Positions 1 through 32,600 of a stretch of DNA of 32,600 nt are shown here, in pieces; position 1 is the stretch's first letter; each line of letters starts with the position of its first letter. This stretch comes from a virus: IMG/VR virus record IMGVR_UViG_3300028920_000192, positions 1 to 32,600 of that record; one strand, written 5' to 3'. Made by a program: the position numbers and the translations under genes. The notes under the pieces are model-generated. The model had not been told where the DNA came from and did no database searches. It worked only from the letters and a program-made list of their open reading frames with translations.

Positions 1-1095
1 AACACCGGGAATTAAATTCAACCCTTCGATCACCTTATTAAATGCAAATCCGGAAACGATCACAACCTTTTCCATGAACGATGAAAATACTTTTAATATA
101 TCGATCCCCAACTTGCCAACGGCAACCAAAACATTCAATCCGAATTTCTTGATTTCATCCTGGTTTTCAACAACGGCATTCTTGATCGTTTCAACCGGTG
201 CTTTCAAGAAATCACTTAATGCCGATTCGGTTTCACCAACAAATGCCTTGACGTTCCCTGGTATATCCTTGAATGCTGTATTGACATTTTCCAACCAATC
301 ATTAATCGCCGGTAATGTTTTTTCGAGGATCGGAAGGAATTTCGATCCAAGGGTGATTGCAATATCCAATACACGTTCCCTGAATATCCGAATAAGATTT
401 GCACCTTGTTTGTTGGTTCGTGCAAAATCACCGATTGCATTTTTGGATTGATCCATTGCAATCTTCAATGTCAACATGGCCTTTTGTTGCCGGGTGATGT
501 TCTTTGCATCCATCCCTTCGGCCAATGCCCGGTTTTTAATATCCGTTTCGGTGATTGCAATACCCAACGATTTGATTGATTCCCGTTCCCCCAATAATGC
601 CTTTGTTAATGCCTGGGATGCACCTTCCGCACCACCGGAAAAATTCGTGAATGATGCCAAGTCAATAGCCAATTCATTCACTTGCTTTGACATTTCCAAA
701 GCCGATTCACCGGTGAATCCAAAACCGGTTAATAAATCGCCGGTATCACCCAATAATTTTTTTGCACTTACCGATGAAATGCCGAATGATTTGGCCATTG
801 TTTTGGCCGTTTTATCTGCTTGATCCGCAACATCCTTGAATACCGTTTCAAATTTTGAAATGGTTTCCTGGGCATCCAAGGCAACCTTCACCATCTTTGT
901 TAGCCCGGCAACCACCGCCCCACCGATCACCGATGCAATGGCCAAATATCCAACCTTTAATTTGGATAATATCCCACCTTGCTTTTTCAATTTGTCATTG
1001 GCTTTGCCGGTGCCCTTGGCAATTTCCTTCATGCCTTTTTTGAAATCCTTATCATCAAGGATCGCTTTGATGATCAATTTAATATCATCGGCCAT
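1..1095 (-). CDS. Tail tape measure protein, N-terminal part (runs off the left edge)
   Basis: The frame is open for 365 codons from an ATG at 1095 to the window edge without a stop, so the gene is partial. The product begins MADDIKLIIKAILDDKDF and has a short basic stretch, then a hydrophobic Ala/Gly/Val segment at about residues 48-70, then helical Lys/Ala/Asp-rich sequence with motifs such as KLLGDTGDLLTGFGFTG. This is the usual N-terminal pattern of phage tape measure and minor tail proteins, which set tail length inside the tail tube and help DNA entry. The start overlaps the upstream stop as TAATG, indicating translational coupling. Its place downstream of tail tube and assembly genes fits. 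The C-terminal part, where any lytic domain would sit, is outside the window. Confidence 0.88.
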   Translation of the reverse strand, partial: MADDIKLIIKAILDDKDFKKGMKEIAKGTGKANDKLKKQGGILSKLKVGYLAIASVIGGAVVAGLTKMVKVALDAQETISKFETVFKDVADQADKTAKTMAKSFGISSVSAKKLLGDTGDLLTGFGFTGESALEMSKQVNELAIDLASFTNFSGGAEGASQALTKALLGERESIKSLGIAITETDIKNRALAEGMDAKNITRQQKAMLTLKIAMDQSKNAIGDFARTNKQGANLIRIFRERVLDIAITLGSKFLPILEKTLPAINDWLENVNTAFKDIPGNVKAFVGETESALSDFLKAPVETIKNAVVENQDEIKKFGLNVLVAVGKLGIDILKVFSSFMEKVVIVSGFAFNKVIEGLNLIPGV

Positions 1096-1895
1096 TATGA
1101 TTCACCTTTTTCCTTTTCCTTTCCCTGGGGATTCTCTTGGGGTTTTGTTTTCGGCTTGTCTCGAAATGCATAATCTATACTTGGAGCTTGGGCACGTAAA
1201 TATTCGCCGGTCATTCCACTTAAATTCCGAAGCCAAGAATACATAAAGGTTCCCGATAGAGCTTTCAAATTCATCTTTTCCAACATGATTGAAGCGTTTT
1301 TTTTTACGGAATCGAAATTATAGAAATAGATCAACCAACATATTTGTATCAACTTTTCCATCGTGATATGTTTCTTGAAATATCGGAACGTGCAATTTTC
1401 CCATTTGATCTTCACCCTTGATCCGGCCTGGGTACGTAAATATGCTTGCTGTTTCAAGAGGGTTTTTTTCAAAAGACGGGTGATTTTTTTAAACAACCAA
1501 TCATCCATCATCAAGAATTGCATCATAACATCCGCATTGGCAATCAAATCGAAGCCCCCCTTGATCAATAAATCCTTCCTTCGATCTTCTGCCAATTTCA
1601 TATTCATCAACTTCGCTTGCAATGCCCCAATAATTTCGGCCCATTGGTGGAAAAATTTGTGTTCGTTTTCGTATGTAAAATTGCCAATATATATTGTACG
1701 ATCCCCCACCTGGATCGGCATGGGCTGTTCCTCTAGTAATATATAATCTTCCACCTTCTTATCAATCAATGATTCCACGTTGTTTCCGGCCGAAAGAAAT
1801 TGCTTCACCTTTTCCCGGCCAAAAGATATAACGTTTTGGAATTGGGTTTGTTGATCGTTGAATTGATCCACGAATTTTTTTGCTTTTGATTTCAT
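1095..1895 (-). CDS. Probable tail assembly protein between tail tube and tape measure
   Basis: This 266-residue protein is highly charged, with no signal peptide or membrane segment. I do not recognise a domain. Its position, after the tail tube and directly before the tape measure with a TAATG overlap, is where tail assembly chaperones (lambda gpG/gpGT type) normally sit, so the call rests on context. The central part (about 120-230) is helical and rich in Lys, Met, Phe and Trp. The last 25 residues are a disordered Lys/Glu/Pro tail (KPKTKPQENPQGKEKEKGE). I see no clear slippery heptamer and no second frame that would give a lambda-style frameshift product. The start has AAAAGGGG about 8 bases upstream. 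Confidence 0.6.
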   Translation of the reverse strand: MKSKAKKFVDQFNDQQTQFQNVISFGREKVKQFLSAGNNVESLIDKKVEDYILLEEQPMPIQVGDRTIYIGNFTYENEHKFFHQWAEIIGALQAKLMNMKLAEDRRKDLLIKGGFDLIANADVMMQFLMMDDWLFKKITRLLKKTLLKQQAYLRTQAGSRVKIKWENCTFRYFKKHITMEKLIQICWLIYFYNFDSVKKNASIMLEKMNLKALSGTFMYSWLRNLSGMTGEYLRAQAPSIDYAFRDKPKTKPQENPQGKEKEKGES

Positions 1896-1917
1896 CGTAT
1901 ATCCCCTTTTGGGATTC

Positions 1918-1940
1918 GGGCCGGGGGATCACCCCGGCCC
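1918..1940 (-). promoter_or_regulatory. Stable intergenic hairpin after the tail tube gene
   Basis: This is a perfect 9-base-pair inverted repeat, GGGCCGGGG and CCCCGGCCC, with a 5-base loop. It sits between the tail tube stop (1956) and the next start (1895). Outer bases (GGGA with TCCC) could extend the stem past a small internal loop. No U-run follows it on the transcribed strand, so it is not a typical intrinsic terminator. It could protect the 3' end of the tail tube message or dampen read-through. A similar hairpin follows the major capsid gene. Confidence 0.6.
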
Positions 1941-1955
1941 ATTCCCATCCGTATT

Positions 1956-2516
1956 TTATGATAACGGTTTTTTATCGATGATCAGATAGAAAAGATCACG
2001 TTTGCTATCAGAAATCGTATCATCCTGCAAAGCCCGAACCGTAACAGGAACATTCGCATAATCGCCCGGTGCCCCACTTGTCCAATCACCATTCGGAACA
2101 CAAATGGCATCACGGATTACCAACGTGATTCCCAAACCGTCACGGCCCTGGGATACAAAACGCCATTCGGCCAAGGCAAGGGCATTCGGATTCGATCCAC
2201 CGAAAGCATAAATGAAATTTGGATCACTTGTATCCAAATCAAGATTCCATGCAATCGATAAAACGTTGGGATCAAGCACTTGCATAAATGTAAATGATAC
2301 CGATAAATCAAATTTATCAATATCAACAACATACAAGGTTTGTGGCCCTTCGGTGTTATCGTACCATTCAACCAATTCAAGATTCGGCGAAATGGTTTTT
2401 TCGTTCCCCGTCTTTCCAACATATTGACGAACACCGGAAAGATCGGTATATACTTGCCAACTTGAACGCATGAAATATGATTTGTTGTTGCCCAACCAAT
2501 TATAAATGTTTCCCAT
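1956..2516 (-). CDS. Major tail tube protein
   Basis: This 186-residue, beta-rich protein is soluble and has no signal peptide. The sequence alternates hydrophobic strands with Asp/Asn turns (DKFDLSVSFTFMQVLDP, WRFVSQGRDGLGITLVIRDA), as in tail tube proteins that stack as hexameric rings around the tape measure. Its size, its order before the tape measure and the strong AAAGGGGG site ahead of the ATG fit a very abundant virion protein. The assignment comes from size, composition and position, not from a diagnostic motif. No contractile sheath gene lies beside it, which suggests a non-contractile tail. Confidence 0.65.
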   Translation of the reverse strand: MGNIYNWLGNNKSYFMRSSWQVYTDLSGVRQYVGKTGNEKTISPNLELVEWYDNTEGPQTLYVVDIDKFDLSVSFTFMQVLDPNVLSIAWNLDLDTSDPNFIYAFGGSNPNALALAEWRFVSQGRDGLGITLVIRDAICVPNGDWTSGAPGDYANVPVTVRALQDDTISDSKRDLFYLIIDKKPLS

Positions 2517-2529
2517 CGGTTTCCCCCTT

Positions 2530-3042
2530 TCATTTAATTTTACGAATTACAAAATCAATACTTGATGATTTATCATGTGGGATCGTATCAATTTGTTCCA
2601 TTTTGTATTTTATCTTTCCCCTTTCCATCAAACCCTGTAACATTCCTTCCATGAATGCCTTTCCCGTATCGGTTCGATGTGATGGGTTCCCCTTCGGATC
2701 GGAACATTTTGGATACCGACCCGATTGCATATCCGGCAAAAGTAAAATCATCAACCCATTGGGCTTGATTTTCTTCCACCATGCACAAAAAACATCGGGG
2801 ATGTTTTCAAAATCTTCCAAACAATGGGAAGAAAAAATGAAATCCAAAACCCCATCATTAAAAAATTCCAAATCCTTGCAATTCCATACTATTTGTGCCG
2901 AAGCATAACGCAAATCCGGTTGCACGTCAAGTGATAAAACATCCGGCGATAATCGGTTGGTTCCACAACCAACATCAATTCCATTCTTGAATCGGCCGTT
3001 TTCAATCATCCATTTGGATACACTTTCAAAATCGCTTTTCAT
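2530..3042 (-). CDS. SAM-dependent methyltransferase, last gene of the sugar cassette
   Basis: This is a small class I (Rossmann) methyltransferase of about 170 residues. Motif I is GIDVGCGTN near residues 21-29 of the chosen start. An acidic strand end (LSLDVQ) follows, then DFIFSSHCLEDFEN as the post-I/IV region, then NGLMILLLPD. The fold matches the Methyltransf_11 type that acts on small molecules, sugars or lipids. The ATG at 3042 has AGGGGGATCGG before it. An upstream ATG at 3087, overlapping the previous gene by 16 bp, is possible but has a poorer site. The substrate is unknown. Clustering with glycosyltransferases suggests O-methylation of a sugar. Confidence 0.72.
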   Translation of the reverse strand: MKSDFESVSKWMIENGRFKNGIDVGCGTNRLSPDVLSLDVQPDLRYASAQIVWNCKDLEFFNDGVLDFIFSSHCLEDFENIPDVFCAWWKKIKPNGLMILLLPDMQSGRYPKCSDPKGNPSHRTDTGKAFMEGMLQGLMERGKIKYKMEQIDTIPHDKSSSIDFVIRKIK

Positions 3043-3071
3043 CCGATCCCCCTGGTGGATTACATTTTGAT

Positions 3072-3602
3072 TCACTTTCGTTTCCATGCTAAAAGGTTGC
3101 TTCCTTTCTCGTTATGGTTGCCGATTATATCAACCGAAAATCCGTAATGCATTAAATCCGGCCCCGACCATTCCGATAAATGCCTTTCGTTTTCGTTTCC
3201 ATATTCCGGCCCTTGGGGATATGCACCGTGAGGGCATCCAAGGATCAACATTTTATTGGCATGATCTTCCAATTTTTCAAACGTCTTGATTGCTTCATCC
3301 CTGGCAACGTGTTCCGGCCCATGATACCAAACGATCAAATCATAATTCTTTTCGATCTTCACGGTTCGTATATCGGCACAAATGATATAATTGCATATAT
3401 CCTTTTTCTTCCAATATTCGGTGTTCGATTTAAAGATTTCGATTACATCAATCATATACTTTGCATCGGCAAAATCCTTGATAAACATGGATCGGAAACG
3501 ATTGATGCCGATATATAACACCGTTTTATAATTCAATACATCTGGGATGCACCGGATCAATTGATCATTCCGTTCCGTTTCGATTTCGTGTTCCGTTTTC
3601 AT
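3072..3602 (-). CDS. Divergent methyltransferase-like protein of the sugar cassette
   Basis: This 176-residue protein has the strand-helix rhythm of a Rossmann methyltransferase: KTVLYIGINRFRSMF in the motif I position, MIDVIEI as the second strand, ICADIRTV, then YDLIVWYHGPEHV as the fourth strand. The usual GxGxG loop is reduced to GINRF, so SAM binding may be altered or lost. The ATG at 3602 overlaps the upstream glycosyltransferase stop as ATGA. It may be an inactive partner of the neighbouring methyltransferase or a divergent enzyme. The fold call is moderate and the activity unknown. Confidence 0.55.
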   Translation of the reverse strand: MKTEHEIETERNDQLIRCIPDVLNYKTVLYIGINRFRSMFIKDFADAKYMIDVIEIFKSNTEYWKKKDICNYIICADIRTVKIEKNYDLIVWYHGPEHVARDEAIKTFEKLEDHANKMLILGCPHGAYPQGPEYGNENERHLSEWSGPDLMHYGFSVDIIGNHNEKGSNLLAWKRK

Positions 3603-4333
3603 TTGCATACCATCCAATATCGTTGTTTCAATCGTTCACGCATTTCCTTTTCACAACGGGCTTGCAACCCCGATGATTTATTATTGTGGGATGCCTGGCC
3701 CCCCCACCGGCGATATTTTGCCGATGTAATCCAAGGGATCGAAAGGCAATTGCATTCCATCAAGCATCGGATTTTGAAATCCCAATCTTCATTTGAATTC
3801 ATATAAAATTTCCCGATCCGATCATGGATCGATTTTCTCCAAAGCATCGTTTCCGTATATATCCGATCCGATTTCCATTCTTCCATTACATTCACCGGAA
3901 GGGCCGGAACGATCTTCATGGCCGATCCATCTTCACAAATATCCTGGGCCGAAGTCCATATCACTTCAATTTCATAATCGGCCCCCATCTTCCCCCGGTT
4001 GAAAAATTCAAAGACCGATACCCGGCTTGATATGCTTGCATGATTGAAAAATAAATCATCATCTTGCATAACACAAATCAAATCACCCTTGGCAAGATCA
4101 AGCCCATAATTATACGCCGATGAAATGCCACCATTCTTTTTCCGATGATATTGGATTGATGTTTCACGATTCTTGCAACGGAATTCGGAAATCATGCTTT
4201 CGGTGCCATCGGTTCCACCATCATCCACAATGATCATTTCCTTATTTTCATAATCTTGCATTAAAAAGGAATTGATCGTTTCCCGAAGCAACCCTTTCCG
4301 GTTATATGTTGGGGTGATCACCGAAACCTTCAT
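3599..4333 (-). CDS. Family 2 glycosyltransferase
   Basis: This 244-residue protein opens with the classic GT2 (GT-A fold) start MKVSVITPTYNRKGLL. It continues with IIVDDGGTDGT at about 34-44, which binds the nucleotide, and has CVMQDDDLFF at 88-96 with the DxD-like metal site. A typical acceptor-side region follows (AMLWRKS-like and NEDWDFKIRCL). It should move a sugar from an NDP-sugar to an acceptor in the cytoplasm. Start and stop overlap its neighbours by 4 bp on both sides, so it is tightly coupled within the cassette. Donor and acceptor cannot be read from the sequence. Confidence 0.9.
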   Translation of the reverse strand: MKVSVITPTYNRKGLLRETINSFLMQDYENKEMIIVDDGGTDGTESMISEFRCKNRETSIQYHRKKNGGISSAYNYGLDLAKGDLICVMQDDDLFFNHASISSRVSVFEFFNRGKMGADYEIEVIWTSAQDICEDGSAMKIVPALPVNVMEEWKSDRIYTETMLWRKSIHDRIGKFYMNSNEDWDFKIRCLMECNCLSIPWITSAKYRRWGGQASHNNKSSGLQARCEKEMRERLKQRYWMVCK

Positions 4334-5034
4334 GCCCTGGCCCCCTCATTCATCATCATTTCATATTGTGCCCATAAAATTCCGTAATCTTCCGGCATTT
4401 GCTCTTTCCCCGATTCCCGATCCGGCTTGTATATATAATGAAATATCCGAACATCGGAAACATCATCGGGCAATTCGGAAAGCAACGTATTATATTTTTG
4501 ATCCAATCCATTGATACATCCCTTGAATGCCTGGTTGTAAATCCATTGATCATGCCCGAATTCATTTTGCTTTTTATGGGTTTTCATCAAGGCATCATAA
4601 ATGAATTCACTTATTCCATCACGATCAATCACGATCACCCCGGCATTAAAACAATCACGCCGGATTTCATGCACCATCGATATATCATTCCCCGTTTTTG
4701 CCAATCCGGATATATCCCCAACAATCAATAAATCGGCATCAAGGAAGATCGTTTTTTTGAAATTATACATTCGGAATGCTTCGATGCTCCAATATTTCGG
4801 ATTCACCTTTTTATATTGCCCCATCCTTTCAACATCAACCAATCGGAATTCGGTTCCTGGATATATGTTCCGCAATTCCTTTTTCATATCGGCATCGAAA
4901 TCGGCATCATGGAATATATAAAAAGGTATGCTTCCGTTGGTGATCTTCCCGTTGGCAATAAGTGAATACAACATCACCCTTGCACAACGGAAATAATCGG
5001 CCGTAACAACGGATGCAAAGCAAAGATCATTCAT
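4330..5034 (-). CDS. Family 8 glycosyltransferase
   Basis: This 234-residue protein has the marks of GT8 (glycogenin and LPS galactosyl/glucosyltransferase) enzymes. These are MNDLCFASVVTADYF at the start, an arginine-containing helix (CARVMLYSL), FLDADLLIVGD with the DxD metal site at about 98-106, CFNAGVIVI near 128 and HDQWIYNQ later. These enzymes are retaining transferases that use UDP-sugars. The ATG at 5034 overlaps the upstream gene by 8 bp and begins exactly where homology begins. The longer open frame to 5172 would only add sequence that is a shadow of the upstream gene. It is somewhat shorter than LPS members. Confidence 0.87.
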   Translation of the reverse strand: MNDLCFASVVTADYFRCARVMLYSLIANGKITNGSIPFYIFHDADFDADMKKELRNIYPGTEFRLVDVERMGQYKKVNPKYWSIEAFRMYNFKKTIFLDADLLIVGDISGLAKTGNDISMVHEIRRDCFNAGVIVIDRDGISEFIYDALMKTHKKQNEFGHDQWIYNQAFKGCINGLDQKYNTLLSELPDDVSDVRIFHYIYKPDRESGKEQMPEDYGILWAQYEMMMNEGARA

Positions 5035-5719
5035 GCCCTGGCCCCCAAAATATCCGGCATAATTTATTCCGAATATCCATGTGCATCGTTTGATGGGAAA
5101 GCCCGATCCCGCATTCATCGATTTCCTTGATGGCCGGTTGGATATGTTCCGAAACAAAGCATGATCCAACATGGTTTGAAATGATCATATCATCCCCGTA
5201 TTTAATATCATCTTCCGAATACCCGTTGCATGAAAGGTTGAAAGGAATATCAAGCAACCATCCCGAATCGATAAATGAAAACCCGGTATTCACGAATTTT
5301 GCCGGGCCCGGCTCCACCCATCCGGAATCCTGATATGGTTTTTTCCAATCCTTTACATCATCGAAATCCTTGCCATTGATCCCCAATATGCTTGCTTCCG
5401 TATCTTTCATTTCCTGGATCAACTTGGCAAACAATTCCGGATCGGTGATCATCCTATCATCATCATTCCACCAAATGAAATCGGTTTGAACCATTCCAGA
5501 AAGCATTATACGTGGATGCATCCCAAAATTATGGGTGGAAAGCATATAAACATCGGCATCAACATCAACGATTTCGGATTTATCCAATCCGGCATTATCC
5601 CAAACCCAAACATTTGCCGGAATGGATTGCTTCCGAATGGCATCAACGATCATCGGGATATTTTTATCCCGATTGTAATTCAATATAATCGCCGTGATTC
5701 TATTTTTTACCTTTTCCAC
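5027..5719 (-). CDS. GT2-like glycosyltransferase with an NDDD site
   Basis: This protein of about 230 residues begins, from a GTG at 5719, with ITAIILNYNRDKN, a GT-A nucleotide-binding start. VWVWDNAG lies at about 37-44 in place of the usual VDDGS. FIWWNDDDRM at 81-90 is the probable DxD metal site. A loop with SGWLLDIPFN and GYSEDDIKYGDDM supplies further acidic residues, one probably the catalytic base. The GTG lies in a purine-rich stretch containing AAGG, overlaps the upstream methyltransferase by 20 bp and leaves the fold intact. An ATG at 5770 is less likely because no ribosome site precedes it. The exact start is uncertain. Confidence 0.78.
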   Translation of the reverse strand: MEKVKNRITAIILNYNRDKNIPMIVDAIRKQSIPANVWVWDNAGLDKSEIVDVDADVYMLSTHNFGMHPRIMLSGMVQTDFIWWNDDDRMITDPELFAKLIQEMKDTEASILGINGKDFDDVKDWKKPYQDSGWVEPGPAKFVNTGFSFIDSGWLLDIPFNLSCNGYSEDDIKYGDDMIISNHVGSCFVSEHIQPAIKEIDECGIGLSHQTMHMDIRNKLCRIFWGPGHE

Positions 5720-6329
5720 CCTTGGCCTTTTCCTTTTTCCTTGATATGAAAACCGTGATTTCTTCATCATCAATCGGGATCGTGATGCCGTTGCCGTTGG
5801 TAAATCCGGCATCCTTGATCATTTGGATATATACGTTTTTATCCCGTCTTTTCATATACGGAAGATCACCTTTCGCAACGGCCGTATTCACCCAAACAAT
5901 CAACCGGCCACCTGGATTCAACACCTTGGCAAAATCGGCAATGGTTTTTTCAACTGCTTCATCGTCAATATGTTGCAACGTTGATGCCGTGAATATAACA
6001 TCGGCTTTGCTCTTGGCCAACCCGGTTGCGGATTTGAATTCAACACCTTCCAAATCCCTATAAAATGCTTTGTTGGATTTGATCACGGCCGGAACAATAT
6101 CCATCCCAATATATTTTTTGGGCTTGAATGCTTGTAAAAGAAATGGCACCATCTTCCCAACCCCACAACCATAATCGATCACCGTTCCAACATGGATCGT
6201 TTCGTGATCAAGGGCATCATACACCTTGCCCAAGATACCTTGTGAAATGGGATCGATCTTCCGGATTGCTTCCGGATTCCCCAATAATGTTTGTGCATAC
6301 CTTTCACCAAAGAATTTTTTTGCATCCAT
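5700..6329 (-). CDS. SAM-dependent class I methyltransferase
   Basis: This 209-residue protein has a full class I methyltransferase core. Motif I is VIDYGCGVGK at about 50-59. The acidic motif II is YIGMDIVP at 73-80. ADVIFTASTLQHIDD carries motif IV with a histidine-containing loop, and NPGGRLIVWVNT is motif VI. It is of the small-molecule or sugar type, not DNA-modifying, since no DPPY or target domain is present. The ATG at 6329 follows GGGGGA. The open frame extends to 6422, but that part overlaps the upstream gene. A lysine-rich tail (KKEKAKGGKGKK) closes the protein and overlaps the next start. Confidence 0.85.
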   Translation of the reverse strand: MDAKKFFGERYAQTLLGNPEAIRKIDPISQGILGKVYDALDHETIHVGTVIDYGCGVGKMVPFLLQAFKPKKYIGMDIVPAVIKSNKAFYRDLEGVEFKSATGLAKSKADVIFTASTLQHIDDEAVEKTIADFAKVLNPGGRLIVWVNTAVAKGDLPYMKRRDKNVYIQMIKDAGFTNGNGITIPIDDEEITVFISRKKEKAKGGKGKK

Positions 6330-6339
6330 CGTGTTCCCC

Positions 6340-8148
6340 CTATGAATATATTTTTTTTGTTTCATGGTGCATCCTGGCCCATTTCTTTTCAAGGGCATCC
6401 CGGTTCTTTCCTTCGCATTCAAAATGGATTATATCCCGTTTGATTTTCACCGGTTCCGGTACGTTGTATGTTTGATGGTGGGGTGATCCAACGAATTTAA
6501 AACGCCGGTTCCATGTATAAAATCGTGGTTGCCAATCGGGATAATCCTTGATTTGCTTTTCGGGATCGTTAATATCATTGTAATATTTAAATGTTCGCCG
6601 TGATATTACCCCATATTCAATATTGCTTTCGGCCAACACCGGCAAATATTCGGATAATTCTCTTGAAAAACATTCATCCAAATCCATGATGATAATTCTT
6701 TCCCCATCCCTCACAAACGAACACGATATATTTCTTTGAAGGGCTTGCATATCATGGTAATTCGGATCATACTGGTTTACATAAACAAATGCACCGGCCT
6801 TTTCCAACATCGAAACCGTTTTATCGGTTGATCCACCATCAATTGCAATCACCTTTCCGATGGCCGGATTTTTCATCACCAATTCGATGAATCGGGGCAA
6901 ATTCTTTTCCTCATTTTGCACCATGATCGGCATTGTCAATTTTGCCCTAGGGTGGATGATCCCCGGTGCCTTGTTGCCCGGTGATTGCTGTATTGTTGGC
7001 CCTGGTTGCTTCCTGGTTGGCCCTGGTGGGGTTTTTGCCGGTTTGAAGGTGGAAAGACCCTTTGAAATGAAAATCCTTCGATCCTGGCCCGTATTCATCG
7101 ATGCAAGGGCATCATATATGGTTTGGGCCGGGATATTCATGCAAGGTGGGATAAAATCCTTGTTTGATCTCTTATTCCCATGCCGACAATCGGCCATGTG
7201 CTTCGATCCGCAACCGGCACAAGGCAATTCTGATTTATATATAATTCGGAATGGCCCTTTATAATAATGGGTTCGCAATTCCGGCTTGATGATCGAAAAG
7301 ATTGCAACGGTGGGAACGTGCATTGACATTCCAATATGCATCGGGCCCGAATCCACCGAAACCAATTTATCAAGATCACGAATCAACCGGATCATTTCCC
7401 GGCCAGTCAATTGCCCTTGCAAATCCATGATCCGTTTGTTTCGCCTGGGCTTCATATACCCATCCACCCCGATCAATACAACGATGGAATCCGAATCCTT
7501 TTCGATAATGCAATCAATCAATTCTTGCCATTTGGAAAATCGCCGGTAATCATGGGATGCATCACAAACCAAACCGATATATTTTTTGCCGGATTTCTTT
7601 TTCAAATACGGCTTTTCATCCTGGGTGAAATACAATCTTGGTTCCGGATCATCAAGGTTGACTTGAAATACCTGGTTGTAACAATCGGTTCGATGTTTGG
7701 TATCCCGATGGTTGCACGTTTCCGAATAATTCCGCAAATCTTCCCATGCATCATATTTCTTTAAATCTATATTGACGGACTCTTTAATATCCATCTTCAA
7801 ATTTTCGGCAAGATATGGGTTGTTTTCAAATATTTCTGGAAACCTGGAAAGCATCGATACATCCCGGTTCCCGTTGATGGCCAATTGACGGGCACAAGGT
7901 TCCACCATCAAGAGATCACCCAACCCGGCATCCCTTACAATCAATTGTTTCATATTCCGTTTTTCAAAATACTTTTCCGGATCGGGGATCACCGAAATGG
8001 TTACATATCTGGATTGTAAATCGATGGCCGACCTTCGGGGCACTTGCAACGGCACAAACGGTTTGAACGTGATCCATTTTTTCATTTCCTGGATACAAAT
8101 TTCAACGTCTTTTTCCGATTTGTTGACAACCCACAATTTCGGTTCCAT
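6340..8148 (-). CDS. Bifunctional glycosyltransferase: GT9-like domain fused to GT2 domain
   Basis: This 602-residue protein has three parts. Residues 1-65 form a small domain I do not recognise. Residues about 66-355 look like GT9 (ADP-heptose:LPS heptosyltransferase type), with VRDAGLGDLLMVEP near the start, KYIGLVCDASHDYRRF in the middle, SVDSGPMHIGMSMHVPT as the donor site, and a cysteine cluster (CAGC...C...C). A proline-rich linker at about 370-400 leads to a GT2 domain (402-602) with VIAIDGGSTDKT and IIIMDLDECFS. GT9 is GT-B and GT2 is GT-A, so two different sugar transfers are likely. It is the first gene of the cassette. Two adjacent ATGs exist (8151 and 8148); the second is better spaced from GGGGGG. 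Confidence 0.85.
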   Translation of the reverse strand: MEPKLWVVNKSEKDVEICIQEMKKWITFKPFVPLQVPRRSAIDLQSRYVTISVIPDPEKYFEKRNMKQLIVRDAGLGDLLMVEPCARQLAINGNRDVSMLSRFPEIFENNPYLAENLKMDIKESVNIDLKKYDAWEDLRNYSETCNHRDTKHRTDCYNQVFQVNLDDPEPRLYFTQDEKPYLKKKSGKKYIGLVCDASHDYRRFSKWQELIDCIIEKDSDSIVVLIGVDGYMKPRRNKRIMDLQGQLTGREMIRLIRDLDKLVSVDSGPMHIGMSMHVPTVAIFSIIKPELRTHYYKGPFRIIYKSELPCAGCGSKHMADCRHGNKRSNKDFIPPCMNIPAQTIYDALASMNTGQDRRIFISKGLSTFKPAKTPPGPTRKQPGPTIQQSPGNKAPGIIHPRAKLTMPIMVQNEEKNLPRFIELVMKNPAIGKVIAIDGGSTDKTVSMLEKAGAFVYVNQYDPNYHDMQALQRNISCSFVRDGERIIIMDLDECFSRELSEYLPVLAESNIEYGVISRRTFKYYNDINDPEKQIKDYPDWQPRFYTWNRRFKFVGSPHHQTYNVPEPVKIKRDIIHFECEGKNRDALEKKWARMHHETKKIYS

Positions 8149-8168
8149 CATTCCCCCCGTATGTTAAA

Positions 8169-8618
8169 TCAATAATCCGGTGTTCGATCTTCTAGCTGTC
8201 TCCACCGCACAACGACTTGACGGCCACGAAAAAATCGTTTCATGCTTTTATTTTCCCAATCGAAAGGTTGAATATCAACTCCCCATTCGTACCCGTCTTT
8301 TTGCCGGTTGGATTCTTTTTCCAAAACCGTTTTGACTTCATCCACCAAATCCAATATATCATCAAGGGCCGTTTCAATCTTCATCGATTGCACCGCCATT
8401 TCCAATATCACAATATACCAACGGGTTTGTGCATCGTTGGAATCATTACGTTCCAAATCTTCCCCACCATCATCAACGGCGATATAACCAAATCGATCCG
8501 TTGGGATTTCGGATGGATCGTTTTTCAATCCCTTCCAAACGGAAACGGCTTTCGTTATTTCGGCATTCGTGATGGCCGTTTCAAACATCGTTACCAAATT
8601 ATCAATTAAATCTTTCAT
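8169..8618 (-). CDS. Probable tail terminator or tail completion protein
   Basis: This 149-residue protein has an N-terminal helix (MKDLIDNLVTMFETAI), then strands containing RFGYIAVDDGGEDLER and QTRWYIVILEMAVQS, a long helix (DDILDLVDEVKTVLEKES) and a final strand pair ending VVVRWRQLEDRT. This order is typical of small tail terminator proteins (lambda gpU and HK97 gp10-like size class), which cap the tail at the head junction. The ATG at 8618 overlaps the gpG-like gene stop as ATGA. The role is inferred from size, fold pattern and position after the virion morphogenesis gene. Confidence 0.6.
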   Translation of the reverse strand: MKDLIDNLVTMFETAITNAEITKAVSVWKGLKNDPSEIPTDRFGYIAVDDGGEDLERNDSNDAQTRWYIVILEMAVQSMKIETALDDILDLVDEVKTVLEKESNRQKDGYEWGVDIQPFDWENKSMKRFFRGRQVVVRWRQLEDRTPDY

Positions 8619-9124
8619 GCAAATAATCCTTTCGCATACCAATTTCGGAATAATTTGGAATACCTGGCCCGATCCCTGGCATTGATCATCAATACATTTC
8701 GTTTCCTTCGCATGATCTTGCTTGCCAATTCATGCCTTGTGCCATATACCAATCGTTTCGTTGTAATACTGATTGCACCAAATGATTTCCGAAACAATCC
8801 GGATGCTTGCAATAATTTCGATTCACCCGAATATCGCCGGGCACCTGGTATGTAATTCCCCTGGTTGCCGGGCTTCCCTTTTTTATCGGTTCCATATCGG
8901 ATTCGCCATGTTCCGGCTTTCGTTTTCAAGGTTGACATTTTAAAGGGTTTCCATTTGCTTCGGCCATCCCTGGCCCCTTGTGTTCGGAATGTTAATTGGG
9001 CATCACGATCAATCATTTGGGAAAGCAAAGCCCAATATTGACGGGTTTTTTTGAAGGGTTTGGAAAGGAATTTACCGATTGCCTTTCCGGTATTCTTATC
9101 AAGGTTTATTGTTTTTCTGGCCAT
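8615..9124 (-). CDS. Mu gpG-like virion morphogenesis / tail completion protein
   Basis: This 169-residue basic protein carries the pattern of the phage virion morphogenesis family (Mu gpG). A helix with AQLTFRTQGARDGRSKWKPF is followed by TLKTKAGT, then SKLLQASGLFRKSFGAISIT, which is the hallmark 'L..tG.L..S' segment, then RLVYGTRHELASKIM. It joins heads to tails at the neck. It follows the gp36-like gene, as in Mu-type head modules, and overlaps the next gene by 4 bp. Confidence 0.78.
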   Translation of the reverse strand: MARKTINLDKNTGKAIGKFLSKPFKKTRQYWALLSQMIDRDAQLTFRTQGARDGRSKWKPFKMSTLKTKAGTWRIRYGTDKKGKPGNQGNYIPGARRYSGESKLLQASGLFRKSFGAISITTKRLVYGTRHELASKIMRRKRNVLMINARDRARYSKLFRNWYAKGLFA

Positions 9125-9148
9125 GATTCCCTTTTTCGCTTTTTGGTT

Positions 9149-9667
9149 TTATTCCGAATCATTTATATCATAAACATCATCATAATCCGATCCTTCCGGC
9201 CTGGCATCGGCCAACGTTTCATCGGATACGTTCCCCCCATATTTCCCAACCCCAAGGGCCGGGGCAATACCGGTTTTTGCACGATTCACAAACGTTTGCC
9301 CACCGGTGCCGATGGCCGTTCCATCATTCAATTCGGCCGGTATGATTCCATCAATAACTTGCTGTAAAAGGGCATCATATTCTTTTTGCCAATATGTTAT
9401 ATCGTCCACTTCCTCGATGTTTCGTTGTGCCCCGAACATACGAACCAAAACCAATTCGCACGTTTTGAATTGGGAAAGCATATTTATAAAATTGCATGAT
9501 ACGGCATCATCGGGCACCAAATCAAAATCGATATACCTGGCAAGATCAACCTGGATTTGCTTATCGGCGTTTGCAATCCGATCAAGGATCATGGCTTGTG
9601 GGGCATCGGCCGTTTTTTGTGCCTTGTCAAGATTGGCCCGGCATTGGGCTTCGGTTGAATATGCCAT
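9149..9667 (-). CDS. Mu gp36-like head-tail connector protein
   Basis: This 172-residue acidic, helical protein begins MAYSTEAQCRANLDKAQK. It contains MILDRIANADKQIQVDLARYIDFDL and EVDDITYWQKEYDALLQQVIDG, matching the layout of the Mu gp36 family: a short N-terminal site, a helical bundle with Asp-rich loops, and a flexible acidic end (SDYDDVYDINDSE). The family acts at the portal as a connector or head-completion factor. The gene lies between the major capsid and gpG genes, the standard order. CAGGGGGAAATTATAA precedes the ATG. Confidence 0.72.
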   Translation of the reverse strand: MAYSTEAQCRANLDKAQKTADAPQAMILDRIANADKQIQVDLARYIDFDLVPDDAVSCNFINMLSQFKTCELVLVRMFGAQRNIEEVDDITYWQKEYDALLQQVIDGIIPAELNDGTAIGTGGQTFVNRAKTGIAPALGVGKYGGNVSDETLADARPEGSDYDDVYDINDSE

Positions 9668-9693
9668 TTATAATTTCCCCCTGTAATGGGATC

Positions 9694-9717
9694 ACCATGC
9701 CGGTTGCCCGGCATGGT
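9694..9717 (-). promoter_or_regulatory. Stable hairpin downstream of the major capsid gene
   Basis: ACCATGCCGG and CCGGCATGGT form a perfect 10-base-pair stem with a 4-base loop. It lies 19 bases after the capsid stop codon and before the gp36-like gene. No U-run follows, so full termination is unlikely. Such structures commonly protect upstream messages from 3' exonucleases. The tail tube gene has a comparable hairpin. Confidence 0.62.
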
Positions 9718-9735
9718 TCCCCCTGGTTGCATCGG

Positions 9736-10650
9736 TTAAATTACGTTTGTAAGCAATTGGGCTTGGCCAACCGTCACAAGTAATTCATCGATGTTTTCGT
9801 AAATAACGTGAATCTTGCCCCGTTCCCTGGGAGCATTCACCGTTTGAATCTGATTCATCACCGTATAAGGTGAATACATAAAGGATCGGGATTCAAGGGT
9901 GGGTGATTCTTCGGCATAAAAAACCAAAACATCATCCCCCCAAAGCATTTCCTTCGCCGGATCACTTGCCGTTCCCTTCGCCGTGGAAAGCCCGGCAATA
10001 TCGGCAATCATGGGTTCCAAACCGATATTCCGTAATCCATCGATGGCCGAAAAAAGACCCTTTCCGAAACCAACGTTGGTATATTTAAAATATTCTTTCC
10101 ACTCGTCACAAAGGATCATCTGTAAAGCAACATCACCGGGAATCACGATTCGATTGGGCTCATCACCGGTACGGGCCCAAACAACACCTTTCGCCGTCAT
10201 AATATCGGCAACCGGTGTTCCCGTTGCCGGGGTTGCCCAACCTGCCCCGATGGCCGTTGATCCCACGATTGCGGAATTACCTGCGATTTGATGCACTCGC
10301 CATTCCCTGGCTTGTTGTTGTGCAATCTTTAATCGTTTGGTTGCTTCCTTATCGTAAGTGATCGGGGCATCGGCGTTTTCGGCCCTGCGAGCATTGACGT
10401 ATTTTTCAATTGAATATTCTTCGCATGAATACGTCCCTTCGGTAACATCCCATTGAATTTCCTTGGCAATTTCTCGACCGGAAACCTTGTTATCCCATAT
10501 CCGGTTTTGATCATCACCATAGATCACGTATTTATCGGCCGACCGTTTCACCTTGAAAGGTGGGGCAATAAAATCGGCAATAGGATTTCCCACTTTGGTT
10601 CGCGTGGCGAAATTCGTGAGAAATACATTTGTGTGGATTGTTTCACTCAT
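9736..10650 (-). CDS. Major capsid protein
   Basis: This 304-residue protein matches the Mu gpT-like / HK97-fold capsid type by size, place and sequence. It has an N-terminal arm (FLTNFATRTKVGNPIADFIAP), a strand with SADKYVIYGDD, a long spine-helix region around ITYDKEATKRLKIAQQQARE and an A-domain with NRIVIPGDVALQMILCDEW. Its C-terminal strands include VLVFYAEESPTLESRSFMYSP. It builds the icosahedral shell. It follows the decoration-like gene and scaffold, and has a strong GGAAGGGGGG ribosome site. It is probably the most abundant virion protein. Confidence 0.85.
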   Translation of the reverse strand: MSETIHTNVFLTNFATRTKVGNPIADFIAPPFKVKRSADKYVIYGDDQNRIWDNKVSGREIAKEIQWDVTEGTYSCEEYSIEKYVNARRAENADAPITYDKEATKRLKIAQQQAREWRVHQIAGNSAIVGSTAIGAGWATPATGTPVADIMTAKGVVWARTGDEPNRIVIPGDVALQMILCDEWKEYFKYTNVGFGKGLFSAIDGLRNIGLEPMIADIAGLSTAKGTASDPAKEMLWGDDVLVFYAEESPTLESRSFMYSPYTVMNQIQTVNAPRERGKIHVIYENIDELLVTVGQAQLLTNVI

Positions 10651-10668
10651 TACGTTATCCCCCCTTCC

Positions 10669-11073
10669 TTAATTCTTTTGATACGGTGAAACCATCCGGC
10701 ACGAAACCAAATGGTTTTGTGCATTGGATGCTTCCCTTGAAATCGCATGAACGTAATCACCGGATGCCGATGCCGAAACACGGCCCGATGCATCATTCAC
10801 CGATAATTCGATCCCGGCGTTGAATGATCCGTATGCCTTCAATTCAACAATACCTTCCAACCGTATTTCGGCCGTTTGCCCATCGGTTGGGGTATTAAGA
10901 AGAGCCCCGTAACAATTCACTCCCTGGCCGGAAGGTGCTTTCACCTTCATCGAACCGGATGCCTGGGCACTCATTTCCACAAGGCAATGTTGCAATGCGG
11001 AAAGGTCACCATCGGCCGGGCAAGAATCATCCATTAACTTTCGATATTTTGTACGATCACGGAAAATGGACAT
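10669..11073 (-). CDS. Capsid decoration-like protein (DUF2190-like)
   Basis: This 134-residue protein is rich in Gly, Ala and Ser with short beta strands. The segment GVNCYGALLNTPTDGQTAEIRLEGIVELKAYG and the following ELSVNDASGRVSASASGDYV resemble the small DUF2190-like proteins usually encoded between protease/scaffold and capsid, thought to bind the outer capsid surface. It starts at an ATG overlapping the protease/scaffold stop as TAATG, so the two are coupled. The family call rests on pattern and position. Confidence 0.6.
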   Translation of the reverse strand: MSIFRDRTKYRKLMDDSCPADGDLSALQHCLVEMSAQASGSMKVKAPSGQGVNCYGALLNTPTDGQTAEIRLEGIVELKAYGSFNAGIELSVNDASGRVSASASGDYVHAISREASNAQNHLVSCRMVSPYQKN

Positions 11074-11636
11074 TAGTTACCCCCTTTCGGATCGAAACCC
11101 ATTTCAACGGCTTCGGTTTTTGTGAATACATGGAGTTTATACCCGGCTTCGGCATAACTGCAATCCGATTTTTCCATTTCGGCCTTGATGGCTTCATCGA
11201 TCTTGACATCATCGGTTTCCCCGTCTTTCAACCTGGAAACCTTTTTGCCATCTTCACCAACCGTTTCATTATCGGAAACAATCACCTTTTCCCGGTTTTC
11301 CATTTCATCCTTCCAAAGATCGAAATTCTTTTTTCCATCATCGGAAGAATCGCTTGCATACTGGATATATTCGGAAACCTTCATATCCTTATACTTGGGC
11401 AATAGTTTTTCGGCTTTGATAATGCCATCAACATATTCCCCGGCATCGGATTTCAAGGAAACCTTTTTATCCGCTTCGACTTTTTCCTTGTATTCGGAAA
11501 GATCGGCAATCGTTGCATCCTTCGCTTCGATTTCCTTTTTGTGATCTTCCTTCATCTTGGAAATTGCCGTTTCGCCATCGGCTTTCATCTTGACAAGACC
11601 ATCATATTCGGCTTTGTCAACTTCGATTTTCGGCAT
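11073..11636 (-). CDS. Nested scaffold protein from an internal start
   Basis: Inside the protease gene and in the same frame, an ATG at 11636 (MPKIEVDKAEYDGLVKMK) is preceded by GGAAGGGGG, ideally spaced and like the sites before full genes here. It would yield a 187-residue helical, acidic/basic protein without the protease. This copies the known lambda C/Nu3 and Mu I/Z plan, where the scaffold is read from an internal start of the protease gene. Separate expression is inferred; the ribosome site is seen. Confidence 0.7.
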   Translation of the reverse strand: MPKIEVDKAEYDGLVKMKADGETAISKMKEDHKKEIEAKDATIADLSEYKEKVEADKKVSLKSDAGEYVDGIIKAEKLLPKYKDMKVSEYIQYASDSSDDGKKNFDLWKDEMENREKVIVSDNETVGEDGKKVSRLKDGETDDVKIDEAIKAEMEKSDCSYAEAGYKLHVFTKTEAVEMGFDPKGGN

Positions 11637-12317
11637 AATGTTTTCCCCCTTCCTTTCGTTTTGATATTGTATTGTTGCTTTCGATCCCACTTCATCCGTA
11701 TATTTTTCAATTTGTAATTCGTTTTGAAACAAATTCACAACGTCATTTAATGTATTCACCGCCGGGATGCCATTGGCCCCAAAAAAGGTGACACACTCCA
11801 AAACGTTGTTGAATTTCTTTCCGGATGCACTCTTGAATTCATGCCACCATTCAACCGATTTCTGTTTTAATGCCCCGGCCTGGATCAATTCGGCAATCAA
11901 CTTGGGCACCTGCTTAAAATCGGCCATCAATTTCGTTCCATTTCGATACAATTTGGAAACGAAACCCATTGACATTACCCCAAGAATATCCTGCATCTTT
12001 TTCGTCAACTTGTTATCGTGATCTATATTTATATATGGGGCAATTACCCCACCATTAAAATTGGTAATGGCTTCATCGAATTCCGATGGGCCGAATTTAT
12101 TTCCCTTCCATTCACCTTCATCCATGATTTCAACATTCTTTATTTCCCTGGTTTCCAATTCCATGTTCGATTTCGCTTTGGTTTGATCCCATTGGGTATT
12201 GCATACCCCGGCACGTTGGGATTGATCGGGATATTCGGAATTCATAACGGAATCACCCATGCACCGTGAAATAAAATCTTCCCTGGCTTCCCCTGCATTC
12301 GGTTTCGGAATCGGCAT
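11073..12317 (-). CDS. Mu gpI-like prohead protease with C-terminal scaffold domain
   Basis: This 414-residue protein has two regions. The first 47 residues include PNAGEAREDFISRCMGD and PDQSQRAGVCNTQWDQT, a cysteine-containing leader found on several phage proteases. Residues about 50-200 look like a gpI-type serine protease, with PYINIDHDN (probable histidine) and KQKSVEWW (probable serine). Residues about 228-414 are Lys/Glu-rich and coiled-coil, as in internal scaffolds (KMKEDHKKEIEAKDATIADL). The protease should mature the prohead by removing scaffold. A strong internal start at 11636 suggests the scaffold is also made alone. Catalytic residues are inferred from pattern. Confidence 0.78.
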   Translation of the reverse strand: MPIPKPNAGEAREDFISRCMGDSVMNSEYPDQSQRAGVCNTQWDQTKAKSNMELETREIKNVEIMDEGEWKGNKFGPSEFDEAITNFNGGVIAPYINIDHDNKLTKKMQDILGVMSMGFVSKLYRNGTKLMADFKQVPKLIAELIQAGALKQKSVEWWHEFKSASGKKFNNVLECVTFFGANGIPAVNTLNDVVNLFQNELQIEKYTDEVGSKATIQYQNERKGENIMPKIEVDKAEYDGLVKMKADGETAISKMKEDHKKEIEAKDATIADLSEYKEKVEADKKVSLKSDAGEYVDGIIKAEKLLPKYKDMKVSEYIQYASDSSDDGKKNFDLWKDEMENREKVIVSDNETVGEDGKKVSRLKDGETDDVKIDEAIKAEMEKSDCSYAEAGYKLHVFTKTEAVEMGFDPKGGN

Positions 12318-12335
12318 ATCATTCCCCCTTATTCA

Positions 12336-13463
12336 TCACCAATAAAACGGTGTGCAATCCATCTTGGTTGTTGTTGCCCCTTGGGTATAATCAACTTTGA
12401 TCAAATCGGCTTCCGGTGTTGTTGATCCATCATCCGAATGCACAAGCATCCGGAACTTCAACGTGGATGCGGATACGGACAATGATCCGGCATTGGTATT
12501 TATATCGCTTGCCGTTGATGCCTGGGCATACGTACCATCGGAATTCACCCATGAACCACCATTCCAATATTTTTGTTGCCCATCCACTTCCACCGTATAT
12601 TTCAATTCATCCGATCCGGTTTTGGTTGCCGTTTCGGTGAATCCATCAAGTGATCCAACATTCATCACCGTTGTATTGAATACAACAACCGGATTATCGG
12701 TTGAATAATCCGTGTCGGCAATATCGGTGTAATCGGGAACATACGTTGCCCCATTATATAATTCGGCCGGTGTTATCACGATATTATCAATATAAAATTC
12801 GGGATCATTCCACAATCCCGAATTCGCCGGTGCCCCGAACCGAAGCAATCCAATACTTGAATCCCGATCCCGTGTTATTCCCCCTGTCCATACCTTTGTG
12901 CCGTCAATATATAAATTTACCCTATTGTTTGATCTTGAATATGTTACCGCAAATCGGTATTTGGTTCCCGATACCGGATCAAATGTTGCATTTAACATCG
13001 ATGATGCACCACCGGAACCGTTTTTATCCCTTGATACATAAATAAACGTATCGATGGCGGTTTGTCTCATACTCCATTCATTATCGGAATCGCCATCGGC
13101 TTTCGACATTGTGAATATAACACCGGCCGATGATGGTGCATGATCATATTGTGGGTAAAAATCAAATTCAATCGTCCATGCACCGGCCGTTCCATCAAGG
13201 TTCCCGGCACCGGCGTAATCCATCCACGTATTATTTGAATTCAATTGGAGTTTTCCGGAAGCAACAACCGGTGTTCCGGTTCCCGATCCCGTCAATACCC
13301 CATCACCCCACGATGCATTCACGTTGGTTGAATACCCGGCACCGAATATGGCATTGGCAACCCGAAGTGATTTCAAAGAACATTTCCCCCCGGTTATTTC
13401 AACCGATGCCGGGTATGTATAATTTCCCGGTGTTGTGAATGGGTAATTTTCAACGGATGCCAT
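12336..13463 (-). CDS. LamG/concanavalin-like virion surface protein
   Basis: This 375-residue beta-rich protein has few charged helices. Its middle part (about 85-230) fits a LamG / concanavalin A-like jelly roll: AGAWTIEFDFYPQYDHAPS, IFTMSKADGDSDNEWSMR, KYRFAVTYSRSNNRVNLYIDGTKVW and EFYIDNIVITPAELYNG. Such domains often bind sugars. The C-terminal part (about 260-375) is Thr/Ser-rich with repeated strands. It lies between head genes and the protease gene, so it may decorate the capsid rather than the tail. It has no signal peptide, as expected for a virion protein. Sugar binding is possible but unproven. Confidence 0.75.
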   Translation of the reverse strand: MASVENYPFTTPGNYTYPASVEITGGKCSLKSLRVANAIFGAGYSTNVNASWGDGVLTGSGTGTPVVASGKLQLNSNNTWMDYAGAGNLDGTAGAWTIEFDFYPQYDHAPSSAGVIFTMSKADGDSDNEWSMRQTAIDTFIYVSRDKNGSGGASSMLNATFDPVSGTKYRFAVTYSRSNNRVNLYIDGTKVWTGGITRDRDSSIGLLRFGAPANSGLWNDPEFYIDNIVITPAELYNGATYVPDYTDIADTDYSTDNPVVVFNTTVMNVGSLDGFTETATKTGSDELKYTVEVDGQQKYWNGGSWVNSDGTYAQASTASDINTNAGSLSVSASTLKFRMLVHSDDGSTTPEADLIKVDYTQGATTTKMDCTPFYW

Positions 13464-13472
13464 ATCGATCCT

Positions 13473-13820
13473 TTACGAATTTATAATATAGTATTGCACC
13501 CACCAATCAAGGTTTGATGCATCACCTGTATCCAATTCAACGTTTTCATTTTCATCACCGGCAAGGTATTCGATGAAAGGGAATACTTCACCACCACCGG
13601 CCGACAACCTGGCCCGGCCAATCGTTCTATTCGTTCCGGTGTTGTCAAAATGCATCCGAACCGTTTGTGCATTTCCACCGGGATCGGCCGACATTGAAAT
13701 CCCACAAATCACGATTTTCTTTCCGGCCCCTGGTGCCGAAATGATTTCGGTATTGCTTGTTGCACTTGCAATCGTTCCCGATGCTGTAATTGAAGGCAAA
13801 TTATATCTGTTTTCCATCAT
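13473..13820 (-). CDS. Small beta-rich structural protein, possible capsid fibre or decoration
   Basis: This 115-residue protein is made of Gly/Ser/Thr-rich strands: ITASGTIASATSNTEII, KKIVICGISMSADPGGNAQTV, then FDNTGTNRTIGRARLSAGGG and WWVQYYIIN at the end. No membrane segment or signal peptide is seen. Its composition is like small jelly-roll virion proteins. It sits just before the LamG-fold gene, so the two may act together on the capsid surface. Two adjacent ATGs (13820, 13817) follow AGGGGGAAG. I do not recognise the family. Confidence 0.55.
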   Translation of the reverse strand: MMENRYNLPSITASGTIASATSNTEIISAPGAGKKIVICGISMSADPGGNAQTVRMHFDNTGTNRTIGRARLSAGGGEVFPFIEYLAGDENENVELDTGDASNLDWWVQYYIINS

Positions 13821-13827
13821 CTTCCCC

Positions 13828-14043
13828 CTACTTGATTATTTTCGGCTTGGCCAATTCGATATTCGGCTTGCCCTTGCTTTGCTCTTTATATTCTTGCATG
13901 GCCCGTAAAACGATTTGCCCACCGATGGTTGCAATCACCAACGGATCAATCGGAACATTCATGGCAATTTCGGTGATCTCATTACGTTCCAACGAAATAT
14001 TTATTTCAATCCTGGCTTCCTTCGGTTTCGGTGCATCGGGCAT
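13828..14043 (-). CDS. Small hypothetical protein
   Basis: This 71-residue protein starts MPDAPKPKEARIEINISL. An amphipathic strand region leads to a mildly hydrophobic segment (DPLVIATIGGQIVLRAM) and a Lys-rich end. The ATG at 14043 follows AAAGGGG closely and sits just after the stop of the micro membrane peptide upstream. No known domain is seen. Its place between two membrane peptides and the virion surface genes gives no firm function. Confidence 0.55.
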   Translation of the reverse strand: MPDAPKPKEARIEINISLERNEITEIAMNVPIDPLVIATIGGQIVLRAMQEYKEQSKGKPNIELAKPKIIK

Positions 14044-14044
14044 T

Positions 14045-14140
14045 TCATTTCCCCTTTCGGAATGCAATCTTGGTTATACTAACAGCAATCACAACAATTG
14101 CAAGCAATAAAATAATAACGTACACGGCCCAGAAGGTCAT
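14045..14140 (-). CDS. 31-residue single-pass membrane peptide
   Basis: An ATG at 14140 preceded by GGAAGG starts a 31-residue peptide, MTFWAVYVIILLLAIV..., that is one membrane span (about residues 3-21) ending in a basic tail (KIAFRKGK). Its start overlaps the previous micro-ORF stop as ATGA. The pair could be a holin/antiholin-like or accessory lysis pair, or could modify the host membrane. It is too short for homology recognition. Confidence 0.5.
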   Translation of the reverse strand: MTFWAVYVIILLLAIVVIAVSITKIAFRKGK

Positions 14141-14265
14141 TTGCCATTCCTTCCCGTTGGTGCTTCCGATTTCGGTTCCGGCCGTTCTGATAGTTCCTTT
14201 GGTGGCATGGGAAAAAATAACACCACGAAAAGAAATAGCAACACGACAAATAATGCGCCGATCAT
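14137..14265 (-). CDS. 42-residue membrane peptide with proline-rich tail
   Basis: The ATG at 14265 overlaps the portal-MuF stop as ATGA. It encodes a peptide with a hydrophobic span at about residues 2-19 (GALFVVLLFLFVVLFF), followed by a Pro/Glu/Lys tail (PPKELSERPEPKSEAPTG). The membrane span plus hydrophilic tail recalls small holin- or spanin-like proteins, but no lipobox is present. It ends ATGA-coupled to the 31-residue peptide. Codon structure and the overlap chain support a real gene. Confidence 0.5.
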   Translation of the reverse strand: MIGALFVVLLFLFVVLFFPMPPKELSERPEPKSEAPTGRNGK

Positions 14266-16985
14266 CCACCAAATCCTTTCGCCGGTTTCCTGGCATCAAC
14301 CGGAACACCGGTGCCCCATGTTGGGAATTCTTTTTTATTCGTTTCCCAATTTTGAAACGGGCCCGATTCTCCATCTTCCCCAACCAATATCGAAACCAAT
14401 ATGGATCGGCAATTGAAATGGTTGGGTGGGTTGATCGTTCCAAGGGCCGGATCATCTTTTTTGATCACCTGGCCATCATGCTTCCGGCAAAATTCGGTTG
14501 TTACGTTGTCAAGAATGGCCTGGTATTGGAATGCATCCACAAACGGCCGGATGGAATCACTCATAAATTCATTCATCCTTCCGGTGTTGTATGAATCGGC
14601 CATGTTGGTTCGTGCAATCGTCAAGGCATATTGCTTTCGATCCCCTCTTAAATTTGTTTCGATCTTGGATATAATATCCCTGGCAACGGTTCCCGATCTT
14701 ATACCTTCGGAAATGGTATTTTGAACGATCTTCAAAATCCTTTCTTCCGTTTCCCCGGTGATGAAAAATGCCCGTTCCCGTAATGTTCGCAAATAGGAAA
14801 TATCTTCCTTGGATAATTTTTCACCCCGTCTTTCAAGGTATCCATCGATCCATTCACGGTTCAACCATTCATCTTCATCTTGGAACGTGGCCGGTTCCCC
14901 CTTGAATGCTTTGATGGCATCGGGCAACCTGGATTTCACTTCATCGAATGCATCAACCTTGCCCGTCAAATACATCTTGGCATAAAATTGTGAAAGCATC
15001 TTTTTCAATTCCGTTTTCTTCACCCGTAATTTTTTTAGCCCGGCCAAATCCTTGTTTTCGATTATCTTTTTTCGTTCCACTTGCTTCACAAGGGAAATGG
15101 ATTCGGCACCGTGAATTTCGTTGTAATCTCTCACGAAATCATTTTCATATCCGTTGAATTTTTTATCCAATTCCTTAAAATTCACCGGGTAATTCGATCC
15201 GATTTTCATTCCGGCCCTTGGCCCTTGGCCTGGCTTCCAACCTGGCATCGTTCTGCCGGTTCCCCTGGGGGGAAGATCATCAACCGGTTTTTCCCCTGGC
15301 ATGATCGGTTCCCCGTTGGGCAATACCGGTGGGGTTTTCGGTGCCTTGCCGTTGCCATCCTTCACCGGATCAAGCATTCTTGCAATTCGTTCCGGCTTGA
15401 TCGGGAATCCTGATTGTATAATTTCCGTTGCCGATTGAACCGGAAGCAATCCGGATGCAACCTTTTCGATCACCCCAACAAGGGCCGTGATTTGTGCCCC
15501 GTTCATTGCTTCGGCCGGATCAACCACCTTGGTTCCTTCCGATCCACCGTTGTTTTCATCCCCGGCCGATTCTTCACCCGTTGGCATCGGGGTTGTTTCA
15601 TCTTCACCATCGTTGGCCCGGCTTTCATCCAATTCCCTTTTTTCATCTTCCGATATTTCGGGAACACCGGTATATTGTCTTATCCATTTTTCCCCTGGAT
15701 CAATAACCTTATTCATTATCAACATATTCAACATTTCTTTTTCAATCCTTTTATCAATCTTTTCAAATCGCCATTCCGGATATGATTCAACGTTGGCAAA
15801 ATTCAAATCCACCATCGTTTTGATCATGGGGTTAACCGTATCTTCCAACCGTCCATGCAAATCTTTCAAGATCATCATTAAAATATCGAATTGTTTTTGC
15901 CCAAGGTTATATGATCCGGAATCACTTTCCGAAAAGCCCAATTTATCGGGAATCAATAATTTCCTGGTGATTTGTTTATCGATTTGATCAATTGCCTTTT
16001 CGTGCCCATCGGTTCCTTTCGATGTTCCGGCATCCCTGAAATCGATATTGAATTTGCCGATCAATTCACCGGATTTCTTATCCCGTTTCCCTGGGACGAA
16101 CACGAACATATTTGCCTGGAAATTTTTAAGCATTTCTTCCATAGCTTCCAATTCTTCATCATCGGTTATATCTTTATCATACGTAACAATTGGAATTGGA
16201 TTGCCGTAATTTTGCAAATACATATTCCGGTATCGTTGAATATGATATTTGGAATAATATTGCATAAAGATTTCCTTCAAATCCGATTCGCCGTAATAAT
16301 TTCCATCCTTCAAATATGGATTCACGTATATAATGAATTTTGTGTTTACGTCCTTCGCTTCCACGATCCTTTCATGCCCGTAATCACGGCCAATCACGAT
16401 CCGTTTGATATAACCATAATCATCATATTCATAATCAAAGTATATGGGATGCATGAATTTAATATTTTTGATCACCCACTTGGCATCCACCATTCGCCAA
16501 ATCAATTCCCCCGGCCTGTGCCCGTATGCCATTCCATCCAAAAGGTTATCGAATACATCCCACCATCGAACCGGTGTTTTCGCAACATCCCCGGCTTCCA
16601 TGTTGTAAAAATTCCGTTCCACAAAATCCCTTATATCCAAATCCCGTTGATCCTGGCTTCCCGAAACGAATTCACCGTTGACGGATAAAACCATTTTCTT
16701 TTTCATATTCAAAACCATAGAGATTCGATCATCCATCATCATTACATCATAAAATCTTAAATCCTTGCCCTTTTCTTCCAAGAATTTATCGGGATTGATC
16801 AACGGGGATTCGGCACCGGATGCATAATCCATTTCCTTTTCCAATACATCACGGCTTTTCCCTTGCATGGTTTCAAGGATCGGTTTGAATATATCCTTGA
16901 TCGATTTCCTGGGTATCGATTTAATTGCCGATGGCCTGGCCCGTCTTTGTCTTTCTTTTAATCTCATTCGTTGTTTTCGATTCAT
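14262..16985 (-). CDS. Portal protein (Mu gp29-like, DUF935) fused to a MuF minor head domain
   Basis: This 907-residue protein joins two virion parts. The N-terminal part (about 30-480) is portal: FYDVMMMDDRISMVLNMKKK, DVFDNLLDGMAYGHRPGELIW, KFIIYVNPYLKDGNYYGESDL and IDKQITRKLLIPDKLGFSES all follow the gp29/DUF935 pattern. An acidic/Pro-rich linker with a helical region follows. The C-terminal 170 residues match the Mu gpF / SPP1 gp7 fold: LTIARTNMADSYNTGRMNEF, EFCRKHDGQVI and NPPNHFNCRS. Portal and MuF are separate proteins in Mu. The portal forms the DNA channel and MuF is a few-copy internal head protein. The start overlaps the TerL stop by 4 bp. Confidence 0.87.
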   Translation of the reverse strand: MNRKQRMRLKERQRRARPSAIKSIPRKSIKDIFKPILETMQGKSRDVLEKEMDYASGAESPLINPDKFLEEKGKDLRFYDVMMMDDRISMVLNMKKKMVLSVNGEFVSGSQDQRDLDIRDFVERNFYNMEAGDVAKTPVRWWDVFDNLLDGMAYGHRPGELIWRMVDAKWVIKNIKFMHPIYFDYEYDDYGYIKRIVIGRDYGHERIVEAKDVNTKFIIYVNPYLKDGNYYGESDLKEIFMQYYSKYHIQRYRNMYLQNYGNPIPIVTYDKDITDDEELEAMEEMLKNFQANMFVFVPGKRDKKSGELIGKFNIDFRDAGTSKGTDGHEKAIDQIDKQITRKLLIPDKLGFSESDSGSYNLGQKQFDILMMILKDLHGRLEDTVNPMIKTMVDLNFANVESYPEWRFEKIDKRIEKEMLNMLIMNKVIDPGEKWIRQYTGVPEISEDEKRELDESRANDGEDETTPMPTGEESAGDENNGGSEGTKVVDPAEAMNGAQITALVGVIEKVASGLLPVQSATEIIQSGFPIKPERIARMLDPVKDGNGKAPKTPPVLPNGEPIMPGEKPVDDLPPRGTGRTMPGWKPGQGPRAGMKIGSNYPVNFKELDKKFNGYENDFVRDYNEIHGAESISLVKQVERKKIIENKDLAGLKKLRVKKTELKKMLSQFYAKMYLTGKVDAFDEVKSRLPDAIKAFKGEPATFQDEDEWLNREWIDGYLERRGEKLSKEDISYLRTLRERAFFITGETEERILKIVQNTISEGIRSGTVARDIISKIETNLRGDRKQYALTIARTNMADSYNTGRMNEFMSDSIRPFVDAFQYQAILDNVTTEFCRKHDGQVIKKDDPALGTINPPNHFNCRSILVSILVGEDGESGPFQNWETNKKEFPTWGTGVPVDARKPAKGFGG

Positions 16986-18487
16986 GTTGTTATATCCCTT
17001 TTCTGGAATCGCATTCGATCCGATTTCTCAAAACGGAAATCGTTTCGGCAAGCATCAAACCCACCGGATATTGAATCAACAATATCATCATGCTTGCCCG
17101 ATGGGAATGCAGTTAATTCATCAATAAAAATATCGTTCCAATCACCTTTCACGATAAACAAATGCCCGGCTTCCACGGCCGGTTCCCATTCGGATACCCT
17201 CACCCTTTTATCTTTTGACACCGTGATTTTTTCAACCGATTTGATCCCATCAAATACTTCATCCATTAAATCGAATGTATCCTTATACCCGGCAACGGCT
17301 TCGATCCCCAACCTGGTATCCGGTGGATCGATCTTGGCTTGTTGAATCATCTTCCGGTTTCGTTCCGGTGCCTTGGCCCTGAATCGTTTTACATCCTTGA
17401 TATAAATATGGGGTATTCGCATTTTGATTTCATCGTTGAATTCCCACCGAATACCCATCAACGTTCCCACCGTATAATCTGGATCATCCTTATCCAATTC
17501 TTTTTCCGTTGATGCCAAATCCCAAATCCGAATATATGAAATATCATCCGGTGCTTCATCGATCACCTGGATCATATCCGTTTTTAATATGTTCCCACCC
17601 TTGGCCACCGGGTTGCATTGCATAAGTGATGCCGTTCCATACGATCCCAAGGTTGCCCGTTGCTCATTATACCATTTGATCGAATATCTTTCGGGGAATA
17701 AAACGCCGGATTCATATTCATCCGAAAATGCCGGTAGGGTGATCCGATCAAACCTGGGGAATTCATCGTTGACTTGCATTTCATTTTCGATACGGCCAAT
17801 AAGATCATCCACGTTCCACGGTGTTGCATCGATGATCGTAATTGACGTTGGGCCTCGCCTGGTTAAAAATACATCTTTCAACCATTGCCATTGGTGATCA
17901 CGAACCAAATGGCTTTCGGCATCCTTCCGGTTTTTCAAGAAATCATCGATGATCCCAAGGTTGTATCCCTTGCCAGTTACCCCACCACCGATCCCGGTGA
18001 AATGGGCTTCACCCAAATAATCGGGTTGCACTTGGGAAGCACTTGCTATTTTCCAATTTTGAACATTATGGGCATCGTGTTTCAATCCAATATCGGGGTA
18101 TAATCTTTTGAATCGATCCGTATTCAAAACATTATCCCTGGCAAACCTGGAAATAATGTTTGCAAATTCGGCCGAATAGGTTGCACAAAGTATTTCGGCA
18201 TTCGGATATTCACCCATGAAATGCGGAACGAAATAACGGGGGATGGCATCGGTTTTTCCATGCCGGAAAGGGATGGTGATGATCAAGAATGTTGAAATGC
18301 CATGCCCATATCGTTCCACCGCCTTATCAAGGGCATCACAAATCATCCTGGTATGCAACCCAACGATCAACGGTTCCGGCTTGGCCCAACAATATTGCAT
18401 AAAATCAAGGTGGAATCGCCGGGCCAATTCGGCATCGGCATCCACGTTAATCAAATCGTTAATGCTGACCGTTTCCACCGTTGCCAT
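16982..18487 (-). CDS. Terminase large subunit (Mu gp28-like)
   Basis: This 501-residue protein has an ATPase half with a variant Walker A, PFRHGKTD at about 73-80. Walker B is YNLGIIDD (Asp 181/182), followed by a coupling region (TSITIIDATPWNVDD). The nuclease half has RIWDLAST (Asp near 323), GIEAVAGYKD (Glu near 396) and FPSGKHDDIVDS (Asp near 467), which form the RNase H-like metal site. It cuts and pumps DNA into proheads at the portal. The start overlaps TerS by 29 bp, and the stop overlaps the portal start as ATGA. All catalytic residues look intact. Confidence 0.92.
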   Translation of the reverse strand: MATVETVSINDLINVDADAELARRFHLDFMQYCWAKPEPLIVGLHTRMICDALDKAVERYGHGISTFLIITIPFRHGKTDAIPRYFVPHFMGEYPNAEILCATYSAEFANIISRFARDNVLNTDRFKRLYPDIGLKHDAHNVQNWKIASASQVQPDYLGEAHFTGIGGGVTGKGYNLGIIDDFLKNRKDAESHLVRDHQWQWLKDVFLTRRGPTSITIIDATPWNVDDLIGRIENEMQVNDEFPRFDRITLPAFSDEYESGVLFPERYSIKWYNEQRATLGSYGTASLMQCNPVAKGGNILKTDMIQVIDEAPDDISYIRIWDLASTEKELDKDDPDYTVGTLMGIRWEFNDEIKMRIPHIYIKDVKRFRAKAPERNRKMIQQAKIDPPDTRLGIEAVAGYKDTFDLMDEVFDGIKSVEKITVSKDKRVRVSEWEPAVEAGHLFIVKGDWNDIFIDELTAFPSGKHDDIVDSISGGFDACRNDFRFEKSDRMRFQKRDITT

Positions 18488-19142
18488 TTACTTTCACCGC
18501 ATCCCTTAATTTTTTAATCGTTCTTAATTGTGCTTCGGTTAATTTTTTAACATCCACCGTATCCAATCTGATATTCCCTTCATGCTTCACCGTATCATTA
18601 AACATCGATTTGATCCTGGAAAGCATTTCCAATGCCTTTTCCTTGGAATATAATTTCACCCGTTGATGCACCGCCCCATCCTTGGAAACGGTTGTGATTA
18701 TCTCCTGGATCACCGATGTATCAACACCATCTTTTATTGCTTTATTTAAATCAATTTCCCCCGTTGCCGGATCAATATAATTAACAATATCAGAAAATGC
18801 CAACCGTTGAATTTCATTCACGATCCGATCCGATTGAATATCCATCCTTGCACCGATCTTTTTGCATTCATCGGTGATTGCCCGTTGAATATAAACGTTT
18901 GATAATAAATTTGACGAAATCGCATTTGCCGTCTTTTTTGAATATCCGGCTTTGATTGCCGATTGTGTGCCATTCCATGATAAACAATAATATTTGACGA
19001 ATGCCGTTTGGTGATTGGTTAATTTATGCCCTTCATGGAAAAGGGTTTCACCTGTAATGGCTTTTTTGGGCTTGGTGATACGTGGCTTGTTGGCTTTGCT
19101 TGCCTGGGAAGGTTTTTTATTCGTGGCTTTTTTGCTTGGCAA
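18459..19142 (-). CDS. Terminase small subunit
   Basis: This 227-residue protein has a basic leader (SKKATNKKPSQASKANK), then the TerS helix-turn-helix pattern LTNHQTAFVKYYCLSWNGTQSAIKAGYSKKTANAI, with SSNLLSNVYIQRAI next, as in the Terminase_2 family that recognises the packaging site. The rest is helical and ends Asn/Gly-rich. The start is a TTG at 19142 with GGGGGAAACGGGGA upstream; no in-frame ATG is available because a TAA lies just before. It binds DNA and hands it to TerL, encoded next. Confidence 0.85.
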   Translation of the reverse strand: MPSKKATNKKPSQASKANKPRITKPKKAITGETLFHEGHKLTNHQTAFVKYYCLSWNGTQSAIKAGYSKKTANAISSNLLSNVYIQRAITDECKKIGARMDIQSDRIVNEIQRLAFSDIVNYIDPATGEIDLNKAIKDGVDTSVIQEIITTVSKDGAVHQRVKLYSKEKALEMLSRIKSMFNDTVKHEGNIRLDTVDVKKLTEAQLRTIKKLRDAVKVNGNGGNGQH

Positions 19143-19211
19143 TCCCCGTTTCCCCCACCATCCATCGGATATTTAATCGACCATCGGCCGTTTGATTCTT
19201 GGGTGGGATCG

Positions 19212-19245
19212 GCCGGTGGGGTGATCTCCCAATCAAACCACCGGC
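19212..19245 (-). promoter_or_regulatory. Inverted repeat in the TerS leader
   Basis: GCCGGTGG and CCACCGGC, perfect over 8 bases, are separated by 18 bases. Inside the loop TGAT and ATCA could pair further, giving a two-part hairpin in the leader RNA of the packaging operon. It may control TerS expression or mark the packaging site; neither is proven. Confidence 0.45.
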
Positions 19246-19266
19246 GTTTCCCTGGGATGATGGATA

Positions 19267-19295
19267 TTCATATCATTAAAGGGGATTTGTTGCAA
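19267..19295 (-). promoter_or_regulatory. Possible promoter for the packaging/structural operon
   Basis: On the minus strand a -35-like TTGCAA (19290-19295) is followed after 17 bases by TATGAA (19267-19272), with TGA just before it as in extended -10 boxes. The match is 4 of 6 at each box. The position, just after the lipoprotein gene and before TerS, is where a late promoter is expected. If late genes need a phage activator, the weak boxes would make sense. Confidence 0.35.
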
Positions 19296-19301
19296 GCATA
19301 T

Positions 19302-19607
19302 TTATTTTTTTGTTGCCCTCATTATTCTATCTTGCACCATCTCCCCAATCTTCCGGTGTTTTTCGTTTTCGCTTTCTTTTAATATCCACGATTCGTTGAA
19401 AGTGAAATCAATTGATGCAATCGCTTTCCGCTCTTTATCGTAATATTTTATTCTAATCCAATATGGGCCGTCTTTGCTACTAAATCGATTATTTATTTCC
19501 TCAAATACCAATTTTGATCCAACCGGGATTTTATTTGCCTTTTGATATACAGCCGGATCACTTGAACATCCGATAAAAAGCAAAGCAATAATTATATATC
19601 GCTTCAT
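19302..19607 (-). CDS. Small lipoprotein
   Basis: This 101-residue protein has a short signal peptide (MKRYIIIALLFIGC) with a lipobox ending FIGC and Ser-Ser after the cysteine, so it should be exported, lipidated and anchored to a membrane. The mature part is small, charged and beta-rich (GSKLVFEEINNRF, YWIRIKYYDKERKAIASIDF), ending in a helix. Phage lipoproteins made from such loci often block superinfection or act in lysis. Neither can be chosen from sequence. The ATG follows AAAGGGG. Confidence 0.7.
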   Translation of the reverse strand: MKRYIIIALLFIGCSSDPAVYQKANKIPVGSKLVFEEINNRFSSKDGPYWIRIKYYDKERKAIASIDFTFNESWILKESENEKHRKIGEMVQDRIMRATKK

Positions 19608-19618
19608 TCCATTCCCCT

Positions 19619-19720
19619 TTATTTTTTGTTTTTATCAATCATCCATTCCAAGGTTGCAATCATCCCGACCCCGGCGAAAAAGCAAATGATCGCACGTAAT
19701 ATCTCAACGAGGATCGCCAT
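19619..19720 (-). CDS. 33-residue membrane micro-protein
   Basis: An ATG at 19720 overlaps the upstream stop as TGATG and follows GGGGGTGAG. It encodes MAILVEILRAIICFFAGVG..., one membrane span (about 3-24), then a charged end (DKNKK). It precedes the lipoprotein gene, and the two may form a membrane pair. No family is recognised. Confidence 0.5.
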   Translation of the reverse strand: MAILVEILRAIICFFAGVGMIATLEWMIDKNKK

Positions 19721-20028
19721 CACTCACCCCCTCGCACCGCTTCAATAACGGTTTCTATCTTCTGTCGCGATTCGCTTAAACCATCTGCCTTTCCCTGACG
19801 CCACATATCTTTCGGTGTTCCATACATCTTTTGCTTTTTCGTCAACTCCCCCACCACCCATTCCAGTATCCCAAGTATCCGCTCCCGTTCGGCCTTGACA
19901 CTTCGTTCTTCCTCACTCCACGCTTCCTTCACCTTGTCACATACACCCCGCTTATTGTGTGTGTCGGCGTGTTGACAAAAGTACATCGTGTCACCTGTCT
20001 TTAGATCTTTAACCTTCATCTTTCCCAT
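19720..20028 (-). CDS. Hypothetical helical protein
   Basis: This 102-residue protein begins KVKDLKTGDTMYFCQHADTH, a short strand region with Cys/His, then a long charged helix (KVKEAWSEEERSVKAERERILGILEWVVGEL) and a final helix (SRQKIETVIEAVRGG). No domain is recognised. Base use here differs from the flanking genes, with many GAG, CTC, GTC and CAG words that are rare in most of the window. This hints at recent arrival. It overlaps the upstream gene by 20 bp. Confidence 0.55.
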   Translation of the reverse strand: MGKMKVKDLKTGDTMYFCQHADTHNKRGVCDKVKEAWSEEERSVKAERERILGILEWVVGELTKKQKMYGTPKDMWRQGKADGLSESRQKIETVIEAVRGGE

Positions 20029-20248
20029 CCCGGTAGGATTTGATTGCGTCCATTATCTCCGAATGCTTGCCCACAACGGCCAGACGGCGTATCTTGTCCA
20101 TCACCTTCAAAGCCTTCTCCCGCTGTTCTTCTATGGCTTGTTCGTATAAATACCCCATGTTTTCCGCATCGGTATAATGTTGTTTGCTTATCGCCTTGAA
20201 ATATTCTCTCGCCCTCTCGATTGCGGTTCCATTCCCTTTATTCTTCAT
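20009..20248 (-). CDS. Hypothetical small helical protein
   Basis: This 79-residue protein starts at an ATG (20248) after GAAAGGAAT. It is almost all helix: NGTAIERAREYFKAISKQHY, then ENMGYLYEQAIEEQREKALKVMDKI and KHSEIMDAIKSYRD. The open frame extends upstream to 20443, but that part is the shadow of the next gene. The function is unknown. It shares the foreign-looking word use of the following gene. Confidence 0.5.
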   Translation of the reverse strand: MKNKGNGTAIERAREYFKAISKQHYTDAENMGYLYEQAIEEQREKALKVMDKIRRLAVVGKHSEIMDAIKSYRDGKDEG

Positions 20249-20489
20249 CGGTATTCCTTTCGGATTCCGCATCCGCACGAATGCCATCATGGAAATTGCA
20301 TAAATCATTTCCACCGGTTTCCTTGTTACATATCCGGCAATAATCGTTGTAAATATCCGGTGAATCGGGGAATTCACTTCCCGATTGTTGCACGAATCGA
20401 TTTCTTGAATGTACCCGTTTGGAATGATCTTCCCTTTCGGCAAGCATCCTTCGCCGGTTTTCCTTGTGTTCGTAATAGTATCCGCTCAT
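20238..20489 (-). CDS. Small zinc-finger-like protein
   Basis: This 83-residue protein starts at an ATG overlapping the upstream stop as ATGA. The first half is basic and helical (EHKENRRRMLAEREDHSKR). The second half has YCRICNKETGGNDLCNFH, a CxxC and CxxH set that could hold zinc. It ends acidic. It resembles the small HNH- or zinc-ribbon-like phage proteins but has no HNH catalytic pattern. The function is unknown. Confidence 0.5.
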   Translation of the reverse strand: MSGYYYEHKENRRRMLAEREDHSKRVHSRNRFVQQSGSEFPDSPDIYNDYCRICNKETGGNDLCNFHDGIRADAESERNTDEE

Positions 20490-20686
20490 TTGGATTCCCC
20501 TTTCACGATCATCGGTGCATTCAATCCGATATTCAAAGATTTCATGGCTTCGGCCGTTTTCCGTTGCACCATGTATTTGTGATATGGCAAGCAACCTTGA
20601 TCGTATGCCTTTTCCGTTCCGGCCCTTTTTTCATGGCCTGGTTTCCGTTGCCGTCCACAAGCCGGGCACCTTATTCTTTTATTCAT
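20486..20686 (-). CDS. Small zinc-ribbon-like protein
   Basis: This 66-residue protein opens MNKRIRCPACGRQRKPGH, a CxxC zinc knuckle; a further Cys (QGCLPYH) and His follow. It is rich in Lys and Arg. The start overlaps the upstream zinc-ribbon stop as ATGA, so the two are translated together. The role is unknown, but nucleic acid binding is plausible from its basic character. Confidence 0.55.
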   Translation of the reverse strand: MNKRIRCPACGRQRKPGHEKRAGTEKAYDQGCLPYHKYMVQRKTAEAMKSLNIGLNAPMIVKGESK

Positions 20687-20889
20687 GCATTCCCCCGTAT
20701 CATAATAGGTTGCCCATTCCGAATCCGGTTGATTTCACCGAATCCGATCTTGGGTAATTTTCTTTTTGAATGGCAAACGATACATTCCACCCGTTTTTTA
20801 TTTGCCGGATGATCGAACCGTGTTCCGCACCCACAATGGATTGTTAAAACCTGGCACCTGGGATGCCATGCCGTTTTTGTTATGATCAT
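20683..20889 (-). CDS. Small zinc-ribbon protein
   Basis: This 68-residue protein has two zinc knuckles, IHCGCGTRFDHP and VECIVCHSKRK, in the layout of a classic C4 ribbon, then a basic end. GGTGAAAGGGGG precedes the ATG. Proteins of this kind often bind DNA, RNA or other proteins; no enzyme motif is present. It is coupled to the next ribbon gene by 4 bp. Confidence 0.6.
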   Translation of the reverse strand: MIITKTAWHPRCQVLTIHCGCGTRFDHPANKKRVECIVCHSKRKLPKIGFGEINRIRNGQPIMIRGNA

Positions 20890-20989
20890 TCATCCCCCTT
20901 TCACCTGGTATATAAAAAATCGGGAATCCGTTGGGATCGGAATGCACTTCGGCAATCGCATTTGGGATCATTCCGATATGGCTTTGCAC
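20798..20989 (-). CDS. Possible overlapping small protein with GTG start
   Basis: A GTG at 20989, with AAAGGGA 11 bases away, opens a 63-residue frame: MQSHIGMIPNAIAEVHSDPN, then FPIFYIPGERG. The first 34 residues look like true coding sequence and fill the space after the methyltransferase gene. The last 30 lie in another frame of the zinc-ribbon gene at 20683-20889, so the C-terminal part may not be selected. A frameshift that joins or ends it earlier is possible. Confidence 0.35.
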   Translation of the reverse strand: MQSHIGMIPNAIAEVHSDPNGFPIFYIPGERGMNDHNKNGMASQVPGFNNPLWVRNTVRSSGK

Positions 20990-21006
20990 CCAACGTGATT
21001 CCCTTT

Positions 21007-22158
21007 TTATTTTAAATTATATAATGGCATATCACCTTTGATCCTTGCTTTCGATATTTCAAAATATTCTTTTTCCTTTTCGATCCCGATAAAATTAAAC
21101 CCTTCACGTATTGCACCGATCCCGGTTGATCCGCTTCCCATGAATGGATCAAGGACGGTTCCCCCGGCCGGGGTTATCATCTTGCATAAATAACGCATCA
21201 ATTTAACCGGTTTTACCGTTGGGTGATTATTATTCTCCCCCCTCTCCCGCCTTGAAGGCTTTGCTACATAAAAGAATCGGGATGCACCGCCCTCGTCAAC
21301 ATATCCGCGAACACTATCACTTCCTTTTATTCTTTTCCCCTTCGCCCGTCCGTAATTATTACCGCGATAATCTGTCAATTCGCCACGGCTTGTTTTTACC
21401 GATACCGTTTTCCCACTCTGTCGATCCAGTTCCTTTACAGGGCATCCGTCAACACAATTCCAGTTCTCCACCGTTTCGGTTCCCATGTGTTTTTCCGGGC
21501 CATAAATCCCCGCCTTGCATTGCCCGAATTTTTTAGATGCCGTTTTTATCTCCTTCGGGAAATGGCCCGTTCCCTTCACCTTCTTCACCCCGACACACTC
21601 GCAGTCAGGATGATGGCTCAATACTAAGTTAGCGGGGAAACGGCCCGTTGGTACTTTTATTTTCCCTTCCGAATATGCCTTTTTCTGTCCATCTGATATA
21701 CGACATTGATCAAAATTGACTCGCCCCGTTCCATATTTTTCAACATTCTTATTTATGTTTTTTTCGGTGATCGGTTTTCTTGCTAATATCCAATCTTCGT
21801 GTGCCGGTTTTAATCCTTCCGGTTTCGGGAATCCTGTTCCGAATATATGCATTACAATATCCCGCACTTCAAAACCGGCGTTTTCGATTGCCGTTGCCGT
21901 CCAATGGCTTGTGCGGGGAATCGCCCAACATAATAAATGCCCCCCCGGTTTTAATATCCGCAAGCATTCCCGCATGATCGATTCCATCCATGCAATCCAT
22001 TGATCCCTTCCCCCCTTGTCCTTGTCCCAATCCTTCCCCATGAAAGAAATCCCTGCCGGTGGATCGGTAACAATTGCATCAACTGAAAAATCCAAGATCA
22101 ACTTTAATTGCTTTTCGCTTGCCCCGTTTATGAGCTTTAACTTTTCGCTTTTTGGCAA
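21007..22158 (-). CDS. DNA methyltransferase (beta-class, N4-cytosine/N6-adenine type)
   Basis: This 383-residue protein has motif IV first (AIVTDPPAGISFMGKDW, Asp 32-Ala 35; DPPA in place of DPPY) and motif I near the end (DPFMGSGSTG at about 337-346), the order of beta-class amino-methyltransferases. Between them lies a family-typical insert with GRFPANLVLSHHPDCECVG, a Cys set, CPVKELDRQSGKT and ASRFFYVAKPSRRERGE. HPTVKPVKLMRYLC leads into motif I. It should modify DNA, probably to evade host restriction. A TTG start follows AAAGGGGG. Base use in the middle (about 21226-21725) differs from both ends. Confidence 0.87.
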   Translation of the reverse strand: MPKSEKLKLINGASEKQLKLILDFSVDAIVTDPPAGISFMGKDWDKDKGGRDQWIAWMESIMRECLRILKPGGHLLCWAIPRTSHWTATAIENAGFEVRDIVMHIFGTGFPKPEGLKPAHEDWILARKPITEKNINKNVEKYGTGRVNFDQCRISDGQKKAYSEGKIKVPTGRFPANLVLSHHPDCECVGVKKVKGTGHFPKEIKTASKKFGQCKAGIYGPEKHMGTETVENWNCVDGCPVKELDRQSGKTVSVKTSRGELTDYRGNNYGRAKGKRIKGSDSVRGYVDEGGASRFFYVAKPSRRERGENNNHPTVKPVKLMRYLCKMITPAGGTVLDPFMGSGSTGIGAIREGFNFIGIEKEKEYFEISKARIKGDMPLYNLK

Positions 22159-22194
22159 CGATTCCCCCTTTCCGCTTTTTCGTCTTTTTCTTTT

Positions 22195-22521
22195 TCAATT
22201 TAATCCTGCCGGAATTGGATTCGAACCAATATTGACGGGATCAAAGCCCGTTGGCTTGCCATTAACCGATCCGGCAATTGTCAAATCAATTGCTTCGCAA
22301 CATCTTGGGCAAATGATCTTTCGCATTTCCTTCCCACCCTTCATCCGATACCATCCCAACGTATCACCGGGAACCCCAACATTCCCAACCACCCCATTAT
22401 CATATTGTGGATGGTAATGCACCCGTAATTCCTTTTTGATTTCTTCCCCGGCTTCCAATACAACAATAAAATAATGGCCCCGACCGCATTTCATGGTTTC
22501 AATTTTGCTTTTTATTTTCAT
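22195..22521 (-). CDS. Hypothetical protein whose 3' end runs through a tRNA gene
   Basis: This 108-residue open frame begins MKIKSKIETMKCGRGHYF (another ATG at 22524). It has strands with ELRVHYHPQYDNG and a probable zinc site (KCGRGH... and IICPRCCEAI). The last 26 or so residues (from about 83) are encoded by the tRNA-Gln gene on the same strand and are thus probably not under protein selection. A run of nine C on the plus strand (22525-22533) forms its G-rich ribosome site. The protein may have been longer or ended differently before the tRNA arrived. Confidence 0.5.
   Translation of the reverse strand: MKIKSKIETMKCGRGHYFIVVLEAGEEIKKELRVHYHPQYDNGVVGNVGVPGDTLGWYRMKGGKEMRKIICPRCCEAIDLTIAGSVNGKPTGFDPVNIGSNPIPAGLN
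22206..22276 (-). tRNA. tRNA-Gln (anticodon UUG)
   Basis: Every arm folds without mismatch: acceptor TGCCGGA with TCCGGCA (7 bp); D-stem GGTT with AGCC (one T-G wobble) and a loop containing GG; anticodon stem ACGGG with CCCGT around loop CTTTGAT; a 4-base variable loop; T-stem ATTGG with CCAAT around TTCGAAT. The loop gives anticodon TTG (UUG), reading CAA and possibly CAG. The discriminator is G. CCA is not encoded. It lies inside the phage genes, so it is phage-carried. CAA is the main Gln codon in the genes I checked, which fits a supply role. Confidence 0.9.
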
Positions 22522-22543
22522 CATCCCCCCCCCGGTTGGTATT

Positions 22544-22735
22544 TTACAAAGCATCCCTTTCGTATCGTTCCCATACCTGGCATATCTTTTCTTTCTGTTT
22601 CAACGTTATTGCCAGGTGCCGGGATCGTTTATATAGATCATTCACGAATTGGATTTCCCATTCATCCATCCGAATTTTCCCGATCTCCTGGGCATCAATC
22701 AATTTCTTTAAACGATTTTGAAGGAACATTTGCAT
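22544..22735 (-). CDS. Small hypothetical helical protein
   Basis: This 63-residue protein starts at an ATG (22735) with AAAGGGG 8 bases before it. It is nearly all helix: FLQNRLKKLIDAQEIGKIRM, then WEIQFVNDLYKRSRHL and TLKQKEKICQVWERYERD. Small proteins with this 'Q.FV.dLy.R' pattern are common beside phage SSB and recombination genes, but the role is not known to me. It overlaps no other gene and directly follows SSB. Confidence 0.55.
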   Translation of the reverse strand: MQMFLQNRLKKLIDAQEIGKIRMDEWEIQFVNDLYKRSRHLAITLKQKEKICQVWERYERDAL

Positions 22736-22749
22736 TCGGTTTTCCCCTT

Positions 22750-23163
22750 TCAAAAAGGCACTTCATCATCGGGTGGGGTTGCCGGTTGTTGATCCTGGGC
22801 CGGTGCCTGGCCCCCCTGGTTGCCGGTTTCGTTTTTCCATCCACCCATTTTCAACATCGAATCGGCAATGATATATACCCGGCTTCGCTTTTGTTGTGTT
22901 TCCTTATCCACCCAACGTTGTTGCTCGATATGCCCTTGGATGATTATTTGATTGCCCTTGGCACAATATTGGTTGATGATTTCACCTAGCTTTTCCCATG
23001 CCTTGCAATCGAAGAAATATGCCGGGTAATCATTCCCCTGTTTATCCTTTCCCCGATTCACGGCAACGGCAAATGTGCATATTGCTTTCCCGTTGGTTGT
23101 ATATTTCAATTCCGGATCACGTACCAATCTTCCGGTAATATGGATTTTGTTCATATCTCGCAT
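22750..23163 (-). CDS. ssb: Single-stranded DNA-binding protein
   Basis: This 137-residue protein has the bacterial SSB OB-fold: MNKIHITGRLVRDPELKYT near the start, AICTFAVAVNRG, then AYFFDCKAWEKLGEIINQYC and IQGHIEQQRWVDKETQQ. A Gly/Gln/Pro-rich linker follows, then the acidic tip DDEVPF that docks partner enzymes. It coats single strands during replication and Bet-type recombination encoded to the right. ATG 23163 fits an AAAGGGG site; the longer frame to 23199 has no such support. Confidence 0.93.
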   Translation of the reverse strand: MRDMNKIHITGRLVRDPELKYTTNGKAICTFAVAVNRGKDKQGNDYPAYFFDCKAWEKLGEIINQYCAKGNQIIIQGHIEQQRWVDKETQQKRSRVYIIADSMLKMGGWKNETGNQGGQAPAQDQQPATPPDDEVPF

Positions 23164-23164
23164 T

Positions 23165-23347
23165 TTATTTATCCCCTTTCGTTGGCATATCTTCGCCAAA
23201 TATTTTCTTGTAATCCTTTCGCAACTCGCTTAATTCTTCATCCAATTCTTTATTGATTTTATTGTTTATCGAAATCGACTTGCAGGAAATGATGATGGAT
23301 ATTGTCGATATAATCATTATCGCGATTGATACGGACGGTCTAAACAT
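23165..23347 (-). CDS. Small membrane or lipid-anchored coiled-coil protein
   Basis: This 60-residue protein has a hydrophobic start (about 4-22: PSVSIAIMIISTISIIIS) directly followed by a cysteine. That gives either a signal anchor or a lipobox (IIS-C). The rest is a charged helix (NKINKELDEELSELRKDYKKI). GGGGGAAAC precedes the ATG at 23347, which overlaps the upstream gene by 8 bp. It could act with the large membrane protein upstream. The layout is like a small outer spanin, but no proline-rich part is present. Confidence 0.5.
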   Translation of the reverse strand: MFRPSVSIAIMIISTISIIISCKSISINNKINKELDEELSELRKDYKKIFGEDMPTKGDK

Positions 23348-24596
23348 TTCGTTTCCCCCTGAAATATTTGATTGTTGCAATCACAAAAAACACTTGTGAT
23401 CCGATCCCAACGATTCCAACGCCGATCAATATTAAGATCGTGATTGCATTATCCTTTTTGTTATTCATTATTTCATTCAAGAATTGCTTGGCAACCTTTT
23501 TCCCTTCGGTTTGCATATATTCCCGAAGATTGCCTTGCTTCCAATTCCGTATATTGCCGTAAATCTTTTTGAATTCGGCTTCCTTGCCATCCAAATCCTT
23601 TTTCAATTTGGCAATTAATTCCCTGGATTCCTCAACCAACGAATCCTTTTCCTTCAAACGTCTTTCGATCTTGGCCAGTTTTTTATTCAAGGATCGGATT
23701 GCCTTATGGGTTTTCAACAATTGCAATTCTTCCTTGATCATGGCTTGTTTGTATCGGTTCCATTTGGCCACAACCGGTTTTCCGGCTTCAATATCACCGG
23801 ATTCAAATGCATCTTTCATCGTGCGGAACGTGATATAATACAGCATCGGATCATACTTGATTCCGTTGATTGTGAATTTTGTTGGGAATGTTCCCCGGCC
23901 ATCCTCGAAATGCTTTCCAAGGAATCCCATGCCCCAATGGTACATTGATATATACCACGTTTCAACACCTTTATATTTTCTTCGGTAATACCAATTTAAT
24001 ATAAAGGCAACCTTCAAAGCCGTTGTCGGTTCCTTCACCGATTCAAGGTTGCCATCGTAATCGAAAGCAACATATTCCTTGAATCGATCCGGCAACATCT
24101 TTTTATATATCACCCATGCCATCATCACGGCTTCATCCTTCAATTGCAACCATGTTCGTTCCCCATATCCACCTTCGGCATTCGGATCAAGGGCCGTTTC
24201 TATTATTCCCTTGATGATTATATCATAATATCCGGTGCCGTTTCGCATATTGGCAAACCCAAACAATTCGGATAATTCATAATTCAAACGCCAAACGGCA
24301 ACCCTTTCTTGATCACTCATTGCCCTGGGCACCGGGTATCTTTCCGATGGCTTCCGGTACGTAAAACCATACGTGTTCCATATCCGGATCATAAAATCCT
24401 GATACCGGGAATACCGTTCTTGCGTTCCGCAATCGTCAAGGGCAAACGTCTTTTGATATGTAATTGATTTTACGAAATTGGATTTATCCGTTTCGTGTTT
24501 CCGTTCCAACCGGTGAATATAATTGATCACGAATACCCCAACCAATACGATCATCCCAACACGAATCCACGGTTGATATTTTTCCGGTATATTCAA
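23340..24596 (-). CDS. Large membrane-anchored coiled-coil protein, possibly lysozyme-like
   Basis: This 418-residue protein starts at a TTG (24596) that overlaps the upstream stop as TTGA and follows GGGGGATGG. A membrane span lies near residues 12-28 and another near 383-410. The stretch between is either outside or inside the cell. The domain at about 40-280 is rich in Trp and Tyr and has IIETALDPNAEGGYG, similar in layout to the catalytic-Glu region of lytic transglycosylases, and later WYISMYHWGMGF. A long coiled coil follows (about 292-350). Cell-wall cleavage is a guess. Two spans and the position in an early-like block could also mean superinfection exclusion. Confidence 0.55.
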   Translation of the reverse strand: MNIPEKYQPWIRVGMIVLVGVFVINYIHRLERKHETDKSNFVKSITYQKTFALDDCGTQERYSRYQDFMIRIWNTYGFTYRKPSERYPVPRAMSDQERVAVWRLNYELSELFGFANMRNGTGYYDIIIKGIIETALDPNAEGGYGERTWLQLKDEAVMMAWVIYKKMLPDRFKEYVAFDYDGNLESVKEPTTALKVAFILNWYYRRKYKGVETWYISMYHWGMGFLGKHFEDGRGTFPTKFTINGIKYDPMLYYITFRTMKDAFESGDIEAGKPVVAKWNRYKQAMIKEELQLLKTHKAIRSLNKKLAKIERRLKEKDSLVEESRELIAKLKKDLDGKEAEFKKIYGNIRNWKQGNLREYMQTEGKKVAKQFLNEIMNNKKDNAITILILIGVGIVGIGSQVFFVIATIKYFRGKRNV

Positions 24597-24886
24597 TCCA
24601 TCCCCCAATCGGCTTCGGTTGCCCATCGTAAAGGGCCGTTGCAATAATGGCAAGTATTATTTCCCGGTGGATTGAATCTTCCTTCACGATCACAATACTT
24701 TAATCGCCTGGGCCGGTTCGTGTTGATCGTTGGCCGGTGCTTCATTATTTCTTCATCCATCTTTCGCCGTTGGCATTCGGCCTGAAATAATACCCCATAT
24801 ATCAATCCAACATACACGATGGCAAGGATGATCCCCGTTGCCCAATCAAGGAATTTCTTAAAACCCTTCCCGAAAATTATTTGCAT
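24593..24886 (-). CDS. Small membrane protein with zinc ribbon
   Basis: This 97-residue protein has a membrane span at about 16-36 (TGIILAIVYVGLIYGVLFQ), then a basic linker, then a ribbon-like pair: YCDREGRFNPPGNNTCHYC. The start follows a seven-G run and overlaps the previous gene by 29 bp. It ends TTGA-coupled to the large membrane protein, so the two may work together at the membrane. The function is unknown. Confidence 0.5.
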   Translation of the reverse strand: MQIIFGKGFKKFLDWATGIILAIVYVGLIYGVLFQAECQRRKMDEEIMKHRPTINTNRPRRLKYCDREGRFNPPGNNTCHYCNGPLRWATEADWGMD

Positions 24887-25241
24887 ACGGCCCCCCCAAT
24901 TTTACGGTTTTACCATTCACGAAATCGGCAAATGGTTTGTGCCTTTCCAAAAACCGTTGCATCCGTAATGCCTTGTATGGTGCAATATTTCCGAATGATG
25001 GATATTGCTTGTGCATCCCCCCTTCCACCGGCAACCTTGACAGCATCGAATCAACCACCAACGGAAAGCAATGCCGATTTGTCTTTGTGTTGGAAAGCCG
25101 ATGATGGCTTTCGTTTGCCCTGGCCATTTTCTTTTTCTTCACCCATGTAATCGGGCAAACGATCCCGGTGCAATTGGGAACGTATAATGATTTTCGATTC
25201 ACCTGGTATTCCCAAACACGTTCCTTTTCACGTTGATTCAT
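24858..25241 (-). CDS. Hypothetical basic protein with possible internal start
   Basis: This 127-residue protein is basic, with Cys pairs early (PNCTGIVCPITW) and NTKTNRHCFP. The ATG at 25241 overlaps the upstream stop as ATGA. A second ATG at 25016 (MHKQYPSFGN) has GGAAGGGGGG just before it and could give a 52-residue C-terminal product. No family is recognised. The C-terminal part (YKALRMQRFLERHKPFADF) is helical. Confidence 0.5.
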   Translation of the reverse strand: MNQREKERVWEYQVNRKSLYVPNCTGIVCPITWVKKKKMARANESHHRLSNTKTNRHCFPLVVDSMLSRLPVEGGMHKQYPSFGNIAPYKALRMQRFLERHKPFADFVNGKTVKLGGPYANNFREGF

Positions 25242-25459
25242 TTATTTAATTCCTTACCGATCCTTTCGATCTCGTTTGCAACGTTCCGAAGAAACATCCA
25301 ATCATCCAAATCATAATTCGATCTATTTTTTAAAGTATAATCACAATCGTGGAAATGCCAATTGCTTCCATCAAACACGAAACGAATATTTGCTAGACTA
25401 TATGATTTTTCATAATTTTTACGAATTGTAAAAATCCGTTCCGTTTCTTCGGCTTGCAT
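25238..25459 (-). CDS. Small hypothetical protein
   Basis: This 73-residue protein starts at ATG 25459 after AAGGGGGATGAT. It contains KNYEKSYSLANIRFVFDGSN and WHFHDCDYTL, then DLDDWMFLRNVANEIERIGK. The order strand, strand, helix suggests a small folded domain. Not recognised. It follows the resolvase-like gene and ends ATGA-coupled to the next gene. Confidence 0.5.
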   Translation of the reverse strand: MQAEETERIFTIRKNYEKSYSLANIRFVFDGSNWHFHDCDYTLKNRSNYDLDDWMFLRNVANEIERIGKELNK

Positions 25460-25460
25460 A

Positions 25461-25928
25461 TCATCCCCCTTGCCCAAAAAAGATTTCCGATAATATCCTT
25501 TTTCTTCCAACCGGATCACCCCAAGGGATTCCCCCAAGGTATTCTTCCCCATCCGGCTTGATCGAAAGAATATGCAACACCGAAAGGAATTGATGGGTTT
25601 GATGCTTTTGTAATTGCCCAAGGATCACCAACGATTGATTCCCGGTTGATGCCCATTTCCGCAACGATTTCAATTGCCCTTCCCGTAACATTTCAATCAT
25701 TTTCACCCTGGCAAAATCCGGTTTCATTTCCGTATTCCGAATCAACCGTTTCATTTCGATCATATATCCACGGCCATCCAACCCCATGATCCGATCACAA
25801 GGATTTTGATTCCGTTCCTTCCAAGGGGAATCAGGAATTTTCCAAGGGGGGAATATATCAACCCCAAATTTTTCGGCAACGTTTTTCATTTCATCCCGAA
25901 ATTTCCGGCCGATTTCAATTTCTTTCAT
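25461..25928 (-). CDS. PD-(D/E)XK nuclease, RecU / Holliday-junction-resolvase-like
   Basis: This 155-residue protein fits the small PD-(D/E)XK nuclease layout: helix with GRKFRDEMKNVAEKFG, PCDRIMGLDGRGYMIEMK (Asp 45, then Glu 58-Met-Lys 60), and a helix with REGQLKSLRKWA. A glutamine after the ExK motif is common in RecU- and resolvase-type members. It would resolve recombination or replication junctions before packaging. It follows the helicase loader. Assignment to RecU over other members of the superfamily is tentative; the nuclease call is stronger. Confidence 0.7.
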   Translation of the reverse strand: MKEIEIGRKFRDEMKNVAEKFGVDIFPPWKIPDSPWKERNQNPCDRIMGLDGRGYMIEMKRLIRNTEMKPDFARVKMIEMLREGQLKSLRKWASTGNQSLVILGQLQKHQTHQFLSVLHILSIKPDGEEYLGGIPWGDPVGRKRILSEIFFGQGG

Positions 25929-25931
25929 CTT

Positions 25932-26702
25932 CTAGAATCCATCGGCCAATTGGAATTTCCTTCGATTCGCTGGCCTTCGCATATCGTATTCGGATTTTAC
26001 TTCGGCAATATTGGGCCCGGCCATTTCGATCATCCGGCTTGTTACGTGGCCACCAAATTCATCATTCAATTCGTGAATGTTTTTCATGGTTGTAATCAAC
26101 GTTGCTTTTTTATGATTATATCTTTCGTTGATGATCAACCGGGAATCTTTTTCATCCCATTTATCCGGAACCGTTTCACCAAAATCATCATATACCAACA
26201 AGGGAACGTTGATCAATTTGTGCATGAAATCATCCAACCCTTGCCGGGCCTTTTTCAATTTCGGAATCGTTGTGTTTAATTCATTTGATGAAATGTAATA
26301 TGTTGAATACCCCAATTGAATTGCATGGTTTTGGATATTTACAACGTGTTTCGTTTTCCCGGTTCCAACGGCACCGGCCAAAAGCATTCCACGGCCCTGC
26401 AAAATGTTTTGATTCAATTGAACCAAATATGCTTTCGTGATCCGGTGCATTTCTTCGGTTCCTGGGATTTCCACCCAATCGGAAAGGTTTTCACCGTGAA
26501 ATTTATCTGGAAAATTTGCCATTCGATACCTGGCAAGCAATTTTTCCCTTTCTTCCCAATCTTGGATGCACTTACAATCCAACACCGGAACGGTGAACGA
26601 TTCACCATCGATCCATTTGATTGTTTTTTCAACCATCGGCCGTTTGCAAATTGGGCATTTCCATACGGCCGGAATGGTTTTATTTGGCTTCGGCAAATCC
26701 AT
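25932..26702 (-). CDS. DnaC-like AAA+ helicase loader
   Basis: This protein of about 256 residues has a zinc knuckle at the N-terminus (WKCPICKRP and LDCKC), as in several DnaC-like proteins. The AAA+ core has Walker A GAVGTGKT at about 110-117, Walker B LLVYDDFGE near 168-176, a sensor with LITTMKN and an arginine (TSRMIEM). It would load the replicative helicase at the phage origin. The start is ATG 26702 (MDLPKPNK); a GTG at 26711 is also possible. It overlaps the initiator gene by 23 bp. No phage helicase gene is seen, so the host helicase is the likely partner. Confidence 0.85.
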   Translation of the reverse strand: MDLPKPNKTIPAVWKCPICKRPMVEKTIKWIDGESFTVPVLDCKCIQDWEEREKLLARYRMANFPDKFHGENLSDWVEIPGTEEMHRITKAYLVQLNQNILQGRGMLLAGAVGTGKTKHVVNIQNHAIQLGYSTYYISSNELNTTIPKLKKARQGLDDFMHKLINVPLLVYDDFGETVPDKWDEKDSRLIINERYNHKKATLITTMKNIHELNDEFGGHVTSRMIEMAGPNIAEVKSEYDMRRPANRRKFQLADGF

Positions 26703-27366
26703 AACCTTCACCGGTTCCCCCGTTTCCGATCTTCATTAAAATTTGATTCATCACCTTCGGCAATATGTTGATCCCATATCCGCACCGTTTGGCAAAATCG
26801 TTTTTGAAGAATCCATCCATGATTTTTGCCCCCTTTTCCATCCCGTATTTTTTAACGATCCCTTTCAACGTTTTCCGGCCGATCCCAAATGGATATTCGG
26901 GATCATGGCCGATTTTCTTTTTGAAGGTTTTGAAATATATCGATTCCAATTCCTTCATCCCTTCGATGATCTCTTTATCCTTCGGATCATCTGGGTTTTT
27001 CCTGGGCCGTCCACGTTTCTTTTTTATCGTACCACCGAATAAATCCCGATCAACATTCCCAAGATCGGAAAGCATCGTGTAAATAATCCGGCCGTGTTTC
27101 CCTTCCCTTGCCTTGGATATATACCCGGCTTTTTCCAATTCGGCAATCAAGGTTGAAACCCGTTGAATCCGAATCTTCAAAATTTCGGCAATCGTTTTTT
27201 GTGCCGGGAATGCTTGATCCTTATTCCTGGCATAATTGGATAAAACGAAATAAACCAATTTCGATCCCTTGGAAATTCTCCTATCGGCAAGCACCAACAT
27301 CGGTGCAATCCCATACCCGGCTTCCAATATGCCGGTATTCCGGATTAATTCCGGTTCCTTCCCCAT
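26680..27366 (-). CDS. Winged-helix replication initiator / replisome organizer
   Basis: This 228-residue protein begins MGKEPELIRNTGILEAG after AAGGGGGATGAT. Residues about 30-100 form an HTH_36-like winged helix (KGSKLVYFVLSNYARNKDQA, FPAQKTIAEILKIRIQRVS, LEKAGYISKAREGKHGRIIY). A basic AT-hook-like KKRGRPRKN at about 130 could grip AT-rich DNA. The C-terminal part is a DnaD-like helical domain (RKTLKGIVKKYGMEKGAKIMDGF). Such proteins bind phage origins and bring in the loader, here the next gene. The upstream-extended frame to 27642 overlaps another gene and lacks support. Confidence 0.77.
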   Translation of the reverse strand: MGKEPELIRNTGILEAGYGIAPMLVLADRRISKGSKLVYFVLSNYARNKDQAFPAQKTIAEILKIRIQRVSTLIAELEKAGYISKAREGKHGRIIYTMLSDLGNVDRDLFGGTIKKKRGRPRKNPDDPKDKEIIEGMKELESIYFKTFKKKIGHDPEYPFGIGRKTLKGIVKKYGMEKGAKIMDGFFKNDFAKRCGYGINILPKVMNQILMKIGNGGTGEGYGFAEAK

Positions 27367-27487
27367 ATCATCCCCCTTATATGCCCTTTTTCGTTTGTTC
27401 CTGGCCGTTCCTGGGCCTTTCAACCCGTCAATGGTACGAATGCACCATAAAACGGTGAAAAGCCCACCACGGCCAAATTTCGGCGTT

Positions 27488-27964
27488 TCACGATCCTGGT
27501 TGCTTTTCCGGTTCCCCCTTCCCTTCCTTTTCGGTTTCATCAAGGAATGCCACCATTTTATCAAGGGTTTGGGCAACGGCTTCGGCCGGAACATCCCGTA
27601 AATGTTCCACCCCCATCCGGCGCTTGAATTCCTTTTCGGCATCTTCCTTGGTTGTCACCCCATACCTTTCTTGAATGCCCTGCTTTTCAAACATCACCCA
27701 CAACATTTTCCGTTGCCCATCGGTGATCATCTTGATCGATGTTCCATCCGGTTGTTTCACCGGTGCTTTCCCTGGTTGGTGCCCGGTTAATGATGAATCA
27801 TTCGCCGGTGAAAACGTGATTGATCGGTGGGTTTCAATCAACCCTGGGATTCGATCATATATTGGTTTTTGATTTTCCAATACATCAATCGATATTCGCC
27901 AACATTTTGCCGATGAAATCCACCTGGCCGAAACAACGAAACCTTGTATTGTCAACGTTTGCAT
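27488..27964 (-). CDS. Hypothetical recombination-region protein
   Basis: This 158-residue protein has a beta-rich first half (IQGFVVSARWISSAKCWRIS) and a helical second half (KMITDGQRKMLWVMFEKQG, AEKEFKRRMGVEHLRDVPAE, then AQTLDKMVAFLDE). The second half looks like the small helical 'QRK.lw' domain seen in several phage accessory proteins, including the GemA (Mu gp16) type, though I am not sure of the link. It sits between the exonuclease and the initiator, so a role in recombination or replication is likely. Confidence 0.5.
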   Translation of the reverse strand: MQTLTIQGFVVSARWISSAKCWRISIDVLENQKPIYDRIPGLIETHRSITFSPANDSSLTGHQPGKAPVKQPDGTSIKMITDGQRKMLWVMFEKQGIQERYGVTTKEDAEKEFKRRMGVEHLRDVPAEAVAQTLDKMVAFLDETEKEGKGEPEKQPGS

Positions 27965-27967
27965 TTC

Positions 27968-28738
27968 TTATTTCCTTTTCTTCCGGTTGGCAATATTGAT
28001 TTGCTCATTCAATGTTACCAACGCCGAAAATCCCTTGAATGCCTTGATCAAATCGGCCCGGCTCATTTCATGCAATTCGTATATCCCATTTTCCTTTCCG
28101 AATCGAAGGATGATAGCACCTTCAATTGATTTTTCTTCCTGGCCCTTCCATTTCCTGGTTCGCTCCCATGCCTTTACGTATGCCGATGCCTGGAATTTGG
28201 ATTGAACGTAAATGCCGTTGCCGGTTTTGAAATCGATCAATTTCAATTTCCCATCCACGTTTCCGATCCAATCCAACCGGCCACAATAATCCAAAAGATC
28301 ATTATAAACAATCGTTTCGGATTCAAGCATTTCCAACCGGTGTTCCCCGGCCCATGAAAGAAATGCACCATAACATTTTTGTACGGCTTCGGGCCGTTCC
28401 TGGATTTGGATTTCGGTGATCTCACCCTTAAAATAATGCTCCACCACCTTATGCACTTCGGTTCCGATTGCACCGGCTTCATCCTTCACCCGTTTGGCTT
28501 CGGCTTTCGCATTCCTTAATATCTCTTTTACCTTTTCCGGCGTACAATCTTTTAATTCTTCCGTATGCTTGGCCAAATATTCAACCGTGATCCTCGATGC
28601 CCAAGGCACAAGGGCATTCGATTTGTCGATCAAATTCAAATACCCCGAAACGGATTTCTTCCGTTTGCCGTCAACACGATAAACGTGCTTTTCATCCAAT
28701 GTTACATCGAATTTCTTTTTGCCCGTATCATCCATCAT
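27968..28738 (-). CDS. RecB-like PD-(D/E)XK exonuclease
   Basis: This 256-residue protein has the phage/Cas4/RecB-like nuclease core: a G-x-x-x-H helix (GAIGTEVHKVVEHYF, His 96), then GRLDWIG (Asp 156), LIDFKTG (Asp 169, Lys 171), and a downstream Gln/Tyr helix (SKFQASAYVKAW). It should be a 5'-3' double-strand exonuclease that produces single strands for the annealing protein encoded just before it. The start overlaps the Bet stop as ATGA, typical of paired exo/bet genes. Confidence 0.88.
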   Translation of the reverse strand: MMDDTGKKKFDVTLDEKHVYRVDGKRKKSVSGYLNLIDKSNALVPWASRITVEYLAKHTEELKDCTPEKVKEILRNAKAEAKRVKDEAGAIGTEVHKVVEHYFKGEITEIQIQERPEAVQKCYGAFLSWAGEHRLEMLESETIVYNDLLDYCGRLDWIGNVDGKLKLIDFKTGNGIYVQSKFQASAYVKAWERTRKWKGQEEKSIEGAIILRFGKENGIYELHEMSRADLIKAFKGFSALVTLNEQINIANRKKRK

Positions 28739-29706
28739 TCGCTTTCCCCTTTCCCGTTTTTGGCTTTCATCATTGCTTCCAAATCGATATTCAAAAGCCC
28801 GGTTAAATCTTCAATCTGGGCTTCCTTCAATTCGGTTGCATCCTTGGCACCGTATTCCCCGCAAAAGATCGTGAATTTTTCCGGCGTGTATGTTTTGGGT
28901 GCAAGGGTTTTCAATTGCTTCCACGTTCCCCGCATGATTTGCAATTTGGTTTCACGGCTTGATTGTTGTTTCGGGGTTTCCTTTTTCTTTTCCGGTTCCT
29001 TCCCTTCCGGCCTGGCATTCAATTCATTCATATCATCATACCGGGAATCAATCACTTCCGATCCCCTGGGAACGATCACCGGCAATTCTTCATCAACGGC
29101 CAACCCATCGATTGAAAATGCCCGTTTCAATGCATTGGCTTCCGCAACCTTTTGGATCATGGCCGATGGGGTTTTCCCCCATGCCTTGTGCCCCGATCCC
29201 CTCGTGTATTCCCCATACGGTGCCCGAAAGGTTGCCGGATGGGAACGATCTTTCCGATATACTTTTGCCCAACCGAATGCCGGTGTTTTCCCATCGGCTT
29301 GATATTCAACGCCGGAATCCATCCCATCGAACATCGGATGCCGGTTGGCAATTTGCAAGAATCCATCCCTTCCGGCCATCATCATCATTTCGATCCGGCC
29401 CTTGGAATCCGTATATTTCACAAACCATATTTGCTTCAAAAACGGATTCAATCCGGTTGCCTTGCACAATTCCAGAAAGAATGATAATTCGGATTCGGTT
29501 GCCGTTTTGCATATCGTTGTTTTTAATAGGTTGGTTCTTTCTTGATCCCACTTGGCAACGGCATTCGTTTTCGGTGGAATGATCGCCGGTGGGGTGATCG
29601 GCACCGGTGCCGGTGCTTTCTTTTTCCGGCCGGGCTTCGGCCCCGGCTTTTTATTCTTTGATCCCTTCGGCCGTCCAGGTTTTCCCTTTTTCGCTTTTGT
29701 TTTCAT
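28735..29706 (-). CDS. bet: Bet/RecT single-strand annealing protein
   Basis: This 323-residue protein has a Lys/Pro/Gly-rich tail at the front with AT-hook-like GRPKGSKNKK (about 10-20). A Bet core follows: LLKTTICKTATESELSFFLE, CKATGLNPFLKQIWFVKY, then GRIEMMMMAGRDGFLQIANR and TFRAPYGEYTRG. The core anneals complementary single strands. A linker follows, then a C-terminal helix domain like those that contact SSB or exonuclease. The ATG at 29706 follows AAAGGGGATCAA; the longer frame to 29838 runs into the previous gene. Its neighbours are exonuclease and SSB, so the set is complete. Confidence 0.88.
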   Translation of the reverse strand: MKTKAKKGKPGRPKGSKNKKPGPKPGRKKKAPAPVPITPPAIIPPKTNAVAKWDQERTNLLKTTICKTATESELSFFLELCKATGLNPFLKQIWFVKYTDSKGRIEMMMMAGRDGFLQIANRHPMFDGMDSGVEYQADGKTPAFGWAKVYRKDRSHPATFRAPYGEYTRGSGHKAWGKTPSAMIQKVAEANALKRAFSIDGLAVDEELPVIVPRGSEVIDSRYDDMNELNARPEGKEPEKKKETPKQQSSRETKLQIMRGTWKQLKTLAPKTYTPEKFTIFCGEYGAKDATELKEAQIEDLTGLLNIDLEAMMKAKNGKGESE

Positions 29707-29951
29707 TTGATCCCCTTTGATTCCCTGGATCGGAAAAGGGCAATCAACCGGGCATACCACGGCATTTTCATCACGCCGATTGATTCCTTTTTCATTTCGG
29801 TTACATGGATCAAGATATTGTTGGCCAACCTGTAACATTCATCAAGCCGGGCTTTCAAGTCCACGATTTCCGATTTGATCCGTTTCGTTTTCCGTAAATT
29901 GTGATTCAACTTCATCTTCCTGGTTTTCCGTTTCCTTGGCTTTGCTTTCAC
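29703..29951 (-). CDS. Small basic helical protein
   Basis: This 82-residue protein starts at a GTG (29951) well placed after AAAGGGGG. A GTG at 29966 overlaps the previous stop but lacks a site. It is very basic at first (VKAKPRKRKTRKMKLNHNLR), then a helix (IKSEIVDLKARLDECYRLAN) and a weakly hydrophobic end (WYARLIALF). DNA binding is possible. Not recognised. It ends ATGA-coupled to the Bet gene. Confidence 0.5.
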   Translation of the reverse strand: MKAKPRKRKTRKMKLNHNLRKTKRIKSEIVDLKARLDECYRLANNILIHVTEMKKESIGVMKMPWYARLIALFRSRESKGIK

Positions 29952-29962
29952 CGTTCCCCCTT

Positions 29963-30151
29963 TCACTTGATCGGATGATTATTCATGTATTCTTCAACGG
30001 CCCTTGCAATCACGATCCGGCCGGTGATCGGCTCCAAATTGTATCTTCCCAATTTTTTTGCCTTGTCAACGTATGCTTGGAACCGATCTTTTAACTTTGA
30101 AGGAATCCATGCCATGATTTTCTTTTCACCGTTAATTGCTTTTTGTGCCAA
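29963..30151 (-). CDS. Small regulator-like protein, possible ribbon-helix-helix
   Basis: This 62-residue protein is the first gene after the promoter at 30193-30221. It has a short strand (KKIMAWIPSKLKDRFQAYVD) and helices (AKKLGR, GRIVIARAVEEYMNN), which is the strand-helix-helix order of Arc/MetJ-like proteins that bind operators as dimers. A TTG at 30151 has GGTGGTGA before it; an ATG at 30115 (MAWIPSK) is an alternative. It might control the adjacent promoter. The fold is inferred. Confidence 0.5.
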   Translation of the reverse strand: MAQKAINGEKKIMAWIPSKLKDRFQAYVDKAKKLGRYNLEPITGRIVIARAVEEYMNNHPIK

Positions 30152-30192
30152 ATATCATCACCACCTTTCTTTCATTTTTGTAATCTGGATTA

Positions 30193-30221
30193 TCAATATC
30201 ACAATTTCCTTTTTATGTCAA
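30193..30221 (-). promoter_or_regulatory. Promoter for the recombination/replication operon
   Basis: On the minus strand a perfect -35 TTGACA (30216-30221) is followed by 17 bases and TATTGA (30193-30198); a GATATT offset by 2 bases is a second -10 choice. The flank CTTGACATAAAA is identical to that of the promoter at 32512-32541. It lies between two genes in a 73-base gap and points at the regulator-like gene and Bet. Confidence 0.65.
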
Positions 30222-30224
30222 GCA

Positions 30225-30467
30225 TTATTTCCCTTTTACATCACCGATGTATTGGGCCGTTTTTTCCATCACGATCCCCATGCCTTGAAAGAAAAATTTT
30301 GTTGCATCCGGCACCGGGTATGTTGCAATGATCATATTGATATATGCTTGCATGGCATTCCGAAGCATCGATTGATATGCCGGTAATTCCATGCCCGGTT
30401 CCGGCTCCTTGATCCTGACGGCCATTTCAAATGATCGGGTTTCATCCCTTAAAATGATTTCATCCAT
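30225..30467 (-). CDS. Hypothetical protein, last gene of the first early operon
   Basis: This 80-residue protein begins MDEIILRDETRSFEMAVRIK and has ELPAYQSMLRNAMQAYINMIIATY and KFFFQGMGIVMEKTAQYIGD. It is a strand followed by helices. Not recognised. It overlaps the previous gene by 8 bp (ATGGATGA) and ends 4 bases before the -35 of the second promoter. Confidence 0.55.
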   Translation of the reverse strand: MDEIILRDETRSFEMAVRIKEPEPGMELPAYQSMLRNAMQAYINMIIATYPVPDATKFFFQGMGIVMEKTAQYIGDVKGK

Positions 30468-30684
30468 TATCCCATTCCCGTTTTACTGTTACAATCCGAA
30501 CCGGGCAACCGGTATGGATGAAATATGTTCGTTCCCGGCTTTCGGCATATTCCTTGTTTGTGATCCCACCTTCCACGATGCACCACCCCGATAATGATTT
30601 CACTTGGATTTCATATTCGGTTTTGATTTCCGGTGCAATCTTCCCGGCCTGGATTCTTTCGATTGTTGTGATCAAGGTATCCAT
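30460..30684 (-). CDS. Hypothetical small protein
   Basis: This 74-residue protein starts MDTLITTIERIQAGKIAPEI, then beta strands (EYEIQVKSLSGWCIVEGGI, RTYFIHTGCPVRIVTVKRE). Possibly a small beta-barrel fold. No family is recognised. It sits in the early operon directly after the zinc-site gene, with GGGGGATGAATAAATC before the ATG. Confidence 0.5.
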   Translation of the reverse strand: MDTLITTIERIQAGKIAPEIKTEYEIQVKSLSGWCIVEGGITNKEYAESRERTYFIHTGCPVRIVTVKREWDNG

Positions 30685-30687
30685 GAT

Positions 30688-31203
30688 TTATTCATCCCCC
30701 TTTTGTTTATCGGCAACTTGGCCGATTGCATTTTCATAATAGGTAACTTTCCTTTTCCATTTCTTCAAAAGGGTTGCCATCCGTTTCATTTTGATTTCGT
30801 ATTTGGATACCCTGGATTTGGCCGTTTCATATCGCTTGGATTTCAAATCGGCAACCGGCTTGATCTTCACCGGCCGTTTTTGGATCGGGAATGCCTTGGC
30901 CCATCCGGCATCGATTGTTTTTGATTTTACCATTTCACGATGCACTTCACCCCGGCAATGTTGCAATTCGTGAATGAAGATTTGGGTGAATCGCACCGTA
31001 TCGATTTCCCCGGTGCTTGGGATTCTCATACATACGAAATTGGAATTAAGATATGCATACCCCGATAAATATTTTTTGCTTGGCCTTATGTGAATATCCA
31101 TCTTGGTTTCGGCCCTTGGGCCATCCGTTTTGATGCACCGTGAAATGATCTTCCGCAAATTCCTGGTTTCGTATTCCGTATCATTCTTGATTTTGATTTT
31201 CAA
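30688..31203 (-). CDS. Small zinc metallopeptidase-like protein (HExxHxxGxxH)
   Basis: This 171-residue protein has FIHELQHCRGEVHREM. Numbered from the chosen start, this gives His 78, Glu 79, His 82, Gly 85 and His 88, a full HExxHxxGxxH zinc site as in metzincins. A short domain precedes it (MDIHIRPSKKYLSGYAY), and a long Lys-rich helix follows (about 110-171). A TTG at 31203 follows AAAGGGGAACC; an upstream ATG (31248) would fall in the hairpin between genes. A protease acting on a host defence or SOS factor is possible; the substrate is unknown. Confidence 0.65.
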   Translation of the reverse strand: MKIKIKNDTEYETRNLRKIISRCIKTDGPRAETKMDIHIRPSKKYLSGYAYLNSNFVCMRIPSTGEIDTVRFTQIFIHELQHCRGEVHREMVKSKTIDAGWAKAFPIQKRPVKIKPVADLKSKRYETAKSRVSKYEIKMKRMATLLKKWKRKVTYYENAIGQVADKQKGDE

Positions 31204-31244
31204 CTTGGTTCCCCTTTCCGTATTTGATTTGATCAAACAATCAT

Positions 31245-31275
31245 CCAATCACCGGATCGATGATCCGATGATTGG
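31245..31275 (-). promoter_or_regulatory. Long hairpin between ArdC-like and zinc-site genes
   Basis: Two 14-base arms (CCAATCATCGGATC and GATCCGGTGATTGG) pair with one U-G wobble around a 3-base loop. It lies 13 bases after the ArdC-like stop. The following transcript is only weakly U-rich, so it could be a partial terminator or a stabiliser that sets the ratio of the two genes. Confidence 0.6.
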
Positions 31276-31288
31276 TGATGGCTCGATT

Positions 31289-32104
31289 TTATTTCTTGAC
31301 GGCTTCGGGCTTGAAAACCTTGATGATCTTATCGGCCGTTCCGATGGTGCGTTTGATGTTGGCTTTCCTTCCGGTTGTGTTCCAATTCTTGATATATGCT
31401 TCGGAAAGATCGAATTCCATTCCCAGGAAGGATTGAACGATATACGTTGCCCCTTCGGCTTCCAATTCCCCAACGGCCCGATCCTCTTTTTTGGAAACGT
31501 GATCAAGGGCAACATGGGCAATTTCATGGATCAAGGTTTTTACTTTATCGGTGTTGTTTGACATTTTGGAAATCACGATTTTTTTTCCATCGGTATATCC
31601 CCTGGCCGATCCGGTATGGGCTTCGGTGATTTCCACGTTGAATTGCTTGGCCATCTTTTCCTTGATCGTTTCGTAATCGTATTTGATTTGATCGGTGGAA
31701 TTGTGATCGTATTTTAATTCCTCACCATCCGTTTGATCGATATTGAAAACATGGCCGATACCGAATTTGATCAACTTTTTCTTTTCAACTTTCTTGCCGG
31801 TGATCCTATCGATTTCTTCCACCTTTTTGAACCAGGGAACGAAAATTGAAATCTTGGAATGTTCCCCTTTCTTCACAAACCGTTTCAACTTTTTCCATCC
31901 GGTGAAAGATTGGGCAATCGTTCCACCCTGCATATAAATCAGAAACGAATTGTAAAGTGAATATGAATACAACCCACCGATCCGATAATGGGCCGTTAAT
32001 TTATCCATTTCGGATTTATCGTTCATCACCTGGCCCATCAATCCATAAAGATCATCTTCCAATTCCTTCATCCGCTTTTCGTAATGCTCTTTTGTGTTTT
32101 TCAA
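31289..32104 (-). CDS. ArdC-like antirestriction protein (ssDNA-binding domain plus zincin)
   Basis: This 271-residue protein has the ArdC layout. The N-terminal single-strand DNA-binding part has YSYSLYNSFLIYMQGG, SFTGWKKLKRFVKKGEHSKI and GHVFNIDQTDGEEL, all typical of the family. The C-terminal zincin has IHEIAHVALDH (His 193, Glu 194, His 197) and GELEAEGATYIVQ with the probable third zinc ligand. ArdC proteins protect incoming DNA from host restriction. It is early in the operon behind a strong promoter, as expected for such a role. The start is a TTG (32104) after AAAGGGGAACC. Confidence 0.84.
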   Translation of the reverse strand: MKNTKEHYEKRMKELEDDLYGLMGQVMNDKSEMDKLTAHYRIGGLYSYSLYNSFLIYMQGGTIAQSFTGWKKLKRFVKKGEHSKISIFVPWFKKVEEIDRITGKKVEKKKLIKFGIGHVFNIDQTDGEELKYDHNSTDQIKYDYETIKEKMAKQFNVEITEAHTGSARGYTDGKKIVISKMSNNTDKVKTLIHEIAHVALDHVSKKEDRAVGELEAEGATYIVQSFLGMEFDLSEAYIKNWNTTGRKANIKRTIGTADKIIKVFKPEAVKK

Positions 32105-32133
32105 AATGGTTCCCCTTTCCGTTTTTGGATTTT

Positions 32134-32463
32134 TTAAAGATCGTATACGCTTTTTGATCCGGCCGAATAGCAGGTTGTTCTTGGCATATACCGAACAACG
32201 ATGAAATATTTTCCTTTAATATCGCCATTCCCTTCCCTGGCCGTTGCATTAACGTGTTTCCATTCATTCAACCGATCAACAATCTTATCGGTGCTTGATA
32301 CGAAATACGAAACGGCCCCGGTGCAATCCGTTCCGTAATTATGTTTTGTCAACATCGGTTCTGATCCCGGCGTCCGGCCGTATTCGCTCTTGATATTTTC
32401 AGCTTTCAATATCTTACGGAGCATTCCTTTAAATCTCTTTTTCGTTTCGTAATTTCGATCCAT
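32134..32463 (-). CDS. First early gene, hypothetical protein
   Basis: This 109-residue protein starts at ATG 32463 (MDRNYETKKRFKGMLRKILK) with AAAAGGGG upstream. A further ATG at 32505 would sit at the expected transcription start of the promoter and is thus unlikely. The rest has KHNYGTDCTGAVSYFVSST and KGKYFIVVRYMPRTTC, a strand-rich fold. Not recognised. Being first after a strong promoter, it may be a host-takeover or anti-defence protein. Confidence 0.55.
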   Translation of the reverse strand: MDRNYETKKRFKGMLRKILKAENIKSEYGRTPGSEPMLTKHNYGTDCTGAVSYFVSSTDKIVDRLNEWKHVNATAREGNGDIKGKYFIVVRYMPRTTCYSAGSKSVYDL

Positions 32464-32511
32464 TTTGTTCCCCTTTTCGTATTTGAATTTGCTTTCCTCA
32501 TTCATGCCCTT

Positions 32512-32541
32512 ATTATGGGGGGATAAAATCTTTTATGTCAA
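32512..32541 (-). promoter_or_regulatory. Strong sigma-70-type promoter for the first early operon
   Basis: On the minus strand TTGACA (32536-32541) is followed by an 18-base spacer and CATAAT (32512-32517), 6 of 6 and 5 of 6 to consensus. A-rich tracts just upstream (about 32546-32572) resemble an UP element. Its -35 flank matches the promoter at 30193-30221. Confidence 0.8.
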
Positions 32542-32600
32542 GCACTTTTTCCTTATTTTCCCCTTTTTTTTTCATGCTGTAAAGGGCCGGGAATGGGGTG

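Follow-up and report, generated by a model that had tools for sequence, protein, structure and literature searches.

The seven tightly packed genes (g1–g7) found on the minus strand, from about position 8151 to position 2530, of the DNA considered in the present work probably constitute a virion-glycan locus, that is, a set of enzymes that would cover the phage particle with methylated sugars. The DNA (hereinafter, the window) comes from an uncultured phage and corresponds to an IMG/VR virus record of 32.6 kb. A virion target is the simplest one because the enzyme set is predicted to be soluble and is encoded among virion genes; moreover, the reading is based on the conservation of the site and of the ends of the cassette in a sister phage (L016), and on the homologous GT9, GT2, GT8, and methyltransferase parts that unrelated phages carry in their own virion modules. 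An earlier note on this DNA had favoured a virion target as well, and this remains the best reading.

Genomic Context and Organization of the Cassette

The main genes of the window are all located on the minus strand and are arranged in the following order: small and large terminase, a portal/Mu F-like fusion, a LamG-like protein, a protease, a decoration/scaffold-like protein, and the capsid, followed by the neck genes, the seven-gene run embedded amid these structural genes, a tail tube gene assigned by position, one more gene, and the tape measure. The window is apparently a genome fragment, since the record end falls within the tape measure gene, of which the part coding for the N-terminal region is present (1..1095, minus strand; phrog_1535, 6e-18). 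The identities of the capsid, portal, and terminase, all upstream of the cassette, are backed by profile matches (for the major capsid protein, a candidate glycan acceptor located at 9736..10650 on the minus strand, phrog_1005, 8.7e-27). The LamG-like protein has no profile match, and its name is that given by the earlier note.

The same note had placed the cassette between a tail completion gene and the tail tube gene. Both assignments are positional only. The neck/tail-completion gene is located at 8169..8642 (minus strand) and the tail tube gene at 1956..2516 (minus strand; two genes before the tape measure); their orthologues flank the L016 cassette (45% identity for the former and 54%, at the same place, for the latter), and neither these two proteins nor their L016 orthologues are named by any profile.

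The seven-gene run itself is real: all of the ORFs are present, with their starts picked on the basis of the ribosome-binding site and of the overlap with the adjacent gene. Adjacent frames overlap or sit within about 20 bases of each other, as expected for translationally coupled genes, and the gene order suggests that the cassette would be transcribed late, together with the structural genes.

The Enzymes Encoded by the Cassette

The first gene, g1 (6340..8151, minus strand; ribosome-binding site GGGGGG), codes for a GT9-GT2 fusion of 603 aa, whose GT9 domain (about 134–298; PF01075, 46.1 bits versus a cut-off of 22) and GT2 domain (about 410–539; PF00535, 26.1 bits versus 23.3, with DLD as the DxD motif) are both recognized by Pfam. 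Its GT2 half weakly matches GmaR, a flagellin glycosyltransferase; this is consistent with a protein acceptor, though it is no test of one. The other glycosyltransferases already recognized by the earlier note, g4 and g5, are likewise above the Pfam cut-offs. The former (4330..5034, minus strand) is a GT8 with a DAD motif (PF01501, 43.4 bits) and weakly matches glycogenin and a Skp1 galactosyltransferase; the latter (3599..4333, minus strand) is a GT2 with a DDD motif (PF00535, 90.5 bits versus 23.3), overlaps the g4 stop by four bases, and weakly matches GtrB-like PHROGs.

The fourth glycosyltransferase gene, g3 (5027..5770, minus strand; the start is uncertain, either 5770 or 5719), codes for a GT-A enzyme that resembles GT64 and GT2 and contains a DDD motif; the protein is itself under the Pfam cut-offs (20.9 bits for GT2, 16.8 bits for GT64, PF09258). 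Because its L016 orthologue (36–39% identical) passes the GT64 cut-off (33.3 bits versus 21.3), the protein is better described as GT64-like than as GT2-like, the label it had previously received. An AlphaFold2 model of g3, obtained from a two-row alignment, had a pLDDT of 37 and was set aside.

The count of up to five transfer domains is correct (GT9, two GT2, GT8, and GT64-like), and DxD-type motifs are kept in the GT2 (g1 and g5), GT8 (g4), and GT64-like (g3) domains. Searches for g1, g3, and g4 against phages with tblastn gave no match, and nothing was retrieved when viral contigs were scanned with g1 or g4 as single proteins.

Regarding the three methyltransferase-like proteins of the earlier note, two are intact and one has a degenerate SAM motif. 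The product of g2 (5700..6329, minus strand; 209 aa from the ATG at 6329; ribosome-binding site AGGGGGAA) is a class I SAM methyltransferase matching Methyltransf_25/11/12 with about 46 bits, above the cut-offs (Methyltransf_25, 5.6e-12). That of g7, the last gene of the cassette (2530..3087, minus strand), is a class I methyltransferase as well (Methyltransf_11, 28.8 bits, above the cut-off); both g2 and g7 combine a profile above the cut-off with a glycine-rich motif I. The AlphaFold2 model of g7 (pLDDT 89.5) finds its best Foldseek matches among small-molecule methyltransferases, many of class I at similar scores, which does not name the substrate.

The third protein, g6 (3072..3602, minus strand), was recognized through its tblastn relatives, which are phage class I methyltransferases adjoining glycosyltransferases in other phages. 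No Pfam match was found for g6, and the position of motif I reads YIGINRF, the relatives with the motif showing the DIGCGxG type; the homology lies mainly outside motif I, and g6 thus displays neither the profile nor the glycine-rich motif by which class I SAM enzymes are recognized here. Due to this degenerate motif, a methyltransferase activity of g6 is doubtful.

None of the seven proteins contains a membrane span (19-residue Kyte–Doolittle hydropathy, no hydrophobic span above 1.33). This bears on a different target, namely the host surface: the enzymes might extend or methylate sugars of the LPS core or of the capsule, thereby blocking superinfection or releasing progeny, as in seroconverting phages. 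GT9, the heptosyltransferase family, classically acts on the LPS core at the cytosolic face and without membrane spans, in agreement with this role; the same holds for the weak match of g5 to GtrB-like PHROGs and for the occurrence of cyanophage relatives of g7 in polysaccharide-type clusters. We nevertheless regard it as rather unlikely, since the cassette lacks a membrane glycosyltransferase of the GtrABC type and a flippase, and since unrelated phages, too, have retained it inside the virion module, a location that a role at the host surface does not require.

Conservation of the Cassette in a Sister Phage

The comparison with L016, which is part of a 42.3-kb record and surfaced only through a scan with a g7-family alignment, supports the idea that they are a single, co-inherited cassette rather than random passengers. 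The two phages are collinear and 34–57% identical in the portal, protease, decoration protein, capsid, three neck genes, tube, and tape measure; the large terminase is an exception, being a different protein in L016 that does not match that of the window. The L016 record yielded no homologue of LamG, although the cassette is there; hence, the LamG protein, which had been proposed among the possible targets, is unlikely to be a dedicated one.

The cassette counterpart occupies the same site, between the same two flanking genes, and has the same ends, with g1 first (52–55% identical over the full length) and g7 last (49%). Its interior holds homologues of g3, g4, and g5 (38% for g5), together with six or more other enzymes, including a GT6, a radical-SAM protein, and two methyltransferases. 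Overall, at least five of the seven genes are common to the two phages, with intact motifs and tight coupling. The ends are conserved to the same degree as the structural genes, while the interior is variable in both gene content and order; for the cassette region, the window's own lineage consists of two members only.

This variability, together with the degenerate SAM motif of g6, might suggest a loose collection of morons, i.e., enzymes with different targets or in decay that do not form a single pathway. Such a scenario appears unlikely in the light of the genes shared with L016, with their intact motifs, tight coupling, and common site and ends, and of the homologous enzymes that have been recombined and yet kept together in the unrelated phage L017 (see below). 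The earlier note had stated that its proposal would be refuted if the genes were unrelated passengers with no conserved co-occurrence; conserved co-occurrence was indeed found, at the same site and with the same ends in L016 and at an equivalent place in L017.

Recurrence in Unrelated Uncultured Phages

In the phage L017, known from an 86-kb record, no homology to the capsid or tail genes of the window could be detected. The enzyme run of L017 lies between genes in the connector position and the tail completion, tube, and tape measure genes, and it encodes a GT4-GT9 fusion, a GT2 (29% identical to the GT2 half of g1), a further GT-like protein, a methyltransferase, a methyltransferase-GT8 fusion (37% to g4 in the GT8), and g7 (34%). 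Furthermore, in two other loci (L053 and L034), a GT9 and a g7-type methyltransferase lie immediately ahead of the genes for the head-tail adaptor and for tail completion.

The association recurs in a broader survey: in 44 of the 80 viral loci with a g7-type gene, a GT9-type domain is fused to it, and in 10 more, it lies within 1.5 kb. A structural gene is found within 5 kb in 48 of these 54 GT9-linked loci, with the major capsid gene upstream in 44. The statement that such genes are rare in structural modules therefore fails for uncultured phages. Clustering at 90% leaves 38 groups, and the structural seeds of the survey were drawn from some of the same loci; because of this, it is no evidence that the cyanophage-type members show no structural genes nearby.

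Both halves of the methyltransferase-GT9 fusion were confirmed by Pfam in L065 and L037, and the aligned fused proteins are 37–48% identical to that of L037. The same order, capsid and then fusion, also occurs in contigs of bacterial MAGs, which binning has placed with genomes of Magnetococcales, Halobacteriovorax, and Acidobacteriaceae (the binning of phage contigs being uncertain), and in which the portal precedes the capsid wherever the contig extends that far. The fusion was not found in 50,697 phage records, where the matches concern the methyltransferase half only.

According to the g7 tree, which has several long branches, the sequences from the window, L016, and L017 form a clade of their own (SH-aLRT 96). 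This clade is not nested in the GT9-fused one, and a single origin for all the g7 copies of virion modules is not claimed.

Proposed Function and Its Implications

On the basis of these data, we can depict the following scenario for the virion-glycan locus. The cytosolic glycosyltransferases (GT9, two GT2, GT8, and GT64-like) would be expressed late from the structural operon and would use host nucleotide-sugars to assemble a short glycan on a co-produced structural protein, most likely the tail tube or the major capsid protein; the two intact methyltransferases, g2 and g7, would then O-methylate sugars of the glycan, similarly to the third domain of the chlorovirus PBCV-1 protein A064R, which methylates a terminal rhamnose of the glycan of the major capsid protein Vp54 (PMC7019647). 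The protein acceptor, the identity of the sugars, the O-methylation and its site, and the late co-expression in the window's phage are the elements that we infer in this scheme. The advantage provided by the glycan may consist in shielding or in the tuning of host range and adsorption.

As for the acceptor, Ser/Thr enrichment is not obvious in the capsid or in the tail tube of the window (S+T content of 0.12 and 0.14, respectively). In the surveyed loci, the ORFs located between the major capsid and the methyltransferase-GT9 have a Ser/Thr content of 0.168 versus 0.124 for the other ORFs (p = 0.0018, kinship ignored), which might hint at an acceptor.

DNA could also be the target, with the glycosyltransferases acting on modified phage bases and the methyltransferases modifying them further, as DNA hypermodification is a known activity of phage glycosyltransferases (Pyle et al. 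2024, cited through PMC12619734); this is most unlikely, since the cassette is located in a structural operon and not beside replication genes, the model of g7 appears closest to small-molecule methyltransferases, and no thymidylate-synthase-like or base-hydroxymethylation gene was recognized among the scanned window proteins or, on visual inspection, in the 42-kb record of the sister phage (weak evidence, the window being a fragment and both records possibly incomplete).

Going back to the virion-glycan locus, a broader and more tentative possibility is that the window represents one of many widespread and undescribed phage "glycotype" loci, with a core of GT9 and g7-type methyltransferase, often fused, placed within the virion operon and adjoining the capsid gene or that of the tail tube. 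The genes lying between would be exchanged as in bacterial O-antigen loci, so that related phages might wear different methylated glycans.

If the GT9-methyltransferase genes that many uncultured phages harbor among their virion genes act alike, the sugar-coating of particles would be a common trait, missed up to now because the records of named phages lack these genes. This, in turn, would have a bearing on adsorption, immune recognition, and phage diversification, and g1–g7 with their relatives represent a defined and testable set of genes.

Comparison with Known Systems

The GtrABC seroconversion systems of temperate phages share GT2-type enzymes with the cassette; they differ from it in that they need membrane-bound glucosyl-carrier enzymes and a flippase, neither of which was found in the window cassette. 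The genes coding for Phrappuccino gp142–145 resemble it in gene content, with three glycosyltransferases followed by a class I methyltransferase (gp145), which is homologous to g6 (30% over 76 aa, 1.7e-9); these genes sit among hypothetical genes, outside the virion module.

The likeness to A064R would be one of chemistry. In this protein, two rhamnosyltransferases are joined to a methyltransferase, and the Vp54 capsid glycan on which they act is produced by enzymes of the virus outside the host secretory pathway (PMC7019647). It belongs to a eukaryotic algal virus, the glycan is N-linked, and there is no phage structural operon.

The best-studied analogue is the locus of the Corndog-type (cluster O) mycobacteriophages, such as Firecracker, Catdawg, and YungJamal, which harbor an O-methyltransferase and three glycosyltransferases between the portal and the capsid protease. 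Glycosylation of the capsid and of the tail tube by phage glycosyltransferases is reported for Corndog and other mycobacteriophages in PMC12363180, PMC11600133, and PMC12619734, citing Freeman et al. 2023, and the reports of virion glycosylation in tailed phages that were found concern mycobacteriophages. The idea of an undescribed system, put forward by the earlier note, is therefore not supported. As in the window, a methyltransferase and glycosyltransferases are encoded in a single run of overlapping genes within the structural operon (adjoining the capsid genes in Corndog-type phages); the window cassette lies instead between the neck and the tail tube, and it has seven genes rather than four, whereas no GT9 is annotated in the Corndog-type locus, whose host is actinobacterial. 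BLASTP comparison of g1–g7 with the Firecracker gp33–36 enzymes gave no significant match. The window cassette would then work like the Corndog-type locus without being recognizably homologous to it, and we do not file the two as the same locus. What is new in the window and its relatives is the GT9/methyltransferase core, the larger cassette whose interior varies, its location adjacent to the tail tube gene, and the spread of the core among uncultured phages.

Packaging, head and replication genes of the window

The large terminase of the window (16982-18487) was compared with those of the viral loci L096 and L003, and it is unlike that of the related phages at L016 (the sister phage) and L003; the portal and capsid genes match those of the same two relatives, and in L016 the match extends to the tape measure gene. 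According to these sequence comparisons, the large terminase appears to have been swapped between the phage of the window and these relatives. The portal and a Mu F-like head morphogenesis domain are fused in a single ORF of 907 aa (14262-16985). The protein named LamG-like in the earlier note (12336-13463), located between the portal and the protease, gave no match in the profile search, and no homologue was found in the sister record.

The replication part of the window harbors a DNA methylase (N6_N4_Mtase, 21007-22158) and an ArdC-like antirestriction protein (31289-32104); a tRNA-Gln gene with a TTG anticodon (22205-22277) lies inside the phage.

Additional genes in related cassettes

The cassette of the sister phage L016 embeds a radical-SAM protein (4397-5455) and a GT6 enzyme (6953-7600). 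Locus L034, belonging to a different phage from that of the window, has its own GT9/methyltransferase cassette, within which a glutamyl-tRNA-synthetase-like protein (1631-2593) and a mannose-6-phosphate-isomerase-type cupin (10577-10963) were recognized by eye.

The methyltransferase-GT9 fusion and its neighbors

The methyltransferase-GT9 fusion was found in L065 (6522-8105), L037 (9661-11331), L070 (9953-11524), L020 (9920-11710), and about 40 further loci; a search of named phage records gave no example. Its gene lies between those for the major capsid and for head-closure/virion structural proteins in many contigs of uncultured phages. Between the major capsid and fusion genes, small Ser/Thr-rich decoration-like proteins, apparently paralogous, occur in runs (L020 7122-8714, L044 2678-3824, and L070 5409-7238); they are possible acceptors of a glycan.
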